Source of the DNA: Nitrospira sp.
Lineage (GTDB): Bacteria > Nitrospirota > Nitrospiria > Nitrospirales > Nitrospiraceae
Assembly: GCA_005116835.1 (NCBI GenBank)
Contig: SWDM01000023.1
Coordinates: 224,519 to 288,518 of the forward strand
Direction of reading: 5' to 3'
Length of the DNA: 64,000 nucleotides
Positions within the stretch are counted from its first letter, which is position 1. The number at the start of each line of letters is the position of its first letter. Shown piece after piece: positions 1 through 64,000 of the stretch. Made by a program: the position numbers and the translations under genes. Under the pieces are notes generated by a model. That model was not told the origin of the DNA. It worked only from the letters and a program-made list of their open reading frames with translations, and did not search any database.

Positions 1-2
1 AT

Positions 3-113
3 GCCGAACGCCTGCGTGCGATGCTCATCCGTGCGTTCGCTAAATTCATGCTCCCAACAGCGGCCCCCCCCGGCCTTGCTGACCTCAGAAACTGCGGCGA
101 CCTGATACGTTGA
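3..113 (+). CDS. Possible 3' end of a protein gene cut by the window edge
   Basis: The third forward frame is open from the window edge to a TGA at 111-113 and would encode the last 36 residues of a protein whose start lies outside the window. The composition is plausible for coding sequence (Leu/Arg/Ala-rich, then PTAAPPG), but no family is recognisable. It could equally be chance, because other frames are also open for part of this stretch. Confidence 0.25.
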   Translation, partial: AERLRAMLIRAFAKFMLPTAAPPGLADLRNCGDLIR

Positions 114-280
114 CTGCCGTTTTCAGGTTGAAAAGTTACTGTCCCCTTTTCTGTCTCCTGGAGACCCGGTGGCTCCTATTCTGCACGGGGCGCTAGCAGG
201 GCTGCGGATTACCCATTTCTATAGAGCAGAACTTCTAAGGCATACGCGTCTGGGACAATTCCAGTTTGTCTGGTTGAACT

Positions 281-325
281 GGTTTGTCTGGTTCAACAAA
301 ATAAACAAGATGAACCAAACAAACC
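281..325. repeat. Inverted repeat / hairpin (GGTTTGTCTGGTTCA arms)
   Basis: The left arm GGTTTGTCTGGTTCA (281-295) pairs with TGAACCAAACAAACC (311-325), 14 of 15 positions, around an A-rich 15-nt loop. A third half-copy lies just before it at 264-279. It sits just downstream of the leftward HD-GYP gene and could act as its transcription terminator. Similar TTTGGTTTGTCT sequence recurs near 21600, so it is a dispersed motif. The rest of 114-339 holds nothing else I recognise. Confidence 0.55.
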
Positions 326-339
326 AAATAACGGTCTTC

Positions 340-1557
340 TTACGCGGCGCGATTTGATTCCCTCAATTCTGAATCGACCACACGTTCAATCGCACGGAAG
401 GGAGACCGATCTTGCTTGGCGAGATCGACTGTAAGCGGACAGCGGTAGGGGCTCCCTGTCTCGTCATAAGTCAACTCAATGATCGGTTGATGGAGAGCGG
501 CCGGATTGATGGCGATGATCATTCCCCGTTCCTTCGTGTTGAGTTCGACGAAGCTGTAGACGGGATAAATACCGATCAGCTTGATGAATAGGGATACAAG
601 GCCATGGTCGAGACGGGCGAATTCTCCTTCTTGGAATAATTGCTGAATCGCGGCATGGGAAGACAGCGGTCGAAGCCCTCCGAATCCGGTCAGTAGCTCA
701 TCGTATCGATCTGCAATCATCACAATCCGACTTTCTTTTGCTATGGAGTCCGCCGATGTTTCGGAGGGATAGCCGTGACCGTCTAGTGTGACATGGTGTT
801 CTGCCGCTATTCGGCGAACTGTCTGGGAGAAACCGCATTGTGCCTCAATCTCAATGGCGCCGAGCCGTGGATGATGGTGAACGTCTGCCAGCTCTTCATT
901 GGAAAAGGGGGGCGACGTGCGGAACAGCCGGCGGGAAAGCTGCAAGAAACCGATGTCATGCAGTAACGCGCCCGTCGCCAAGTCATGGAGTTTCATCGGA
1001 TCATTGCCGAGAGCTTGGCCGATAATCATCGCCAGGGTGCAGACGGTGAGGCTGTGGTTGTTGAACGATGCGTCGAGCTGCCGCCCTTGGCTCATGGCCA
1101 TAAATGTGGCATGGGTGCTGAGGGTTCGCGTGACGATGATGATTTCCTGTACGGCCTCGTTGACCAGACCTGGTCTTACGACGCCCGTATGCCCGATTTC
1201 GTCGAAAACGGTTTTGACTAACTGGACGAGTTTCTCGCGCAGCTCACGCGCCATTGAAAGTTCCTGGCCCAGTGGGCCAAGTGAGCGAGGCGCATCAGGG
1301 ACTGCGGCTGCTTGAACTGAGGTCTGTAACCCGATGGTGTGAAGAGCCTCTTCTTCTATTGGGAAGGATGTGACATCGAGTCCTTTGGAGGAATCTATCT
1401 CTACGGCCTGGATATTGGATCGCTGCAAGCGCGCGATCTGTTTTTCAGAGGTAACAAGGAATCTATGTTTGAGAAAGGGAGTCCTGAACCACGAACAGTC
1501 GATCCCTGCCAGATACATCCCCACCCGAAGTTGACGCAGAGGGATACGCTTGAGCAA
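340..1557 (-). CDS. HD-GYP domain protein with N-terminal DUF3391 (c-di-GMP phosphodiesterase-like)
   Basis: 405 aa. The family hydrolyses cyclic di-GMP in the cytoplasm. The N-terminus (IPLRQLRVGMYL) matches the DUF3391 segment that precedes many HD-GYP domains. The HD-GYP core shows LLHDIG near residue 200, a downstream HHHP, EHHV and the signature DGHGYP. The usual Lys after HDIG is Phe here, so activity may be altered. A TTG start is used because the DUF3391 homology begins there; the first internal ATG would delete part of that domain. No receiver domain is visible, so the input signal is unknown. A paralog lies immediately upstream on the same strand. Confidence 0.85.
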   Translation of the reverse strand: MLKRIPLRQLRVGMYLAGIDCSWFRTPFLKHRFLVTSEKQIARLQRSNIQAVEIDSSKGLDVTSFPIEEEALHTIGLQTSVQAAAVPDAPRSLGPLGQELSMARELREKLVQLVKTVFDEIGHTGVVRPGLVNEAVQEIIIVTRTLSTHATFMAMSQGRQLDASFNNHSLTVCTLAMIIGQALGNDPMKLHDLATGALLHDIGFLQLSRRLFRTSPPFSNEELADVHHHPRLGAIEIEAQCGFSQTVRRIAAEHHVTLDGHGYPSETSADSIAKESRIVMIADRYDELLTGFGGLRPLSSHAAIQQLFQEGEFARLDHGLVSLFIKLIGIYPVYSFVELNTKERGMIIAINPAALHQPIIELTYDETGSPYRCPLTVDLAKQDRSPFRAIERVVDSELRESNRAA

Positions 1558-1803
1558 TTGACACCTACCGTCGAGAAGAAATGGACATCAGGCAAGAAAT
1601 CACAATCCTCTATCGGCTCGCTCTACTCCGACCTTGAATCCGAGCCGTAGTTGTCATTCATGATGGTCGTCGAGAAATTGTGCTCATAGGCCTGAACCCT
1701 GTTCCCACCTGCTCTCTTTGCACCATCAGTACCATAGTTTCTGGCTACCTTTTGCCGGATAGCTCGCGATTGCAGAGGAAACATTCATGAAGAACCATGT
1801 TGG

Positions 1804-3090
1804 TTAGGCCGCACGAATGGCTTCCCATGATTCCGCTGGGATCACACGTTTAATGGAGCGTGTGAAGGGCTGGTTCTGCGCAGAGAGATCGACTGTGAGC
1901 GGGTTTCTGTACGGGTTGCCTGCCTCGTCATAGGCTAATGAAACGATCGGCTGCTGCAGGGTGGCAGGATTAATTGCGGTGATCATCCCCCGTTCCTTCG
2001 TATTCAGCTCTACGATACTGTAGACGGGGTAGATGCCAACCTGTTTGATGAATAGGGATACCAGAGGAGAGTCGAGATGGCCGAGTTCTGCTTCTTGAAG
2101 TAGCTGTTGAATTGCCGCATGGGAAGACAGCGGTTGGAGCCCACAGAACTCGATCCGTAGCTCATCGTATCGATCTGCAATCATCACAATGCGGCTTGTC
2201 TCTGCCGTGGAGTCTGCCGATATTTCAGGAGGATAGCCCCGTCCATCGGGTGTGACATGATGCTCAGCTACAATTCGGCAAACGGCCTGGGAGAAATCCG
2301 GTTGCGACTCGATCATTATCGAGCCGATCGGTGGGTGAAGGCAAAAAGTCGCACGGTCTTTCACTGAAAGAGGTGCCACTGTGTGGAACAGATGGGGCGG
2401 GAGCTGTAAGAGCCCGGTGTCATGCAGTAATGCTCCGGTTGCCAGATCCTTGAGCTGTGTCGAGTCATAGCCTAGCGCTTGGCCCATGATCATCGCCAGC
2501 ATGCACACGGTGAGGCTGTGATCGCCTAAGGAGGGGTCGAAGGGCCGCTCCTCGCTCATGGCCCTGAACATGCTATGAGTACTGCAGGTCTCTGCGGCGA
2601 GGATGACTCCTTGCACCGTTTCCTTAACCGGTCCTGAGCCTATGACCCCCGTTTGTCTCACCCCATCGAAGACGAGCTGAACCGCCCGAACCAGTTTGTC
2701 GCGTGTTTCTTGAGCTATTGCGAGTTCTACGTTCAATGTGTCGAGTGAACGGGGTACATAAGAAGCCGGAGGGGCTTGGGTGGAGCCCCCCAAGCGATTT
2801 GCATGAAGAGTCTCGTTCGGCATCGGTAATGGTGCGATGTCGTGCCTTTTAGCGGTGTCGATGTTCACAGTGTAAATATGTGATTGTTGGATACGCTCGA
2901 CCTGTTCAACATTGACCGTTCTACTGCGGCGAACGATTCGCGACCCTCTGCATTGTACTCGGCCTGCTCCAAAGAGGCGTGAAGTGTGAGGCGTGAAACG
3001 AGGGTCAGCTTCGGAAATACGTCTCGCATCTGGCCGCACCGTCTTCGCCTCGTGACGAAGGCCATGCCCGACAGTCTGCTGGAACCACAA
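1804..3090 (-). CDS. HD-GYP domain protein, paralog with a disrupted N-terminus
   Basis: Up to 428 aa. From about residue 65 it aligns with the neighbouring HD-GYP protein, including LLHDTG, AEHHV, DGRGYP and the C-terminal NTKERGM region, so the two are tandem paralogs. The first ~60 residues are unrelated to DUF3391 and partly encoded by a 7-nt-periodic repeat array (2978-3005), so the original 5' end seems to have been lost or replaced. The only far-upstream start is a TTG at 3090. HDTGL replaces the usual HDIGK. The gene may still give a shortened HD-GYP protein or may be a decaying pseudogene. Confidence 0.7.
   Translation of the reverse strand: MWFQQTVGHGLRHEAKTVRPDARRISEADPRFTPHTSRLFGAGRVQCRGSRIVRRSRTVNVEQVERIQQSHIYTVNIDTAKRHDIAPLPMPNETLHANRLGGSTQAPPASYVPRSLDTLNVELAIAQETRDKLVRAVQLVFDGVRQTGVIGSGPVKETVQGVILAAETCSTHSMFRAMSEERPFDPSLGDHSLTVCMLAMIMGQALGYDSTQLKDLATGALLHDTGLLQLPPHLFHTVAPLSVKDRATFCLHPPIGSIMIESQPDFSQAVCRIVAEHHVTPDGRGYPPEISADSTAETSRIVMIADRYDELRIEFCGLQPLSSHAAIQQLLQEAELGHLDSPLVSLFIKQVGIYPVYSIVELNTKERGMITAINPATLQQPIVSLAYDEAGNPYRNPLTVDLSAQNQPFTRSIKRVIPAESWEAIRAA
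2978..3005. repeat. Heptad-repeat array, single arm, inside HD-GYP paralog
   Basis: Four consecutive 7-nt units of the form CGTGARR (for example CGTGAAG, then TGTGAGG) are in perfect register. They match the TNARNNN arrays found in inverted pairs elsewhere in the window (25945, 54078, 60684, 62002, 56084). No inverted partner is seen nearby. The array lies exactly where the HD-GYP paralog loses similarity to its sister, which suggests an insertion or rearrangement mediated by the element. Confidence 0.65.
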
Positions 3091-3273
3091 TCCCTTATCG
3101 GTTTGCCGTGACGGATCTTGAATCCTGGCAGCCTGCGGAATTCATGATGGACCGGCAGGAAATCGCATTGAATTCTGGCGAGGGGCAAGTGGCACGAGAC
3201 GAGAGGAAAGATCGCCCCTTGCCTGTTGGCGGAACAGTAGCGATTGCAGCAGAGGCCTTCGTGAACGATATGG

Positions 3274-3825
3274 CTAGGAAATTGATGCAGGCATCAACTG
3301 CACTTCGATGCGAGGGTTGTCTCTATCGATGTGCTTGTAGAGGTGGGTTTCGACGATGCGGTTATCATTAATGCCGAGCCCCTCGCAGAGGGCATCCTGC
3401 GCAATCTTGAGTCCGCCATCGACGTCTCGCCTCAGGGCCGAAGTGAAGTAGAACCGGATGGACAGAGCGAGCCAATCCGACTGGAGCCGGGCAAGCAGTG
3501 ATGCGCGGTGCGTGGTCTGAGCCAACTTGAGCCACACGAGTTGGCCGACCTGAGCTTTATAGGCGCGGCCAGCCGAAGAGATCAATCGTCGACCGTTCAC
3601 GGTGGCATATTGATGGTTGATGCTGGGGGGCACGGGAAGCGTCAAGGCCACCGCATGGATTTCAGTTTGTGGGTATGGGGGAGGGGATGGGGGCATGAGG
3701 GAGGTCGGCGACGCTTTTCTGGCTATACGCAGCGTTGCGACCTTCTTGTCAGGGCTCCGGTATGAGGTCATGCGAACGGCCCGTGGAGAGGAGGGAAATC
3801 GAGGCGGGCGCCGAAACGTAGACAT
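3274..3825 (-). CDS. RusA-family Holliday junction resolvase
   Basis: 183 aa as drawn; the RusA domain starts near residue 57 (LPVPPSINHQY) and runs to the end. It shows the family's RRDVDGGLKIAQDAL segment with conserved acidic residues and GINDNRIVE, equivalent to the catalytic Asp region of RusA endonucleases. These enzymes cut four-way DNA junctions and are common in prophages and mobile DNA. The first ~45 residues are a Pro/Arg/Ser-rich stretch unlike RusA, and no clear ribosome-binding site supports any ATG, so the start is uncertain. It lies 18 nt after mraZ on the same strand, suggesting co-transcription. Confidence 0.75.
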   Translation of the reverse strand: MSTFRRPPRFPSSPRAVRMTSYRSPDKKVATLRIARKASPTSLMPPSPPPYPQTEIHAVALTLPVPPSINHQYATVNGRRLISSAGRAYKAQVGQLVWLKLAQTTHRASLLARLQSDWLALSIRFYFTSALRRDVDGGLKIAQDALCEGLGINDNRIVETHLYKHIDRDNPRIEVQLMPASIS

Positions 3826-3843
3826 GCGGGTGTCAGCTTTGCT

Positions 3844-4284
3844 TTATAGAAGATTGAGGATCTTGGACATATTCTGCTCGTATTGCTCTTCGGATTTGCC
3901 GATATAGCGGCGCCAATTACTCGGGTTCCAGATTTCCATGCGATGGTATAAGCCGATCAGGATGATTTCCTGGTCTTCATCCAACGGAATGATTTTTCTG
4001 AGACGGCCCGGAATCAGAATACGCCCGGCCTTGTCGATCTCCGATGTGCCGGCTTCCGATACCACGAAGTGCATGAACTGACGACTTTGGTCCTCATCAA
4101 GAGCAGCTTTCGTCCGTTCGAGGACTTTTTCCCACTCTTTCTTCGAGTAGATGAGGGTTGACTCCTCAGGCCCCTTCAGGAAGATGACGGCCTGCCCCTC
4201 CAACTCAATCTGCTCACGGATAGGCGAGGGGACGATAAATCGCCCCTTCTCATCCACTTTGCAGAGGTATTCACCGGCGAACAT
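3844..4284 (-). CDS. mraZ: MraZ-family DNA-binding protein
   Basis: 146 aa from MFAGEYLCKVDEKGRF, the canonical MraZ opening; AAAGGA lies upstream. Two SpoVT/AbrB-like swapped-hairpin repeats are visible: KVDEKGRFIVP near residue 8 and EIDKAGRILIPGRLR near residue 83. MraZ is a nucleoid-associated transcription factor that normally heads the division/cell-wall (dcw) cluster and represses it. Here none of mraW, ftsL or ftsI is next to it; it sits between an excisionase-like HTH gene and rusA. It may be a second, specialised MraZ. A longer reading frame upstream (to 4380) overlaps the HTH gene and is not needed. Confidence 0.85.
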   Translation of the reverse strand: MFAGEYLCKVDEKGRFIVPSPIREQIELEGQAVIFLKGPEESTLIYSKKEWEKVLERTKAALDEDQSRQFMHFVVSEAGTSEIDKAGRILIPGRLRKIIPLDEDQEIILIGLYHRMEIWNPSNWRRYIGKSEEQYEQNMSKILNLL

Positions 4285-4300
4285 CAATGTGTCGTGTCCT

Positions 4301-4498
4301 TTACGAGGCCAAGGGAGTTCTGGTGCGATCTCGAATCCACTGTTCCAGATCCGAACGTACGAAGCGCCATTCTTTCCCAAGCTTGAAGGCGGGAATTTGG
4401 CGACTCCGTAGATAACGATAGAGCGTACGCTGGGTGATCTTGAGATAGAGGCAGGTCTCCTCCGCTGTCATCAGCTCGCTCTTGGGCACTTTGGCCAT
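4301..4498 (-). CDS. Excisionase-family (MerR-like) helix-turn-helix DNA-binding protein
   Basis: 65 aa. The sequence reads MTAEETCLYLKITQRTLYRYL...IPAFKLGKEWRFVRSDLEQWI, the complete HTH_17/excisionase-type winged helix fold: helix-turn-helix followed by a wing. Such proteins act as small transcriptional regulators or recombination directionality factors. It lies 16 nt upstream of mraZ on the same strand and is probably co-transcribed with mraZ and rusA. No integrase is visible nearby, so a transcriptional role is more likely than excision. Confidence 0.85.
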   Translation of the reverse strand: MAKVPKSELMTAEETCLYLKITQRTLYRYLRSRQIPAFKLGKEWRFVRSDLEQWIRDRTRTPLAS

Positions 4499-4608
4499 TG
4501 CAAAACCTGGTTCGATGGAGATTCATATGCCTCACGAAGGCTCGAATGCTGGTGTCAGAGTAGGCAAACTAGAATGATCTGTCAAGGGAAAATGTATGAC
4601 AATGCATG

Positions 4609-4953
4609 TCATGACATGTCAGTGCTGTCCGATCCCATAGGGCCTGCCTCATCTGCCTCCATGGCTTCAGAAAGATCGTCGCCGAGATCTTCGCCCATTT
4701 CATCTCCCATCGTTTTCATAAATCGATTCATGCTTTCCGGGTCGTTCTCATCAAGTCCGGCCAAGTAACTGGGGTCTGCCAAGGCTTCAAGGCGAGCCTC
4801 TTCTGATTTTGGAGAGGCAAATCGGGACAGGATTCGCTCAACCTTGGTACTGGCGCAATGGGAGCAGGCTGCCGGCGCCTGATTGGCCAGGCTCAATACT
4901 AGGATGGTGCTGCGTTTTTTACAATTGAGGCAGAGATATTCATATAGCGGCAT
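4609..4953 (-). CDS. FmdB-family zinc-ribbon protein
   Basis: 114 aa. The first ~45 residues form the FmdB/CxxC_CxxC_SSSS zinc ribbon: MPLYEYLCLNC followed by CSHCASTKVERI. The C-terminal half is acidic (Asp/Glu/Met-rich) and probably disordered. The family is widespread and named after a putative regulator of formamidase, but its biochemical role is unsettled. A near-identical N-terminal copy lies just upstream (5262-5480), so this is a tandem duplication. The paralogs diverge after the RFASPKSEEARL segment. Confidence 0.85.
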   Translation of the reverse strand: MPLYEYLCLNCKKRSTILVLSLANQAPAACSHCASTKVERILSRFASPKSEEARLEALADPSYLAGLDENDPESMNRFMKTMGDEMGEDLGDDLSEAMEADEAGPMGSDSTDMS

Positions 4954-5050
4954 CGATTTTATTCCTCTGTTCGCCAGGAGCTATCGGATCCGTCAGATAA
5001 AGAGATGATTCTCTATGAGCGCGACTGGTGGACATTTTCAGTATCCTGCT

Positions 5051-5263
5051 AGCCCGCATTATTCATGACAGTTCGTCGCGAAATCGCGCAGTCGCCAAAC
5101 GAGACAGGCGCGCGGAGCCGTGCGGGAGGGAGGCATACTTGACACAGTATGTTGACCGACCGAACGGCGAGCCCGCCTGCCTGGACGCTGGACCACCGCG
5201 TCCAGGCTTGTCGTAGTGGCGAATCCGTGATTGCAGCAGAAGTGTTCATGAATAATGCGGGCT
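5051..5263. mobile_element. MITE-like element, copy 1 (TIR AGCCCGCATTATT, TA flanks)
   Basis: 213 bp bounded by perfect 13-bp terminal inverted repeats, AGCCCGCATTATT ... AATAATGCGGGCT. Both ends are flanked by a TA dinucleotide, as expected for Tc1/mariner or IS630-type target duplication. The interior has no gene. A second copy in opposite orientation lies at 28266-28459, sharing the ends and internal blocks such as GAGGCATACTTGA and CAGTATGTTGAC. The element has no transposase and must have been mobilised in trans. Its right end supplies the stop codon of the truncated fmdB paralog. Confidence 0.85.
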
Positions 5264-5480
5264 AAAGATTGGTTTCATTGAGTCCAGCAAGATTATTGAG
5301 ATCTAAAGAGGCATCAAGCCGAGCCTCTTCTGATTTCGGAGAGGCAAATCGGGACAGGATTCGTTCGACCTGCGTACTGGAGCAATGGGAGCAGGCTGCC
5401 GGCGCCTGATTGGCCGGGCTCAATGCCAGGATGGTGCTGCGGCGTTTACAATTGAGGCAGAGGTATTCATACAAGGGCAT
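5262..5480 (-). pseudogene. Truncated FmdB-family zinc-ribbon paralog, 3' end replaced by a MITE
   Basis: 72 aa. The zinc ribbon (MPLYEYLCLNCKRR, CSHCSSTQVERI) is intact and nearly identical to that of the neighbour at 4609-4953. The acidic C-terminal tail is missing: the frame runs into the terminal inverted repeat of the 213-bp element, whose CTA provides the TAG stop. The gene begins 4 nt after the comF stop on the same strand and is likely co-transcribed with it. The truncated protein could still fold as a zinc ribbon. Confidence 0.7.
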
Positions 5481-5484
5481 TTGG

Positions 5485-6306
5485 TCATATTCCTATAGCA
5501 GGCAGTGATTGGGTTGCTTGCTCAGCCAAGAGGCGATCCGGTACCAGGTCCGAATCGACCGTCCTGGCGAGCGTCAGGGCAAAGACCGGGCCGGAGCCTG
5601 CATTTCGCAGGGACTTTGCGCATTCATTCAGCGTCGTGCCGGTCGTGAAGACATCATCTACGAGGAGAATGCGTTTCTCCTTGAGATCCTGTGGCCTGCG
5701 GACTTCAAAAGCATTTCGTAGATTTCGTAACCGTTCCTGCCGCGTTAAGGTGGTTTGGGGAACGGTAGCGGAGGATCTGACGAGCTGTGTTGCTGAAACA
5801 GGCTTGGCTAGATGACGGCTGAGTTGGTCGGCCAGCAGTAAGGATTGGTTAAATTCGCGGGATCGCAAGCGGGTCGGGTGTAAGGGGACGGGGATGATCG
5901 TATCGACCTCGATTCCACTTGGCAATGCGCTGATCATGAGGCGAGCGAGTGGCCGTGCCAGGGCATATTTGCGTTGATATTTGAACGAACAGATGGCTTC
6001 CCGCAACGGCGGAAGGTAGGGGAAGAGGGTCCAAGCTCGTTCAAAACTCGGTGGCCGTTCCTGACAGTGCCAGCATCGATGGTTTGGTGAATTGGCTGTG
6101 GCAGCCGATGAGACAAACGGCTGATCGCAGCTCGCACAAGTTGGTTGCTGGAGCCGGCGGATGGTATGCCAGCACGAACGACAGAAGAAAGGCACCGGAT
6201 CGGTGCTGAGAGAGTTGCCGCATGTCAGGCATTCCACCGGCAACACGAATCGGAGAGCCTGCCGGCACCATCCGATTACTGGGTTTTGAGTGTCTTCACG
6301 TAGCAT
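5485..6306 (-). CDS. comF: ComF-family amidophosphoribosyltransferase-like protein
   Basis: 273 aa. The N-terminus carries a double zinc ribbon (CLTCGNS, CRSCW, CASCDQPF, CWHCQERP), followed by a type I PRTase fold with the PRPP-binding loop ILLVDDVFTTGTTL near residue 215 and the IIPVPLHPTRLRSREFNQ motif near residue 138. ComF proteins are needed for natural transformation in several bacteria, where they help single-stranded DNA uptake or processing in the cytoplasm. No other competence gene is adjacent. The start is the first ATG; no strong ribosome-binding site is seen. Confidence 0.88.
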   Translation of the reverse strand: MLREDTQNPVIGWCRQALRFVLPVECLTCGNSLSTDPVPFFCRSCWHTIRRLQQPTCASCDQPFVSSAATANSPNHRCWHCQERPPSFERAWTLFPYLPPLREAICSFKYQRKYALARPLARLMISALPSGIEVDTIIPVPLHPTRLRSREFNQSLLLADQLSRHLAKPVSATQLVRSSATVPQTTLTRQERLRNLRNAFEVRRPQDLKEKRILLVDDVFTTGTTLNECAKSLRNAGSGPVFALTLARTVDSDLVPDRLLAEQATQSLPAIGI

Positions 6307-6445
6307 CGCGGGGGAAATGTGTCAATAACTTTATCCGAGAGCTTCTTCATATGCGAATGTGCCACGTCTGTCAAGGTTGTTGGTCTGCAAACGGTTGTGA
6401 TATACGAAGGCGGTAGGGTGAGGGGCGCGCGACGCGCGAGTACGA

Positions 6446-7162
6446 ATGGATAAGTCGATTACCATGGTGCGATTGGATCAAGTGTCGAAGGTGTATGAGC
6501 GCGGCGGCGCCACCATCACCGGACTCGATCGGGTCTCTCTCGAAGTAGCGAAGGGAGACTTCTGCGCATTTATCGGCCCTAGCGGTTGTGGGAAAAGTAC
6601 GTTGCTCAATCTAGTCGGAGGATTGGATGTCCCTACTTCCGGGGATCTCTCTCTCGGGGGACAGTCGACCGGTCGATTCACGAGCGACGACTGGACAAGG
6701 ATCAGAAGGGAAACAGTCGGGATCGTGTTCCAAGCGTTCCATTTGATTCCCGGGTTGACGGCAGCGGAGAATGTTGCGTTTCCCTTGCTGCTGCGTGGAG
6801 AGCGGGGGGCTTCTGTCCAAGCCCGGGTCGATGAGGTATTGGAATTGGTTGCGATGACACAGCGGCGACATCACCGCCCCAGCGAACTCTCGGGCGGGGA
6901 ACAGCAGCGTGTGGCGGTCGCGCGGGCGATTGTGCATGAGCCGCAGATCCTTCTCGCCGATGAGCCGACCGGCAATTTGGATTCTCAGCATGGGGCAGAA
7001 ATCATCGCCCTTCTTCGGTCGCTCGTTCAACGGTTTCGCCAGACCGTATTGCTGGTCACCCACAGCGCTGCGGCCGCCGAGGCTGCCGATTATGTGTGGG
7101 AGATGAAGGATGGGCAGCTCGTCACGAGAACGCAGCACGGGCCTGTTACGGTAGTCGCGTAA
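6446..7162 (+). CDS. ABC transporter ATP-binding protein (LolD/MacB type)
   Basis: 238 aa. All nucleotide-binding motifs are present: Walker [10 protein letters not shown] near residue 42, signature LSGGEQQR near 146, Walker B/D-loop [12 protein letters not shown] near 168 and the switch His in VTHS. The sequence class (LolD/MacB/FtsE-like) works with FtsX-fold permeases to move lipoproteins, peptides or antibiotics out of the inner membrane. The matching permease is most likely the 872-aa protein at 8580, separated from this gene by pyrD and a LuxR-type gene. The stop overlaps the pyrD start (TAATG), implying translational coupling. Confidence 0.9.
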
Positions 7163-8088
7163 TGGATCTTTCGACCACCATAGCAGGCATACGATTTCCC
7201 AGTTGTTTCATGAATGCCTCGGGGGCCCTCTGCGTCACGCGTGACGAACTGCTGGCTCTGGGCCGTTCTCGCGCCGGGGCCGTCGTCATCAAGTCGATGA
7301 CGGTCGCGCCTCGCGACGGCAATCCGACACCCCGGTACTATGGATTTCCTGCCGGTTCCATCAATTCCATGGGCTTACCGAATCTCGGATACAAGGCGTA
7401 CGCTGCGCTGATTCCAGAATTGAAGGCGTTTGGGAAGCCGGTTATCGCCAGTGTGGCGGGACTTTGCGAGGACGATTTTCCGACGATCGCTGCCGCGATC
7501 AATGCAGCGAAGCCGGATTTGATCGAAGTCAATCTCTCTTGTCCGAATATCCCAGGCAAACCTCAGATCGGATACGATACCGAAGCCTCCGAGCGTCTGC
7601 TGAAGCGCGTTCGCAAGGTAATCACGGTTCCGATGGGAGTGAAGTTGCCTCCCTACTTCGACCCGGCCCACCATGCAGCGATGGGAGCGGTGATCGGCCG
7701 TTGCGGGGTCGACTTTCTCAACTTGATCAACTCGGTTGGTAACGGACTCGTGGTCGATCCGGATCGTGAAACGGTCGTGATCAAGCCTAAGGGTGGGTTC
7801 GGTGGACTGGGTGGCTCTATCATCAAACCGGTTGCGCTGGCCAATGTGCGGGCCTTTTGGAAAATATTCGAAGGGCGCATACCGATCATCGGGACCGGCG
7901 GTGTGGTCAATGGCGTGGATGCCTTCGAACATCTGCTCTGTGGCGCGTCGGCCGTGCAGATTGGAACAGTTTTGGTCGAGGAGGGCATCGATGTGTTCTG
8001 CAGGCTAGAAACGGAACTGGCGGCACAGCTCAACAAGAAGGGCTACACAGGGGTGGCGGACTGTCGGGGAAAATTACGAGAACTGTAG
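7162..8088 (+). CDS. pyrD: Dihydroorotate dehydrogenase, class 1A-like
   Basis: 308 aa from the ATG overlapping the ABC ATPase stop. The enzyme oxidises dihydroorotate to orotate with FMN in pyrimidine synthesis. Class 1A features are visible: NASGALC near the start, SINSMGLPNLGY, the active-site loop NLSCPNIPGKPQ (Cys base near residue 128), GVKLPPYFD, NSVGNGL, IKPKGGFGGLGG and the C-terminal GTGGV...GASAVQIGT FMN-phosphate site. Class 1A enzymes are soluble and use fumarate, unlike the quinone-linked class 2 enzymes typical of respiring Gram-negatives. No pyrK-like partner is next to it, which fits class 1A. Confidence 0.88.
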   Translation: MDLSTTIAGIRFPSCFMNASGALCVTRDELLALGRSRAGAVVIKSMTVAPRDGNPTPRYYGFPAGSINSMGLPNLGYKAYAALIPELKAFGKPVIASVAGLCEDDFPTIAAAINAAKPDLIEVNLSCPNIPGKPQIGYDTEASERLLKRVRKVITVPMGVKLPPYFDPAHHAAMGAVIGRCGVDFLNLINSVGNGLVVDPDRETVVIKPKGGFGGLGGSIIKPVALANVRAFWKIFEGRIPIIGTGGVVNGVDAFEHLLCGASAVQIGTVLVEEGIDVFCRLETELAAQLNKKGYTGVADCRGKLREL

Positions 8089-8090
8089 GC

Positions 8091-8363
8091 CTACTTGGCC
8101 CCGAACGTTTTGGCAAGGAGGCCCAGCTGCAAAGCCCGGCGGAGCAGTTGCGCGACGTTTCGCACATGCAACCGCCTCATCAAGTTGAATCGGTGCACTT
8201 CGACCGTGCGGACGCTGAGCTCCAACATCTGGGCGATTTCACGGTTCGTGTGCCCGATCGATACCAGGCGGAGAATGTCGCATTGCCGAGGCGTGAGCCG
8301 ATAGGGATCGTCCTCTTCAGGCAGCGGCTGGATTTTTCGGCTCAGAGCTGTTCGTACGCTCAT
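8091..8363 (-). CDS. LuxR/NarL-type helix-turn-helix regulator, single domain
   Basis: 90 aa from the ATG preceded by GAGAGG; a TTG-initiated form could start at 8402. The protein is essentially one LuxR-type DNA-binding domain: LTPRQCDILRLVSIGHTNREIAQMLELSVRTVEVHRFNLMRRL. No receiver or ligand-binding domain is attached, so it resembles GerE-like stand-alone regulators. It is transcribed against its neighbours, ends 2 nt from the end of pyrD, and diverges from the permease gene at 8580. A perfect palindrome between the two divergent starts (8475-8503) is a candidate operator. Confidence 0.85.
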   Translation of the reverse strand: MSVRTALSRKIQPLPEEDDPYRLTPRQCDILRLVSIGHTNREIAQMLELSVRTVEVHRFNLMRRLHVRNVAQLLRRALQLGLLAKTFGAK

Positions 8364-8474
8364 CAATAACCTCTCAATCTTGAACTCACGCGAGTCTAGC
8401 AAAGGAGTGAATTGCTGTAAACGAAACTACCGATTTGTGCAGGACTCCACTTCTCCATCTCTCGACCGAAGAAA

Positions 8475-8503
8475 AGAGCCTATGGCGTATAGCCATAGGC
8501 TCT
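8475..8503. promoter_or_regulatory. Perfect 12-bp palindrome between luxR-type gene and ABC permease
   Basis: AGAGCCTATGGC (8475-8486) and its exact complement (8492-8503) flank a 5-nt spacer. It lies in the divergent intergenic region, 112 nt upstream of the LuxR-type start and 77 nt upstream of the permease start. No T-run follows on either strand, and a terminator would have no purpose between divergent genes, so an operator or RNA hairpin in a 5' leader is more likely. Confidence 0.55.
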
Positions 8504-8579
8504 CATCCCCAACGAGATTGGCCTCACTGGTGTCGAGAACACAACAGGCGGATTTTCCCAACAGGCTACTGATCCTCAG

Positions 8580-11198
8580 ATGACTATGCCCTTCATGCTC
8601 CATTTCGCTCTGATCCGGGCCCATGCGTTCCAGCGGCCATTTCGCACATTGCTCAGCATTGCCGGAGTGGCAATGGGAGTGGTGGCTTCCGTGGCCATCG
8701 GGACGGCAAATATTCAAGTCTTGCGATCCTTCGAGCAAGCGGTCACGACGGTCGCAGGGTCTGCCACCTTGGAAATTGCAGGCCATGATCTCGGAGTCGA
8801 AGAGTCTGCGATTACGGCGATCCGCGCGGTCGAGGGGGTGGTGAGCGCCGCTCCGGTTCTTGAGGAATCCGTCGTGCTTACCCAGGGAGAAATGCGTGGC
8901 CAGGCGCTTGAGATATTGGGATTGGATTTGCTTGCTGAGGTTGGGGCGCGAGGATTTCAGATATCGCAGGCCGATTCTGGCGATGCCCTGGAGGCGCTCT
9001 TGGCTCCGGACGCCCTCTATCTTGGCCGGCGGGTGGCTGCCGACTGGAATCTGCAAGTCGGCAGCATGGTTGAGGCGATGGTGGGAGGACGACTCGTGCA
9101 GCTGCGAGTCGCAGGGCTCATTCATAACGAGAAAACCGGCTCGTCGCTCTGGGATCGGCTTGCCGTCATGGATATTGCTGCGGCGCAGCTGCTGTTTCAA
9201 TCGATCGGACGAGTGAATCGAATCGAGTTGGTGACGAAGCCTGACCGAACGCTCGACGACATCATCGCATCCTTGCGAGCGGTTCTCCCGCCTCATCTTA
9301 TTGTGCAACGGCCGGCGCAACGGACGAAGCAGGTCGAAAACATGGTGTGGGCCTTCCAGCTCAACCTGTCGGTCATGAGCTGGGTCGGGCTGCTCGTCGG
9401 GGTGTTCTTGATCTACAACACGATCGCCTTTGCTGTGGCGCAACGGAGGCGCGAGATCGGTATCTATCGTGCCCTTGGCATGACGGAGTGGCGGGTGACA
9501 GGTCTATTTTTTGTGGAAGCAGGATTGCTCGGTCTTCTTGGCGGACTATTAGGGGGTCTTGGCGGGGTTTGGCTATCCAGGGGGCTGGTGTCGCTTGTCA
9601 GCCGAACGGTCTCAGATCTCTATGCGCCGGTCACCTCCGGTGGATTAATCCTATCGATGGATATGGTGACGCTCACGGCAGTGGCAAAAGGGGTGTTGCT
9701 CGGAACAGTCGTTTCGATGGTGGGAGCGGTGGGGCCGAGTATGGAGGCCGGCAGGACCGTGACGGTCCGCGCGTTGGCGCCGGGAGACTATGAGTCGACG
9801 AATCAACTAAGGGCGGGCCTATGGGGTTGGATTAGCCTCGCCTTGTTGGTTCTGGCAGGCCTCTGTTCGCTGGCGGGCCCGGTTGGAAACTTGCCGCTCT
9901 TTGGTTATGTGGCGACGGTCTGTCTCTTAGGAGCGCTCTCCTGTCTTGCGCCGTTGTGTATTAAGGCCTTGGGCTGGCGGCATCTTTTTCGTGACAGTAA
10001 GACCATGGTGATCGGGGGAAGTCTCAGGCTTATCGCAGCAGACCAGGCGTCGCGCCATCCGGGCCGGAATGCGGTGACCGTGTCGGCATTGATGGTGGGA
10101 TTGTCGATCATGATCGGCGTGGTCGTCATGGTTCGAAGCTTTCGCGACACGGTCGAGTATTGGGTGGACGAGACGGTCATGGCCGATCTCATCGTCGCTC
10201 CGCACTCCTGGCTTCAGGGAAAGCAGTCAGGGCAGGCCTCTCGTGCCTTTCCGGGAGGGTGGCGCTCGATTCTGTCTTCGATCGACGGGATTGCCGCAGT
10301 CGATACCTATCGCGACGTATATGTTGATGTTGCGGGTCAGCCTGCAGCCTTGGTGTCACGAGATCTTCGGCTCCATGCGCAGCGCAGCCGATATCTGATG
10401 GTGCATGGAGATTCGAGCGCGGCCTTGCGGCGAGCCGCCGAGACCGGAGGCGCCATTCTGTCTGAAGTGTTGGCAACGAGGCTGCATGTTCGTGAGGGAG
10501 ACAAGGTGTCAGTCATGACGCCGGCGGGGCCTGTTGCCGTGCCGGTCGAAGGGATTTTTTACGACTATTCGACTGACGGCGGGAAGCTGGTGATGGACCG
10601 GGCCTGGTATCAGCAACAGTGGAACGATGACCGGGTGACAGTGTTTTCTGTGTACTTGGCTTCGGGGGCCGATGTCGATCGAGTCAAACAGTCGATCGTG
10701 ACAGGTGTTGCCGGGCTTGATGGAATGTCGCTCCCGCCGTTGGTGATCCGAAACCATGAATTGCGGCAAGAAATCCTCGACATTTTCGATCGCTCCTTCG
10801 TGTTGACCTATGTCCTTGAGGCCATTGCCGTGTTGGTGGCCGTGCTCGGTATCGTGAACACCTTGGTGACGGCTGTACTGGAGCGGCGTCGTGAGTTTGC
10901 CGCGCTACGGGCGATCGGCGCCAGCAGGGGGCAAATAGAACGACTGGTGCTGTGGGAGGCGGCTTACCTAGGGTTGATCGGAGCTGTGTTGGGTGTCGCG
11001 GGAGGTTTGCTACTCGCCCTGTTGCTGATCTATGTGATCAATAAACAATCCTTCGGCTGGACGATCCAAATGTCGGTTCCAGGCGGAGTGATTCTGCAAG
11101 CCGTAGGGCTTGCGCTCACGTCCGCTCTTGTGGCCGGCTACTGGCCTGCTCGCTGGGCGGCAAGACAGCCGGTCGTGGAGGGGTTAAGAGAGGAGTAG
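8580..11198 (+). CDS. FtsX/MacB-fold ABC transporter permease, double-unit
   Basis: 872 aa. The architecture is TM1 (RTLLSIAGVAMGVVASVAIG), a periplasmic MacB-like domain (~45-250), three TM helices (~260-395), two central TM helices, then a second set: TM near 505, second periplasmic domain (~530-730) and three C-terminal TM helices. Two FtsX-like repeats each carry the RRREIGIYRALG / RRREFAALRAIGAS coupling segment that contacts the ATPase. This duplicated single-chain layout resembles YbbP-type permeases and replaces two separate membrane subunits. It probably exports a lipid or lipoprotein-like substrate together with the ATPase at 6446. The substrate cannot be read from the sequence. Confidence 0.88.
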   Translation: MTMPFMLHFALIRAHAFQRPFRTLLSIAGVAMGVVASVAIGTANIQVLRSFEQAVTTVAGSATLEIAGHDLGVEESAITAIRAVEGVVSAAPVLEESVVLTQGEMRGQALEILGLDLLAEVGARGFQISQADSGDALEALLAPDALYLGRRVAADWNLQVGSMVEAMVGGRLVQLRVAGLIHNEKTGSSLWDRLAVMDIAAAQLLFQSIGRVNRIELVTKPDRTLDDIIASLRAVLPPHLIVQRPAQRTKQVENMVWAFQLNLSVMSWVGLLVGVFLIYNTIAFAVAQRRREIGIYRALGMTEWRVTGLFFVEAGLLGLLGGLLGGLGGVWLSRGLVSLVSRTVSDLYAPVTSGGLILSMDMVTLTAVAKGVLLGTVVSMVGAVGPSMEAGRTVTVRALAPGDYESTNQLRAGLWGWISLALLVLAGLCSLAGPVGNLPLFGYVATVCLLGALSCLAPLCIKALGWRHLFRDSKTMVIGGSLRLIAADQASRHPGRNAVTVSALMVGLSIMIGVVVMVRSFRDTVEYWVDETVMADLIVAPHSWLQGKQSGQASRAFPGGWRSILSSIDGIAAVDTYRDVYVDVAGQPAALVSRDLRLHAQRSRYLMVHGDSSAALRRAAETGGAILSEVLATRLHVREGDKVSVMTPAGPVAVPVEGIFYDYSTDGGKLVMDRAWYQQQWNDDRVTVFSVYLASGADVDRVKQSIVTGVAGLDGMSLPPLVIRNHELRQEILDIFDRSFVLTYVLEAIAVLVAVLGIVNTLVTAVLERRREFAALRAIGASRGQIERLVLWEAAYLGLIGAVLGVAGGLLLALLLIYVINKQSFGWTIQMSVPGGVILQAVGLALTSALVAGYWPARWAARQPVVEGLREE

Positions 11199-11213
11199 TA
11201 ACCCCGTTCATTC

Positions 11214-11345
11214 CTGTGCTCGCGCAACGCGCGGCCTCAGAAGGATGAGAAGGATAGCCTGGCCGTCCTCCTGCTCGCGGAACGCGCACAATCAGAATGT
11301 GCTCGTTCGACGCGCGCAATCGAGGATCAACCAGGCTACCCTTGA
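11214..11345. repeat. Dispersed GCTCG/CGCGC palindromic repeat, copy a
   Basis: The stretch contains TGTGCTCGCGCAACGCGCGG, a bracketed AGCCTGG...CCAGGCT pair (11259, 11330), and TGCTCGCGGAACGCGCAC followed by TGTGCTCGTTCGACGCGCGC. Related blocks recur at 37203-37345, 49020-49345 and 50826-50935, always between genes. No coding potential. It behaves like a REP/palindromic family rather than a gene. Confidence 0.7.
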
Positions 11346-11403
11346 AAATGAAATGGGAAAGTGGGAAGACGCGCGCAGTTGAGGATTACTGGTATGAATG
11401 CGT

Positions 11404-11991
11404 TTACGCTGCTATACGCGTGCGATTGGCAAATGCGAGCTTCGCGTCCTTGCGTTCGGACGGCGCCACTGTCAACAACGGCCTTGCTGTAAATCCGATC
11501 TCTTGAGCCACCCACAGCGTCGGAATCTGTTGGATCGAGATATTGTACAGGTTGACCGAGTCGTTATAGAACTCGCGTCGATCGGCTATGGTGTTTTCCA
11601 GTGCCGATATGCGCTGCTGGATGGCCAAGAATTCTTGATTGGCTTTCAAATCGGGATACTGTTCGGCTACGGCGAAGAGCTTTCCAAGGGCTCCGACGAT
11701 CTGATTTTCCGCCTCGGCCTTGTCGTCGATCTTCAAACCTGTACTATAGGCCGTGCGAGCGTTGGTTACGGATTCCAGCGTTTCCCGCTCGTGCGTCATG
11801 TAGCTATTACAGACTTCGACGAGTTTGGGAAGTTCATCATGGCGTTGCTTCAGGATGACGTCGATATTCGACCAAGCCTTATCGATGTTATTGGCGAGTC
11901 TGACCAGCACGTTGTAGACGCCGACTAGATAGGCAACGAGCGCAATCAGCCCGATAATGATCAGACTTCCGATGATCAAGGTGGTATTCAT
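11404..11991 (-). CDS. LemA family protein
   Basis: 195 aa. A single N-terminal TM helix (residues 5-25) precedes the LemA helical bundle, with the family hallmarks YNxLVRLANNIDKAWSNIDVILKQRHDELPKLVEVC and FNDSVNLYNxxIQQIP-type C-terminal motif (here FYNDSVNLYNISIQQIP). LemA proteins are inner-membrane proteins with most of the chain on one side; the molecular role is not established. The partner gene 26 nt upstream encodes a GIDE-domain membrane protein, a pairing seen repeatedly in bacteria, which suggests a membrane complex. Confidence 0.92.
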   Translation of the reverse strand: MNTTLIIGSLIIIGLIALVAYLVGVYNVLVRLANNIDKAWSNIDVILKQRHDELPKLVEVCNSYMTHERETLESVTNARTAYSTGLKIDDKAEAENQIVGALGKLFAVAEQYPDLKANQEFLAIQQRISALENTIADRREFYNDSVNLYNISIQQIPTLWVAQEIGFTARPLLTVAPSERKDAKLAFANRTRIAA

Positions 11992-12016
11992 GGGTGCTCT
12001 CCTTTGGGTATGACAA

Positions 12017-13327
12017 TTACAATATGGTTGTCAGGTAGCGCGTGAGCGTGATGCCCACACAGATCGCCGTCAGCGCCAGACCGCCTGCTATATAAGCCAG
12101 CACCTGCCATCCTAGTCGAGACACGAGATCCTTCTCGCTTCGATCCGAGATGATAAACTCATGATCTCGGCTGTCCCCGATGTAGAGACGCGCATGGTTC
12201 TCGACGCGCTCTCTGGCGCCCTGTTGTTCATGGGCCGTGCCAAGAACGTAGACCTGCTCTTCCGGCTGTATGAACGCTTCTCGGCAGCGCAGTGTTTTGC
12301 TCCCTATCCAGCGTTCGGTCGAAACCCCCAGTCGATTCAGTCCGGCGATGGTTGTGGGAGGCAATGCTCCGAGCCAGTTATTTTGATAGGTGCGCTCGTC
12401 CGGCAAGATCAGCTCGGCGCCTAGGGGGACGACAAGCACTTGCCCTGTCGTATCGCGGACAAAGAAAGGCTGTTCCGACGTGCCTTTGGCAATGGTCTCC
12501 CACCGTGTCTGCTTTCCGGAGCCAACCTGCTCCTCTACTGCATAGGAAAAGAACACACAGGGAACTCCGCTGAAGGGTGAGGAGAGGAGACTAGCTTCCG
12601 GCTGGGCGTGCCCGCTGATTTCGACCAACCCCACTGCCAGTGAGCGGATTGTCGACGTGGGAAGGCTTTCGATCAACTGCTTCCGTTGGCGGAGTACCCA
12701 TCCGTAGACGATGAGACCGAGCCCACCTATGGCGCCAGCCGCCAAGTATAAGAGGGTTTGATCCGGTGGCCGGCTCCATTGAGCGGTTCTTATGGTTTTA
12801 TCAATTCCGGCGATGAACAGGATCCCTCCGATCGCAAGGGCGAGCCCGAAAAACAAGCCCCAAAACCAAAGACCCTGTTGGTTGGAACGTTTCTTCGTGG
12901 ACCTGGGTTGAGCGCGAAGGGTGTCGTTGAGAGCACGATGTCTGGCCGCCGCTCGCGAATACAGTTCGGCTTCATGGATTTGGATCGGAACCGCCGCGCC
13001 TCGGTAGGTTTCATTCAGACGAGTGAGGCTTCCGTGAGGCAGCCACCACCCGCGACAGGCATTGCAACTCAGGAAAGAGGTTTGAGATACCGTCTCAGGC
13101 TCCATGTGATTGTTGCAGCGAGGGCAGAGTGTTTCTGTTGTGACCGCGACACCACCCCTGTCACCGATCGCCCGCTTCAGTGAGGTGTAGTCCTCTACGA
13201 AGAAATTCACCTCTCCCACATCGAGCCAGAGTCCATGTCCTAATGAGCAGACATCCAGCCCAGGACCGTGGCTCGTCGGAACCTGAATAAGGTCTTCCTG
13301 ACAATCGAGACATTTCATCGTGGCCAT
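12017..13327 (-). CDS. Membrane protein with two zinc ribbons and a GIDE (MUL1-like) domain
   Basis: About 436 aa. The N-terminus has two TFIIB-like zinc ribbons (MKCLDCQEDL...CSLGHGLWLD and CPRCNNHMEP...CNACRGWWLP). Two TM helices follow (~155-175 and ~190-210), then the GIDE region with AVGLVEISGHAQPE and FSGVPCVFFSYAVEE, and a C-terminal TM helix. GIDE is the membrane-side domain of eukaryotic MULAN/MUL1 E3 ligases; bacterial versions lack the RING and sit next to LemA, as here. The first ATG at 13327 is used; ATG 13318 directly before the first Cys pair is equally possible. Function is unknown but a membrane-quality-control role has been proposed for the family. Confidence 0.8.
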   Translation of the reverse strand: MATMKCLDCQEDLIQVPTSHGPGLDVCSLGHGLWLDVGEVNFFVEDYTSLKRAIGDRGGVAVTTETLCPRCNNHMEPETVSQTSFLSCNACRGWWLPHGSLTRLNETYRGAAVPIQIHEAELYSRAAARHRALNDTLRAQPRSTKKRSNQQGLWFWGLFFGLALAIGGILFIAGIDKTIRTAQWSRPPDQTLLYLAAGAIGGLGLIVYGWVLRQRKQLIESLPTSTIRSLAVGLVEISGHAQPEASLLSSPFSGVPCVFFSYAVEEQVGSGKQTRWETIAKGTSEQPFFVRDTTGQVLVVPLGAELILPDERTYQNNWLGALPPTTIAGLNRLGVSTERWIGSKTLRCREAFIQPEEQVYVLGTAHEQQGARERVENHARLYIGDSRDHEFIISDRSEKDLVSRLGWQVLAYIAGGLALTAICVGITLTRYLTTIL

Positions 13328-13594
13328 CGTGTTCAAACTGTAGCAAGAATCGGATGGGTGTCAAAGCGAAACGCTTGTACGCACATGGAGAAAACAGAGA
13401 TTTACTCATGGCTATCAGCGGGCAATCATGTGGCAGCGCTCTCAGCGTACAGTCTTTCTCAGTGATGTTGGCCAAGGATACGACTCCCATCCGCAACCAT
13501 TCCGAGTACCCATGTATTCAACAGTAGGCCAAAGGCTGGGAGGTTGCTGGCGTTCCAGGCATGAATTGGCTAGACTACGCGCAGGAGGCAAGTG

Positions 13595-13885
13595 ATGAGT
13601 ATCCGCGAATTGCTCCAGTCTAAGAGAGAGAAAATTCTTCAGATCGCTGCGCGTCACGGCGCGCGCAGAGTGCGCGTGTTTGGATCGGTGGCGAGAGGAA
13701 CAGCTCGGCGAGGAAGCGACATAGACTTCTTGGTTGAGATGGAGGACGGCCGGAGTCTTCTCGATCATGCCGCCTTGATTCTCGATTTAGAGCGCCTGCT
13801 CAAACGCTCGGTCGATGTGGCCTCAGAACGCGGACTCCGCCGGCCGCTTCGCAAAGAAGTTCTCAGAGACGCGATCGCCTTATGA
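13595..13885 (+). CDS. mntA: MNT-type nucleotidyltransferase (antitoxin of a HEPN/MNT pair)
   Basis: 96 aa from the ATG behind AGGAGG. The minimal nucleotidyltransferase motif is GSVARGTARRGSDIDFLVE, with the GSxARG loop and catalytic DxD (SDIDF). In MntA-HepT systems this protein AMPylates and neutralises the HEPN RNase toxin. The stop overlaps the HEPN gene start by 4 nt (ATGA), so the two are translationally coupled. It opens a run of defence and toxin genes reaching to 22.4 kb. Confidence 0.9.
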   Translation: MSIRELLQSKREKILQIAARHGARRVRVFGSVARGTARRGSDIDFLVEMEDGRSLLDHAALILDLERLLKRSVDVASERGLRRPLRKEVLRDAIAL

Positions 13886-14214
13886 GAGATGATCGTGGAC
13901 GGTTGGAAGACATTCTCGATGCCATCAAGCGGATCGAACGGTATGCAAAACGCGGTCGGCGGGTTTTCGAGGAAGACGAACTCGTCCACACGTGGATGAT
14001 TCACCACATCCAAATCATAGGCGAAGCAGCCAGCCAGCTCACCCCCACGTTTCGCAAGACTCATCAACAAGTCCCCTGGCCACAGATTATCAAGATGCGC
14101 CATGTGTTGGTTCATGACTATCTCGGCATTGACCTGGCGGAAGTCTGGGCGGTGGTCGAACGGGATTTGCCGACTCTCAAGAAACAAGCGCGCACTCCCT
14201 GGGTGAGTGCCTAA
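13882..14214 (+). CDS. hepT: HEPN-domain RNase toxin (DUF86/HepT)
   Basis: 110 aa. All-helical HEPN/DUF86 protein with the catalytic RxxxxH motif in KMRHVLVHDYLGID and the following DY that forms part of the site targeted for AMPylation by MntA. The upstream part (IKRIERYAKRGRRVF, IIGEAASQL) is typical of DUF86. HepT cleaves RNA, often tRNA, when not blocked by its MNT partner encoded immediately upstream with a 4-nt overlap. Confidence 0.9.
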   Translation: MRDDRGRLEDILDAIKRIERYAKRGRRVFEEDELVHTWMIHHIQIIGEAASQLTPTFRKTHQQVPWPQIIKMRHVLVHDYLGIDLAEVWAVVERDLPTLKKQARTPWVSA

Positions 14215-14649
14215 GTAGGGTCGATTGACTGCTCTCTAACCCCTCGCTGCGCTCGCTCATGGACTTCCCAGAGCAGGGGACAGGTGACCGAGTGCGCCTC
14301 GCTCCGTCGCCTCTCGTGGTACCCCTTCCACGGCGGTCCGAGCGGAAGCCTTCTGGAATTCCCTCAATCACGGTTGTGCCAACCGTGATTCTTCGGTCAG
14401 TTCCAGCTTTCCTTCTCAGGACGCCGGGTGGGGCCCCGCCACTACGGCGAATGTCGCGGAGCGCACTCGCTCATCTGAAATGGGAAAAGGAGCTCAGTCT
14501 GGGCAGATACCTCATCGCTCCAGTCGTGATTGCAGAACTCAAGGATATCTCAGTGGAAAAACGTGATTTCTCGTTAAGAAAGGACTATTCTGCGAACAGC
14601 GATTAAAACGGGTACCCTCTTTAATTTTGCTTTATCGAGTGTTCGACGA
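14215..14649. other. 435-bp intergenic region before the type I R-M operon
   Basis: No convincing gene. A short forward frame (14259-14606) is biased toward Pro/Arg and resembles no family. The last 100 bp are A/T-rich (GTGGAAAAACGTGATTTCTCG, then TTTAATTTTGC) and probably hold the promoter for hsdR. The early part contains small inverted repeats such as CACGGTTGTGCCAACCGTG (14369-14387), a palindrome that could terminate the hepT transcript. Confidence 0.5.
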
Positions 14650-17184
14650 ATGAAAGAAGCCGCCGCCCGTATCAAAATCAATAAACTGCTCGAAGCCGCA
14701 GGCTGGCGCTTCTTCGCGGAAGACACATCACCTGCCAACATCCAGCTCGAACCCAGCGTCACGCTCAAGACGCAGGACCTCGACGCCCTCGGTGAAAATT
14801 TCGAGAAAGTCCAAAAAGGCTTCATCGACTTCCTTCTACTCAACGAGAAGGGTTTCCCATTCATTGTCCTCGAAGCAAAAGCCGAAGACAAAAGTCCACT
14901 CGTTGGGAAAGAGCAGGCTCGCAAGTACGCCAAGTCCCAGAACTGCCGATTCGTCATGCTCTCCAACGGCAACCTGCACTATTTCTGGGACCTCGAACGC
15001 GGCAACCCCTACGTCATTACCTCGTTTCCGACACCCGACTCGGTCACCGGCTACCAGAAGATCACGCCCAATCCGCAGCGTCTTATCGAAGACCAGGTAG
15101 GTGAAGACTATATCGTTCGCACCCAGCGCCCGAACTACCAATCGGAGGCCGGGTGGCGGAACGAAGCGGAGCGACCCGGATACATCCAGACCAACAAGCT
15201 GCGCTTTCTCCGGCCCTATCAGCTCAAGGCCATCCACAGCCTTCAGGCCGCAGTCGGCGAAGGCAAGGACCGCTTCCTGTTCGAGATGGCCACCGGCACT
15301 GGCAAAACCCTAACTGCCGCCGCCGTCATCAAACTGTTTCTCCGTTCGGGCAACGTGCGGCGCGTCCTATTCCTCGTGGATCGCCTGGAGCTGGAGGACC
15401 AAGCCAAGAAGGCCTTCGCAGCGGTGCTGTCCGCCGACTTTCAGACGGTGATCTACAAGGAGAACCGGGACGACTGGCGGCGCGCAGAGATTGTCGTCAC
15501 CACCGTGCAATCCCTGCTCTTCAACAACAAGTACCAGAAGCTCTTCTCGCCGACCGACTTCGATCTCGTCATCTCCGACGAAGCGCACCGCTCCATTGGC
15601 GGCAATGCACGCGCCGTGTTTGATTACTTCATCGGCTACAAGCTGGGTCTCACCGCCACGCCGCGCGATTATCTCCGCCGGTTCGACAGCTCAAAGCCGG
15701 GCACCCGCGACCCGCGCGAGGCGGAGCGCCGCCTGCTGCTCGACACCTACCGCACCTTCGGCTGCGAGAACAGCCAGCCGACCTTCCGCTACTCCTTGCT
15801 CGATGGCGTAAAGGAGGGCTTCCTGATCAACCCGACGGTGGTGGATGCCCGTACCGAAGTCACCACCACGCTGCTTTCCGAAGAAGGCTTTGTCGTTTCG
15901 TTCACGGATGACGCCGGCGAGGATCAGCAGCAGGCTTTCAAACAACGCGAGTTCGAAAGGCGTTTCTTCGCGGACGCCACCAACCAGCTTTTGTGCAAGA
16001 CATTTCTGGAACATGCCCTGCGCGACCCGGTCAGCGGCGAAATCGGCAAGTCCATCATCTTTGCCGTCAGCCAGAACCACGCCACCAAACTGGCGCAGAT
16101 TCTCAATCAGATGGCCGACCGCATGTTCCCCGGCAAGTACCAGTCTGACTTCGCCGTGCAGGTGACCTCACAGATACCCGATGCTCAGCAGTTCACCATC
16201 AACTTCAGCAACAACAACCTGCTCGGTTCCGGCAACTTCATTCCCGCCTACAAGACCAGTAAGGCGCGTATCTGCGTGACGGTCGGCATGATGACCACCG
16301 GCTACGACTGCACCGACATCCTCAACCTCGGTCTCTTTCGTCCGATCTTTTCGCCCACCGACTTCATCCAGATCAAGGGACGCGGCACCCGCAAGCACGA
16401 TTTCCGCGAGCTACTCTTCGACGACAGCCTCAAAGAAGGCGTGCAGCACCCATCGAAAACGGCCTTCAAGCTCTTCGACTTCTTCGCCAACTGCGAGTAC
16501 TTTGAGGAGGAGTTCAACTACGACGAAGTGTTGAAGCTCCCTCCGCCAAAAGGAAAGGGCCGCGTCGAAGAAGGAGGCCAAGGCCCTGTGGTCGTGGGCG
16601 GCACGTATCAGCACCTCGGCGCCGACATCCTCTCGATGGTCAAGGAAGAGACCATAGGTTACGGGGGCATGAAGATCGACCGCATGTTCTTCGAGAAGTT
16701 CGAAGACGTCATCCGCGCCAATGACACCGTTGCGTCCGCCGTTGAATCCGGGCAGTGGGACCGCGTCATCGACTACGTGAACCACGAAGTCTTCGACAAG
16801 CCTGAGGAGTACTACACCCTCGACAAGCTGCGCAAAGCCGCCGCCGTGGACCGCCGCCTGACACTGCGCGAAATCCTCGAAAAAGTCTTCGGACTCATCC
16901 CGCGCTTCAAGTCCAAGGATGAGCTACTGGAAGAGGAGTTCTCCAAGTTCGTCGCCGACTACAAGCCCGAAGAGGCCGCTGCCATCCCGGCCATCAAGAC
17001 CTACTTCAAGGCCTACGTCACCAGCGACCGAGTCCGTGACATCATCGAGAGCAAGCAGTTCACCGAGCTGGCGACCAACCCGGTGTTCTCCACCCACGAC
17101 TTCAAAGCCGTGCCGGAGAAGTATCGCGTGCTCGTCCCTGAATACGTCAAGGACTATGTCTCCTTGAATCAGTTCGTCGCCTGA
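14650..17184 (+). CDS. hsdR: Type I restriction endonuclease, R (HsdR) subunit, EcoEI-like
   Basis: 844 aa. The N-terminal nuclease domain has the PD-(D/E)xK set D60, E75, K77 (FIDFLLL...FIVLEAKAE). The SF2 motor follows: motif I MATGTGKT at 213-220, SDEAH near 309-313, GLTATPRD, and motif VI-like IKGRGTRKHDF. The C-terminal ~200 residues match the HsdR C-terminal domain (EEFSKFVADYKPEE). The subunit translocates and cuts DNA as part of an R-M-S complex. At about 840 aa it fits the shorter EcoEI class. Ten nt separate it from hsdMS. Codon choice is more C-ending than in flanking genes, consistent with acquisition by transfer. Confidence 0.93.
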   Translation: MKEAAARIKINKLLEAAGWRFFAEDTSPANIQLEPSVTLKTQDLDALGENFEKVQKGFIDFLLLNEKGFPFIVLEAKAEDKSPLVGKEQARKYAKSQNCRFVMLSNGNLHYFWDLERGNPYVITSFPTPDSVTGYQKITPNPQRLIEDQVGEDYIVRTQRPNYQSEAGWRNEAERPGYIQTNKLRFLRPYQLKAIHSLQAAVGEGKDRFLFEMATGTGKTLTAAAVIKLFLRSGNVRRVLFLVDRLELEDQAKKAFAAVLSADFQTVIYKENRDDWRRAEIVVTTVQSLLFNNKYQKLFSPTDFDLVISDEAHRSIGGNARAVFDYFIGYKLGLTATPRDYLRRFDSSKPGTRDPREAERRLLLDTYRTFGCENSQPTFRYSLLDGVKEGFLINPTVVDARTEVTTTLLSEEGFVVSFTDDAGEDQQQAFKQREFERRFFADATNQLLCKTFLEHALRDPVSGEIGKSIIFAVSQNHATKLAQILNQMADRMFPGKYQSDFAVQVTSQIPDAQQFTINFSNNNLLGSGNFIPAYKTSKARICVTVGMMTTGYDCTDILNLGLFRPIFSPTDFIQIKGRGTRKHDFRELLFDDSLKEGVQHPSKTAFKLFDFFANCEYFEEEFNYDEVLKLPPPKGKGRVEEGGQGPVVVGGTYQHLGADILSMVKEETIGYGGMKIDRMFFEKFEDVIRANDTVASAVESGQWDRVIDYVNHEVFDKPEEYYTLDKLRKAAAVDRRLTLREILEKVFGLIPRFKSKDELLEEEFSKFVADYKPEEAAAIPAIKTYFKAYVTSDRVRDIIESKQFTELATNPVFSTHDFKAVPEKYRVLVPEYVKDYVSLNQFVA

Positions 17185-17194
17185 AGGAGACACC

Positions 17195-19744
17195 ATGCTC
17201 GACACCGACACCAAACGCCGCATCGACACCGCTCGCGATATCCTCGTCGGCAAAGTCCCCGACCCGAAATCGCAGGTCGAGCAGATCACGATTGCCCTCA
17301 TCTACAAGTTCATGGACGACATGGACGCGGAAGCCGAGGAACTCGGTGGCAAGCGGAAGTTCTTTACCAAGGAGTTCGCCCGCTACGGCTGGGCCAAGCT
17401 CATGCGCTCCGGCCTAGGCGGGCACGAACTTCTCGGCCTCTACGCCGAAGGCATCACCAAGATGCCTGAGAATCCCGGTGTCCCACCACTTTTCCGCGAC
17501 ATCTTCAAAAACGCTTATCTACCTTACCGCGACCCTGAGACGCTCAAGAGCTTCCTCAAGATCATTGACGAGTTCACCTACGACCATAGTGAGCGCCTTG
17601 GTGATGCCTTCGAGTATCTGCTTTCTGTCCTCGGCTCGCAGGGCGACGCCGGGCAGTTCCGCACCCCACGCCACATCATTGATTTCATCGTTGCGGTTAT
17701 CGATCCTAAGAAGAAAGAAACCATTCTCGACCCTGCCTGTGGCACCGCCGGTTTTCTCATTTCTTCCTATAAGCACATCCTGCGCGCCAATACCGACAGC
17801 AAGGGCAACAGTAGATTGACGCCGGATGAAAAGGGTCGCCTTGCCAAGAACATTAAGGGCTACGACATCTCGCCAGACATGGTGCGCCTCTCCCTGGTGA
17901 ACCTCTATCTGCACGGCTTCACCGATCCCCACATCTACGAGTACGATGCCCTTACTTCAGAGGAGCGCTGGAACGAACACGCTGATGTCATCCTCGCCAA
18001 TCCGCCCTTCATGTCTCCAAAGGGCGGAATCAAACCCCACAAGCGCTTTTCCATCCAAGCCAAGCGCAGCGAAGTGCTGTTCGTGGACTACATGGCTGAG
18101 CACCTTACGCCCACCGGCCGCGCCGGCATCATCGTGCCCGAGGGCATCATCTTCCAAAGTCAGACTGCCTACAAAGAACTGCGAAAGTTGCTGGTGGAAA
18201 ACTCTCTCGTCGCCGTCATTTCGCTCCCGGCAGGCGTGTTCAATCCCTACTCCGGTGTCAAAACCTGCATCCTAATACTCGACAGATCCCTCGCCAAGCA
18301 AAGCGAAAGCATTGGATTCTTCAAAATCGAAAATGACGGCTTCGGCCTTGGAGCCCAACGCCGCGCGATGGAGAAAAACGACCTACCTCAGGTCAAAGCC
18401 GAACTCTACGCCTACCTCCAGGCCCTCCGCAGCCAACAACCTACCGATAATCTCCAACCAACCTGCGGGCTGATTGTGCCGAAAGAAAAGATTGCCGCGA
18501 ATGGCGAATACAATCTCAGTGGCGAGCGGTATCGGGAGGGTGGTGCCAAGACGAACATCTTTCCGTTGGTGCGAATCAACGAGGTCTGCACAGTGAATCC
18601 TCGGAAGAGCCAACTCACGGAGAAGCCTGACACGCATGTCTCGTTCGTTCCAATGGCTGACCTAAACGAGCATCGCATCGCGTTTCAACCGAGCGAGGAG
18701 AAGGCACTTTCCGAAGTCGGAGCGAGCTACACCTACTTTGAGGACAACGATGTCCTGCTCGCCAAGGTCACGCCGTGCTTTGAAAACGGCAAAGCCGGCA
18801 TCGCTCGCGGACTTCTTAACGGAATCGGTTTTGGTTCCAGCGAGTTCTACGTGCTCCGTAGCAATGGCCAAGTCCTGCCCGAGTGGGTTTATTTCTGCGT
18901 CATGCATCCGCTCTTCCGGGAGGCCGCTGTCGCGCAGATGACCGGCACGGGCGGGTTGCAACGCGTTCCCCGCGATTACGTCGAGAACTTCCAAATCCCC
19001 CTGCCGCCACTAGAGGTGCAGAAGGAGATCGTGGCGGAGATCGAGGGCTACCAGAAAGTCATCAACGGCGCCCGCGCCGTTCTCGACAACTACCGACCCC
19101 ACATCCCCATCCACCCCGACTGGCCGATGGTGGAGTTGGGCGAAATCTGTATATTCAAGAGAGGGCCGTTTGGAGGCAGCTTAAAGAAGGACATTTTTGT
19201 GAAGAAAGGCTATGTGGTCTATGAACAGAGCCACGCAATAGCCAACGATTTCTCAGAATACAGGTATTTTATCGACCAAGAAAAGTTCGAAGAAATGCGT
19301 GGCTTTAGAGTACAACCCGGCGAAATCATCATGAGTTGTTCTGGCACGATGGGTAAGGTAGCCATCATCCCAGCGAACGCGCCATCTGGCATTATCAACC
19401 AAGCCTTGTTGAAGCTGACTCCGACCGATCGAGTCTTGGGCGTATTTCTGAAGCTTTGGATGGAGAGCGACAATTTCCAGCATAGCCTCTCCGACTTCAC
19501 TTATGGCGCAGCAATCAAGAATGTCGCGTCGGTGGAAATATTGAAGGGACTGCGACTTCCCCTCCCGCCCCTCGCCACCCAGCAAGCCATCGTCGCCGAG
19601 ATCGAAGCCGAGCAAGCGCTGGTCGCCGCCAACCGCGAGCTGATCGCTCGCTTCGAGCAAAAGATTCAAGCCACCCTCTCCCGCATCTGGGGAGAAGATG
19701 CGCCATCAGAGCATGTGACAGACTATGAGCACGAGGCGTCATAA
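17195..19744 (+). CDS. hsdMS: Fused type I R-M methyltransferase-specificity protein (HsdM-HsdS)
   Basis: 849 aa; AAGGAGA lies 4-5 nt before the ATG. Residues 1-~430 are an N6-adenine methylase: HsdM N-terminal helices, SAM motif DPACGTAGF (179-187) and catalytic NPPF (269-272). Residues ~450-849 are two target-recognition domains of HsdS type, each ending in a conserved spacer helix (IPLPPLEVQKEIVAEIEGYQ and LPLPPLATQQAIVAEIEAEQ). M and S are normally separate proteins; here a single chain carries both. Together with hsdR this makes a complete restriction-modification system. Confidence 0.92.
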   Translation: MLDTDTKRRIDTARDILVGKVPDPKSQVEQITIALIYKFMDDMDAEAEELGGKRKFFTKEFARYGWAKLMRSGLGGHELLGLYAEGITKMPENPGVPPLFRDIFKNAYLPYRDPETLKSFLKIIDEFTYDHSERLGDAFEYLLSVLGSQGDAGQFRTPRHIIDFIVAVIDPKKKETILDPACGTAGFLISSYKHILRANTDSKGNSRLTPDEKGRLAKNIKGYDISPDMVRLSLVNLYLHGFTDPHIYEYDALTSEERWNEHADVILANPPFMSPKGGIKPHKRFSIQAKRSEVLFVDYMAEHLTPTGRAGIIVPEGIIFQSQTAYKELRKLLVENSLVAVISLPAGVFNPYSGVKTCILILDRSLAKQSESIGFFKIENDGFGLGAQRRAMEKNDLPQVKAELYAYLQALRSQQPTDNLQPTCGLIVPKEKIAANGEYNLSGERYREGGAKTNIFPLVRINEVCTVNPRKSQLTEKPDTHVSFVPMADLNEHRIAFQPSEEKALSEVGASYTYFEDNDVLLAKVTPCFENGKAGIARGLLNGIGFGSSEFYVLRSNGQVLPEWVYFCVMHPLFREAAVAQMTGTGGLQRVPRDYVENFQIPLPPLEVQKEIVAEIEGYQKVINGARAVLDNYRPHIPIHPDWPMVELGEICIFKRGPFGGSLKKDIFVKKGYVVYEQSHAIANDFSEYRYFIDQEKFEEMRGFRVQPGEIIMSCSGTMGKVAIIPANAPSGIINQALLKLTPTDRVLGVFLKLWMESDNFQHSLSDFTYGAAIKNVASVEILKGLRLPLPPLATQQAIVAEIEAEQALVAANRELIARFEQKIQATLSRIWGEDAPSEHVTDYEHEAS

Positions 19745-19850
19745 CAATATGTTCCAACGGGGGCATTCGCGCGCCCAACCCCTGTATGTTTGAGCCTGTG
19801 ATCTTGCACCATGTATTCATGGGAACGACGATGTTCAGCGAGGGTGTGTG

Positions 19851-20642
19851 ATGTTGAGTCATGTTATAGCGGTTCGCTTTGATGGACGTGTTCAGTCGGG
19901 CCGGACGGTGCCGTGCCGCCTGACGTGTGAGGCCGCTGATGGAGCTGAGGTCGAGGTGGTGGCAAAGCTCTCAGATGGATGCGACCGCAAAGTTACGGCG
20001 CTGGTGATGGAGGCCATTGCTGCCATGCTTGCGGCTGACCTTGACCTTCCGGTTCCCGAACCGTTTCTCGTTACGTTGGAGCCTGAGTTCATCGCGGGTG
20101 TGCCTGACGAGACTGTCGCGGATATGGCACGCCGCAGTAATCCAGTTGCATTCGGTTCGAAACATTTGCCACCTGGCTATACGAGCTGGCCTGTCGGGAA
20201 GGCGATTCCCAAGGACGCGCTCGCCACGGCGGCGGAGATATTTGCATTCGATGTGCTGATCGTGAATGACGACCGCCGCCCGGAGAACCCAAATTGTCTT
20301 TTCAGCGGATCGAGTCTCGCAATCTACGATCATGAAATGGCTTTTTTCACCGAGGGGATTGTTGGCTGGCAACCACCGTGGGAAATTAGTTCCTTGGAAT
20401 CGATCAAGCGGACACCGCGCCATTTATTCTCTGAGCAGCTTTGCGGAAAGGCGGTAAACTTTGATCGCTTCGCCGGGGCGTGGCTTGCCGTCACGAACGA
20501 GCGTTTGGCAGCGTATAGAGCGGCATTGCCGGATGCATGGAATGCCGCCAATCAAGACGCAGACCGAGCATTGATGTATATAGGACAAGTCAGGGATAAT
20601 ATCGAAGCAGCACTAGAGGAAGTCAGAAGGGTCATATCATGA
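19851..20642 (+). CDS. HipA-like kinase-fold protein (HipA_2 type)
   Basis: 263 aa from an ATG behind GAGGG. A kinase-like fold is indicated by an ATP-lysine candidate in VEVVAKLS (near residue 39), a catalytic-loop analogue NDDRRPENPN (near 139-148) and a metal-binding YDHEMAF (near 160), matching the HipA pattern NxDxxxxN...D. It lacks the HipA N-terminal domain and no HipB-like HTH gene is adjacent. It overlaps the next gene (DUF3037) by 4 nt. This HipA-like/DUF3037 pairing recurs in bacteria and has no settled function; next to an R-M system a toxin or defence role is plausible. Confidence 0.75.
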   Translation: MLSHVIAVRFDGRVQSGRTVPCRLTCEAADGAEVEVVAKLSDGCDRKVTALVMEAIAAMLAADLDLPVPEPFLVTLEPEFIAGVPDETVADMARRSNPVAFGSKHLPPGYTSWPVGKAIPKDALATAAEIFAFDVLIVNDDRRPENPNCLFSGSSLAIYDHEMAFFTEGIVGWQPPWEISSLESIKRTPRHLFSEQLCGKAVNFDRFAGAWLAVTNERLAAYRAALPDAWNAANQDADRALMYIGQVRDNIEAALEEVRRVIS

Positions 20643-21490
20643 AAAATCAATATTCTTATACCTACACGGTGCTCAGGTACGTTCACGATGTTACAAGCGG
20701 CGAGTTTGTGAACGTTGGTGTGGCATTGCATGCGTCAGAGGCACGCTACTTGGGGGCGCTCTGCCGAACGACCTACGGTCGCCTCAGCAAAGTGTTTCCA
20801 GGAGTGAATGCCGAGCATTTCAAGGCGTTGATGCGCCATATCCAGAATCGCTTTGAAGAGTCAGGGGAACGTCTTTCTAGTGAATTGCCGTTTACCTCTC
20901 CATCTGACGTGATTGAGATTGCACAATCAGTGCTGCCTAAAGATGACAGTTCGTTGCAATGGTCCCCGAGCGGAAGCGGACGCACCGACGATCCGGCACA
21001 GGCACTGGAAAAGCTATTCGATCGCATGGTGATGCGTTATGAGGATAAGCAAGCATTGAGCAACCGAACCGACGATGATGTCTGGCGGCATTTCAAAAAA
21101 GATTTGGAAGGACAACGGATACTCCAGTACTTCCAGCCGAAGACCATCTCCGTTCAGGACGACGAAATCGAGTTTCAACATTCTTGGAAAAATGGAAAGT
21201 GGCATTGTCTTGAACCTATCTCGTTCGATATGGCTACAGCCGACAACATCAGGGAGAAGGCCTATCGCTGGATGGGACAATTGGCGAGCGTTCGAGATGC
21301 GGCTGACCAATTCAAAGTATATCTGCTTGTCGGTGCGCCTCAGCAGGAAAGCCTACAACCTGCCTTTCTGAGAGCAATGAGTATGTTGAAAAGGATTCCG
21401 GGAGAGAATGAAGTCGTGCTTGAAAAAGATGCGCTAGACCTAGCAGCTCGTATCGCCGGGGAAGTCGCGGAGCATAAGCGCGTAGATTGA
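20639..21490 (+). CDS. DUF3037 protein, partner of the HipA-like kinase
   Basis: 283 aa. The opening YTVLRYVHDVTSGEFVNVGVAL is the signature of DUF3037. The remainder is predicted mixed alpha/beta with no catalytic motif I can name. The start codon overlaps the stop of the HipA-like gene (ATGA), so the two proteins are made together and probably interact. DUF3037 is known only from such pairings and may be a regulator, a substrate or an antitoxin of the kinase. Confidence 0.75.
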   Translation: MKNQYSYTYTVLRYVHDVTSGEFVNVGVALHASEARYLGALCRTTYGRLSKVFPGVNAEHFKALMRHIQNRFEESGERLSSELPFTSPSDVIEIAQSVLPKDDSSLQWSPSGSGRTDDPAQALEKLFDRMVMRYEDKQALSNRTDDDVWRHFKKDLEGQRILQYFQPKTISVQDDEIEFQHSWKNGKWHCLEPISFDMATADNIREKAYRWMGQLASVRDAADQFKVYLLVGAPQQESLQPAFLRAMSMLKRIPGENEVVLEKDALDLAARIAGEVAEHKRVD

Positions 21491-21681
21491 TCGGATGTAG
21501 CCTTCGAATGAAAATGTACCGGGAGTCTTTTCTGCTGACCTGGTGGGCGGGGCTCAGTATCCGTAAAGTATGAGGATTGGCCGGTTGCTATAGTGTGTTT
21601 GGTTTGTCTCGTTTGTTTGATAAACGAGGCCAACTAGAAGAACGAGGTAACACAGATCGACCACAACCGAAGTCGGCCAGC

Positions 21682-21840
21682 TCACGGTTTCTTTGCCACG
21701 ACCTTGCCGTTTTCCCACACGTAGATCGGTGTGCCGTACATCCTGGCGGTCTTGCGAGCTACCTTGGCGGCTCTCCGGAGGGCTCGCCCGACGGCTTGGG
21801 AAAGGGCCTTGGTGGCTTTCTTTCTGTTGGTTGTCTTCAT
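21682..21840 (-). CDS. 52-aa basic protein coupled to the zeta-like kinase
   Basis: Starts at the ATG overlapping the zeta-like gene stop (ATGA), with GGAGGG upstream. The protein is rich in Lys, Arg and Ala (KKATKALSQAVGRALRR) and ends in a small beta-like segment, GTPIYVWENGKVVAKKP. It is too short and basic for a typical epsilon antitoxin. The tight coupling indicates a cognate partner, possibly an antitoxin or RNA-binding subunit. I know of no characterised homolog. Confidence 0.7.
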   Translation of the reverse strand: MKTTNRKKATKALSQAVGRALRRAAKVARKTARMYGTPIYVWENGKVVAKKP

Positions 21841-22367
21841 GGACCCTCCTCCAGCAATGTAGGGGCATCGCAGGAATTGTCGTAGACCGCCCAACCATGG
21901 GCCAATGGACGATACAGGGTATGATAATTATCCCAACTGCGTTGAAAGCGTCGTACCACGTCTGCGCGAGGAATGTCATGCCCGCCTTGGCGAACTCGGG
22001 AAGCGATACGTTGAAGGGCAAGTTGTGGTGAAGTGAGGGACAAGAATATGATGGTGATTTGATATCCCGTTGTCTTCCATTCTGTCAGAAGCCGTAGATA
22101 TGTTCTTCCACTCAAGGTACTTTCAAATGCAAAATCCTCCCGAGCTTTCGCTAAACGAGTGAGTTCTGTCAAGACAAGTCTGCCTGCTTGTCGTGCGGCC
22201 AGTTCAGGTCGAAGGGGTGAAAGCCCGCCTGCGATGAGGTCGGCATTGACGAAATGAATCACGCCGGTCTCGCGAAGAAGGAATTCCCTGGCGAAGGTGG
22301 TCTTTCCGGCGCCATTTGGTCCGGCAATGATGATGCAACGGGGAGGTCGAACGGTTCGCGTGCTCAC
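21837..22367 (-). CDS. Zeta toxin-like P-loop kinase
   Basis: 176 aa. The P-loop GPNGAGKTT is at residues 16-24, followed by FVNADLIA and FESTLSGR, which match the substrate-binding NxD and the zeta-family SxxR elements. Zeta toxins phosphorylate UDP-N-acetylglucosamine-type sugars and block wall synthesis; many chromosomal relatives have other or unknown targets. Its 3' end overlaps a gene for a 52-aa basic protein rather than a classical epsilon antitoxin. It lies 11 nt from the end of bioB on the same strand. Confidence 0.82.
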   Translation of the reverse strand: MSTRTVRPPRCIIIAGPNGAGKTTFAREFLLRETGVIHFVNADLIAGGLSPLRPELAARQAGRLVLTELTRLAKAREDFAFESTLSGRTYLRLLTEWKTTGYQITIIFLSLTSPQLALQRIASRVRQGGHDIPRADVVRRFQRSWDNYHTLYRPLAHGWAVYDNSCDAPTLLEEGP

Positions 22368-22378
22368 GGTCGAGCCTG

Positions 22379-23374
22379 TCAGCCCGCCACCGGCTGTTGG
22401 TAAGCCACCTCAATCTTAAACCCCAAATCTTCGATCATGCCCCAGACTTCTGGGGCCGGCTGGCCTGGTGTGGTGAGGTAGCCGTTGACGAAGATGGAGT
22501 CGGCTGGGTAGAGGGCTAAAGGCTGGAGACTGCGGAGGTTATGTTCGCGGCCTCCGGCGACGCGGAGTTCGGTGCGTGGGTGCAGGAATCGGAAGAGGCA
22601 GAGTACTTTTAAGCATCGTTGAGGCGTCAGGTGGTCACAGTTTTCCAACGGTGTGCCTGTCGCCGGATGCAGTGTGTTCAATGGGATCGAATCTGGCTTC
22701 ACGTCGATCAGGGCCATGGCCAGGTCGATGAGATCTTCGTCTTTTTCTCCCATTCCGACGATCCCGCCGGAACAGATTTCCAATCCTGCTGCTCGAGCGT
22801 TCCGGATGGTGCTGAGCCGGTCTTGGAACGTATGGGTGGTGCAGATGGAGGAGTGAAAGGCTTCGCTTGTATTTAAGTTGTGGTTCACCCGATCGACTCC
22901 GGCTGCCTTCAGCCGTTTGGCCTGCTGTTCATTCATCAGGCCCAGCGAGCAGCAGATCTGAATCGGAATCTCCTGCTTGATCGAGCGGACGGCTCCGGCG
23001 ATTTCATCGATTTCACGATCTAACGGACTCCGGCCACTGATGACGATGCAATAGCGTTGGGCCTTCGAGGCTGCCGCTTGCCTCGCTCCCTCCATCATTT
23101 CTTGTTGGGACACGAGGTTATACCGTTCGATGGGGGCAGTGGAGGTCGCAGATTGGGAACAATAATGACAGTCTTCCTGGCAGGCTCCGCTCTTGGCGTT
23201 CTGTAACATCTGGAGGCGAACGGTCTTGCCGAAATAATGGGATCGGACGGTAAAGGCTGCTTGGAGGAGTCCCAACAACTGCTCGTCCGGGGTGTCGAGT
23301 ACGGCCTGGCATTCGCTTCTGGTGAGTGTCTCATCGCGCAAGGCTTTGGCAGCGAAATCCTGATAGTCGATCAT
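22379..23374 (-). CDS. bioB: Biotin synthase
   Basis: 331 aa from MIDYQDFAAK, chosen because GGAG stands 7 nt upstream. A radical-SAM enzyme that inserts sulfur into dethiobiotin. The [4Fe-4S] motif CQEDCHYCSQS is present (GACxxxCxxC), as are the SAM and [2Fe-2S] site elements YNLNTS (here NHNLNTSEAFH), CSGGIVGMGE and the C-terminal region ending in YQQP. Other biotin genes are not in the window. It follows lapB in the leftward housekeeping run. Confidence 0.95.
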   Translation of the reverse strand: MIDYQDFAAKALRDETLTRSECQAVLDTPDEQLLGLLQAAFTVRSHYFGKTVRLQMLQNAKSGACQEDCHYCSQSATSTAPIERYNLVSQQEMMEGARQAAASKAQRYCIVISGRSPLDREIDEIAGAVRSIKQEIPIQICCSLGLMNEQQAKRLKAAGVDRVNHNLNTSEAFHSSICTTHTFQDRLSTIRNARAAGLEICSGGIVGMGEKDEDLIDLAMALIDVKPDSIPLNTLHPATGTPLENCDHLTPQRCLKVLCLFRFLHPRTELRVAGGREHNLRSLQPLALYPADSIFVNGYLTTPGQPAPEVWGMIEDLGFKIEVAYQQPVAG

Positions 23375-23442
23375 GGGACACTCCATCATATGTAGAGGTT
23401 AAAGTAGCTGCGATGCGGGCTAGAGCCAAACTGGCAGAAAAC

Positions 23443-24843
23443 CTACACGGTTTCGAAGGGAGAAGCAATGCCCTGATAGGGTACTGCTGAAATTGGGAGG
23501 GGCTTGCTGTCCTGATCGGGGAATACCTGTCCGGCATCCGGCAAGGGGAGGGCGACCAAGGTGTTCCAGACCCCACAACTCCTGCAGCGCCCAGACCATT
23601 CAGTCGATTCATTTCGGCAGGCGGTGCAGACATAGGGGACGACCACCCGTTTTTTGAAGTTGAGGGCTTTTTTGAGTTCGGTAACAGCCTCTTCCATCTG
23701 CCGCTTGCGTAAATAGAGATTGGCCATGATCTTATGGTAATCAGCCAATTGATCCTGCACCCCCTCGACGGTCGAGAGGATCTCAAACGCTTCATCGACC
23801 ATTTCGAGCCGGTAGTAGAGCTTTCCGAGATAGAACTGGAGGGCGGGGTTGTTGGGGTCTTGCCGGAGAGCCTCTTGATAAACACGGATAATCTCGCTGG
23901 GTTCGCCTTGTTCGAGAAACAGTTCTTCGAGGCGATGCAGGATGACATTGCTACGAGTCTTGACATAGACCTTCTTGAGGATTTCTACCGCCTGCTTGGT
24001 CTTGCCTTCCTGGATCAGGATCTCGCCGATACCGACGTAGGCCGGTAAGAAGGTTCGGTCTTTCTTAATGGCGCCGCGGAAGTAGCGCCGGGCCTTATCT
24101 GGGTGGCCCCGTTCCAGCAGTTGGCGCCCTACCTCGTAGGTGCAGCCGGTGAGGAGGTGGGCTTCGGCCTTACGTGCCGGCTCAGGCAGATTGGCCTTCA
24201 GGAGGCGATGTTGGATTTCGAGCGCCTCGCTCCATTTCTCGAGCCGGATCAACAGATCTCGTTTCCGAATGAGCGCCGTGAGGTTATCCGGTTCAATCCT
24301 CAGCATTTTGTGCAGGGTCTGCAACGCATCCTCGTAGCGTTTGGCGCCCTCTAGGTCATTGGCCAGTTCCAGCAGAACTTCGATATTGCGTTCATCGACG
24401 CGATTTGCCCGTTGGTGAAGGCGGATCGCTTCAGCGAAGTTGCCTTCTACGCGGTAAATGTTTCCCAGCCATAGCAGCGAATCGACCCGATTCGGGTCCA
24501 TGGCCAGCGCTCGCTCGAACAGGCTGATGGCTTCAGTGGTTCGTTTCGACATGATGGCATGGGTGCCTTCACGATGGAGCGCGTCAATTTTTTCTTTGCG
24601 CCGCAACAGCCGCGTGCTGCGCCAATTGCCGATGACGTGGGCGGTCTGCCTCATGCCGACGGCCAAGGCTACGAGGACTGCCCCGACTGCCATGGAAAAG
24701 ACGACCAGGGTGACGGGGCTCAGTTCAAATTGGAAGGAGGGACTGGTCCTGACCTCGACGGATCCAGGGTTCAGTTCGCGGAAATAGCTGTAGAGGAAGA
24801 TCCCTGCGCTGACGAAGAAGATGGTGGTGAGCAGTCGGAGCAT
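23443..24843 (-). CDS. lapB: LapB-like TPR protein with N-terminal membrane domain and C-terminal zinc ribbon
   Basis: 466 aa. Two TM helices (residues 3-20 and ~45-65) resemble a LapA/DUF1049 domain fused to the front. About nine TPR units follow (~90-395), and a rubredoxin-like zinc ribbon (CTACRNESTEWSGRCRSCGVWNT) closes the conserved part. In enterobacteria LapA and LapB are separate proteins; LapB adapts FtsH to control LpxC and hence lipopolysaccharide synthesis. The fusion form is common outside that group. It is 4 nt downstream of rsfS. Confidence 0.85.
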   Translation of the reverse strand: MLRLLTTIFFVSAGIFLYSYFRELNPGSVEVRTSPSFQFELSPVTLVVFSMAVGAVLVALAVGMRQTAHVIGNWRSTRLLRRKEKIDALHREGTHAIMSKRTTEAISLFERALAMDPNRVDSLLWLGNIYRVEGNFAEAIRLHQRANRVDERNIEVLLELANDLEGAKRYEDALQTLHKMLRIEPDNLTALIRKRDLLIRLEKWSEALEIQHRLLKANLPEPARKAEAHLLTGCTYEVGRQLLERGHPDKARRYFRGAIKKDRTFLPAYVGIGEILIQEGKTKQAVEILKKVYVKTRSNVILHRLEELFLEQGEPSEIIRVYQEALRQDPNNPALQFYLGKLYYRLEMVDEAFEILSTVEGVQDQLADYHKIMANLYLRKRQMEEAVTELKKALNFKKRVVVPYVCTACRNESTEWSGRCRSCGVWNTLVALPLPDAGQVFPDQDSKPLPISAVPYQGIASPFETV

Positions 24844-24847
24844 CGAT

Positions 24848-25228
24848 CTAGGCCTTTGTTTTCGATGGCGCCTTTTTCCGCTTCACGGGCCGTGGGACGA
24901 CCGCCGGTTGCGGGGCCGGTAGTTGGCCTGGGATGGCAATGCGTTTCGCATCGGCCCACAACCGTTCGAGCGCGTAATGTTCCCGGACATCCTGCCTGAA
25001 AATATGGACGATGACATCGCCGTAGTCCATCAGAACCCACTGCGAGGACCACCTGCCTTCAACGCCGAATGGTTTGACCCCGGAGCGGGAAAGTACACCG
25101 TCGATATGATCGGCGATCGCACTTGCCTGACGATCTGAATCCGCAGAGCTTATGACCAGGTAGTCGGCAACGGAGGTCAGCGGCGCTACCTGGAGGATGA
25201 GAGCATCGGTGGCCTTCTTATCGAGCAT
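24848..25228 (-). CDS. rsfS: Ribosomal silencing factor RsfS
   Basis: 126 aa from the only in-frame ATG. The family core is intact: DKKATDALILQV, TSVADYLVISSADSDRQASAIADHI, GRWSSQWVLMDYGDVIVHIF. RsfS binds L14 (uL14) and blocks subunit joining in starvation. Homology (ALAIARA) continues upstream of the ATG without a stop into the region just after nadD, and there is no ribosome-binding site at the ATG, so the true start may be a non-canonical codon (for example the ATT at 25238-25240). A Lys/Pro-rich tail (VKRKKAPSKTKA) follows the domain. Confidence 0.9.
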   Translation of the reverse strand: MLDKKATDALILQVAPLTSVADYLVISSADSDRQASAIADHIDGVLSRSGVKPFGVEGRWSSQWVLMDYGDVIVHIFRQDVREHYALERLWADAKRIAIPGQLPAPQPAVVPRPVKRKKAPSKTKA

Positions 25229-25256
25229 GGCCCGGGCAATTGCGAGGGCCGTAGAC

Positions 25257-25940
25257 CTAGCTGTTCGTGCGATTACGATCCTCTTGGTAGAGATGATGCT
25301 GGAGTATATAAGATTCCACTGAGGGCGGCAACAGATTTGCCACAGGAAGCCCTTGGCGGATTCGCGAGCGAATGTCCGATGCGGAGATTGGGCAGGCCGG
25401 CAGTCTGAGGCAGGTCAGCCCGTGCTTTCCGAGCGGCGCCTCGATTCGTGAAATCTGTCCCGCATCCAAATCCATCAGTGAAGCAACGGGAATGGGCGGA
25501 AGCAGTGGAACGGATGAGAGAGAGCGAAATAATAGGCCTGGCCGTGAGAGGACAACGAACCGGCAGAGTTCCAGCAATGTCCGAGGGTCACGCCAGGAGG
25601 GAAAGTCCAGGAACGCATCGAGTCCAATCAAAAAGGACAGCTGGGTCTGTGCGCCATATTCTTGCTGCAGGAGGCGAATGGTATCGATCGTGTAGGACTT
25701 GCCCGGGCGGCGAAGCTCCACGTCCGAGATCGTGAGGGTAGGGTCTGAAGCGATAGCGAGGCGGACCATCTCATAGCGATCTTGCGCCGGAGCCAGACTG
25801 CTGTTCGATTTATGGGGAGGGAGATTTGTGGGAATGAAGAGGATTCGATCGAGCCCAAGAGCCTCGCGCGTCTGGCGCGCTATGGCCAAGTGGCCGTTGT
25901 GCACAGGGTTGAAGCTGCCGCCCAATAGTCCAAGACGCAT
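25257..25940 (-). CDS. nadD: Nicotinate-nucleotide adenylyltransferase
   Basis: 227 aa. Makes deamido-NAD from nicotinate mononucleotide and ATP. The nucleotidyltransferase motif GGSFNPVHNGHL (residues 6-17) and the C-terminal ISASDIRSRIRQG motif, the ISSTxIR equivalent, are both present. It precedes rsfS on the same strand, the common nadD-rsfS arrangement. A heptad-repeat hairpin sits immediately upstream of its start, between it and proB. Confidence 0.94.
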   Translation of the reverse strand: MRLGLLGGSFNPVHNGHLAIARQTREALGLDRILFIPTNLPPHKSNSSLAPAQDRYEMVRLAIASDPTLTISDVELRRPGKSYTIDTIRLLQQEYGAQTQLSFLIGLDAFLDFPSWRDPRTLLELCRFVVLSRPGLLFRSLSSVPLLPPIPVASLMDLDAGQISRIEAPLGKHGLTCLRLPACPISASDIRSRIRQGLPVANLLPPSVESYILQHHLYQEDRNRTNS

Positions 25941-25944
25941 AAAT

Positions 25945-26055
25945 TTAATGATGAATGTTCAATGGTGAAGGTTAAATGAAGGAACATGCGAAGACTCAAC
26001 GCATCTTGACTCTCTCATTGAGCATTCATCATTTAAAATTTAACATTATCCTTCA
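25945..26055. repeat. Heptad-repeat inverted pair between proB and nadD
   Basis: Left arm 25945-25979: five exact 7-nt units of the form TNAANNN (TTAATGA, TGAATGT and so on). Right arm 26015-26055: the complementary pattern, with TTNA recurring at 26018, 26025, 26032 and 26039. A 35-nt spacer without a gene separates them. The unit is A/T-rich here, unlike the TGAAACG units at other loci, but the 7-nt period and TNA core are the same. The proB stop codon (TGA, 26053-26055) lies in the right arm. Confidence 0.8.
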
Positions 26056-27174
26056 GAGGATAACGAGGTTGTCCCGATGTATCACTTCCTCGTACTCCTG
26101 CGGGCCGAGCTGTTGCTGGATCTCGGTCGTTTTGAGCCCCTTGATCCGCGCCAACGTGTCCGAGGAGAAGTTCACGAGTCCTTTGGCGAGTTCTTTGCCG
26201 TCCTGATCGAGGCAACTAACCGCATCACCGCTATCGAAGGAACCGCTGACCGCCAGAATTCCTGAAGCCAACAGGCTCTTGCCTCGTCGGACCAGCGCAT
26301 CGACCGCTCCAGAGTCGAGCGTCATGGTTCCTCGCGACCTGAGGGTAAATGCGATCCAATGTTTGCGACTGGTGAAACGACGTTCTTTTGCGAGAAAGAG
26401 ACTGCCGCCAGGGCCGCCGGCCAATATTTTTGGAAGAAGACCGGCGTCCTGCCCGTTCATAATCAGCGTGGCCACGCCATACTCGCTGACTTTCTTGGCA
26501 GCCCGAACTTTAGTGGCCATGCCTCCGGTTCCCTCGAATGTGGCGGAGGTACCGGCTCGTTCCTCGATCTCTGGGGTAATGTCGGGGATCAAGGGGATCA
26601 GGGTGGCCGCGGGGTTTTTCCGCGGGTCTTCGGTAAATAGGCCGTCGATATCGGACAGGATGATCAGCAGTTCTGCGTCGACGAGATGAGCGACTTCGGC
26701 AGCCAGCGTATCGTTATCTCCCACACGGATTTCATCCACGGCAACGGTATCGTTTTCATTGATAATGGGGATCACGCCGAACCCAATCAGCGCGCTGAGG
26801 GTATGGCGCGCATTGAGAAACCTGCGCCGATCGGCGAGATCCTGATGGGTGAGTAGGATCTGCGCGACCTTGACCTCGAGTCGTTCAAACGATTTTTCAT
26901 AGGCCCACATGAGCCGGCTTTGGCCGACCGCCGCCGCAGCCTGCTTCACAGGGAGGCTCTTGGGGTATTCCTTCAGTCCCAACTTCTTGATGCCGGAGAC
27001 AATTGCGCCGGAGGAGACGATCAGCACTTCCCGTCCGCTGGACCGGATTGCCGCGATCTCGTTCGCGAGCCGATCGATTTGTTCGGGGCGCAATCCTGTA
27101 TCTCGTGACGCGACGAGGCTGCTCCCGATCTTGATGACGATACGGGTGGCCTGTTTTAAGAGTTCGTCTCGCAT
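26053..27174 (-). CDS. proB: Glutamate 5-kinase with PUA domain
   Basis: 373 aa from MRDELLKQATRIVIKIGSSLV; the frame extends further upstream but the family starts here. First step of proline synthesis, phosphorylating glutamate. The amino-acid kinase fold shows IKIGSSLV, SSGAIVSGIKKLG, NENDTVAVDEIRVGDNDTLAA and TGGMATKVRAAK; a PUA domain occupies the last ~90 residues (RGTMTLDSGAVDAL...). The 5' end overlaps obgE by 19 nt. Confidence 0.94.
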   Translation of the reverse strand: MRDELLKQATRIVIKIGSSLVASRDTGLRPEQIDRLANEIAAIRSSGREVLIVSSGAIVSGIKKLGLKEYPKSLPVKQAAAAVGQSRLMWAYEKSFERLEVKVAQILLTHQDLADRRRFLNARHTLSALIGFGVIPIINENDTVAVDEIRVGDNDTLAAEVAHLVDAELLIILSDIDGLFTEDPRKNPAATLIPLIPDITPEIEERAGTSATFEGTGGMATKVRAAKKVSEYGVATLIMNGQDAGLLPKILAGGPGGSLFLAKERRFTSRKHWIAFTLRSRGTMTLDSGAVDALVRRGKSLLASGILAVSGSFDSGDAVSCLDQDGKELAKGLVNFSSDTLARIKGLKTTEIQQQLGPQEYEEVIHRDNLVIL

Positions 27175-28181
27175 GGTGCGGCTCGAAGCTGCGCTACCTG
27201 TTGCCCTACATAGGTGACGAGTTCCGTCAGTCCTTCTCTCGTGGCGGCAGAGATCGGGAGGCATGTATATCGATGGCGCACGCAGTACTTCTGCAACGCT
27301 TTCAGGCGGGTTCGCTCCCCAGCCACGTCGATTTTTGTCGCGACCACTGCAAAAGGGCGCGTAGTAATCGGCTCATCGTAGGCAGCTAATTCTTGGCGCA
27401 GGATCTCGAAGCTTTTGACTGGTTCATCAGTGGCCCATTCCGAGACATCGATCATGTAGAGCAAGAAAGACGTGCGTTCGATATGCCGGAGAAATTGGAT
27501 TCCGAGTCCTTTCCCTTCATGCGCGCCTTCGATAATTCCTGGGATATCTGCAACGGCAAAGCTTCCCTTCTCCCCCCAGCGTACGATTCCAAGGTTCGGC
27601 GTCAACGTGGTGAAGGGATAATCGGCGATCTTCGGCCTTGCGGCTGAGATTGAAGCGATGAGCGTCGATTTTCCGACATTGGGGAACCCTACAAGCCCGA
27701 CGTCGGCCAATAGCTTTAGTTCAAGCCGTAGTGACCGTTCATCACCTTCCGTGCCGGTTTCAAATTCCGTGGGCGTGCGGTTGGTCGGTGTGGCGAAATG
27801 GCTATTCCCTCGTCCACCCCGGCCCCCGTGCGCTCCCACATACCGCTGCCCTGGAACGACCAGATCGGCTAAGAGTTCATCGGTCTCATTGTCAAAAATG
27901 ACGGTACCGACCGGAAGGGCCACGACCACATCCTCACCGGTTCTCCCGGAGCAGTTGGCTGCGCCGCCTTGGCGACCGACTTCTGCTTCATAGTGTTTTT
28001 GATACCGGAGGTCGAGAAGTGTGGTCATGCGGGGCGATGCTTCAAACACGACATCGCCACCGTGGCCGCCATTACCACCGTCAGGCCCGCCACGTGGGAC
28101 GAATTTTTCCCGTCGAAAACTGCATGAGCCGTCGCCGCCGTTCCCGGCTTTAATATGGATACGGACTTCATCGACAAACAT
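27156..28181 (-). CDS. obgE: Obg family GTPase CgtA/ObgE
   Basis: 341 aa. The N-terminal glycine-rich Obg fold (FRREKFVPRGGPDGGNGGHGGDV) is followed by the GTPase domain with G1 GFPNVGKST (near 166), G3 DIPG and G4 ATKID equivalents. Obg binds the 50S subunit and links ribosome assembly to ppGpp. It follows rplU and rpmA as in most bacteria, but a MITE copy separates it from rpmA. Confidence 0.95.
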   Translation of the reverse strand: MFVDEVRIHIKAGNGGDGSCSFRREKFVPRGGPDGGNGGHGGDVVFEASPRMTTLLDLRYQKHYEAEVGRQGGAANCSGRTGEDVVVALPVGTVIFDNETDELLADLVVPGQRYVGAHGGRGGRGNSHFATPTNRTPTEFETGTEGDERSLRLELKLLADVGLVGFPNVGKSTLIASISAARPKIADYPFTTLTPNLGIVRWGEKGSFAVADIPGIIEGAHEGKGLGIQFLRHIERTSFLLYMIDVSEWATDEPVKSFEILRQELAAYDEPITTRPFAVVATKIDVAGERTRLKALQKYCVRHRYTCLPISAATREGLTELVTYVGQQVAQLRAAPCETNS

Positions 28182-28265
28182 CGGCGCACCGTTTCAGCGT
28201 TAGGACTGTATGGGCATGACATGCGAGGAACGTCCCGTTGCACCCCTACCCATGCCGGGAGTCTT

Positions 28266-28459
28266 AGCCCGCATTATTTACGAAGACTTCTACTGCAACC
28301 GCCGATACGCCGCTACGACAAGCCTAACGGCGGGCGGGCTCGCTTCTCAGTCAGTCAACATACTGTTTCAAGTATGCCTCCTTCCTTCGCGGCTCCGCGC
28401 GCCCGTCTCGCGTGGCGTCTCGGCGGTTTCGTCACGAACTCTCGTGAATAATGCGGGCT
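28266..28459. mobile_element. MITE-like element, copy 2 (TIR AGCCCGCATTATT, TA flanks)
   Basis: 194 bp with the same 13-bp terminal inverted repeats and TA flanks as the copy at 5051-5263, in the opposite orientation. Shared internal blocks include TCAACATACTG and TCAAGTATGCCTCC on this strand. It is inserted between rpmA and obgE, normally co-transcribed genes. Two small forward frames across it are by-products of the repeat, not genes. Confidence 0.85.
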
Positions 28460-28502
28460 AGCGATAGCGATACAATGACGAGAAAAGAGGGAAAGAATGT
28501 GC

Positions 28503-28766
28503 TTATGAAATTGAGGGCGCAGCGTAGACGCTGACCTTCGGCCGTCCGCGACCGCGTTCAAATTTCACAATCCCTGTGATGCGGGCGAAGAGGGTGTGGT
28601 CTTTGCCGAGCCCCACGTTGAAACCGGGGAAGAACTTCGTCCCTCGCTGACGGATTAAGATCGATCCGGCCGTGACGGTCTCTCCGCCGTAGGCCTTGAC
28701 CCCGAGGTATTGCGGATTACTATCGCGCCCGTTTCTAGTTGATCCGCCGCCTTTATTTGTTGCCAT
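28503..28766 (-). CDS. rpmA: 50S ribosomal protein L27
   Basis: 87 aa. Starts [22 protein letters not shown], the conserved L27 N-terminus that reaches the peptidyl-transferase centre; [23 protein letters not shown] follows the usual pattern. No N-terminal cleavage extension is present. It lies 12 nt after rplU. Confidence 0.97.
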
Positions 28767-28778
28767 GACTGATCCTCG

Positions 28779-29093
28779 TTAGGCCGTTTCGATGCCGGTA
28801 ATGCGCAATTTAGTAAAGCCCTGGCGATGGCCATTGGTCCGCCGGTAATTCTTGCGCCGTTGTTTCTTGAAGATGGTGATGGAGCGGGTCCGGCCTTGGT
28901 GGATGATTTCGGCTTTGACGGTCGCTCCTTTGACCAAGGGTTGTCCGATCTCTAGCCCTTTGTCCCCGTGGACCAGCCGAACCTGGCCGAGTTCAATCAT
29001 CCCTCCCACTTCGCCTGGAAGGGATTCTACCAGGACCAATGATCCGGTCTCGACCCGATATTGCTTACCGCCTGTTTCAATGATTGCGTACAT
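28779..29093 (-). CDS. rplU: 50S ribosomal protein L21
   Basis: 104 aa. Starts MYAIIETGGKQYRVE and ends in KRRKNYRRTNGHRQGFTKLRI, both diagnostic for L21, which binds 23S rRNA in the large subunit. First gene of the rplU-rpmA pair; the promoter should lie in 29094-29300, where the divergent pilZ gene also begins. Confidence 0.97.
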   Translation of the reverse strand: MYAIIETGGKQYRVETGSLVLVESLPGEVGGMIELGQVRLVHGDKGLEIGQPLVKGATVKAEIIHQGRTRSITIFKKQRRKNYRRTNGHRQGFTKLRITGIETA

Positions 29094-29309
29094 AAGTCCC
29101 TATCTCCGTTACAGAAGCTGAGTTTGTAACATAGGGATTTGAACCCTGTCAAGGTAAAGGCACTCGCGGCCCTTCAGATCTGACGAAGTCTGACGACGAC
29201 CCTTGCCCCCTTCCTTGGGGTTACCCTGTTTGAGGACTATCCTGCACTAGGTCCTGAGCGTATGCTCACGAACTATGGTCGAGAAAAATTTTATTGATCG
29301 GAGACAGTG

Positions 29310-29678
29310 ATGGCCGTCACACCGAAGCATTCTTCCATGCTAAAGGGTATTCGATTTGTGCTCCGTCCCTATCGTCGTGTACCAAGCAGGTACGCGCTCC
29401 ATTATCTCAGCCCAGAATACGTGGGGAAGGGCATCGTGACCAACCTGTCTCAATCCGGGATACGTATTCAAGGCGAGCATACGGTCGAACCAGGCCTTAG
29501 TCTGGCGCTACGCCTCAAACTGTCAGACGATGGTCCGACAGTAGAAGTTGAACGAGCAACGGTACGGTGGGTGGATGGGTATGATTTCGGTATGGAGTTC
29601 GATCGCGTCAGTCCAATGGCCGCTGCGCATATCACCCATGTATTGAGCCAAAAGATTCGTACCTCTCGGATGTCCTGA
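29310..29678 (+). CDS. PilZ domain protein
   Basis: 122 aa; ATG at 29310 preceded by GGAG (a GTG directly before it is an alternative). Residues ~20-115 form a single PilZ domain: RVPSRYALHYL, NLSQSGIRIQ and the late YDFGMEF. The canonical c-di-GMP contacts are RxxxR and D/NxSxxG; here YRRVPSR and NLSQSG fit. A likely c-di-GMP effector, which pairs logically with the HD-GYP genes at the window start. No neighbour indicates the output pathway. Confidence 0.85.
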   Translation: MAVTPKHSSMLKGIRFVLRPYRRVPSRYALHYLSPEYVGKGIVTNLSQSGIRIQGEHTVEPGLSLALRLKLSDDGPTVEVERATVRWVDGYDFGMEFDRVSPMAAAHITHVLSQKIRTSRMS

Positions 29679-29796
29679 TGATCGATCCTCCTTGCCCCGA
29701 TTGCACATGGGCCATGACACGACCCTTCGCTTGACGCTTCTTCCAACCCGCTGCTATATTCCGATTTGATCGTTCAGGAGCTTGTCTTCATTGTCT

Positions 29797-30711
29797 ATGA
29801 TTGAGCCACAGGGGAAAATTTGGATGGATGGGTCGTTCGTCAATTGGGCGGACGCGCAGGTCCATGTGATGACCCATTCGCTTCATTATGGACTGGGTGC
29901 GTTCGAGGGGATTCGCTGTTACAAAGGGAAGTCCGGCTCAGCGATTTTTCGACTCCAAGAACATGTCGATCGATTATTCGATTCCGCTCATATCGCCATG
30001 ATGCAGATGCCCTTCGAGAAGAAGCAGGTGGCTGAGGCTATTGTCGAAACAGTTCGGGTGAATAGGCTGGAGGCCTGCTATATCCGTCCGCTCGTCTATA
30101 TCGGGCATGGATCGATGGGGGTCTACCCAGGTGATAATCCGATCAAGTTAGCTATCGCTGCTTGGACCTGGGGCTCCTACCTCGGAGACGATGCACTGGC
30201 AAATGGAATGAGGGCGCGGGTCTCGTCATTTACCCGGCACCACGTCAATGTCTCGATGACGCGAGGGAAGATTTCCGGTTACTACGTGAACTCGATTCTC
30301 GCGAAGCGGGAAGCGAAAGCGGATGGGTATGATGAAGCCATCCTCCTCGATACCGAGGGTTATGTGTCAGAGGGGACAGGGGAGAACATTTTCATTGTGC
30401 GTAAAGGGCAGATCAAGACCACTCCGCTCACCTCGATCCTCGACGGCATTACTAGAAGTTCTATCATCGATTTGGCGCGGGAGCGGCGGATCCCCTTGGT
30501 GGAGGAGCGTTTCACACGCGATGACATGTATATCGCAGACGAAGTGTTCGTGACCGGGACCGCTGCCGAGCTGACACCGGTGCGGGAGATTGACAACCGT
30601 AAAATTGGAAGTGGGAAGCCTGGTCCAATTACGCAAGCGTTGCAGAAGGCCTACTTTTCGATCGTGCGCGGGGAGGATCCTTCGCACGAGGCGTGGCTCA
30701 CCAGAATTTAA
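29797..30711 (+). CDS. ilvE: Branched-chain amino acid aminotransferase
   Basis: 304 aa from the ATG; in-frame TTG codons at 29782 and 29791 lie upstream, and the AGGAG at 29776 suits the TTG at 29791 better. PLP fold-type IV enzyme that transaminates Leu, Ile and Val. Motifs: HSLHYGLGAFEGIRCY, RPLVYIGHGSMGV, the PLP-lysine region (SGYYVNSILAKREAKADGYDEAILLD) and SEGTGENIF. The last bases run straight into a ~125-bp dispersed repeat that begins at the stop codon and could act as a terminator. Confidence 0.95.
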   Translation: MIEPQGKIWMDGSFVNWADAQVHVMTHSLHYGLGAFEGIRCYKGKSGSAIFRLQEHVDRLFDSAHIAMMQMPFEKKQVAEAIVETVRVNRLEACYIRPLVYIGHGSMGVYPGDNPIKLAIAAWTWGSYLGDDALANGMRARVSSFTRHHVNVSMTRGKISGYYVNSILAKREAKADGYDEAILLDTEGYVSEGTGENIFIVRKGQIKTTPLTSILDGITRSSIIDLARERRIPLVEERFTRDDMYIADEVFVTGTAAELTPVREIDNRKIGSGKPGPITQALQKAYFSIVRGEDPSHEAWLTRI

Positions 30712-30836
30712 CAGGATGCTGAAAAAGCCCGCCAGCTTCGTTCTCGGCTCATCCAAATCCTCAACGTACCCCAGAGGGTACGCCTCCGGTTTGGACTCGC
30801 CTGCGGCCTTGCTGAACGGCCTTTTTGAGCATCCTG
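30712..30836. repeat. ~125-bp palindromic repeat (CAGGATGCT ends), copy a
   Basis: Begins CAGGATGCTGAAAAAG and ends CTTTTTGAGCATCCTG, complementary ends that can form a long hairpin. The interior contains the motif CTCAACGTACCCCAGAGGGT followed by ACGCCTCCGGTTT. Copies occur at 52343, 52469 (partial) and 54769 (reverse), with fragments near 53987, 61711 and 62095. It starts next to the ilvE stop and, with T-rich ends on both strands, could serve as a bidirectional terminator. Confidence 0.8.
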
Positions 30837-31032
30837 ATGCTAATGCCACAAAAAGACTTTAAGGATGTGTTGTGTGTAGATCGAGTTCTTCCGCAGCCGG
30901 CTAGAATCTTGTCAGACGCTGAATAAGTTCGACCTCTCCCCGTCCCACATCAATGTTGCTGACAACCGTGATATGAGTTGAGTCTTCCGTGCGAGTTGGG
31001 TGCGGAGAAAGCCGCAGTTTCTGCGCGGTTCT
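30837..31032. other. Intergenic region downstream of secG with possible gene remnant
   Basis: On the minus strand the secG frame stays open for 39 codons after its TAG, to a TAG at 30902-30904. The translated stretch (THITVVSNIDVGRGEVELIQ) looks protein-like but has no start codon or ribosome-binding site. It may be the tail of a lost gene. No tRNA or terminator of convincing quality is seen. Confidence 0.3.
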
Positions 31033-31395
31033 CTAGTGCTTGCCGGAGGAAGGGTCGTCCGGCTTGTGGGTTTCAGCGGCTGGGGCTGTTGGGGCCGCGG
31101 CTGGTGTTTCCGGGGCTGTCTGGGATGATTCTTTTTTATTGAGATCTATGACGGTGGAAGAGAAGGCTCGGTCTTTAGCGAGAATGGCCAGGCCGAACGA
31201 TGTCAGCATGAAGATGGCTGCGACGACGACTGTGAATTTGCTCAAGAAGTTCGCGGGGCCACGGCTCCCGAAGACGGTTTGGCTGGAGCCGCCGAACGAC
31301 GCGCCGATCTCAGCGCCCTTCCCCGATTGCAGAAGAATGGCTCCGATCATGAGAAAACACACCATGACGTGAATAATAATGAGGAGGATATACAT
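31033..31395 (-). CDS. secG: Preprotein translocase subunit SecG
   Basis: 120 aa. Two TM helices (residues 2-22 and ~52-72) flank the conserved loop LLQSGKGAEIGASFGG...VFGSRGPANFLSK. SecG stimulates SecYEG-mediated protein export. A Pro/Ala/Thr-rich tail follows the second helix. It is the last gene of gap-pgk-tpiA-secG, a common order. Confidence 0.95.
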   Translation of the reverse strand: MYILLIIIHVMVCFLMIGAILLQSGKGAEIGASFGGSSQTVFGSRGPANFLSKFTVVVAAIFMLTSFGLAILAKDRAFSSTVIDLNKKESSQTAPETPAAAPTAPAAETHKPDDPSSGKH

Positions 31396-31410
31396 GGCAC
31401 CCCGATTCAG

Positions 31411-32178
31411 TTAGGCCCGTTCTGTTTCAGCAAGACTGATGATTGTAGCAAACGAGTCCGGATTGAGACAAGCCCCACCGACCAACGCTCCGTCGATCGC
31501 TTCCGAGCCCAGAAATAACTTGCCGTTCTGTGGCGTAACGCTCCCTCCGTATAGAATCCTGACAGCCGATGCTGTTTGGCTAGTCCATCCTGTCTCCAGG
31601 AATAATCGGATCGAGCGATGCACTGGTACAACTTGATCGGTGGTGGCAGCTTGTCCTGTACCGATAGCCCAGACTGGTTCATAGGCGATGGTAACAGCCG
31701 CCAGATCTTGTGTGGTCAATCCAGCCAGGCTGCCGGTCAGTTGAGCGGTGATGACTGATTCTGTTCGGCAAGACTCACGCTCAGCCAGCGACTCTCCCAC
31801 GCACAGAATCGGGGAGAGTCCATGTGTCAGCGCTGCTTTGATTTTTTTCCGAACTTGTTCATCTCGTTCGTCGAAGAGGGTGCGACGTTCGGAATGGCCG
31901 ACGATGACGTAACGGCAACCAAGATCGCGCAACATGGGCGCGGACACTTCTCCTGTGAAGGCGCCCTGTGCTTCCCAATGGAGGTCCTGTGCGCCAAGAC
32001 TGAGCCAGGAGGAGGTGCCTAGGGCCTTGCGGGCCGACTCGAGGGCAGTAAAGGGCGGCGCAATGACCACATCCGCGTGAAGTGGTGTAGGCACTCGTTC
32101 CTGGAGGTCGCGAATAAATGCCACAGCCTCCGAGGCTGTCTTGTTCATTTTCCAGTTGCCGACAATGAGGGCTCTGCG
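31411..32178 (-). CDS. tpiA: Triosephosphate isomerase
   Basis: 255 aa from the GTG that places the protein at VRRALIVGNWKMNK; a TTG at 32229 would add 17 unusual residues. Interconverts DHAP and glyceraldehyde-3-phosphate. Catalytic motifs are clear: NWKMNK (Lys), VIVGHSERR (His), AYEPVWAIGTGQ (Glu) and GGSVTPQN. Sits between pgk and secG in one operon. Confidence 0.95.
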   Translation of the reverse strand, partial: RRALIVGNWKMNKTASEAVAFIRDLQERVPTPLHADVVIAPPFTALESARKALGTSSWLSLGAQDLHWEAQGAFTGEVSAPMLRDLGCRYVIVGHSERRTLFDERDEQVRKKIKAALTHGLSPILCVGESLAERESCRTESVITAQLTGSLAGLTTQDLAAVTIAYEPVWAIGTGQAATTDQVVPVHRSIRLFLETGWTSQTASAVRILYGGSVTPQNGKLFLGSEAIDGALVGGACLNPDSFATIISLAETERA

Positions 32179-32234
32179 CACAGGTGTCTCAAAAATCGAA
32201 GGTGGTAGAGCAGATAGGCCCTGCGGCAAGCCGA

Positions 32235-33434
32235 TTACGCGACTCGATCCGGGAGGGCAATCAAGCCCGGAAGTTGTTTGCCTTCCAGCAATTCCAGCGC
32301 GGCGCCGCCGCCGGTCGAGATGAACGACATATTGTCAGATTCGCCGGCTCGATGCACCGCCAGTGCAGTTTCGCCTCCGCCAACGATTGTGAGGGCATAG
32401 GCATCGGCGATTGCGTGTGCCATTGCGAGAGTTCCTCGCGCATAGGCATCGATTTCGAACACACCCATCGGTCCATTCCACAGAATCGTTTTCGCGTTCT
32501 GAACTGCCAGATTGAACAGTTTGACGGAGGCAGGCCCAATGTCGAGGGCGTACCACCCCTTGGGAATCTCCTGAACCGGGACGATCTTCGACTCTGCCCC
32601 AGGTTCACGGCTGGCTGCGACAACACAATCGACCGGCAGGTAGAATTTTACGCCGCGGGAAAGTGCGTGGTCCTCAATGCCTTTGGCGAAGTCCAACATA
32701 TCGTTTTCGACCAGGGAGTTGCCAATTTCCATCCCCTTCGCCTTTAAGAAGGTAAAGGCCATACCGCCGCCGATAATGACTTTGTCGACACGCTTGCCCA
32801 GGTTCTCAATGACGCCAATCTTTCCCGACACCTTCGCTCCTCCGAGAACGGCGACAAAGGGTCGAACGGGGTTTTCAACGGCGCCCTCAAGGTATTCGAT
32901 TTCCTTCTTGAGGAGGAAACCTGCGGCCGAGGAGGGAATAAACTTAGTGATGCCGACTGTAGAGGCATGGGCCCTATGGGCAGCGCCGAACGCGTCATTG
33001 ATATAGACGTCGCCGAGGTTCGCCAGCGCTTTCGAAAAGGCATCGTCGTTTGTCTCTTCCCCTTGATGGAATCGAAGATTTTCAAGGAGTAGGACATCTC
33101 CCTGTTTCATCTGGGCAACAAGCTTTTCCACCGCAGGGCCGATGCAATCCGGCGCAAACAGAATGTTTTTGCCCATGAGCCGCCCCAGGCGTTTGGCTAT
33201 CGGGGCCAGACTGTACCGGGGGTCGTATTTTCCATTCGGCCGCCCGAGGTGCGAACAGAGAATGACCTTGGCGCCGTCGTCGATGGCGCGATTGATGGTC
33301 GGCAGGGTCGAGCGAATGCGAGTGTCGTCGGTGATCTGATGCGAATCGTCCAGCGGGACGTTGAAGTCGGCGCGGATGATGACGCGCTTGTCCCGCAGTA
33401 CGACGTCGTCGATCGTTTGTTTGCGGAGGTTCAT
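32235..33434 (-). CDS. pgk: Phosphoglycerate kinase
   Basis: 399 aa, family-typical length. VIIRADFNVPLD at the N-terminus, HLGRPNG, LLENLRFHQGEE, AVLGGAKVSGKIGVI and the C-terminal nucleotide site IVGGGETA...STGGGAALELLEG. Converts 1,3-bisphosphoglycerate and ADP to 3-phosphoglycerate and ATP. Encoded between gap and tpiA. Confidence 0.97.
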   Translation of the reverse strand: MNLRKQTIDDVVLRDKRVIIRADFNVPLDDSHQITDDTRIRSTLPTINRAIDDGAKVILCSHLGRPNGKYDPRYSLAPIAKRLGRLMGKNILFAPDCIGPAVEKLVAQMKQGDVLLLENLRFHQGEETNDDAFSKALANLGDVYINDAFGAAHRAHASTVGITKFIPSSAAGFLLKKEIEYLEGAVENPVRPFVAVLGGAKVSGKIGVIENLGKRVDKVIIGGGMAFTFLKAKGMEIGNSLVENDMLDFAKGIEDHALSRGVKFYLPVDCVVAASREPGAESKIVPVQEIPKGWYALDIGPASVKLFNLAVQNAKTILWNGPMGVFEIDAYARGTLAMAHAIADAYALTIVGGGETALAVHRAGESDNMSFISTGGGAALELLEGKQLPGLIALPDRVA

Positions 33435-33512
33435 GGCGGCTCCGTACGGTTGGTTCTTCCAAAAACGGAAGTCAGGGTGAAACGGAATCGAGCTGAGGCA
33501 GGCTCGCCCAGC

Positions 33513-34565
<1,053 letters not shown>

Positions 34566-34783
34566 TCATTGGCCAGAATGACGCCGATAGTATCGGCGCT
34601 CCTGGGCCTTGTCAAGCCATACCGATATGGTAACTCTGCGTCGGATCACGGAAGTTTCCCTGTTGCCTGACTCGGATTTCCAGAGAGTGGGTGCGACATC
34701 CGGCGAGGCGCGCCTTGCGCCTCTGCTATCGGGTTCGTTAGAGTTCGTGGTCACAGCGCGAATCGCTTTTTCTTGAGGTGTAG

Positions 34784-37189
34784 ATGAACCTTTTCGAGCA
34801 GAGTACGGTGGTGCTGGAGTGGCCCAGACTGCTGGAGGCCCTTGCTGGACACGCCCGATCGACGATGGGAGCGGCGCGCTGTCGCACCCTCGAATTGGCG
34901 ACCAGCCTCCACGATTCGCAACAGCGCCAGCAAGAAACGACAGAGATGGCCGAGTTGCAAACATTAGGCGACGCGCTGCAGGCCTTGGCCTTTCCCGACA
35001 TTTGCCACCCACTTGCACGGGCGAAGAAAGGGGCGGCCTTGGAGGCCCCTGAACTTCGGGATTGTGCCGTCGTGTTGGAATTGCTGGAGGAGAGCAGCCG
35101 ATTCATGAGCCGGCATCAGCAGGACGCCCCTGCCCTGGCCGCTGCCGCGCAGCCGCTGCAATCTATCGGGGAACTGCGACCTGTGAAAGCCGCTCTGGAT
35201 GCGGCGATCCATTCGGATGGCTCGATCAAGGAGTCGGCAACGCCGGAGTTACGGCGCCTGACTCATCAGGCCCATGCATTCAAACAACAGATGCGCGATC
35301 AAGTAAATCACATGTTGCACTCGCGCCGCTATGAGGAGGTTCTCCAAGAGCAGTATTTCGCCCAGCGGGAAGGTCGGTATGTCATCCCTGTGAAAGCCGA
35401 TATGCGGGGACGTGTTTCCGGGATCGTCCATGACATCTCAGCCAGCGGGGCCACGGTATTTATCGAGCCGCGTGAGCTGGTTGAATTGAACAATTCGATC
35501 AAAGTGGCGGATCTGGAGATTGAACGGGAAGTCCGGCGCATCCTCAGTGAGTTATCTTCTCTCGTCGGAGCACAGTCTGAGATCATTCTGGCGGGGCTTG
35601 ACGCGTTGGCCGTGCTTGACGGTATTTCGGCGCGGGCATCGTTTGGCCGTCAATTGAAGGCGCATCCAGTCGAGCTCAATGCAGACGGGCGAGTGAAACT
35701 GTTGCAGGCCAGGCACCCGTTGCTCGTATTGTCGAAAGAACAGGTTGTTGCCAACGATATTCTTCTGGATGAGTCGATCCAGGTGCTGGTCATCTCAGGC
35801 CCCAATACTGGTGGAAAGACTGTGACCCTCAAGATCGTCGGGCTCTTTGCCTTAATGGTTCGGGCAGGGCTGCACCTTCCCTGCGACGCGGAATCAGAGA
35901 TGGCAATCTTTCCCGACGTCTATGCCGATATCGGAGATGCTCAAGATTTGGCCCGCGACCTCTCCAGTTTTTCCGCACACATGACCCAGATAATCCAGTT
36001 GCTCGACGAAACAGAATGTCTACGTAACAGCGGCGAATATGGCAGTCCACGGAAATCGTTGGTTCTCCTCGATGAACCGGTGACCTCGACCGATCCAACG
36101 GAAGGAGCGGCTCTAGCAGAGGCCTTGCTCTGTCGGCTGGCCACGCTGGGGATGAAAGTCATCGCGACCACACACTACGGATCGTTAAAGGCCTTGGCCC
36201 ACACGATGCCGGGCTTCGCAAACGCCGCAGTCGAATTTGACGTGGCGACTCTGTCGCCAACCTACCGGCTTTTCATGGGGGTGCCAGGGGGATCGTCGGC
36301 GCTTGAGATTGCCGGTCGGCTGGGGATGGACCGGGCTTTAATCGATGAGGCGAGGTCGAAGCTTCATAAAGACGAGCGGGTCATGGAAACCATGCTCCAC
36401 GATTTGCAAGCTACGCAGCGTCAGTTAGCCGACGATCTGGCCAGGGCTGTCGAAGCCAGGCGTGAAGCGGAACGGGCCGAACAACAAGCAAAGGCACAGC
36501 TGGCTCAGCTGGAAGAGACGGAACGGGAAGCACAGAAGGGCCTTAAACGAAAACTCAGCGAGCAGTTCAGCCGAGCGCGGGCGGAAGTGCAAGCGACGGT
36601 AGATACGGTCAAGGGCGAACAGAAGTTGATCAAGGCCAAAGCAGCGAAACAGCGGTTATTTGAGCTCGAAGCGCAGACGAAAGCCAAGCTGGCCCCAGTC
36701 GGCACGCCCATTCCCCTTGATCAGTTGGGCGTGGGGGATCAGGTCGAGATCAGCGGACTCGGTATGACCGGCACGTTACTCGAAATGCCGCAAGGGAAGA
36801 AACGAGTGAGGGTGAAGGTGGGGCAGGGGGAACTGCTGGCTACAGTGGCAAATCTTGTCGGTCTTGGGCGAGGGAAGGTAGCGCCGTCGTCGCCAGTACC
36901 CTCGAACTCTCGCCTGGTTTCGCCAGGTGGGGGGCTGGGTCTGGATGAACAAACGGTCGTAGATGTCCGAGGGAAGGCGGCGGACGAGGCGTTGGACCAA
37001 GTGGTTGCGGCGTTGGATCGTGCCACCATGGCTGGTACGCCATTCCTCCGCATCATCCATGGCCACGGCACGGGGAAGCTCAAAGCATCGCTGCGAGACT
37101 ACTTGAAAGACTCGCCCTATGTGGCAGAGTTCCGTGTGGGAGATCGGGCAGAAGGCGGCGATGGTGTGACGATTGTGAAGTTGGGCTAG
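34784..37189 (+). CDS. mutS2: MutS2 family ATPase/endonuclease
   Basis: 801 aa. The MutS core and lever region come first (no mismatch-recognition domain I), then the ABC-type ATPase with Walker A GPNTGGKT near residue 340 and LVLLDEPVTSTDPTEGAALA. A long charged coiled coil (~520-640) and a C-terminal Smr nuclease domain (VDVRGKAADEALDQV...LRIIHGHGTGKLKASL) follow. MutS2 acts in recombination suppression or in rescue of collided ribosomes, depending on the species; the sequence alone does not distinguish these. Confidence 0.95.
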   Translation: MNLFEQSTVVLEWPRLLEALAGHARSTMGAARCRTLELATSLHDSQQRQQETTEMAELQTLGDALQALAFPDICHPLARAKKGAALEAPELRDCAVVLELLEESSRFMSRHQQDAPALAAAAQPLQSIGELRPVKAALDAAIHSDGSIKESATPELRRLTHQAHAFKQQMRDQVNHMLHSRRYEEVLQEQYFAQREGRYVIPVKADMRGRVSGIVHDISASGATVFIEPRELVELNNSIKVADLEIEREVRRILSELSSLVGAQSEIILAGLDALAVLDGISARASFGRQLKAHPVELNADGRVKLLQARHPLLVLSKEQVVANDILLDESIQVLVISGPNTGGKTVTLKIVGLFALMVRAGLHLPCDAESEMAIFPDVYADIGDAQDLARDLSSFSAHMTQIIQLLDETECLRNSGEYGSPRKSLVLLDEPVTSTDPTEGAALAEALLCRLATLGMKVIATTHYGSLKALAHTMPGFANAAVEFDVATLSPTYRLFMGVPGGSSALEIAGRLGMDRALIDEARSKLHKDERVMETMLHDLQATQRQLADDLARAVEARREAERAEQQAKAQLAQLEETEREAQKGLKRKLSEQFSRARAEVQATVDTVKGEQKLIKAKAAKQRLFELEAQTKAKLAPVGTPIPLDQLGVGDQVEISGLGMTGTLLEMPQGKKRVRVKVGQGELLATVANLVGLGRGKVAPSSPVPSNSRLVSPGGGLGLDEQTVVDVRGKAADEALDQVVAALDRATMAGTPFLRIIHGHGTGKLKASLRDYLKDSPYVAEFRVGDRAEGGDGVTIVKLG

Positions 37190-37202
37190 GGGGTAACCAG
37201 AT

Positions 37203-37345
37203 GTCCTTCTTGCTCGCGGAACAGAGGAGGGGATGGAGGCTGATGATCTTCTGTGCTCGCGCAACGCGCGGCCTCAGAAGGCCCTCGTTGGACGCGCGCA
37301 GTGGAAGATCAATCAGCCCCCATCCCTGAAGAGGCAACGAGCGAG
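37203..37345. repeat. Dispersed GCTCG/CGCGC palindromic repeat, copy b
   Basis: Contains TTGCTCGCGGAACAGAGGAG, TGTGCTCGCGCAACGCGCGG, TCGTTGGACGCGCGCAGTGG and a TCAATCAGCC/GGCTGATGAT bracket. The same blocks occur in copies near 11214 and 49020. It fills most of the gap between mutS2 and the small gene at 37493. No coding potential. Confidence 0.65.
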
Positions 37346-37492
37346 CTTGGATGGAGCATATATATCGTTCGATGCCCGTAGTGAACGACAATCTAGCCGC
37401 TGCCTTGAAAGGAGGTAAAGAAAATTAGAAGGCCTCGCATGGGCTGATGCACGTCATGGGGAATCGATTGCGAAGCAGTCGGAAGATTATGT

Positions 37493-37669
37493 CTATTCTC
37501 TTCTATTGAGGCGCGTCATCATAGTACCTAAGCCCAATACGATAGCCAAAAAAACCAGAATTATAGCCGTTAACGAGCCGAGCACGCAGGAAAAACTCTC
37601 GTTGCAGAAATCAAACATATATTGCCAAAACCCCCACATTTTGGTCTGAGCCAGGGTTTTTACAAACAT
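37493..37669 (-). CDS. Small single-pass membrane protein, 58 aa
   Basis: Starts at ATG 37669 (or the adjacent ATG 37672) with GAGG just upstream. The N-terminal half is aromatic and amphipathic (MWGFWQYMFDFCNESF), followed by one TM helix, GSLTAIILVFLAIVLGLGTM, and a basic end (MTRLNRRE). No family is recognised. The good ribosome-binding site, clear TM helix and positively charged cytoplasmic end support a real gene. Confidence 0.6.
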   Translation of the reverse strand: MFVKTLAQTKMWGFWQYMFDFCNESFSCVLGSLTAIILVFLAIVLGLGTMMTRLNRRE

Positions 37670-37718
37670 CATATCCTCATCTTGGCACGTCTCTTCGAGA
37701 CTAGGGGATAGAAGCCAA

Positions 37719-38369
37719 CTAGGCCAGCGATTCGACCGCGACGCGTAACCGCTCGGTCAGCTTCGTCGCCGCGACCGGTTCTTCCGGAGCGCGCGAGACT
37801 TCGATTGGCTCTCCGATGATGATGCGCAACCGCGGGAACCCGATTCTGCCCCGCGAGAGGGCCTGTGCTGTGCCGACGAGGCGGACCGGCACAAGTGACG
37901 CGCCTGTCATGAGCGCCAGGCGCGCGGCACCCCGGTGCCACACACGGTCGCCGCAGACGGCGCCTTGGGGGAAGATCGCGACTGCCTGTCCTGCATCGAG
38001 CGCCTGCCGCATCCGTGCCAGAGCAAAATGGTCACCGTGCCCACGCTTAATTCCGACTGCGCCGAGCCCGTCGAGCACCCACGCCAGCAGTCGGGACCGC
38101 CAGAGTTCTGCCTTTACGAGGAAACGCAGTTCCCGCGAGATTGCCGCCCCTAGGACGATTCCATCGAGCCACGAGTCATGATTCGGTGCGATGACTACAG
38201 GCCCGGTGACGGGGAGGCGATTTGCGCCGACCACCTCGAGTCGATACATGGCTCGTACCAAGCCGCCGAAGAAACAGCGGACTTGGGCATAGGTTGGAGC
38301 AGGGAACGGTAGAAGACTTGGATTTTCATTTGCCCGACGGTCGGCAAGAGCGTCTATCAATGATTCCAT
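37719..38369 (-). CDS. plsC: 1-acyl-sn-glycerol-3-phosphate acyltransferase (PlsC family)
   Basis: 216 aa. The acyltransferase HX4D motif is NHDSWLDG near residue 63; FPQGAVCGD near 134 replaces the usual FPEGTRS, and VPVRLVGTAQAL corresponds to the later P-containing block. Transfers an acyl chain to lysophosphatidate at the inner membrane to form phosphatidate. The Gln in place of Glu in block III is atypical and could alter substrate choice. Confidence 0.85.
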   Translation of the reverse strand: MESLIDALADRRANENPSLLPFPAPTYAQVRCFFGGLVRAMYRLEVVGANRLPVTGPVVIAPNHDSWLDGIVLGAAISRELRFLVKAELWRSRLLAWVLDGLGAVGIKRGHGDHFALARMRQALDAGQAVAIFPQGAVCGDRVWHRGAARLALMTGASLVPVRLVGTAQALSRGRIGFPRLRIIIGEPIEVSRAPEEPVAATKLTERLRVAVESLA

Positions 38370-38509
38370 CGGACTTCCTCCTCGTTCCTAACTGCTACGT
38401 TCGATCGCAGCAGTCGGCCATTTGGTCGTCTTGTTTCGGCACATTGCTCTCTAGCGACCTTGCGCATAGAGAGCTGGGTTGTAGCTGCCGCGTAGGGTTA
38501 GGCATTAAC

Positions 38510-38749
38510 TCAGTTTTGTTTCTCTCGTTTCAACGCTCTCCAAGCATAGAAAAACCCAATCGGCGCGCTGATGATGCAAATAATCGCCAGAAGAGACGAT
38601 TCTGCGGCGAGCCACCCTCCAAGAGCGGTATAGATAGATGATCCGAGGAAATAGACATACCAGGGAATCCTGCGCTTTTTTTTCGAAGACGCGTCGGTTT
38701 GCGATGTCATTACGCTCAGGCCTGCAGATTTTAGAAATTGTACAGACAT
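38510..38749 (-). CDS. Small two-helix membrane protein of unknown function
   Basis: 79 aa from the ATG with GGGAGG upstream; an internal ATG at 38710 would give 66 aa. A charged N-terminal segment (SSKKKRRIPWYV) leads into TM1 (YFLGSSIYTALGGWLAA) and TM2 (LLAIICIISAPIGFFYAW), ending in KREKQN. No family is recognised. The next gene upstream encodes a periplasmic protein anchored by a C-terminal TM helix; the two may be co-transcribed. Confidence 0.6.
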   Translation of the reverse strand: MSVQFLKSAGLSVMTSQTDASSKKKRRIPWYVYFLGSSIYTALGGWLAAESSLLAIICIISAPIGFFYAWRALKREKQN

Positions 38750-38810
38750 TGTCAGGGCCCTCCCTCTGGAATTGTGAACTATCTGGTCGTGGATCGGAAC
38801 ATCTGGCTTC

Positions 38811-39392
38811 CTACGAACGGAGGACCGCCCACCAATTCCGCAGCCATCTCGATCGCACGAGCTTGTATCCGAGCCAGGCACAGAGCAGCACGCCGAGCAA
38901 TGGTACAACCGCAACATTCACCAACTTTTGATAATCGGTCATCTGTACTCGCAAGAGATACTGGTAGCGGGAAGGATTCCGCCCCTCCGCGGTAATGATG
39001 ACTCTGTACAGGCCCTCATCTAGATTGGTTTCGCCACTGATTACTCCGGCCGGGTGACGGCTCGGACGCCAGTCTGCTACCGTCTGGGCTCCTGCCTCAT
39101 TCCTCCCGTTTCCCTTCACGATCTGCAGACCCACCGGCACGTTACGCAATGCCGGGTCCACGAGGTCCACGACAAGGAATGTCTCGCCTGTCTTGGGAAT
39201 GTCCGTGCAGTATTGAGCTTTCAACTCGTATTGCGGCTGATAGGAACTCAAATGCACCGCGCTCTCACCGACCCAGCGCACGCAAGGGTCTACTTCCAAC
39301 TCCGCTCCTTCATGTGCAACGGCTGCGCCGGGGTACAGTGCGGCAACAAGTAGGAGCACGATAAAACTTACTCGCGTCATTTGTTTATTCAT
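38811..39392 (-). CDS. Exported protein with C-terminal membrane anchor, unknown function
   Basis: 193 aa. A signal peptide (RVSFIVLLLVAALYPGAAVA, cleavage before HEGAELE) is followed by a ~130-residue periplasmic beta-rich domain with two cysteines and a C-terminal TM helix (VNVAVVPLLGVLLCAWLGYKLV) ending in a basic tail. No catalytic motif or family is recognised. The periplasmic domain faces the same compartment as the ammonia monooxygenase soluble regions, but that link is only positional. Confidence 0.7.
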   Translation of the reverse strand: MNKQMTRVSFIVLLLVAALYPGAAVAHEGAELEVDPCVRWVGESAVHLSSYQPQYELKAQYCTDIPKTGETFLVVDLVDPALRNVPVGLQIVKGNGRNEAGAQTVADWRPSRHPAGVISGETNLDEGLYRVIITAEGRNPSRYQYLLRVQMTDYQKLVNVAVVPLLGVLLCAWLGYKLVRSRWLRNWWAVLRS

Positions 39393-39617
39393 GGCTAACC
39401 TCTCTGTTTTGAGGTCTTGCTAACCTCTGGTCTATGTTGCCATCCTCATCACTGCCGACGGCCCCTTCTTTCACTCTGGTCGTCGGTTCTGCGACTCACT
39501 GAGGAGACAGGCCCCTCCGGGGTGCAGAGAGGAGCCTATCTACCTCAGCGGGAGACGCCAGGCAGAGTCGCGGCGCCACCAATTCTCCATACATAGAGCG
39601 TGCATGACGAAGTGTCC

Positions 39618-39812
39618 TTACACGGTTGTCAACGCCGAGTGAGATGCCACTGGTCGCGACGTAAGTCGTCTATGTGCCGCAATGACGGGATCGACAATTT
39701 CCCCACAGTTGATACAACGCCATCCGGCATACTCATAGTCATTCGGTCCGAGTGCTCCAAGATCTTCAAACTTCTCACGCACCATCAATCCTTCACAGCG
39801 TGTGCACCTCAT
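39618..39812 (-). CDS. Small zinc-ribbon protein
   Basis: 64 aa. Two CxxC knuckles (MRCTRCEGLM and CINCGEIVDP) are 29 residues apart and flank a WR-containing strand (YEYAGWRCINCG), the pattern of a treble-clef or rubredoxin-like zinc ribbon. Homologous small proteins are common in Nitrospira-like genomes, with no known role. It lies ~100 nt downstream of ftsH on the same strand. Confidence 0.75.
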   Translation of the reverse strand: MRCTRCEGLMVREKFEDLGALGPNDYEYAGWRCINCGEIVDPVIAAHRRLTSRPVASHSALTTV

Positions 39813-39914
39813 CGCATGCCTCCTTCCTTGATGGGGTCTTGCTCAGATACTTCGGACCTTTCCCACTGGTCTTTCTGTTAGAATTTTGAGCATCTGCATA
39901 TGTGCGTTCGCGCC

Positions 39915-41735
39915 TCAGTGATTGTCCATGATGGCTCTAAGCTCACTGCCGGTGATCACCTCACGATCGAGCAGGGCTTTTGCTCCTTCTACGAGTGCGT
40001 GCTTCTTTTCAGCTAAGAGCCATCTCACGCGATCGTATTGCTCGTCGATGATGCGGCGCACTTCGCAGTCGATCTCGCGGGCGGTCTCCTCCGAATAGTC
40101 GCCTTTCTCCTGAGGCGCTTGAATCTGCATGATGAGAGGCTGGCGTTCACGATCAAGGGTAACAGTGCCCAGCTTCTCGCTCATCCCGTAGGACTTGATC
40201 ATGCTTTTGGCAATATCTGTGGCCCTGACCAGGTCGTTCTGCGCTCCGGTAGACGCTTCGCCGAAGATCAATTCTTCCGCATTTCGCCCTCCGAGTAAGA
40301 CGGCAATCTTGTTTTCCAACTCCGTCTTGGCCATCAGGAATCGATCCTCGGTCGGGAGCTGAAGGGTATAGCCCAACGCGGCAACGCCGCGAGGGATGAT
40401 CGAGATCTTCTGAATCGGGTCTGCTCCCGGAAACGACAGCGCTACCAAGGCGTGGCCTACTTCATGGTAAGCGACGCGTTCTTTCTCCATCTTGTTGAGA
40501 ACCCGGTTTTTCTTCTCCAATCCGGCGACAACCCGCTCCACCGCTTCTTGCAATTCCGAGTGACCCACGTGTTCCTTATTCCGACGCACAGTTAAAAGTG
40601 TGGCTTCATTGATGATATTCGCGAGGTCGGCGCCTGAGAACCCGGGGGTCATCGCGGCGATCATCTCAAGGTCTGCATCGAGCCCCAGGGTCACCTGTTT
40701 GGCATGGACGCGCAAGATAGCCAGGCGGCCGATCTTATCCGGGCGATCGACCAAGACTTGCCTGTCGAACCGGCCTGGCCGCAACAGTGCAGGATCCAAG
40801 ATTTCAGGCCGATTGGTCGCCGCCATCAGGATAACGGCGATGCGGGGATCGAAGCCGTCCATCTCGACCAGCAACTGATTCAGGGTCTGTTCACGCTCCT
40901 CATGCGCCATGGGTCCCGCCCCACGGGCTTTTCCCAATGCATCCAGTTCGTCGATGAAGATAATACAGGGCGCCTTGATCTTCGCCTGCTCGAACAGATC
41001 TCGCACGCGGGAGGCCCCCACTCCCACAAACATTTCCACAAACTCGGACCCGCTGATGCTGAAAAACGTCACGCCTGCCTCTCCTGCCACAGCGCGAGCC
41101 AGGAGCGTCTTGCCGGTTCCAGGAGGACCGACGAGTAAGATCCCTTTCGGAATCTTTCCTCCTAGACGCGTGAACTTTTCCGGTGTCTTCAGAAACTCGA
41201 TCACTTCGCGCAGTTCTTCCTTCGCCTCGTCCACACCGGCCACGTCCGCGAAGGTGACCTTCGTGTCCTTCTCGGCATAGATCTTCGCCTTCGACTTCCC
41301 CACGGTCATGAACCCTTTTTGACCCTGTCCAAGCCCCTGACCGAGGCGCCGAATCACAAAAAACCAGATACCGCCAAAGATCAGCGCAGGAATGACCCAC
41401 CACATAATGTCTCGCAAGAACGTACTCTCAATCATGCCGGTGAACTTGACGTTGCGTACATTGAGTTCCTTGACTAAATCAGGATCTTCAACCCGGACAG
41501 TCGTAAACAGCTTCGGTTCTTTTGATCCTTCTTCCGGCTTCAGTTTCCCGAGCAATGACTGACGAGTGACCGTGACTTCCGCCACGTTCCCGGCCGCCAG
41601 GAGCGTCTTGAATTCGCTATACGGAAGCTCTTCAAGCATCTGCATGGGCGTGATGAAATTGTGCACGAACATGACTGCCCCAATCGTGAGAAAGGCACAC
41701 AGGACCGAAAAGGAGATTTTTTTATTCACTGGCAT
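39915..41735 (-). CDS. ftsH: ATP-dependent zinc metalloprotease FtsH
   Basis: 606 aa. TM1 (8-26) and TM2 (~111-128) flank a small periplasmic domain ([11 protein letters not shown]). The AAA+ module has Walker A GPPGTGKT (203-210), Walker [10 protein letters not shown] and the [22 protein letters not shown]. The protease domain carries the zinc site HEVGH (424-428). It degrades misassembled membrane proteins and selected regulators. The C-terminal tail is short. Two 26- to 38-aa membrane peptides and a STAS protein are encoded just upstream, an unusual setting that suggests a specialised FtsH copy. Confidence 0.95.
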
Positions 41736-41906
41736 CGCGATGAGTTCCTTTCTCTGTCACGACTTAAAGAAGAGCGAAGGATTCTGACCTGTCGTGCTTT
41801 CTTAGGCTCCTTGCTGAAGAGCTGAGAGACAGAAATCCGTCGGATAATTATGGACATTCGCAACACCGTCGCATTCAGTTTTAATCGGTACTCGCTATCC
41901 CAACGG

Positions 41907-41987
41907 CTAAGGTTGGAAGTAACCAGTTGCAAGTACCAGACACATCAAAATCACGGCACCAAGAATAATGAAAATGACGCCCTTCAT
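41907..41987 (-). CDS. 26-aa membrane micropeptide, downstream copy
   Basis: ATG at 41987 with GAGGAG 8 nt upstream. Encodes a peptide beginning MKGVIFIILGAVILMCLV and ending in FQP-stop: essentially one TM helix with a single Lys at the N-terminus. It is nearly identical to the peptide encoded at 42036-42152; conservation of the amino acids, separate ribosome-binding sites and silent or conservative changes (for example GTACTT against GCACTG) indicate that both are translated genes. No family is known to me. Confidence 0.7.
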   Translation of the reverse strand: MKGVIFIILGAVILMCLVLATGYFQP

Positions 41988-42035
41988 GGTGTGAACTCCT
42001 CGTTGAAAAACTATAGATGGCATTAGCATTCGGCC

Positions 42036-42152
42036 TTAGGGCCTGAGGAGGCCCGTTGCCAGTGCCAGGCACATCACAAGCACGGCACCAAGAATAATGA
42101 AAATGACGCCCTTCATGGAGTCATCTTTTTTTTGAAGAGTAGTATTTGCCAT
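42036..42152 (-). CDS. 38-aa membrane micropeptide, upstream copy
   Basis: ATG at 42152 behind a strong GGAGG with 8-nt spacing. A 12-residue polar leader (MANTTLQKKDDS) precedes the same membrane segment as the downstream copy, MKGVIFIILGAVLVMCLA, and the peptide ends in LLRP. An internal ATG at 42116 corresponds to the start of the 26-aa copy. The tandem pair lies between the STAS gene and ftsH on the same strand. Possible roles are modulators or substrates of FtsH, or stress-related membrane peptides. Confidence 0.7.
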   Translation of the reverse strand: MANTTLQKKDDSMKGVIFIILGAVLVMCLALATGLLRP

Positions 42153-42204
42153 TGGAATTCCCTCCTTTTATATGTGCTGCTGTGGTTGTCTGAACTGCAT
42201 CGCC

Positions 42205-42471
42205 TTATCCTTCTCTGCCCTTCTCACGGCTCATCCACTCCCGTATGTACGGCCAGCAATTGAGGAGCTGGACACCGTTTTTTTCACAGGCGTTCAGAAA
42301 ACGAATGATCTCGACATCCACGAGCGTCACTCCGTTGAGGTCCAGTGCAACCCGCGACCGAGCGCCTTCCAATTGCGTCTTCAATTCCTCCAGATGCTTC
42401 GCTTGCAACCGACCGCTTAGACAAATCATCGTCTTGAGGCGGCGGGTTTCTTTTTCAAATTTTATTGTCAT
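42205..42471 (-). CDS. STAS-domain protein
   Basis: 88 aa from MTIKFEKETRRLKTMICLSGRL; a longer frame upstream is not homologous. The fold is anti-sigma-factor-antagonist like: strand, helix (KHLEELKTQLEG), strand VALDLNGVTLVDVEIIRFLNACEKNG. The Ser/Thr phosphorylated in SpoIIAA-type proteins (D-S/T-G/S) is replaced by LVDVE, so regulation by phosphorylation is doubtful. It likely mediates protein-protein signalling in the gene group that includes the sigma-54 activator next to it. Confidence 0.75.
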   Translation of the reverse strand: MTIKFEKETRRLKTMICLSGRLQAKHLEELKTQLEGARSRVALDLNGVTLVDVEIIRFLNACEKNGVQLLNCWPYIREWMSREKGREG

Positions 42472-42751
42472 CTGTGACCTCTCAACCTGGACGATATAAA
42501 AATAGTGCAATGAAGAGGCCAGCTATAAACCATTGAAATGTTTGTGTTTTGCGTGTAGATGCCTGCCGAAGTTTCAGCATTTGCTGAATGATCGGCAAAA
42601 GAGGCAGGAGTATCCGGTGAAATTTCAATTCTCGGTCGGATTGCGTGGAGGATAGTGAGCGGGTGCGGGGTCAGGAGAGTCGTCTAAAACACAAGCAATG
42701 ATTCACGAGAGGCCGGTTTTCGCAGATGGCGCCCAAACAACTTTTGGCTTT

Positions 42752-44761
42752 TTATCGTGCGTAGTCGGCTTGGCGAGTCTTGAAGCGATGCTTGTTAATT
42801 CCCAGGGCCGTGATTTTCGACTCAAGCGTCTGCCTCGGGAGTCCGAGCTTGGCAGCGGCGCCGGTTGGGCCCGCGACCTGGCCCCCGCAATCCGCCAACG
42901 CCGCTTCAATGATGTCCTTTTCATGCTCGGCCAGCGTGGCGCCTAGGGGAATTACCGACCCCGACAGTCTGTGCTTTTCCCGTTTCAACCATGTCTCGTC
43001 GACGGAAAATGTTTCGCTCTCGCACAGCACGATCGCTCGCTGGATGACGTTCTGCAGCTCGCGAATGTTGCCGGGCCAGTCGTAGGCCTGAAACAACTCC
43101 AAGGTCTCTTTCTGTATATTTTTGATTTTTTTCCCGGCCTTCTTCGCATAGCGTTCAATCAGGTAGGTGACGAGTAACGGGATGTCGTCCATCCGTTCGC
43201 GTAACGGGGGGACCTGGATTGGGAAGACATTCAGCCTGTAAAAGAGATCCTGGCGAAATGTGCCTGCCGCCATGGCTGCCTTCAGATCGCGATTCGTAGC
43301 GGCCAACACGCGCACGTCAACGGAAATCGATTGGCTGCCGCCGACCCGTTCAATTTCCCCCTCTTGCAGGACTCTCAGGAGAGCGATTTGGGTCTCGGCA
43401 GGCAGATCTCCGATCTCATCAAGGAAGATCGTCCCGCCATCGGCCAGTTCAAATCGCCCTAAACGCCGTTGTATCGCCCCCGTAAACGCGCCTTTCTCAT
43501 GTCCGAACAGCTCAGAGGCAATGAGCGAAGCTGGGATCGCCGCACAATTGACGGTAATGAATGCCCGGGACGACCGCTTCGAGCGCTTGTGAATGGCCCG
43601 TGCGATCAGCTCCTTGCCCGTCCCGGTCTCACCCAGCACGAGTACCGTGGAATCTGACGGCGCCACTTTGGTGACTTGCGTCAATATGTTGCGGATGACG
43701 TCCGACGAGCCGACGATTTCTTCAAACATCGAAGACTGATCGATCTCTTCGCGCAACGCCAAGTTTTCTTTTTGAGTTCTCTCTTCCGCCCGTTTGCGAT
43801 CGTCGATGTCGGTCCCTGTCGCGTACCAGCGAATGATCCGTCCTTCTTCGTCCTGCAAGGGGTTATAGCGGATCAGAAGCCACCGATATTGCCCATCCTT
43901 CCGGCGAGCACGTAGCTCCAATTCAAATGGGGTTTCGCGTTCGAGCGCATGCTGGCGCTCGTTCTGTGATCTCTCGATATCATCAGCGTGAAAAAATCGT
44001 GCGCGAAAGTCATCTGCCATGACATCTTCCAAGCTCAGACCGCTGTAGTCGAGCACAAATCGATTCGCATAGAGAGTTTTCCCATCGGGTCCCAGGACAC
44101 AAATGAGTTGAGCGATCGCGTCGGTGATGCGTCGCAGTTCCCGTTCATCTTGGCGGAGCTTCTCCTCCCTATGCTTATGCTCAATAGCAACCGTCGCCAG
44201 ATGCGTGATCTGTCCGATGAGGTGTTGATGGTACGCACTAGGGCTACCAGGTTCGCGCGAGTAAATCGCGAAGGTGCCCAATACTGTGTCGTCGGATGAC
44301 AATATTGGAGTGGACCAACAAGCCCGCAGTCCATGGGCCATGGCCAGTGCGCGCCATTCGTACGTGTCCCATCGCGCGTCCGACGCAACATCGGCGGCAA
44401 TCACTTGCTCTTTGAGACTTGCCGCCATGGCGCAGGGACCCGAGAGGAGATTCACGGGTCTGCCATGGATCGATTCGTTATAGCTGAGAGGAAGGCTGGG
44501 AGCCGCACCGTGCTTTAGTCGATTGCTGATAGGATCGACCAGTACGATTCCACAGAGAGATCCGCTCGCGATATCTTCGATGAGTCGGCATAAGGCATCA
44601 AGGAATTCTGAGAGCGTACATCCGGTGGCGAGCATCTCGAGAAGGCGATTTTCTCCGGCAAGCAATGTCTCGGCCCACTTACAGTCTTCGATATCGGAAT
44701 GAGAGAGGCCATCGGGCGTGGCCGACCGCTGAGTGGTTTCATTGTGAAGGTTGGGTTTCAT
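42752..44761 (-). CDS. Sigma-54-dependent activator with GAF and PAS domains
   Basis: 669 aa. A GAF domain (~45-195, CGIVLVDP...GTFAIYSREP) and a PAS/PAC pair (~205-325) precede the AAA+ module: Walker A GETGTGKE (377-384), sigma-54 contact loop GAFTGA (424-429), Walker B GGTIFLDEIGDLP. A C-terminal Fis-type HTH (LGLPRQTLESKITALGI) closes the protein. The GAF-PAS input suggests sensing of a small molecule or redox state. It is transcribed away from amoC; the intergenic DNA contains a sigma-54-like promoter facing amoC, so amoC is the likely target. Confidence 0.92.
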   Translation of the reverse strand: MKPNLHNETTQRSATPDGLSHSDIEDCKWAETLLAGENRLLEMLATGCTLSEFLDALCRLIEDIASGSLCGIVLVDPISNRLKHGAAPSLPLSYNESIHGRPVNLLSGPCAMAASLKEQVIAADVASDARWDTYEWRALAMAHGLRACWSTPILSSDDTVLGTFAIYSREPGSPSAYHQHLIGQITHLATVAIEHKHREEKLRQDERELRRITDAIAQLICVLGPDGKTLYANRFVLDYSGLSLEDVMADDFRARFFHADDIERSQNERQHALERETPFELELRARRKDGQYRWLLIRYNPLQDEEGRIIRWYATGTDIDDRKRAEERTQKENLALREEIDQSSMFEEIVGSSDVIRNILTQVTKVAPSDSTVLVLGETGTGKELIARAIHKRSKRSSRAFITVNCAAIPASLIASELFGHEKGAFTGAIQRRLGRFELADGGTIFLDEIGDLPAETQIALLRVLQEGEIERVGGSQSISVDVRVLAATNRDLKAAMAAGTFRQDLFYRLNVFPIQVPPLRERMDDIPLLVTYLIERYAKKAGKKIKNIQKETLELFQAYDWPGNIRELQNVIQRAIVLCESETFSVDETWLKREKHRLSGSVIPLGATLAEHEKDIIEAALADCGGQVAGPTGAAAKLGLPRQTLESKITALGINKHRFKTRQADYAR

Positions 44762-45368
44762 ATGTCCTCTCCCAAATAGAGGCAGGTTACGTCAAAACCA
44801 ACAAGGAAGAATATTCTGCTGACCATCGTCTAGCTGGCGAAAGGGCGAACTCTCTATCGTTTCGTCATTGCCCGACGCCTATCCTCCTGGCGAATCTGCA
44901 ACGGAAGCTTTTCCGCTCGCGCACCTCACTCCGCCGACGGAGGCGGAAGTGCCTAGATCATATCACCATAAGTGCATAATACTCCCGTTAGTCACCAAAA
45001 ATCACTAGCCTTCCATGGTGACCAACAGGTGCCGTATGCCTTTATCTTGCGTCATGCATCGGCACATAGAATCAGAACGGCTGTCACATCACGTTCTGGT
45101 CCTTCATCCTCCATGTCAATCAGCCTTATATAAAGAGATTACCTTCAGTCCAAAACTCAGGAGTTCGGTGTCTCTCGCACTTCTTAGCCTGGTTTCTCAT
45201 CCAGCCCCTGTGAATGGTTCGGCGAAAGCTGATTTTTCGGCATCATGCTGTAATCTCGGCAAACAGCCTCAGCACTTCATTGATTTCACTGCAGAGATTC
45301 CCGAGTGAAAATGCTCATTCTATTGAAGTTTCAGCACCGTCGATGACGAATTCACGCGGACGCTCTGC
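44762..45368. promoter_or_regulatory. Long divergent intergenic region between sigma-54 activator and amoC
   Basis: About 600 bp without a convincing gene, markedly richer in A/T than the flanking coding DNA. It must hold the promoter of the activator gene and could hold upstream activator sites for the sigma-54 promoter at 45369. I could not identify a clear enhancer palindrome. Short forward frames here (for example 45015-45308) have no ribosome-binding site or family resemblance. Confidence 0.5.
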
Positions 45369-45384
45369 TGGAATGCGAGTTGCG
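45369..45384 (+). promoter_or_regulatory. Candidate sigma-54 (-24/-12) promoter for amoC
   Basis: The sequence TGGAATGCGAGTTGCG matches the sigma-54 consensus TGGCACG-N4-TTGCW at 9 of 12 defined positions, including the invariant GG (45370-45371) and GC (45382-45383) at the required 10-nt spacing. Transcription would begin near 45395, about 50 nt before the leader ORF and 135 nt before amoC. The adjacent divergent gene encodes a sigma-54 activator, which makes the match more credible. Confidence 0.55.
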
Positions 45385-45446
45385 TATGAACAGCATCAGG
45401 AAATGCCAAATGCATCTGTGGATCAGATAGGAAGGAGGAAATTGAA

Positions 45447-45554
45447 ATGGCAGGCAACATATTTCGCAGGGGTTTTCACAACCATCCCACAGGGGTGGTT
45501 CTCAAGAGCATGAAGGGAGGGTCAGAACATGGCAAAAGCAACTACATTCGGTGA
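45447..45554 (+). CDS. Possible leader ORF overlapping the amoC start
   Basis: 35 codons, ATG at 45447 with AGGAGG 8 nt upstream, a better ribosome-binding site than many genes here. It ends at a TGA (45552-45554), 26 nt inside amoC in another frame. The peptide (begins [18 protein letters not shown]) has no known family and no TM helix. It could couple or attenuate amoC translation. It might also be a remnant of the original amoC 5' end. Confidence 0.45.
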
Positions 45555-46329
45555 GAGCGACCTCGGGTATGACATGTCGCTCTGGTACGACTCCAAGCCC
45601 CTCAAGATCGGCTGGTTCACCATGTTAGCCGCGGTGGGATCCGAGGTCGTGTTCCAGCGTGTCTTCGGCTTCTCCCACGGCTTGGACTCCATGACGCCGG
45701 AATTCGAAAATGTCTGGATGAACCTCTGGCGTTTTAACGTGATTGCCAATATCATCTTCGCAGCCGCGGTCTTGGGGTGGATTTGGACTACGCGGGATCG
45801 CAACGTGGCCAACGTGGATCCCAAAACGGAACTCAAACGGTATTTTTATTGGATGGGGTGGCTCGCGGTGTACGTCTTCGGCGTGTACTGGGCAGGGAGC
45901 TTTACTCTTGAGCAGGATGCGTCGTGGCACCAGGTGATCATCCGCGATACGAGCTTCACCTCCAGCCATATCATCGCCTTCTACTTCACCTTCCCTCTCT
46001 ACATCACATGTGGCCAGGCGGTTTACCTGTATGCCAGGACCCGGTTGCCGCAGTTCAGCAAGGGCATCTCGTTCCCCTTGGTGGGAGCGATCGTCGGGCC
46101 GATGATGATTCTGCCCAATGTGGGACTCAACGAGTGGGGGCATGCGTTCTGGTTCGTCGATGAACTCTTCGCGGCGCCGTTGCACTGGGGCTTCGTGACC
46201 CTGGGATGGTGCGGACTATTCGGCGGGACGGGGGGCGTGGCAGCGCAGATCGTGGCCCGCATGTCCAACCTGTCTGATGTGATCTGGAACAACGAGAGCA
46301 AAGACTGTTTGAAGGTGATCCCGTACTGA
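45529..46329 (+). CDS. amoC: Ammonia monooxygenase subunit C, stand-alone copy
   Basis: 266 aa, full length for AmoC, with GGGAGGG upstream. Integral membrane subunit of the copper enzyme that oxidises ammonia to hydroxylamine. TM helices are visible at about residues 27-47, 66-88, 105-124, 145-168, 180-196 and 215-237. The AmoC/PmoC copper ligands are conserved with exact spacing: D130, H134 and H147 (DASWH ... SSH). amoA and amoB are not adjacent; in front is a long regulatory region and behind a strong terminator, so it is a monocistronic extra copy. Orphan amoC genes are known in ammonia oxidisers and in Nitrosomonas are linked to stress recovery. Confidence 0.95.
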
Positions 46330-46346
46330 GACGTGTCAATGGGCTA

Positions 46347-46393
46347 GCCCCGCGTTCTCGATGCAGAAGCGCGGGGCCGGCCAACTGGCCGGC
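46347..46393 (+). terminator. Tandem GC-rich hairpins after amoC
   Basis: Two stem-loops follow the amoC stop: GCCCCGCG paired with CGCGGGGC (46347-46354 / 46370-46377), and GCCGGCC paired with GGCCGGC (46376-46382 / 46387-46393). No T-run follows either, so they may stabilise the amoC mRNA 3' end rather than stop transcription. Confidence 0.55.
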
Positions 46394-46427
46394 TAGAATA
46401 GAGAAAGTTTCAGCGCTTTCAGTGTCA

Positions 46428-46470
46428 AACACGGGCGACCTCCTCGGTAGGAGGTCGCCCGTGTTGTTTC
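46428..46470. terminator. Rho-independent terminator after amoC
   Basis: A perfect 17-bp stem, AACACGGGCGACCTCCT paired with AGGAGGTCGCCCGTGTT, with loop CGGT, is followed by a T-rich tail (TTGTTTC). It would end the amoC transcript about 100 nt after its stop codon and isolate it from the esterase gene. Confidence 0.88.
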
Positions 46471-46597
46471 GGTCGTGAACGAGTCCGAGGTTTTTGGTAC
46501 ATTCTCATTTCCCGGCCCATTCTAGACATATACCCATACGGAAGAGTTTCAATCCTTTCCCTAATTCTCTCGCAGTGAACGATACGAGGTGAAACCG

Positions 46598-47584
46598 ATG
46601 AACGAGTCGCTCTTAATGATCTTCAGGGTGCTGACAGTCCTTTCGGTCGCCCTGTTAATGGTTGGGATTCTAAAGCCGGAATGGATACGCTTCGGACAAA
46701 AGCAGCCCGGTCGTCCAACGATCATTGCCGTCGCAGTAACCCTATTCGTCATCGGCCTTTCCGGCGCTGGTGCGATTCAACCTGCTGGAAAGAACGGTGC
46801 CGAAGCTGTGAAGCAGGGCACAGCACTGAGTGAGACTGTGTATACAGTCGACAAAGATACGCAACAGTGCGAATCAGGAACACGATCTGGTAGCGCCGGT
46901 CCCTCCGATGACGAGCAGACCACGGCAGGTATCCGTTACATGGTGAAAGCGCCGGCTAACTACAATGCAACCATCGCCCATCCGTTGTTGATGGTCTATG
47001 CGCCGGCGCGAACGAATCGCTATGAGTCGGAAAAATTCGTGTTTCTCACACCAGAAGCCACGGCGGCAGGTTTTGTTGTGGCCTATGCCGATCACCGCAG
47101 GATAACGCCGAAAGCAATTGAGGAGCTGGCTGAAATACCGGGGCTGGTTGAACAGAAATGGTGTATCGATAAGAAGCGGATTTTTCTCACCGGCCATTCC
47201 GATGGCGGAACTACTGCCATGGCCATTGCGTTTCTCAATGGCACCAAACATATTCCAGCGGGGATTGCCCCTAGTGCTGCTGGTATCAGGGGTGAGGACT
47301 TGAAGGCCTATCAATGTCCACCCCCCGTTCCCGTGATGCTCTTGCATAGCAGTCAGGACACCCTGTTCCCAGGTTATGGGAAAGAGGCGATACAATGGTG
47401 GGCTGTCTGCAATGGTTGCGATGCGACCCCCCCTGTTAAAGATGCAAACGGTTGTGTAACGTATAGGGGGTGCAAGAACAACGTCATCACACGTTACTGT
47501 GAAGGCACGGGGCCACATACCACATGGCCTGGGAGCAATAAGGCGATCATCGATTTTTTCAAGAGCGGCCAAGAGGCCCGTTAA
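46598..47584 (+). CDS. Alpha/beta-hydrolase, PHB-depolymerase/feruloyl-esterase-like, membrane anchored
   Basis: 328 aa from the ATG with GAGG upstream. Two TM segments (~4-22 and ~38-57) precede an esterase domain with the nucleophile elbow GHSDGG near residue 197, a late VPVMLLHSSQDTLFPG (Asp candidate) and GPHTTWPG (His candidate). Several cysteines (CNGC, NGCVTYRGCKNN) suggest disulfides in the periplasm. The class hydrolyses esters of short hydroxy acids or aromatic acids; the natural substrate cannot be deduced. Confidence 0.75.
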   Translation: MNESLLMIFRVLTVLSVALLMVGILKPEWIRFGQKQPGRPTIIAVAVTLFVIGLSGAGAIQPAGKNGAEAVKQGTALSETVYTVDKDTQQCESGTRSGSAGPSDDEQTTAGIRYMVKAPANYNATIAHPLLMVYAPARTNRYESEKFVFLTPEATAAGFVVAYADHRRITPKAIEELAEIPGLVEQKWCIDKKRIFLTGHSDGGTTAMAIAFLNGTKHIPAGIAPSAAGIRGEDLKAYQCPPPVPVMLLHSSQDTLFPGYGKEAIQWWAVCNGCDATPPVKDANGCVTYRGCKNNVITRYCEGTGPHTTWPGSNKAIIDFFKSGQEAR

Positions 47585-47719
47585 ATCACTCTGAGCAGTT
47601 TAGATAGGTCAATGATGACCATATCTCTACCATCGATCAGGTCTGTCTCGGCACGACGCCGATATTGTCGATCTTTCTTATGATCGATGCCGTACGCTGT
47701 GCAGCGCAGGGGTGATTCC

Positions 47720-48088
47720 ATGAACAATTTGAGGTGTGCGATCCATTCGCTCCACGCCGGACGGGGTGCGATGGTTCTGTTCTGTTTGTGGGCCACAGCC
47801 GGCTGCGCACAGCCAATTGAGACGATCGATATGACATCCTTCGATCCATCGCAGGATCAGACGACCATTGCCGGCTACTACCGAGATGGGGCCATGGATA
47901 TGCGGGAGAAGGCTGCCTCCCTTGCCGAGAGTGCCGTCCGGTATGAACGGCTCTTCGGCCCCCAGTCGGATTGGGTGAGTGGCGCCAAGCAGCTTTCGCA
48001 GTACTATGCAGCGATGGCGCAGGAGCAAGAAAGACTGGCTGAAGCCCATGCGGAGGTTGCGCGAAGGGGACAACAGCGGAGCCGGTAA
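47720..48088 (+). CDS. Putative lipoprotein of unknown function
   Basis: 122 aa. A signal peptide (MVLFCLWATAGC) carries a lipobox with Cys near residue 30, so the mature protein would be lipid-anchored. The rest is helical and charged (MDMREKAASLAESAVRYERLF, YYAAMAQEQERLAEAHAEVARR), a likely coiled coil. The SPFH-domain lipoprotein gene starts 60 nt downstream on the same strand, suggesting a joint membrane-associated role. Confidence 0.65.
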   Translation: MNNLRCAIHSLHAGRGAMVLFCLWATAGCAQPIETIDMTSFDPSQDQTTIAGYYRDGAMDMREKAASLAESAVRYERLFGPQSDWVSGAKQLSQYYAAMAQEQERLAEAHAEVARRGQQRSR

Positions 48089-48149
48089 CTGAAGAGAGGC
48101 GGATGTGAGAGGGGACCGACACACCACACCACACCACAGAGGAGGATCC

Positions 48150-49007
48150 ATGAAGCCCTCAGCTTTTTCTCGCACGATCCTGTTGGTTATTCCGGTTCTG
48201 TTATTCATGTATGGCTGTGGGACGACCGTCGACCAGGGGAAGCGAGGTTTGCGCTGGAACCCTCTCACGTCGGGGCTGACGAAGGAACCGCTCAAAGAGG
48301 GGTTCTATTGGCATGCGCCGTGGAATAAGGTGTTCGAGTACGATATTCGGTATCAGAGTTTCACTGAAAAGGTCGATGCCCTGACCGCAGACGATCTTTC
48401 GGTCACGCTGCATGCGGCGATCACGATGCGACCAATTGGCGAGGAGATCTATTTTCTCGCTCAGGAGGTGGGACACGGCTGGTATGCCCAGCTCGTAAGG
48501 CCACAGTTCCTCTCGGCGGTGCGAGGGGTCGTCGCTCAATACACGATGGTCACACTGCCTGAACGGAGCAGCGAGATCGGCAACAAGATTGAAGCGGTAA
48601 TGGTCGAGTCGCTCAAAGGGCGACATCTGGATGTCTACAGCGTGGCCTTGTCCGAGATCGAATTTCCTCAGATGGTGTTGAAAGCTATCGAGCAGAAGCA
48701 GGCGAAGGAGCAGGAGAAGGAACAAAAGGAATTTGAGGTTCTGATTGCGCAACGCAATGCCGAGATCGCCAGGATTCAAGCGAAAGGCGAGGGGGATGCG
48801 TTGCAGATTCGTGCCGAGGGCGAGAGCGAGAGCCTGCGTATCCGCGCCAAAGGGCAGTCCCAGGCGCAGGAGATCATCACGAAAACGCTCACACCGGACT
48901 ACTTGAAGTACAAATTGTACGAGAATCCCAGCACCAAGACGATCATCATACCGGATAAGTCGAATGTGCCGATCATTGTGAATCCGGGGCCGGATCACTC
49001 ACGCTGA
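48150..49007 (+). CDS. SPFH/Band 7 (prohibitin-like) domain lipoprotein
   Basis: 285 aa from the ATG behind GAGGAGG. Signal sequence with a lipobox-like LFMYGCG, then an SPFH domain (~30-190; VDQGKRGLRW, EGFYWHAPWNKV, EKVDALTADDLSVTLHAAIT, PERSSEIGNKIE) and a long charged coiled coil (EQKQAKEQEKEQKEFEVL) followed by GEGDALQIRAEGESE repeats. Prohibitin-like proteins form large membrane-bound rings and often modulate FtsH. Here the N-terminus suggests lipid anchoring rather than a TM helix. Confidence 0.82.
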   Translation: MKPSAFSRTILLVIPVLLFMYGCGTTVDQGKRGLRWNPLTSGLTKEPLKEGFYWHAPWNKVFEYDIRYQSFTEKVDALTADDLSVTLHAAITMRPIGEEIYFLAQEVGHGWYAQLVRPQFLSAVRGVVAQYTMVTLPERSSEIGNKIEAVMVESLKGRHLDVYSVALSEIEFPQMVLKAIEQKQAKEQEKEQKEFEVLIAQRNAEIARIQAKGEGDALQIRAEGESESLRIRAKGQSQAQEIITKTLTPDYLKYKLYENPSTKTIIIPDKSNVPIIVNPGPDHSR

Positions 49008-49019
49008 AAGCGGGGAGGG

Positions 49020-49345
49020 GAGTGGCCAGGTGCCCTTCTTGCTCGCAGAACGCGCACGATAGGAATGTGCTCGTTCGATGCGCGCAGTAAAGGGCAGCCT
49101 CGGCCACTCCCCTAAAGGAAGGTAGTAAGAATTAAAAAGGTCTCGTTGGACGCGCGCAGTGGAAGCTCAACCAGCCCTCATCCCTGAAGAGGTAACGAGC
49201 AAGCTTGGAGGGAGTGTGAGCGGACTAGATGGTCTCCTGTGCTCGTGCAACGCGCGGTCTCCGAAGACCCTCGTTGGACACGCGCAGTGGGAAGACCATC
49301 TAGCCAGCCCTCAAGAGAGTGGGTATCGGCTAGCCGAGATCGCGA
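49020..49345. repeat. Dispersed GCTCG/CGCGC palindromic repeats, compound copy c
   Basis: Several units follow each other: TTGCTCGCAGAACGCGCACG, TGTGCTCGTTCGATGCGCGC (bracketed by GTGGCCAGG/GCCACTCCCC), TCGTTGGACGCGCGCAGTGG, and TGTGCTCGTGCAACGCGCGG flanked by CTAGATGGTC/GACCATCTAG (49226/49300). The bracketing inverted repeats imply hairpins. The remainder up to 49455 holds nothing recognisable. Confidence 0.7.
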
Positions 49346-49455
49346 CCATTTGAGTGCCCATGCTGCCACGGTCAGTTGTCGCTTGAAGCCATCCGGTCAG
49401 GCGAATGCGTTATTACAAGACCCGACCTCAAATTCCAGTCATGGGGTCTTGCCCG

Positions 49456-50520
49456 TTATGATGCCAAAAAACCTTGGACCTCACGGCTTACTATGAAGTC
49501 CGAGAACCCCGACTCAGCCTTTTTATAACGACCAATAACCCGCATGCGTGCAGCTGCAAGATTGTTAATAGTCTCTTCAGCGGCTACCGGGCTTCCCGAT
49601 ACCACCATTACTTGAAGTTCATGCTTCAAGCCTAGAGCAAGACGTTGTAGGAAATGTTGCTCGCTCGCACGCCAACCCACAACGAGAAGTTTAGTTATCT
49701 GGGGGAGGCAAGAGTCGAGTACGTCTAAATGTAGTTTCGGGCATTCGTATTCTTGTTTATTTACTACAGGAATTGCCAAAGCAGAGATAAGAGGCAGCTC
49801 GTCAGACTTCCCAATGGGGCGCGATGTAACCATTCGATATTCATCAATCATCCTCAAGTCTTTCGCATTCTTGATCAACTCATTAGCGACTGCCCACTCG
49901 TTCATAACTTTCATATTCATGGGTGACGCAACTTGTCTTCCCCAACTTACCGAACCATGCAGTTTTATGAGCTTGTAGTTCTGAGTGACATAGTCATCCA
50001 TCTCAGCAATCTTTACCCCGACGGCGGGAAGGGCTTGGTCAAGCATCGTGTCATAATTAAACGTCACAAGACAGACTGGCTCGTTTTGTTTACGCCAACT
50101 CTCAATCTCATCAAGTAGCGTCAGGTAGTTCGTAACGCCCTTATGCACGCTTCTCCACTTTTCCTCGCACTCTAAAATGATGAACTGAAGGTAATGACGT
50201 ACGGCTGCTAGCTGTACATACCGTCTGTGATTCTGTTTGGCTTCTGATTGAAGAGCCTCTAAGACCTGTTCTACTGAACTATGCTTGGGGGCGTGCCGAA
50301 CGAAGGTAATAATAGGTTGTCAATCCGGGAAATTGCTGGTGACTATTGCAAACGCTTCTCGGTCACTGAACAACTGACTTGCCAAAGGAGGACGTTCATT
50401 TTCGGAGTGCGAACGCACACCAGGAGGTAAAAAGTCGGTTGGTGGTCGAATAGAGGGATATGAGTCGTAGGAAGCCCCAGCACCGAAAACGACCATCAGC
50501 ATAGGTTCACGCCCTATCAA
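49456..50520 (-). pseudogene. SIR2-like domain gene interrupted by one in-frame TGA
   Basis: The minus-strand frame is continuous for 355 codons except for a TGA at 50320-50322. The N-terminal piece has the NAD-binding start VVFGAGASYDSYPS. After the TGA the same frame continues (QPIITFVRHAPKHSS...) into LVTFNYDTMLDQAL, LIKLHGSVSWG and LLVVGWRASEQHFL, the core of SIR2-like proteins. No selenocysteine context is apparent, so it is a recent nonsense mutation or a sequencing error. Such SIR2-like proteins are often NADases in anti-phage defence. The gene is visibly A/T-richer than its surroundings and flanked by repeats, suggesting horizontal origin. Confidence 0.8.
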
Positions 50521-50956
50521 CCTACATGTGTCGAATAAAGGAAGTTCATGAACAATCCCCCCTCTACTCGATGCCCCGCCTCTTCCTCGCTATTAAACGC
50601 TAGTCTGTTCCGTGGCGCAACTTGGCTGTAATTCGTGCAGTCGGGGCGTCGGTAGATGTGGCTGCGCCGTTGTGACCGCAGTGAGTTTAGGTGAGGATGC
50701 TCAAACAGGCTAGACTTATCACCCGCCCAACCCTGGCGGCTATTTCACCCACCCGCCCCTGAGTCTGTCAAAACAGCCTCTTTGCCCAGGGCCGCGTCTT
50801 CTCCCAAGCGAGGCCGCAGCAGTTTCTTGCTCGCTCTCAAAAGGGTGGCCTGGTCGATCCTCGAATGCGCGCATCGAACGAGCACATTCTTATCGTGCGC
50901 CTACCGCGAGCAGGAGGACGACCAGGCTACCCTTTCCTTCCTTTTTCAACAGCCTG
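50521..50956. repeat. Repeat-rich intergenic region with GCTCG/CGCGC palindrome, copy d
   Basis: No gene seen. The right part (50826-50935) carries TTGCTCGC...GGTGGCCTGG, GCGCGCATCGAACGAGCACA, TATCGTGCGCCTACCGCGAG and CCAGGCTACCC, an inverted copy of the block near 11259-11345. A fragment GGATGCTCAAACAGG (50696) belongs to the 125-bp repeat family. The left part may hold the promoter of the SIR2-like gene. Confidence 0.6.
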
Positions 50957-52315
<1,359 letters not shown>

Positions 52316-52342
52316 GGATTCAGCCTCCCTGCGAACCACCAA

Positions 52343-52467
52343 CAGGATGCTGAAAAAGGCCGCCAGCTTCGTTCTCGGTTCATCGAAATCCTCAACGTAC
52401 CCCTGAGGGTACGCCTCCGGTTTCGATTCGCCTGCGGCCTTGCTGGACGGCCTTTTTGAGCATCCTG
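52343..52467. repeat. ~125-bp palindromic repeat (CAGGATGCT ends), copy b
   Basis: Starts CAGGATGCTGAAAAAGGCCG and ends GGCCTTTTTGAGCATCCTG, with the internal block CTCAACGTACCCCTGAGGGT. Same orientation as the copy at 30712. It sits directly upstream of the NtrC-like gene. Confidence 0.85.
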
Positions 52468-52468
52468 C

Positions 52469-52549
52469 AAATCCTCAACGTACCCCGAGGGTACGCCTCC
52501 GGTTTCGATTCGCCTGCGGCCTTGCTGGACGGCCTTTTTGAGCATCCTG
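52469..52549. repeat. Partial tandem copy of the ~125-bp repeat, copy c
   Basis: Repeats the last 80 bp of the preceding element (from AATCCTCAACGTACC to AGCATCCTG) immediately after it. It lacks the left end, so it arose by partial duplication, probably through slippage within the palindrome. Confidence 0.8.
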
Positions 52550-52603
52550 CTTATAACTAATAGTAGCCTACTCCTCTTCCCTCTAAGAAGAAAGGTCTCC
52601 TGT

Positions 52604-53572
52604 CTAGCGACTAAGGTTTTTCTGTGCAATGCTTACATTACGAAGGAGGCCGCTCAGTTTGGCTCGTTTGAGGGGGCTTTCCTTGAACGTGGTCGAAAAA
52701 TCCTCTTGGCTGATCTGAGACAGAGCCTGGAGGTTGGGAGCGAGGGTTAAGGGGGTGGGGGCAAATGCCGGTTCATTCACTGCGTCGGTCCTTAAGTTGA
52801 AGGGACAAACGTCCAGGCAATCGTCACAGCCGAAAATACGATTGCCCATCTTAGAGGCAAGCTCGTCAGAGATGACCTCGCGCCCGCCACGCAGCTCGAT
52901 GGTCAGATAGGAGATACAGAGCCGGGCATCGACGACATAGGGTTCAACGATGGCGCCGGTCGGGCAAGCCTGAATACAGAGGGTGCAGCTTCCGCACAAG
53001 TCTGTGGCTGGTTCATCTGCTGTCAAGTCCAGGGTTGTCAGGATTTCACCAAGCAGGAGCCAAGATCCACAGTCGGCCGAGACGAGGTTCGAATGTTTTC
53101 CGATCCAGCCGAGGCCTGCCTGTTGCGCCCAGGCCTTTTCCATAATAGGACCTGTATCGGAATAGGATTTGGTGGTGACGCCTGGCGCCAGGGCTGCGAT
53201 CTTCGTTTCGAGTTGCGCCAGTCGCTGGCTCATGAGGAGATGGTAATCCTTTCCCCAGGCGTAACGGGCAATGCGACCCATTCCAGGCTTCTCATCCGCA
53301 CGATTGTTCGTATAGTAATTCATCCCAACCGAGATCATCGAACGGCATCCCGGCAAGACCAGTTGCGGATCGCTACGACGGGCTGGGTCGCGAGTCATCC
53401 AGGACATCGCGCCCTGGTAGCCCCGCTGGAGCCACTCGGTAAGACGACCGTAGAGACTCTGAGTTTCAGTGCTGAGAGCTGAGTGCTGAGCGTGTTCAGC
53501 GACTTGGCTGATGCCGACTGCATTGAAGCCAAGGGCAAGGGCGTCGCGTTTTATTGCTTCAACGAGCGACAT
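52604..53572 (-). CDS. queG: Epoxyqueuosine reductase
   Basis: 322 aa from MSLVEAIKRDALALGFN; the upstream frame belongs to a different gene. Last step of queuosine synthesis, reducing epoxyqueuosine in tRNA with cobalamin and two [4Fe-4S] clusters. GYQGAMSWM, GMNYYT, RYAWGKDYH, SDTGPIMEKAWAQQAGLGWIGKH, cluster motifs CGSCTLCIQACPTGAI and CDDCLDVCPFN are present. Between the GIS motif and LTEWL there are ~21 residues where relatives have ~9; the extra stretch is encoded by a 7-nt repeat array (53466-53500). It starts 1 nt after the upstream secreted-protein gene. Confidence 0.92.
   Translation of the reverse strand: MSLVEAIKRDALALGFNAVGISQVAEHAQHSALSTETQSLYGRLTEWLQRGYQGAMSWMTRDPARRSDPQLVLPGCRSMISVGMNYYTNNRADEKPGMGRIARYAWGKDYHLLMSQRLAQLETKIAALAPGVTTKSYSDTGPIMEKAWAQQAGLGWIGKHSNLVSADCGSWLLLGEILTTLDLTADEPATDLCGSCTLCIQACPTGAIVEPYVVDARLCISYLTIELRGGREVISDELASKMGNRIFGCDDCLDVCPFNLRTDAVNEPAFAPTPLTLAPNLQALSQISQEDFSTTFKESPLKRAKLSGLLRNVSIAQKNLSR
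53466..53500. repeat. Heptad-repeat array inside queG
   Basis: Four clean 7-nt units of form TNAGNGN (TCAGTGC, then TGAGAGC and so on) plus a degenerate fifth. It encodes an apparently extra ~12-residue stretch (EHAQHSALSTETQ) near the N-terminus of QueG while keeping the frame open on that strand. No inverted partner is seen. It has the same period and TNA core as the paired arrays at 54019, 56084, 60684 and 62002. Confidence 0.65.
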
Positions 53573-53573
53573 A

Positions 53574-53939
53574 CTACTGAGCCAACCGAGAGCAGTCGAA
53601 ACGGACACTAAACTGGGCTGAACAATGGTCGGATTTGCAGCGGCTGCAGGAGCCGATGATGTTGCTTTTCCAGTCTGTGCCCTTTTCGTCGAACCGACAG
53701 AAAGTTTTTCCTCCCGTGGAGATGGTCGTCCAGGGTTTGTCGCTTCCCGGGACATCCGCCACAAGGCAGCCCGTGGGAAAGGGGACTCGACAGTTCTGTG
53801 AGGCCTCTCCCTTCGCCATGCCGAAACTACAAGATTGCTCCGTCGTGGCGTGCGATTCATCCATGGGTTGCGCGTGAGCTTTTTCTGCAAGGCTCCATAG
53901 GCCGAAGAGCACAAGTAACAGGAAGATCCAGCGTTTCAT
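53574..53939 (-). CDS. Small secreted cysteine-rich protein
   Basis: 121 aa from the ATG that begins a signal peptide (MKRWIFLLLVLFGLWSLAEKAHA); the longer frame upstream runs through repeats. The mature part has eight cysteines (SCSFGM, QNCRV, TGCLV, TFCRF, SCSRCKSDHC, FDCSR) and is probably disulfide-stabilised in the periplasm. No family is recognised. The stop lies 1 nt before the queG start; they are likely co-transcribed although functionally unrelated. Confidence 0.65.
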   Translation of the reverse strand: MKRWIFLLLVLFGLWSLAEKAHAQPMDESHATTEQSCSFGMAKGEASQNCRVPFPTGCLVADVPGSDKPWTTISTGGKTFCRFDEKGTDWKSNIIGSCSRCKSDHCSAQFSVRFDCSRLAQ

Positions 53940-54018
53940 TACGCCGCATCGTAGCACAGAGCTGTTTCGCAGGCTGCCCCAAAATTCCGCCAGCGTCGTT
54001 CTCAGCTTGCAAGAACAT

Positions 54019-54105
54019 TGAAATGTATTAGGTAAACAAGTGAAACGTGGACCTCCGAATGCATTTTCTTCGAAACCTTTCACGTTTGACGTTTCACGTC
54101 TCACG
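54019..54105. repeat. Heptad-repeat inverted pair upstream of START gene
   Basis: Left arm 54019-54051 is imperfect (TGAAATG, TATTAGG, an 8-nt unit, TGAAACG). Right arm 54078-54105 has four exact units (TTTCACG, TTTGACG and so on), the reverse complement of TGAAACG-type units. The spacer is ~27 nt with no gene. A fragment of the 125-bp repeat (CCGCCAGCGTCGTTCTCAGC at 53987) abuts the left arm, so the heptad element may have inserted there. Confidence 0.8.
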
Positions 54106-54155
54106 GTTCGTTGTTTGTCCTCGCGTGGCTCCCAACTGGTCTATATACTTGCCCT

Positions 54156-54725
54156 ATGTTGTGGCGAGCGATGATCGTTATGGGCTGTATTGTGGCCGGC
54201 TGGTCTGGGTGGAGTTATGCGGCTGAGTCCGATGTGCTGGATGTTCGCACGGAGTCCAGTGGCGGCGTGAAGGCGACAGCCACGATTCTTTTTCCCGTTG
54301 AACCGACTGTCATTCAGCGAATACTGACCGACTATGCTCATTGGCCTGAGCTCTTCGACGTACGGATGCGGATGGCGGAGATCCGGGAACAAGATGGAAA
54401 GGTGTTCACGGATATTCGGATCGACCATGCTTTGCTCCCAGGAGAGCGGCGGCTCTTGAGTGAGACGAGAATATTGCCCACCGGTGGGTTTCTGACGGAA
54501 TTGAAGGGGGGCGACTTCAAACAGTACCGCCGGTTCTGGAAACTGATTTCCATTGATGGTGGGGCTCATACGAGGGCCGAGTTCGAACTGGTTGTCGAGA
54601 TCGACATGATGGTACCGGATTGGCTTGTCGCTGCAGCGCTGCGGCGAGATCTGGAAACGCATTTTCGAATTGTGAAGGAAAAGGCGCTCGCGCTGAAAGA
54701 GTTGCAGTCAGGGCGACCACAGTAG
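54156..54725 (+). CDS. Exported START/SRPBCC-domain protein
   Basis: 189 aa from MLWRAMIVMGCIVAGWSGWSYA, a signal peptide. The mature part is one SRPBCC (coenzyme Q-binding/polyketide cyclase type) domain: VKATATILFPVEPTVIQRILTDYAHWPELF, then TDIRIDH, LTELKGGDF and a C-terminal helix (ALRRDLETHFRIVKEKALALKE). The fold binds hydrophobic ligands. An export signal on a lone START domain suggests a periplasmic lipid carrier; the ligand is unknown. Confidence 0.8.
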   Translation: MLWRAMIVMGCIVAGWSGWSYAAESDVLDVRTESSGGVKATATILFPVEPTVIQRILTDYAHWPELFDVRMRMAEIREQDGKVFTDIRIDHALLPGERRLLSETRILPTGGFLTELKGGDFKQYRRFWKLISIDGGAHTRAEFELVVEIDMMVPDWLVAAALRRDLETHFRIVKEKALALKELQSGRPQ

Positions 54726-54768
54726 GGGGTAGACGTATCGAGTGTGGCGAAACAATATATCATTCTCG

Positions 54769-54894
54769 CAGGATGCTCAAAAAGACCGTCCAGCAAGGCC
54801 GTAGGCGGAGCAAGAACCGGAGGCGTACCCTCAGAGGTACGTTGAGGATTCTTGCGAGCTGAGAACGACGCTGGCGGGCTTTTTCAGGATCCTG
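54769..54894. repeat. ~125-bp palindromic repeat (CAGGATGCT ends), copy d, reverse
   Basis: Begins CAGGATGCTCAAAAAGACCG and ends GGGCTTTTTCAGGATCCTG; the internal ACCCTCAGAGGTACGTTGAG is the reverse complement of that in copies a-c. It ends at the base before the thiI stop codon and lies between two convergent genes, where it can act as a two-way terminator. Confidence 0.85.
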
Positions 54895-56073
54895 CTATCC
54901 AGGAAACGTGAATTGAGACAGCTCAGCCTTCTCGAGTCCCTGCTTCACCAGTGCGCTCACATCGAACATCCGTTCGACTTTCTGAATGTCATCGAGTCTG
55001 GTTTTCGTACTGGGGTGCGGAGGGGTGAACAGCGAGCAACAGTCTTGGTCTGGTTCGATCGATATGGCGAAGCTGCCGATTTTCTCAGCCTGGTCGGTGA
55101 TTTCCACTTTGTCCATGCCGATGAGTGGACGCAGGAGCGGCAACTCTGCCGCCTCTTCAATGACCGTCAAGTTCTCCGGTGTTTGTGAGGCGACCTGCCC
55201 TAAGCTGTCGCCCGTGACGAGCCCCCAGCAATTCTCGCGTTTGGCTAGCTCCTGTGCAATGCGAATCATAACGCGCCGGTAGAGCACTACACGAAATGGG
55301 GCCGGCGCGTTCGCCACGATGTCTTGTTGAATCTCTCCGAACGGAATGACGTAGAGCTTTGACTGGTATTGATGGATTGTGAGGAGCTGCACGAGCTCGC
55401 GCACTTTCTCTTCCGAGGCACGGCTCACCAGTGGTCGTCCGGAGAAGTGGACGAAGAGGGCTCGGCATCCGCGTTTCATCATGCGATAGGCTGCGACCGG
55501 CGAATCGATCCCTCCGGATATCAAACAGGCGACTTTCCCGCTGACCCCCACCGGCATGCCGCCCGGCCCCTGAATCTTTTTGGTTGCGTAGTAGACCTCT
55601 TTGGAGAGCAGTTCCAGATAGACCGTGAGGTCGGGATCTTTCAGGCTGACTTTTTTGCCGGTTCCTTCACAGATAGCCGCGCCGACGTCCCGTGCGACTT
55701 CCATAGAGGTCAGGGTCAGACGTTTGTCTGCTCGTTTTGCCGAGACGCGAAAGGTGGAAAAGGATTCCGACCGGAGCGAGTCGATGACTGCTTTGCTGAG
55801 CGCTCCAATATCTGGATGGGCCAGATCGAGTGGCAACCCATGGGCGAGTGAAAAATTGGCGACCCCGAAGACACGTGTGAGCCGCTCTTTGATGGCTTGG
55901 TCAGATACCTGGTCAGGCAGGACTACTCGAATCCGGCTGCGAAGATTCTCAACCCGTTTGACTCCGAGATCCTTCAGCGTCCATTGGATATTGCGAACAA
56001 GCCGCTCCTCGAAGTACTCCCGGTTGCGGCCCTTGAGGGCGAGTTCGTGGTAATGGACGATTGCACATCTCAT
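54895..56073 (-). CDS. thiI: tRNA 4-thiouridine synthase ThiI
   Basis: 392 aa. An N-terminal ferredoxin-like/THUMP region (HELALKGRNREYFEERLVRNI...) precedes the PP-loop adenylation domain with SGGIDSPVAAYRMMKRG near residue 190. It forms 4-thiouridine at position 8 of tRNA. The C-terminal rhodanese domain with its persulfide Cys, present in enterobacterial ThiI, is absent, as in Gram-positive and many other versions, so sulfur must come from a separate protein. It starts 4 nt after the four-helix-bundle gene. Confidence 0.93.
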   Translation of the reverse strand: MRCAIVHYHELALKGRNREYFEERLVRNIQWTLKDLGVKRVENLRSRIRVVLPDQVSDQAIKERLTRVFGVANFSLAHGLPLDLAHPDIGALSKAVIDSLRSESFSTFRVSAKRADKRLTLTSMEVARDVGAAICEGTGKKVSLKDPDLTVYLELLSKEVYYATKKIQGPGGMPVGVSGKVACLISGGIDSPVAAYRMMKRGCRALFVHFSGRPLVSRASEEKVRELVQLLTIHQYQSKLYVIPFGEIQQDIVANAPAPFRVVLYRRVMIRIAQELAKRENCWGLVTGDSLGQVASQTPENLTVIEEAAELPLLRPLIGMDKVEITDQAEKIGSFAISIEPDQDCCSLFTPPHPSTKTRLDDIQKVERMFDVSALVKQGLEKAELSQFTFPG

Positions 56074-56077
56074 AACG

Positions 56078-56485
56078 TCAACAGTGAGGGGTAAGGGGTG
56101 AAGGGTGAGGGGGTGTTCTTTGGGATTTTCCGGATTTTAGATACTTGATTAGGCCAGAGAGGAGTTTGTCGATATGGTTCATCTGGGCATCAAGTTTGCC
56201 CCATTGTTCACTAGTTAGAAATTTGAGCTTCCTGGCAATCTCAAGTTGAGTATCTAGCTCGCTTAAGGATGCTTGTGCGATATGGAGATAATTTGCAAAC
56301 TCCTTCTTGGTTTGCCTGGCAGCTCCTTCGGCGATGTTGCTGGCGACACTCAGAGCCGCACGATGAATCTGATCAGTAAGAGCAAAGCGATGCTCTTTGG
56401 GAAAGTTATCTGTTGCATGATAGATTGAAAGAGTCAGCTCCACAGCTTCTCGCCAGGCATCCAGTTTCTTGTGAGGCTTCTCCAT
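56078..56485 (-). CDS. Four-helix-bundle protein (23S rRNA IVP/S23 type) enclosed by heptad arrays
   Basis: 135 aa. Residues ~4-118 match the four-helix-bundle family: LDAWREAVELTLSIYHAT, FPKEHRFALTDQIHRAALSVASNIAEGAAR, KEFANYLHIAQASLSELDTQLEIA. Relatives are encoded in 23S rRNA intervening sequences and also include the Avd protein of diversity-generating retroelements; they form pentameric rings that bind nucleic acid. The ribosome-binding site (AGGGG) comes from the right heptad array, and the Pro/His tail (TPPHPSPLTPHC) is translated from the left array. The gene and arrays therefore form one unit, inserted between trxB and thiI. Confidence 0.9.
   Translation of the reverse strand: MEKPHKKLDAWREAVELTLSIYHATDNFPKEHRFALTDQIHRAALSVASNIAEGAARQTKKEFANYLHIAQASLSELDTQLEIARKLKFLTSEQWGKLDAQMNHIDKLLSGLIKYLKSGKSQRTPPHPSPLTPHC
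56084..56112. repeat. Heptad array, left arm of the four-helix-bundle element
   Basis: Four exact 7-nt units, GTGAGGG, GTAAGGG, GTGAAGG and GTGAGGG, in register. They are read through as the C-terminal tail of the four-helix-bundle gene on the other strand. The arm is the inverted counterpart of 56489-56523. Confidence 0.88.
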
Positions 56486-56488
56486 CCG

Positions 56489-56523
56489 CTACCCCTAACC
56501 CTTGACCCCTTACCCCTCACCCA
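56489..56523. repeat. Heptad array, right arm of the four-helix-bundle element
   Basis: Five exact 7-nt units (CTACCCC, TAACCCT, TGACCCC and two more) in register, the reverse complement pattern of the left arm. It starts 3 nt before the four-helix-bundle start codon, so it supplies that gene's ribosome-binding site, and it contains the trxB stop codon (TTA at 56510-56512). Confidence 0.88.
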
Positions 56524-57430
56524 CTTCGAGGAATCGTTCAGTGTCGATAGCGGCCATGCAGCCGGAGCCGGCGGCGGTTACGGCTTGGCGGTATACAGAG
56601 TCCTGCACGTCGCCTGCGGCGAAGACGCCGGGCACATTTGTGGCGGTCCCGTGGGCTGTGCGGATGTACCCCTTGGCATCCATGTCTACTTGGCCGCTAA
56701 AGAGAGCGGTGTTAGGGCGGTGCCCAATTGCGACAAAGACGCCGGCGCAGGGCAGGTCAGTGATCTTGCCGGTGACGAGATTCTTGAGACGGGCACCGGT
56801 GACCAGATCGTGGCCGAGGATATCTTCGACGACGGAGTTCCAGACGAACGTGATCTTTTCATTTTTCACCGCTCGGTCTTGCATAATCTTAGAAGCCCGC
56901 AGCTTGTCGCGCCGGTGGACGATCGATACCTTGGTCGCGAATTTAGTTAGGAAGGTCGCTTCCTCCATCGCACTGTCGCCGCCGCCGACAACAATCAGTT
57001 CCTTCCCCTTGAAGAAGAACCCGTCGCAGGTCGCGCAGGTCGAAACGCCGTGCCCCGTGAGGCGCGTTTCATTTTTTATCCCGATCTGAATAGCCGATGC
57101 GCCGGTGGCGATGATGACGGTCTTCGCGTGGATAGTCTGTTCCGCGTCAACGGTAATGGTGAACGGTGACTGTTTGAAATCTACAGCTGTGACCTCGCCG
57201 GTCAAAAACTCCGTGCCGAACCGTTCTGCCTGAAATCGCATCTCCTTCATCAACTCCGGCCCCATGATGCCCTTTGCAAAGCCGGGATAGTTCTCGACTT
57301 CCGTCGTCGTGGTCAGTTGCCCGCCGGATTGCCAGCCTTCAATGAGCAGGGGCGAGAGATTCGCCCGCGCCGCATAGACCGCGGCGGTGAGTCCTGCCGG
57401 TCCCGAGCCGATGATGACGACATTGCGCAT
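56510..57430 (-). CDS. trxB: Thioredoxin reductase
   Basis: 306 aa from MRNVVIIGSGPAGLTAAVYA. FAD- and NADPH-dependent flavoprotein that reduces thioredoxin. FAD site GSGPAGLTAA, redox-active CATCDG near residue 134, NADPH motif VVGGGDSAMEEATFL and the C-terminal GVFAAGDVQDSVYRQAVTAAGSGCMAAID are all present. The stop codon lies inside a heptad-repeat array, so the last residues (EVGEG) are array-encoded. Confidence 0.96.
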   Translation of the reverse strand: MRNVVIIGSGPAGLTAAVYAARANLSPLLIEGWQSGGQLTTTTEVENYPGFAKGIMGPELMKEMRFQAERFGTEFLTGEVTAVDFKQSPFTITVDAEQTIHAKTVIIATGASAIQIGIKNETRLTGHGVSTCATCDGFFFKGKELIVVGGGDSAMEEATFLTKFATKVSIVHRRDKLRASKIMQDRAVKNEKITFVWNSVVEDILGHDLVTGARLKNLVTGKITDLPCAGVFVAIGHRPNTALFSGQVDMDAKGYIRTAHGTATNVPGVFAAGDVQDSVYRQAVTAAGSGCMAAIDTERFLEVGEG

Positions 57431-57482
57431 GAGCAAAAATCTAACACAAGGAGTTGAGGGAATGCACGGCAGAGGCTGAGTC

Positions 57483-58085
57483 TTATGCGAGGAGTCGAAA
57501 ATGTTTCAAGAGCAGGTTGACGTGCCGGCGGAGTGAGGGGCGAGGGAGGATCCCGCTCAACATATGGTCCGCTCGCTCAATCTTCTTTGCTAACGGCATC
57601 TGGCTCGTCACTCGTCGAATTGCTTCAGCACGTGAGAGGCCGTTTCTTTTCATGAGGCGCGCAATTTGGGTCTTGCGGTCGGCCGTGACGACGATGGTGG
57701 TATCCACTCGTTTGTCGATGCCGGCTTCGTACAACAGCGGCACGTCGTAGATCACCACAGCGTGAGGGTCTTTTCGTGCTGCTTGTTTGGTAAGTCGCAT
57801 TTGTTCGCGGGCAACACGGGGGTGGATGATGCGTTCAAGCCGACGCCGCTTGGTCTGATTTCTGAAAACAACAGCTCCCAGTTCCCGGCGATTGAGGGTG
57901 CGGTCAGGATTGAGGACGGCCCGGCCGAAGGTTTTCACAATCTCTCGCCAAGCCGGTTTGCCTGGCTTCACGACATCGTGGGCCAGCTGGTCGGCATCGA
58001 TGACGACTGCGCCGCATTGCTTGAACATCTTGGCAACGGTGCTCTTGCCGGTCGCGACGCCGCCTGTGAGGCCAACGAGAATCAT
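57483..58085 (-). CDS. coaE: Dephospho-CoA kinase
   Basis: 200 aa. Last step of coenzyme A synthesis. P-loop GLTGGVATGKST at residues 5-16, VIDADQLAH, the HPRVAREQM block and DVPLLYEAGIDKRVDTTIVV match the family. It precedes trxB by ~50 nt on the same strand. Length is normal. Confidence 0.95.
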   Translation of the reverse strand: MILVGLTGGVATGKSTVAKMFKQCGAVVIDADQLAHDVVKPGKPAWREIVKTFGRAVLNPDRTLNRRELGAVVFRNQTKRRRLERIIHPRVAREQMRLTKQAARKDPHAVVIYDVPLLYEAGIDKRVDTTIVVTADRKTQIARLMKRNGLSRAEAIRRVTSQMPLAKKIERADHMLSGILPRPSLRRHVNLLLKHFRLLA

Positions 58086-58168
58086 GGCGAGGAGGATAAC
58101 ATGCGAGTACCTGCCTCACAACCGAGCTTGATTGACTTCTGGCTGGGGAGGCTTGTATGAGTTCGTCC

Positions 58169-59197
58169 ATGAAACGGGTGACGGGTTTATGCTTTATTGC
58201 TGCGCTTGTGTTCTCAGGGCTCGGCCTGGTGTGGGCTGATGAGGGCCCATTACCTGGCCCTCGTACCCTTGTGGTTGCGCTGGATGGAACTGGAGATTTC
58301 GTGTCACTTCAGGAAGCGGTCGACGCCGCGAAGAAGGGCGACACCGTTTTCGTCAAGGCGGGCCAATACCCTCAGGATGTGACCATTCACAGCAAAGAGA
58401 AGATCAAGTTCGTCGGGGCTGGAGTAGATCTGGTCACAATTCTTGGACGCGATATCGTGGTGGGTGCTCTCCATGTGGGCAAGTGGCCCTATGGGGCCAC
58501 GGACATCGAAATCAGCGATTTGACTATCAATGACCGAGGAGGACATGCAGTTGGTCTCTTTAATGGGCAAGGGATTGTCCTCCGCCGGATGACAATCAAT
58601 GGCCTTTTGTTCAGTCAGCAAGTGCAGAATGTACGGATCGAAGACTGTGTCATCGGTGGGAGCGAAACGACTGGCGTGCAGTTTGCTGATTCAGAAGCTG
58701 TCCTCATCGGGAATTTTATCCATGACAACGATTATGGAGTCTCGATAGCCGGCAAGTCGAATGTGCGGTTGGAGCGAAACGTAATTACACGAAGTTTGTT
58801 TGAAGCCGTCGTAGTGAGCGACCGTGCCAAAGCCGTGCTGGTGAGCAATACCTTGGTCAAGAATGGTGGAGGCGCATCGTTTATCGGGCAATCCCAAAGC
58901 GATGTCACCGGCAACGTGGTCGGGCTGAATCGAGTGGGTTTTGTGATTGCCCCATCCAGTCAGACCACCACGTCTTTCAATGCGTTCTACAATCGGGATG
59001 GTGACTACTTGCGAGGGGGGAATCCGAATCAACCGGCCCCGGAACTGAAGGCCCAGTCAGATATTACCGGGGATCCGCACTTTGTTGACCCGGAGCATGA
59101 CGATTTCCGCCTACGTCGCGATACACCACTTCTCAAGATCGGTGCGTTCCCATACCTCGGCGCCCTTGCCCCTGCCCCACCAGCTGCACGTCGATAG
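58169..59197 (+). CDS. Exported right-handed beta-helix (pectin-lyase fold) protein
   Basis: 342 aa. Signal peptide (MKRVTGLCFIAALVFSGLGLVWA), then IQAAVDAA-type start VSLQEAVDAAKKGDTVFVKAGQY and repeated parallel beta-helix coils (DIEISDLTINDRGGHAVGLFNG, VRIEDCVIGGSETTGVQF, NFIHDNDYGVSIAGKSN, LERNVITRSLFEAVVV). The fold resembles NosD/CASH-type periplasmic proteins and polysaccharide-active enzymes. No catalytic site is identifiable, so the role is open. Confidence 0.8.
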   Translation: MKRVTGLCFIAALVFSGLGLVWADEGPLPGPRTLVVALDGTGDFVSLQEAVDAAKKGDTVFVKAGQYPQDVTIHSKEKIKFVGAGVDLVTILGRDIVVGALHVGKWPYGATDIEISDLTINDRGGHAVGLFNGQGIVLRRMTINGLLFSQQVQNVRIEDCVIGGSETTGVQFADSEAVLIGNFIHDNDYGVSIAGKSNVRLERNVITRSLFEAVVVSDRAKAVLVSNTLVKNGGGASFIGQSQSDVTGNVVGLNRVGFVIAPSSQTTTSFNAFYNRDGDYLRGGNPNQPAPELKAQSDITGDPHFVDPEHDDFRLRRDTPLLKIGAFPYLGALAPAPPAARR

Positions 59198-59348
59198 ACA
59201 GGAAAGTAGCTTCTAATCAACAGGATAGCAGCTTCATCAGGGTATGGATTTCCATGTGCTATGCTTCCTGTACGCAGTCACCCAGATAGACGATGACTCT
59301 CTGGCGTAGGAATTGCTGATCTACAAGTCAGAGAAAGAGGAGGCACCC

Positions 59349-59534
59349 GTGGCAAGTTACCGACAAGAGCTCGAAAGGCGTGGACCTGAAGGGATTCCGT
59401 CGCTCGATGACGTGGAACCAGGCAAACTACTCGGCGCCGTCCTCCCCATGTCCGAAAAGGCCCAGATCCAGATGCGCAATAGCATCGAAGTGATCGATTA
59501 CCTCCTCAATCAGGAACGCGTCGTCTGGAGTTAA
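59349..59534 (+). CDS. Small conserved-looking hypothetical protein, 61 aa
   Basis: GTG start chosen because GAGGAGG stands 7 nt upstream; the frame is open further upstream without a ribosome-binding site. The protein is hydrophilic with a short helix-rich C-terminus (KAQIQMRNSIEVIDYLLNQERVVW). No TM segment, cysteine or known motif is present. Confidence 0.55.
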   Translation: MASYRQELERRGPEGIPSLDDVEPGKLLGAVLPMSEKAQIQMRNSIEVIDYLLNQERVVWS

Positions 59535-59656
59535 AAGTCGCGTCCCTCATCTCCTTCTCCTGAATCCTTGAACGAAATCACCCTCTTGACAGTCCCCTTC
59601 CGCCTTCGTACGCTCCTGGCACTACAGCTCTTTCCTTTCTAACCAGGAGACAGACC

Positions 59657-60208
59657 ATGGCATATGTTCACCCGCTCCGTCAGCGATCTGTACCTATGGC
59701 GTATCGGCTCATGGTCGCAACGGCGCTCGTGATGGTGATGCCGTATACTGTGCCGGCTTCTGATGATTTACCAAAAGAGTCGGTGTTGCCGCTCTCGCTG
59801 GCCGGTAAGGCAATTCAGGCGTCGTTGGATGTCTGTAGCAAAGATGGTTACAAGGTGAGCGTGGCGGTCGTGGATCGGGCCGGTGTGCTTCGGGCCCTGG
59901 TTCGAGCCGATGGGGCCGGGCCCCACACCATCGATAGCAGCAGGAAGAAGGCCTATACTGCTGCGAGTTTTCACCGTTCAACAACCGAGCTGGCTGAGCT
60001 GATGAACAAGATGCCGACGTTACAAGCCCTTCGCGAGATCAATGATCAGGTATTGGTGTTGGGGGGCGGATTCCCGATCGAGCTGGGCGGTGAAATTGTC
60101 GGTGGGATCGGTGTGAGCGGGGCGCCTGGTACGCACCTCGACGATGCCTGCGCTCAAGCGGGGCTGATTGTGCTCGGCGCTGTGCCGAAAGCTCCAGTAA
60201 CCAAGTGA
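59657..60208 (+). CDS. Exported GlcG/HbpS-like heme-binding-fold protein
   Basis: 183 aa; CAGGAG is correctly spaced before the ATG, and an internal ATG starts a compact signal peptide (MAYRLMVATALVMVMPYTVPAS). The GlcG/HbpS domain follows: AIQASLDVCSKDGYKVSVAVVDRAGVLRALVRADGA, SRKKAYTAASF, GGFPIELGGEIVGGIGVSGAPG, DDACAQAGL. HbpS binds heme in the extracellular space of Streptomyces; most relatives are uncharacterised. The stop overlaps the next gene's GTG start, so the two are translationally coupled. Confidence 0.8.
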   Translation: MAYVHPLRQRSVPMAYRLMVATALVMVMPYTVPASDDLPKESVLPLSLAGKAIQASLDVCSKDGYKVSVAVVDRAGVLRALVRADGAGPHTIDSSRKKAYTAASFHRSTTELAELMNKMPTLQALREINDQVLVLGGGFPIELGGEIVGGIGVSGAPGTHLDDACAQAGLIVLGAVPKAPVTK

Positions 60209-60660
60209 GTGCGTCATATCGGGCAAGATACTTGGCCGGTCTGTTCCTACTGCTGACGGCTTGCAACAACGATACACCGGTGCCGGCCACTGTTGCGTTT
60301 TCGGCAGATCAGGTTCGTCTGACGATCACGAGAACTGCCACGAATCCGTTCCTCTCACGACACGATATTCATCTCACGTTCGTAGGGCCTGGAGGCTGCT
60401 CCCTCGACGTCGATCTATTTCCTAATACCGGGTATGCAAGCCGACGGAATCTCTATCAGGCCGGAGTTGGAGTGCTCTATGTGGTGGGCCAGTTCGATGC
60501 CCGTGTGATCGATGTGCCGCACTGCACAGTCACATTGGCAGAGTTTCGGACCCTCGACCGTTTTGTGACCTTCCTCGGCAGTTTCGATGAGAACGAGCAA
60601 AAGGTCTGGACCTACTTCCCTGCCAGTCAACGGCCAGAGCTCCCCTTTGAGAAACGGTGA
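60205..60660 (+). CDS. Putative lipoprotein, unknown function
   Basis: 151 aa from a GTG overlapping the previous stop. The signal sequence ARYLAGLFLLLTAC carries a lipobox with Cys near residue 20, so it should be lipid-anchored. The mature region is beta-rich (VRLTITRTATNPFLSRHDIHLTF) with two further cysteines (GGCSLD, PHCTVT). No family is recognised. Coupling to the GlcG-like gene suggests a joint periplasmic function. Confidence 0.65.
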   Translation: MSASYRARYLAGLFLLLTACNNDTPVPATVAFSADQVRLTITRTATNPFLSRHDIHLTFVGPGGCSLDVDLFPNTGYASRRNLYQAGVGVLYVVGQFDARVIDVPHCTVTLAEFRTLDRFVTFLGSFDENEQKVWTYFPASQRPELPFEKR

Positions 60661-60683
60661 CCCCATCTCAGCTCGGCGATTCG

Positions 60684-60770
60684 TGAGGCGTGAAACGTTA
60701 AACGTGAAAGGTTCCGGAGGGAGGGGACTTGGCAGTTCTGCGTTTCTCGTTTCACGTCTTACCTTTCACG
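60684..60770. repeat. Heptad-repeat inverted pair before the dehydrogenase stop
   Basis: Left arm 60684-60711: TGAGGCG, TGAAACG and two more exact units. Right arm 60743-60770: TTTCTCG, TTTCACG and two more, the inverted pattern. Spacer ~31 nt, no gene. The stop codon of the leftward dehydrogenase gene (TTA at 60759-60761) is inside the right arm. Confidence 0.85.
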
Positions 60771-61658
60771 GTCTTTGAAGGTGAGTTCAGAGATGGCAGA
60801 TTTGTCTAACTCGCCTTTGCCGAGCATGACCAGTCGCTGGTATTGATCGTAGGTTGCTTGCGCTAAGGGGACGGTGACTCCTGCAGTCTTGGCTAACGCG
60901 AGGGCGATGCCTGAGTCTTTGGCTGCATGGGCGGCTGAGAAGTAACAGTCATGGGCGCGGTTCTGCATATCCTCGCCGTCTGTTTCTAATACGCGCGATG
61001 CGGCTCCCGTTTGAGCAAAGACTTCTCGTAATAGCGTCAGATCCAGGCCAAGTGATGCTCCAAGGCCAAGCCCTTCTGCTAGTGCGGCGGTATTGCAATT
61101 CATTACCATATTGACCAAGGCTTTGACCTTCGCAGCCTCTCCTGCGGATCCGATATAGCGAAGGTGCGCGCTCAATTTTTCCAAGAGTGGCTTTGCGGAT
61201 TCGAACACATCCGGACGCCCGCCGCACATGAGGTAGAGCGTGCCTTGGCGCGCTTGCGTAATGCTGCTGGCCATGCAAGCCTCGAGGCTTCGGCCACCAC
61301 GTTGCGTCACCAGAGATTGGACCTCAATGTGTACAGCCGGTGAAAGGGTGGCACAGTTCACGAAGAGCCGGTTCTTTGCGTGCGGGAGAAGGCTTTCTGT
61401 GTCAGTTGCGGAAAATATCTGGCGCATCGCCGTGTCATCGGACACGACCGTGAAAACGATGTCTGCGAGTTCTGCAACACGGGCAGGGGACTCAGCAGCG
61501 TCACACCCTAACTCTGACGCAAGCATGGTGGCCGAAGTACGGTCTCGATCGTAGACCGCCACGATTGTTTCCCCTCGATCTCTCAACCGCCGGGCCATGT
61601 TGGCCCCCATCCGTCCGACTCCCACGAAACCGATCCTCGAATCAGGCTGCTCCATCAT
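60759..61658 (-). CDS. NAD(P)-dependent beta-hydroxyacid dehydrogenase (3-hydroxyisobutyrate dehydrogenase family)
   Basis: 299 aa from the ATG behind GGAGGGG; the longer frame upstream is unrelated. The Rossmann motif GFVGVGRMGANMARRL is near residue 12. The substrate-binding segment (usually DAPVSGG) is SLEACMASSITQARQGTLYLMCGG; the catalytic Lys lies in GEAAKVKALVNMVM. Family members oxidise small beta-hydroxyacids or reduce succinic or glyoxylic semialdehydes; the altered DAPVSGG motif leaves the substrate open. The last residues (DRER) come from a heptad array. Confidence 0.85.
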   Translation of the reverse strand: MMEQPDSRIGFVGVGRMGANMARRLRDRGETIVAVYDRDRTSATMLASELGCDAAESPARVAELADIVFTVVSDDTAMRQIFSATDTESLLPHAKNRLFVNCATLSPAVHIEVQSLVTQRGGRSLEACMASSITQARQGTLYLMCGGRPDVFESAKPLLEKLSAHLRYIGSAGEAAKVKALVNMVMNCNTAALAEGLGLGASLGLDLTLLREVFAQTGAASRVLETDGEDMQNRAHDCYFSAAHAAKDSGIALALAKTAGVTVPLAQATYDQYQRLVMLGKGELDKSAISELTFKDRER

Positions 61659-61792
61659 GCGTGCCCCTCCGTTCGTGCTAACATGCGCGCAAGTGTAGCA
61701 TGGCTTTACCGGGATGCTGAAGTAGGCCACGGGTATGGAGAAGACAGAGGTTTAGGCTAAGGTTGAGGATCAGATGTGAGGGAGGTTCGTGC

Positions 61793-61987
61793 ATGCAGCA
61801 ACCTATTGTCGGCTACCATGTGGATGAATTTGGCGATTGGGTGGCGGATCTGAAGTGTGGCCATGGCCAGCATGTCCGTCATCAGCCACCGATGACAAAC
61901 CGGCCATGGGTTCTGACAGAGGAAGGCCGGAATCGGCATCTCGGAGAGAGTTTGAATTGTAAAAAGTGCGACGAGGCGAGCGGGTAA
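61793..61987 (+). CDS. DUF3565 domain protein
   Basis: 64 aa with GGGAGG correctly placed before the ATG. Matches the DUF3565 pattern from end to end: VGYHVDEFGDWVADLKCGHGQHVRHQPP, NRPWVLTEEGRNRHLG and C-terminal LNCKKC. His and Cys residues suggest a small metal-binding protein. The family is widespread in Gram-negative bacteria but has no assigned biochemical activity. Confidence 0.85.
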   Translation: MQQPIVGYHVDEFGDWVADLKCGHGQHVRHQPPMTNRPWVLTEEGRNRHLGESLNCKKCDEASG

Positions 61988-62001
61988 TCTAGAAGGAATC
62001 G

Positions 62002-62088
62002 TGAAAGGTAAAACGTGAGACGTGAAATGTAAGACTGCCTGGTACTCTTTTCCTGAAACCTTTTACGTTTCACTTTTCACGTCTCACG
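62002..62088. repeat. Heptad-repeat inverted pair between DUF3565 and epimerase genes
   Basis: Left arm 62002-62036: five exact units (TGAAAGG, TAAAACG and so on). Right arm 62061-62088: four exact units (TTTTACG, TTTCACT and so on), inverted. Spacer 24 nt. A fragment of the 125-bp repeat (GGCCTTTTTTGAGTATTTTG, 62100) follows directly, so the heptad element lies in older repeat DNA. Confidence 0.85.
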
Positions 62089-62119
62089 GATCGCTGGTCG
62101 GCCTTTTTTGAGTATTTTG

Positions 62120-63238
62120 CTACTCGATCGTGGTGATGTGTGAAGTAGGTGTGGTTTGCATATCGAGACCTGGCCCTGACCAGGGTTGCAGATGTGAACC
62201 CTGGTACCGGTAGCCACCAGTGACTGGATCATCTGCCAATAAGAGTGGGGTGTCGAGATCCAGCACGTCGAAGCCGCCAAGCCCTAGAACCAAGCTGAAA
62301 GAGCAGCCCATCGCGATGCGTGTTTCGAGCATCCCACCGATCATCAACTTAAGGCCTGAAGCCTTGGTGAAGGAGGCAATTTCCACTGCTTCGGTTACGC
62401 CGGTCTTCGTAATCTTGATGTTGATATAGTCAGCCGCGCCTCGCGCGACGACTTCCTGCGCATCAGCGAGCGAACGGACCGATTCATCTGCCGCCACGGG
62501 AATCCCGGTTTCTCGACGAATTGCCGCCATGCTGTCGAGGTCGTCGCGTACCACCGGCTGTTCAAGCAACACCATCGTCCCACCGAATCGTTTCACTCCC
62601 TGTGCAAACGTCAGGCAATCTTGGCAAGAGAAACCTTGATTGCCGTCGCCGATGAATGAGATGCCTGGGAGTGCACGATGCACGGCTTCCAGGCGTCGGA
62701 TGTCGCCCTCGACATCGTTGCCAACTTTCATTTTGAAGCGGCGAAATCCCTTTCCATACCATCCGCGCGCTAGGGCGACGGTCTTGTCGAGGTCGGCGAT
62801 GGGAATCGTGATATCTGTTTCCCTCGCTCGCACGTCTCTGCCGCCCCAAAGCTGCCACATCGGGATATTCGTTGTCCGACAATAGGCATCGATAACGGCC
62901 GTCTCAAGCCCACAGCGTGCTGCGGGATAGGTGCGCGCCTGTTCAGATAGCGAGTGCCCAAGTTCTTTGTGGTTGGCAGCAGAACGACCAAGCGCTGTCT
63001 TGCTGAGTTGGTGGAGTGCTTGCAGGCAATTGTTACGAGTTTCTCCTCCAACTTCGGGGAACGGCGCCGCTTCCCCATAGCCCTGTATTCCATTGGCCAG
63101 CGTGACTCGCAGAAAGACGTTCTCCGCCACAGTTCGCGCGCCGGTCGCAACGACGAAGGGGTCAGTAGTCGGGATATCGACAGGCCAGTACTCGATTTTT
63201 GTGATGGTGGATGGGAGAGGGCCGATCATGGGTTGCAC
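62120..63238 (-). CDS. Dipeptide epimerase (enolase superfamily, mandelate racemase/muconate lactonizing fold)
   Basis: 372 aa. The capping domain (GYGEAAPFPEVGGET) is followed by the barrel with KxK acid/base pair in RFKMKVG (near residue 168), metal ligands DGNQ, LLEQPV and AADES, and the opposite base region NIKITKTGV. The order matches L-Ala-D/L-Glu epimerases, which act on peptides from cell-wall turnover. No peptide transporter or ligase is adjacent, so the exact dipeptide cannot be assigned. Confidence 0.85.
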   Translation of the reverse strand: MQPMIGPLPSTITKIEYWPVDIPTTDPFVVATGARTVAENVFLRVTLANGIQGYGEAAPFPEVGGETRNNCLQALHQLSKTALGRSAANHKELGHSLSEQARTYPAARCGLETAVIDAYCRTTNIPMWQLWGGRDVRARETDITIPIADLDKTVALARGWYGKGFRRFKMKVGNDVEGDIRRLEAVHRALPGISFIGDGNQGFSCQDCLTFAQGVKRFGGTMVLLEQPVVRDDLDSMAAIRRETGIPVAADESVRSLADAQEVVARGAADYINIKITKTGVTEAVEIASFTKASGLKLMIGGMLETRIAMGCSFSLVLGLGGFDVLDLDTPLLLADDPVTGGYRYQGSHLQPWSGPGLDMQTTPTSHITTIE

Positions 63239-63311
63239 AGAGTCGGCGTGGTCCGATCCTCTGTTTCAGCAGCGTTCCAGTTGGTCATCTTCAGCATTCT
63301 GCGAGACGGTC

Positions 63312-63956
63312 TTATCCGTATCGATCATTCTCCCAGGGGAAGGCGCTGTTCGAATAGCCCCGCACCTCCCAGAATCCTTTTACATCCTTGTCCGAGAACG
63401 TAATCTCCTTTACCCACTTGGCGCCTTTCCAGGCATACCGTTTCGGGACAATCATGCGGACTGGACCTCCATGCTCCTTCGAAAGGGGCCTACCATTCCA
63501 CTTGTACGTCAGAAGCACATCCCCATCGTCGCAGGCTTCAAGCGGCAAGTTGGTGGTGTAGTCGTCGAACGATGTGAAGAGGACGAACTTCGCCGAGGGC
63601 AGAGGCTTCACCAGAGACAGAATATGTTTGAAACTGACCCCTTCCCATTCGTTGTCGAACCGGCTCCAACTTGTGACGCAGTGGAAGTCTGAGATGTTTT
63701 TGAACTGGGGCTGGGCAAGAAACTCTTCCCATGTCCATGTGATCGGATTGGACACGGACCCGCCGATGGTGAGTTTCCATTCTGTGAGTGGAATGTCTGG
63801 CTTTTGGCCGAGATCGAGTACCGGCCAGGTCTCGACGAGATGTTGCCCCGGTGGCAGGCGGGCATCTCCTTCGTAAAACACTTCCCGTTCTTCACCGCCA
63901 CGCCGGGCCTTCGCCCACTGCTCTTTGGTCTGGGTCAATCGGCTGGGTTCATCCAT
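63312..63956 (-). CDS. Sulfite oxidase-like molybdopterin-binding oxidoreductase
   Basis: 214 aa from MDEPSRLTQTK; an ATG at 63995 would add 13 residues. The oxidoreductase molybdopterin-binding fold shows WKLTIGGSVSNPITWTWEEF, the cofactor-ligating Cys in FHCVTSWSRFDNEWEGV and HGGPVRMIVPKRYAWKGAKWV near the C-terminus. No Tat signal or dimerisation domain is present, so it is a short cytoplasmic-looking member. The substrate is unknown. It is intact; only its promoter lies near the window edge. Confidence 0.85.
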   Translation of the reverse strand: MDEPSRLTQTKEQWAKARRGGEEREVFYEGDARLPPGQHLVETWPVLDLGQKPDIPLTEWKLTIGGSVSNPITWTWEEFLAQPQFKNISDFHCVTSWSRFDNEWEGVSFKHILSLVKPLPSAKFVLFTSFDDYTTNLPLEACDDGDVLLTYKWNGRPLSKEHGGPVRMIVPKRYAWKGAKWVKEITFSDKDVKGFWEVRGYSNSAFPWENDRYG

Positions 63957-64000
63957 CTGGTGGCCTCCAGACACAGAATAGGGTAATGAGGTCATACCTT

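Follow-up and report, generated by a model that had tools for sequence, protein, structure and literature searches.

Predicted single-helix microproteins of a sigma-54-regulated operon on an AMO satellite island in comammox Nitrospira

Introduction

SpoVM, at 26 amino acids, is a small membrane peptide linked to FtsH. A second FtsH-linked small membrane peptide, MgtR, has also been described (PMC6813294). In archaea, AmoX, AmoY and AmoZ are small helical subunits of ammonia monooxygenase (AMO); AmoY (9.6 kDa) and AmoZ (12.8 kDa) are described as unique to archaea in the available part of that account (PMC10030591). Genes associated with AMO can also stand apart from its operon: Nitrosomonas has a stand-alone stress amoC (amoC3) that is linked to sigma-32 (PMC6311188), and the copper proteins PmoD, AmoD and AmoE occur near lone pmoC genes (PMC6189053).

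Here we describe a locus in a 64-kb stretch of Nitrospira DNA (hereafter the window) that resembles each of these systems in part. It encodes two tandem microproteins, P1 and P2, that are like SpoVM and MgtR in length and hydrophobicity, and FtsH belongs to their operon in part of the lineage; however, their linkage to FtsH is facultative and their genome profile follows amoC, and the likeness is one of general description. They resemble AmoX, AmoY and AmoZ in being small membrane proteins of largely helical character with genes that, in some genomes, are linked to those of AMO, but they are bacterial, 26–38 residues long, island-borne and facultative; this comparison is one of described features. 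As with amoC3, a non-operonal amoC is found in a regulated setting; here, in contrast, it is the adjoining operon that is under sigma-54 control, amoC lacks a site of this kind, and the setting also includes microproteins, FtsH and an AmoE-like protein. Titles and the opening parts of abstracts on comammox, amoC, AmoD/AmoE and FtsH contained no account of the island or its microproteins, which suggests that both are absent from print.

Two tandem genes encode a conserved predicted helix

An earlier note on this DNA had reported two near-identical small frames, each with its own ribosome-binding site, between a STAS gene and ftsH, and our analysis confirms this arrangement (Table 1). Both frames are on the minus strand, with STAS upstream and ftsH downstream; AAAAGGAGGGAATTCCA is the ribosome-binding-site sequence 5′ of P1 and CGAGGAGTTCACACC that 5′ of P2. 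The two cores share 82% of their DNA and 20 of 26 residues, and the degenerate codon pattern of the shared helix has two exact matches in the window and none in 100 shuffles. The 26-residue size given for the second copy also holds: a start at 42023 would yield a 38-residue homologue beginning MPSIVFQRGVHT, but we prefer the shorter form because this upstream start is missing from copy 2 of two other genomes (G015 and G016). Mean hydropathy over the best 19 residues is 2.76 for P1 and 2.90 for P2. Using an alignment of 18 of the 19 distinct peptide sequences (copy 2 of G017/G031 was omitted), AlphaFold2 predicts one helix spanning residues 3–32, with a mean pLDDT of 77 overall and of 92 for residues 21–30. 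A single transmembrane helix in the predicted peptide is supported by structure prediction, by hydropathy and by the selection described below. Searches of Pfam and NCBIfam returned no family for either peptide, and a scan for sigma-70 promoters and terminators gave a result not above chance.

Table 1. Features of the locus, in window coordinates
Feature	Position	Strand	Remarks
AMO satellite island, approximate extent	37379..46561		flanks adjoin in G014; block absent at this site also in G009 and G021
PlsC-like acyltransferase	37719..38369	-	at 10/14 loci
Small hydrophobic membrane protein	38510..38746	-	hydrophobic segments by eye; 14/14 loci
AmoE/PmoD-like exported copper-protein homologue	38811..39392	-	PDB 6cpd (PmoD), E 2e-8
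Small zinc-ribbon-like protein	39618..39812	-	weak Pfam matches only; many paralogues
Third FtsH copy (M41 protease)	39915..41735	-	between peptide and zinc ribbon in 7/14 loci
P2 (microprotein 2)	41907..41987	-	26 aa, helix core only; MKGVIFIILGAVILMCLVLATGYFQP
P1 (microprotein 1)	42036..42152	-	38 aa, one predicted helix; MANTTLQKKDDSMKGVIFIILGAVLVMCLALATGLLRP
STAS-domain protein	42205..42471	-	88 aa; first operon gene; PF13466 E 1.1e-5, below gathering score
Sigma-54-type promoter	42506..42521	-	TGGCCTCTTCATTGCA; same register at all 14 loci
34-bp palindrome	42564..42597		TGCCGAAGTTTCAGCATTTGCTGAATGATCGGCA; likely upstream activating sequence
GAF-PAS-AAA-Fis sigma-54 activator	42752..44761	-	PF00158 E 1.7e-72; PF13185; PF08447; PF02954
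Stand-alone amoC, divergent	45529..46329	+	PF04896 E 5.1e-105

At E<=5e-11, a protein search placed homologues of the peptide in 14 of the 32 same-genus genomes. When the same search was read to E<=1 it reached 17 genomes, but the three weak matches (G013, G022 and G028, E 0.157–0.652) were discarded as chance, lying in long open frames, and the site in G013, when read, held no peptide gene. A profile search of 175 genomes of the family returned the same 14 genomes and one chance-level match (G106, E 0.005), discarded likewise as a long open frame; none of the other 143 genomes was positive. The sister genus g16, some of whose genomes have amoCAB, yielded no peptide. Scanning GTDB contigs for the pattern gave 12 loci, all in MAGs of Nitrospira, Nitrospirae or Nitrospiraceae, among them RCB (Rifle clade B), palsa_1310 and CG24A, C and E. 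CG24E belongs to clade B of comammox according to a 2018 review, whose available part gives that clade no cultured member as of its date (PMC6311188). As judged from these searches, the peptides are conserved within one group of comammox Nitrospira, and their standing as a lineage-specific family of predicted single-helix inner-membrane microproteins is well supported.

The total is 22 copies, since two are present in eight of the 14 genomes. The earlier note had named a lack of homologues and broken frames as signs against its proposal; homologues exist, and every one of the 22 frames is intact. At single-copy loci the gene starts like P1 and ends like P2, which suggests that these genes arose by recombination fusing tandem copies.

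Elsewhere, two loci (L075:10135-10260 and L081:10149-10274, both on the plus strand) hold a different single-helix frame of 41 residues, MDLIILVIMALVT..WWASAARWRT..., preceded by a ribosome-binding site and located after another stand-alone amoC. Relatives of this frame at E<=0.01 occur in 27 of the 175 family genomes, including amoC-negative ones, and the weakest of them are probably chance.

Selection preserves the peptide rather than the RNA

Copies so alike in DNA could also be an untranslated element, either an RNA that is conserved or a repeat that is decaying. That the helix is under purifying selection argues otherwise. In the omega tests, the free model served for tree fitting and a kappa grid for omega 1, so the 2dlnL values are approximate. 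The 26-codon core gives an omega of 0.36 over all copies (2dlnL 19.8 against omega 1) and 0.30 for P1 (17.9); the STAS gene gives 0.26. For P2 alone the estimate is 0.52 and omega 1 is not significantly rejected (2dlnL 2.74), and the 12-codon N-terminal extension of P1 is drifting (1.13, 2dlnL 0.12). Substitution counting agrees with this picture. Because the P1 core and STAS have the same synonymous divergence (pS 0.273 and 0.272), selection works at the protein level; together with the omega pattern, this indicates that what is conserved is a peptide that forms a helix, not an RNA. Given a core omega far below 1 that rises to about 1 immediately beyond the core, the unbroken frames and the STAS-like synonymous rate, we consider an untranslated element highly improbable. 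Gene conversion as the process keeping P1 and P2 alike is unsupported, since pS within genomes (0.32–0.45) exceeds that of STAS (0.27).

The operon has a conserved sigma-54-type promoter and a nearby activator gene

Upstream of the operon, a TGG-N10-GCA element lies 50–51 bases 5′ of the STAS start codon at all 14 loci. The palindrome beyond it is conserved in the alignment of all 14, with an inner dyad, CAGCAAATGCTG, that is exact in 12, and the window's own genome has just one strong copy of it. The gene for the activator, or its remnant, adjoins STAS at 12 of the 14 loci. There is thus a -24/-12 site with GG and GC 10 bases apart and an AAA activator nearby, and sigma-54 regulation of the peptide operon is well supported by these conserved elements. 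The earlier note had suggested that the peptides might be stress peptides tied to the adjoining sigma-54/amoC module. Sigma-54 control shared with amoC is an idea that we reject: upstream of amoC there is neither a -24/-12-like site nor the palindrome, and amoC is intact at few of the loci (below). Because the conserved sites are at STAS, the palindrome has a single strong copy and amoC has none, the GAF-PAS activator seems to be dedicated to the peptide operon as its only target.

Short, very hydrophobic, duplicated and placed behind a regulated sigma-54 promoter, the peptides have several traits of membrane-active stress peptides of the type I toxin kind, which would depolarise the membrane under stress. 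Their genes, however, have a conserved mid-operon position and their own ribosome-binding sites, Rfam gave no match over the 64-kb window at the gathering threshold and so no antitoxin RNA was recognised, and the peptide tracks AMO genes; a toxin is to our minds distinctly improbable.

Neighbouring genes and the stand-alone amoC

We counted synteny over the 14 peptide-bearing genomes, several of whose contigs are short. The STAS gene has the distribution of the peptide (14 of 32 genomes) and is present at all 14 loci. The zinc-ribbon-like gene is at 12 loci, with none found in G017, and has paralogues in all 32 genomes. The AmoE/PmoD-like gene lies downstream of the peptide at every locus, and its product belongs with that family by homology to 6cpd, by CxnC at 14/14 loci and by N- and C-terminal hydrophobic stretches judged by eye. 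Its closeness to a lone amoC recalls what is described for PmoD, AmoD and AmoE near lone pmoC genes, but the window protein has A in place of the methionine of the CuA motif Cx7MxHxnC, M being kept only at the G003, G016 and G019 loci among the 14. In the sister genus, members of this family stand in threes before copC, copD and amoCAB (copC, copD, amoA and amoB named by eye), the arrangement published for comammox amoE/amoD (PMC4863621). The window's own genome also carries, on C8 (L074:5509-9447), a second set of sigma-54 activator, zinc ribbon and AmoE-like genes without a peptide, and L082 in G019 resembles this set.

Further downstream are the small membrane protein, for which no family scored above cut-off, and an acyltransferase that we take from its sequence to be PlsC-like. 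Either of these, or a transporter controlled by STAS, might engage the helices in some other membrane process of the island. The presence of STAS and the small membrane protein at all loci and of the PlsC-like gene at most would fit such a partnership, but all three may equally be island bystanders and no transporter was recognised within the island, and we regard this explanation as unlikely.

The physical linkage of the peptides to amoC that had been noted earlier is borne out by the divergent stand-alone amoC in the same island. Beside the activator, amoC is intact at 3 of the 14 loci (G000, G010 and G017). In G002, G004 and G008 only pieces or remnants of it are left, in G016 the contig ends within it, and G005 lacks it; at the remaining loci, contigs end before the amoC site or other genes lie upstream.

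The island is absent as a unit and the peptide tracks amoC

In G009, G014 and G021, which are amoC-positive and peptide-free, mutS2 is followed by the counterpart of the gene beside amoC in the window (46589-47584), and the entire block from PlsC to amoC is absent from this site. In G014, homology stops on the left near window position 37378 and restarts on the right near 46562; these breakpoints give an island of about 9.2 kb. G006 bears a deletion scar in which an AmoE-like gene lies beside a stretch encoding the activator's N-terminal 100 residues, along with a broken amoC. In two further peptide-free, amoC-positive genomes (G018 and G023), the search with mutS2 matched nothing there. Next to the island edge, a repeat at 37178-37363 has several matches near the empty sites of G009 and G014; it is perhaps a dispersed repeat with a part in mobilising the island. 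Outside the island, at 14650-19744, the window contains a type I restriction-modification-like pair, a helicase/nuclease followed by a methylase fused to a specificity part (identified by eye).

Members of the amoC family are present in 19 of the 32 genomes, or in 20 if the amoC fragment at the G016 locus is counted. On the latter count the peptide occurs in 14 of 20 amoC-positive and 0 of 12 amoC-negative genomes (Fisher p 1e-4, confounded by common descent); on the strict count the figures are 13/19 and 1/13 (p 9e-4). A small AMO subunit would be expected in AMO genomes only, and on the wider count, with the same confounding by shared descent, the peptide is so confined. Such a subunit would also be expected in nearly all of them, but 6 of the 20 amoC-positive genomes of the genus are without the peptide, as is g16. 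Because of these six, either ammonia oxidation does not require the peptide or the genomes in question are incomplete.

FtsH is a facultative neighbour

The earlier note had suggested that the peptides might be FtsH regulators or substrates. In this explanation, the helices would bind FtsH within the membrane and inhibit it, adapt substrates to it or be its substrates, in the manner of SpoVM or MgtR. An FtsH gene in the same operon, downstream of the peptide, is found in G000, G002, G004, G008, G015, G017 and G031, and G003, G015 and G019 have a different FtsH upstream, complete or partial, so that some FtsH is near at 9 of the 14 loci. Two peptide copies and a downstream FtsH co-occur, 7/7 against 1/7 (p 0.005, uncorrected for descent), and this counts for FtsH and against the AMO proposal made below. 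However, a peptide of the SpoVM/MgtR type would be expected to keep a constant association with FtsH, and half of the loci have none adjoining while five have none nearby (G005, G010, G011, G012 and G016, some of whose contigs are short); ftsH as a constant partner is therefore rejected by synteny. The helix is retained where no FtsH is linked. With the FtsH of the window, its genome has three M41 genes; identity to the paralogue on C10 is 85% and to that on C11 50%. All 32 genomes have M41 proteases. Because the peptide tracks amoC while M41 is universal in the genus, an AMO-related role is favoured over a general FtsH role, with the proviso that the genomes share descent. These observations weaken the FtsH reading, and we now hold it to be somewhat unlikely, although direct modulation of FtsH is the chief alternative to the proposal below.

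A tree of concatenated AmoE and STAS is poorly supported, and the separate trees conflict on G015; this conflict suggests recombination within the locus. In G002 (L027:9817-12504), the locus FtsH is followed by the C-terminal half of a second FtsH in one open frame of 903 residues.

A possible role in AMO assembly or turnover

The peptides probably help to build or recycle the AMO membrane machinery rather than merely controlling a neighbouring protease. More specifically, we tentatively propose that they are sigma-54-induced microproteins of an AMO satellite island that act as helix partners in the assembly or turnover of AMO or AmoC, a plausible reading in which the biochemical target is what we infer. 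In this proposal, the operon (STAS, P1, P2, in some genomes FtsH, then zinc ribbon, AmoE/PmoD-like protein and further genes) is served by its own GAF-PAS activator, which would sense a stress or nutrient signal and thereby cause STAS, the helices and the AmoE-like protein to be produced together. The helices would pack on a membrane partner of AMO biogenesis, most likely AmoC or an AMO/AmoE assembly, and this packing would help the partner to assemble, to remain stable or to be turned over. In one sub-lineage the operon may have recruited an additional FtsH, which would remove replaced or damaged subunits. Counted against this proposal are the persistence of the peptide where the amoC of the locus has decayed (G002, G004 and G008) or is missing (G005), the lack of a sigma-54 site at amoC and the six amoC-positive genomes that are peptide-free.

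A related but rather improbable reading is that the peptides are inducible extra helices of an alternative AMO, joining a sub-complex of the singleton AmoC and the AmoE-like protein while FtsH clears the normal subunits, so that AMO would be remodelled under stress or under copper or ammonia limitation. If this were true, the extra small AMO subunits known from archaea would have a counterpart in bacteria.

The assembly, repair and regulation of AMO are a long-standing open question. This compact, regulated island combines one amoC standing alone with an AmoE-like protein, two microproteins and, in some genomes, a dedicated FtsH. It provides a short list of candidate factors for AMO assembly or turnover, and its defined promoter could be used to monitor the island in metatranscriptomes.

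Follow-up and report, generated by a model that had tools for sequence, protein, structure and literature searches.

Ammonia oxidizers retain spare amoC genes, and the reason for this is an old question. All comammox genomes are said to have at least one non-operonal amoC, and amoC3 of ammonia-oxidizing bacteria has been tied to stress (PMC6311188). Regulation in comammox Nitrospira, clade B above all, is almost unknown. Here we ask what controls one such gene, located in a 64,000-nucleotide stretch of DNA (G000:C16:224519-288518, hereafter the window) from a 3.94-Mb Nitrospira genome (the home genome, G000). Our preferred reading, to which we give a probability of roughly 0.78, is that this amoC is transcribed by sigma-54 polymerase under a neighboring activator, EBP1, and a tandem dyad; that EBP1 also drives a STAS operon; that the EBP1-STAS pair is the older one, amoC having been added later; and that a role in repair of ammonia monooxygenase (AMO) is plausible.

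The gene and its terminator are located as follows:

45529..46329, + strand: stand-alone amoC, 266 aa, with Pfam/NCBIfam AmoC matches, complete copper-ligand patterns and a place in the tree as a locus-specific paralog
46428..46465, + strand: terminator hairpin of 17 bp 3' of amoC (-35 kcal/mol, z -8.3)

The product matched Pfam AmoC PF04896 (E 5e-105, 351 bits) and scored 342 bits against NCBIfam AmoC_BACT NF041641, above the curated cut-off of 319. Both copper-site patterns are complete (D130/H134/H147, spaced D-x3-H-x12-H, and N201/H205/H219). By family profile and copper-site spacing it is a bacterial ammonia monooxygenase subunit C, with putative assembly into AMO. The original prediction had described a complete amoC with its copper ligands and its own strong terminator, with amoA and amoB absent beside it. 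Profiles, residue spacing and hairpin all agree with this; neither amoA nor amoB occurs nearby, and the single amoA of the genome lies at the end of contig C16 (C16:398023), ~128 kb away. Beyond amoC an esterase-like protein and an SPFH/Band-7 protein are encoded. A possible leader peptide with a good ribosome-binding site (45448-45555, + strand) overlaps the amoC start; its own start and stop are not kept in all relatives.

Four amoC matches were found in the home genome: the window copy and one each on C8, on C10 (N-terminus within an assembly gap) and at the end of C18, the last adjoining copCD and amoE/amoD-type genes. With the sole amoA at the C16 end, the C18/C16 break probably falls within the amoCAB operon. 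In this main amo cluster, copD and the contig-end amoC are separated by a transposase-like ORF (L035 11268-12191). In the AmoC tree, the copies of the home genus cluster with full support with a genome named "Rifle clade B", and the genus of G055 falls outside this cluster; from this name and the tree we infer that the organism is a clade B comammox Nitrospira. AmoC copies at the EBP1 locus form two supported clades, and the window copy sits on a long branch, so it is more than an identical spare.

Could this gene nevertheless be a decaying, functionless copy? Searches with tblastn initially returned only amoC fragments beside EBP1 in four relatives (G007, G024, G026, and G027), as remnants would appear. 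However, every fragment borders a 100-N scaffold gap, as expected for a repeated gene whose several near-identical copies break the assembly. The piece missing from G027 sits at the end of another scaffold, and an overlap of 55 identical bases ties its ends to the gap edges. Moreover, the window gene has an intact frame and intact copper ligands, and the copies form locus-specific clades. We therefore rejected decay in the relatives and regard a functionless window gene as extremely unlikely.

Divergent to amoC lies the candidate activator:

42752..44761, - strand: EBP1, GAF-PAS-AAA+-Fis sigma-54 activator, 669 aa, identified by Pfam domains, GAFTGA and Walker A

The region singled out by the original prediction began at 44762, the base directly upstream of the first codon of this gene. 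A divergent GAF-PAS-AAA+ activator with intact GAFTGA had been proposed, and the Pfam domains (GAF_2, PAS_3, Sigma54_activat, and a Fis HTH) bear this out. EBP1 thus has the AAA+ domain with intact Walker A, the intact GAFTGA and the Fis-type HTH of a sigma-54 enhancer-binding protein. RpoN is encoded on C19 of the same genome, as a sigma-54 promoter requires. Orthologs of EBP1, whole or partial and 85-95% identical, are present in nine genomes of the same genus.

Between EBP1 and amoC two control elements are predicted:

45369..45384, + strand: predicted sigma-54 -24/-12 element of amoC, TGGAATGCGAGTTGCG, with GG-N10-GC spacing, conserved
45227..45261, + strand: tandem dyad, predicted upstream activator site (UAS) of amoC, AGCTGATTTTTCGGCA-TCA-TGCTGTAATCTCGGCA, 19-bp spacing, rare in the genome and conserved

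The -24/-12 match has the GG-N10-GC spacing of an enhancer-dependent promoter; taken alone it is at chance level. The bare motif TGGN8TTGC occurs 13 times in the window against 9.8 expected, other sites score as well, and the amoC element differs at several positions from the published consensus YTGGCACGrNNNTTGCW (PMC5874634), which counts against our reading. We therefore dropped motif score as a basis for judging this promoter. What gives the element weight is its conservation together with the tandem dyads. It is kept as CTGCTGGAATRYGARTTGC in seven sequences of six species. Within these, the -24/-12 element and the dyad at 45227-45242 surpass every other 16-nt window of the amoC-EBP1 intergenic region in conservation. 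In each of the two, 13 of 16 columns are invariant, versus 21% overall (column-shuffle P = 0.0002, a guide only, as the shuffle ignores clustering of conservation). The distance to amoC is near-constant at ~153-160 bp for the -24/-12 element and ~277-302 bp for the dyad (G025, G014, G026, and the G027 gap piece). The position originally predicted at 45369-45384 thus stands as a supported candidate sigma-54 promoter, while the bare motif on which it had been proposed does not distinguish it from chance.

The chance frequency of the bare motif is what would be expected if the match were a coincidence and amoC were expressed constitutively from a sigma-70-type promoter. Conservation in seven sequences with the UAS at a near-fixed distance argues against this, as does the recurrence of a homologous promoter arrangement beside EBP2 and in UBA2082 (both described below), and we consider a coincidental match very unlikely.

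Each dyad has the form TGCYGA-N4-TCRGCA, two stand in tandem, and the amoC pair lies 126 bp upstream of the -24/-12 element. Genome-wide counts rest on pattern searches. The strict tandem pattern was found in 15 of 198 genomes searched, and the reversed control pattern in none of the 198. With up to three mismatches, the 3.94-Mb home genome contains exactly three sites: one upstream of amoC, one between EBP1 and the STAS gene, and one just downstream of EBP2 on C8. The second of these belongs to a gene set on the other side of EBP1:

42564..42597, - strand: second tandem dyad, predicted UAS upstream of the STAS gene, TGCCGATCATTCAGCA-AA-TGCTGAAACTTCGGCA, 18-bp spacing, 0 mismatches
42506..42521, - strand: predicted sigma-54 promoter of the STAS gene, TGGCCTCTTCATTGCA, near-consensus and conserved in aligned species
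42205..42471, - strand: small STAS-domain protein, second predicted EBP1 target, with syntenic orthologs (STAS_2 E 1.6e-5, a match below the curated cut-off)
42036..42152, - strand: conserved small membrane peptide, 38 aa, core MKGVIFIILGAVLVMCLALATGLLRP, kept in related loci
41907..41987, - strand: second conserved small membrane peptide, 26-aa core MKGVIFIILGAVILMCLVLATGYFQP, kept in related loci
39915..41735, - strand: FtsH membrane protease downstream of STAS, NCBIfam FtsH_fam 788 bits, syntenic in relatives
38811..39392, - strand: AmoE-like (PmoD family) periplasmic protein, Cx7xVHx14C without the Met ligand, paralog of the C18 amoE/amoD beside copCD

The STAS promoter is the only match in the window to TGGCNYN5TTGCA. 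Measured from the predicted starts, the dyad centers lie ~150 bp (amoC) and ~85 bp (STAS) upstream, within the ~80-200 bp typical of a UAS. FtsH is possibly co-transcribed with STAS as a target of EBP1. The tiny membrane peptides of the STAS-FtsH interval (41907-42152, - strand) are present in the loci of most relatives, the 26-aa core reading MKGVIFIILGAV..MCL.LATG. The AmoE-like proteins of the home genome (38811-39392, - strand, and L035 6298-7191) have Val, Ala or Leu in place of the Met of the copper motif Cx7MxHxnC; both AmoD copies retain Cx8MH.

The strongest evidence that EBP1 reads the dyads comes from the STAS side. The STAS dyad and promoter are conserved in the aligned species, including the non-comammox G081, which lacks amoC and is a member of another family, and the site adjoins an EBP1 ortholog in all loci aligned. 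Against our reading, the STAS dyads persist in G019 and G023, where EBP1 is missing, so such sites can be maintained by another factor.

The third genomic site raises the question of which activator works at amoC. EBP2 (C8:623104-624111) is a second, related sigma-54 activator with three GAF domains. Behind it on C8 come the tandem dyad and TGGAACGCGAGTTGC, then a small zinc-ribbon-like ORF and one gene each for an AmoE-like protein, a STAS-like protein and a membrane fusion protein of the RND type (L232 3509-7447; G000 C8:621508-625446). The control region of amoC aligns over its full length with the EBP2-side region, including the dyad spacing, the TTTCAGCA element and TGGAAYGCGAGTTGC. This homology counts against our reading, as EBP2 could act at amoC instead: the promoter would be real, its control region a copy of the EBP2-side promoter, and the working activator EBP2, or the two paralogs would cross-talk. 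Both regions share 19-bp spacing, while the STAS site has 18 bp. The half-sites of amoC (TGCTGA/TCGGCA), however, are nearer to those of the EBP1-STAS site, the EBP2 site using TGCCGA; G026 keeps the amoC site, and no EBP2-type tandem site was found in that genome; the HTH regions of the two activators are only 44% identical; and EBP1 is the direct neighbor of amoC, EBP2 being on C8. On balance we judge control by EBP2 unlikely and retain EBP1 as the activator of amoC. A motif unique to EBP1 is nonetheless a weakened idea, given the similar site of the paralog. In other Nitrospira, tandem dyads of the same type lie downstream of further GAF-type sigma-54 activators (L218 580-613 and L231 9500-9533), which suggests a binding motif common to the family.

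To establish how far the arrangement extends, orthologous loci were compared. An activator ortholog, the -24/-12 element and the UAS pair occur together beside stand-alone amoC in G000, G014 (two copies), G025, G026, and G030. The dyads and promoter of G027 are on the assembly gap piece, and in G024 the activator is cut short. This co-occurrence, together with RpoN, supports the originally proposed control of the extra AmoC by a signal-sensing sigma-54 activator. The original prediction had named a lack of motif and activator next to orthologous amoC genes as grounds for rejecting it, and it withstood this check. Among other amoC copies, the same promoter was found at none outside the EBP1 locus; an apparent case on C40 of G027 was the misplaced gap piece of that locus. 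The amoC with dyads is absent from G005, which retains only a C-terminal piece of EBP1, and from G019 and G023, which have no EBP1; this joint loss speaks for our reading.

Two loci carry the activator with other neighbors. In strain UBA2082 an EBP1 ortholog (81%) and a similar UAS and promoter face not amoC but a tautomerase-like gene with an aldehyde dehydrogenase behind it (both genes named by eye from translations). In G031, EBP1 and the STAS site are present and amoC is not adjacent, an alcohol dehydrogenase-like gene being upstream of the activator, and this counts against our reading. UBA2082 also has a different stand-alone amoC immediately behind another sigma-54 activator gene; the interval between the two holds no clear -24/-12 element (L245 4925-7468), and the association is possibly an independent one. 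Judged from these comparisons, EBP1 is older than its link to amoC, and we infer that amoC came under a control region that the EBP1/EBP2 activator family already possessed. The original prediction had missed this order of events, as well as the UAS pair, the STAS-side target and the chance level of the bare -24/-12 motif.

The genes, the sites, their conservation and their rarity in the genome are read directly from the DNA. The proposed mechanism adds a signal, binding by EBP1, transcription and a role in repair. The GAF/PAS sensor of EBP1 would detect a signal; EBP1 would bind at 45227-45261, the tandem dyad, and looping of the intervening DNA would bring its AAA+ domain to sigma-54 polymerase and open the promoter at 45369-45384. 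It would likewise drive the STAS operon through the dyad at 42564-42597 and the promoter at 42506-42521, so that extra AmoC would be made together with STAS, the small membrane peptides and perhaps FtsH. The bacterium thus probably adds or replaces AmoC on sensing a signal, and the new AmoC would plausibly replace or stabilize a damaged AMO subunit. FtsH with SPFH partners is a known pairing in membrane-protein quality control, which makes replacement or stabilization of AMO subunits under stress the most plausible role of the locus. EBP1 and its STAS target would be the older module, into which clade B comammox later plugged a spare amoC.

A broader proposal is more speculative, and we think it rather less probable than its negation: clade B comammox would run a dedicated sigma-54 regulon for AMO maintenance, in which one sensor activator would switch on replacement AmoC along with a set for membrane quality control (the STAS protein, the tiny membrane peptides, and FtsH), an AmoE-like copper protein would answer to a sister activator, and single AMO subunits would be exchanged on demand. 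In either case the DNA of the locus spells out a precise, testable circuit of an activator, predicted binding sites and two targets. With the amoC promoter, a reporter assay for the signal behind extra AmoC is ready to hand, and the locus illustrates how a core nitrification subunit may be wired into an older sigma-54 regulon.

We know of no neighborhood common to this locus and the monocistronic amoC3 of Nitrosomonas europaea. The two genes are alike in being extra amoC copies outside amoCAB that encode an intact subunit, with amoC3 thought to serve stress recovery (Berube and Stahl 2012, as cited in PMC6311188 and PMC11561398). They differ in control: as far as these citing accounts go, amoC3 is linked to a stress sigma factor (sigma-32 in PMC6311188, sigma-E in the original prediction), whereas the window amoC would use sigma-54 and an enhancer-binding protein. 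PmoD/AmoE copper proteins occur near lone pmoC/amoC genes (PMC6189053, also the source of the Cu-A motif), just as AmoE-like genes lie at the window locus and near the C8 amoC; unlike those proteins, the window protein has the Cu-A Met replaced, and PMC6189053 describes no sigma-54 control. In Nitrospira, sigma-54-dependent regulators adjoin nxrAB paralogs, again copies of a core nitrification enzyme (PMC6606698), although there the enzyme is nitrite oxidoreductase, the activators are others, and the part of that report available describes no UAS. In our literature search, with many subscription papers outside its reach, no publication turned up that places amoC or pmoC under sigma-54 control. 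The sMMO operon is controlled by sigma-54 and MmoR (PMC5874634), and shares with the window locus a monooxygenase gene, a -24/-12 promoter and a nearby sigma-54 activator, GAF-bearing in some species. There, however, the whole operon of an unrelated di-iron enzyme is controlled, whereas here the predicted target is one spare subunit of a copper membrane monooxygenase.
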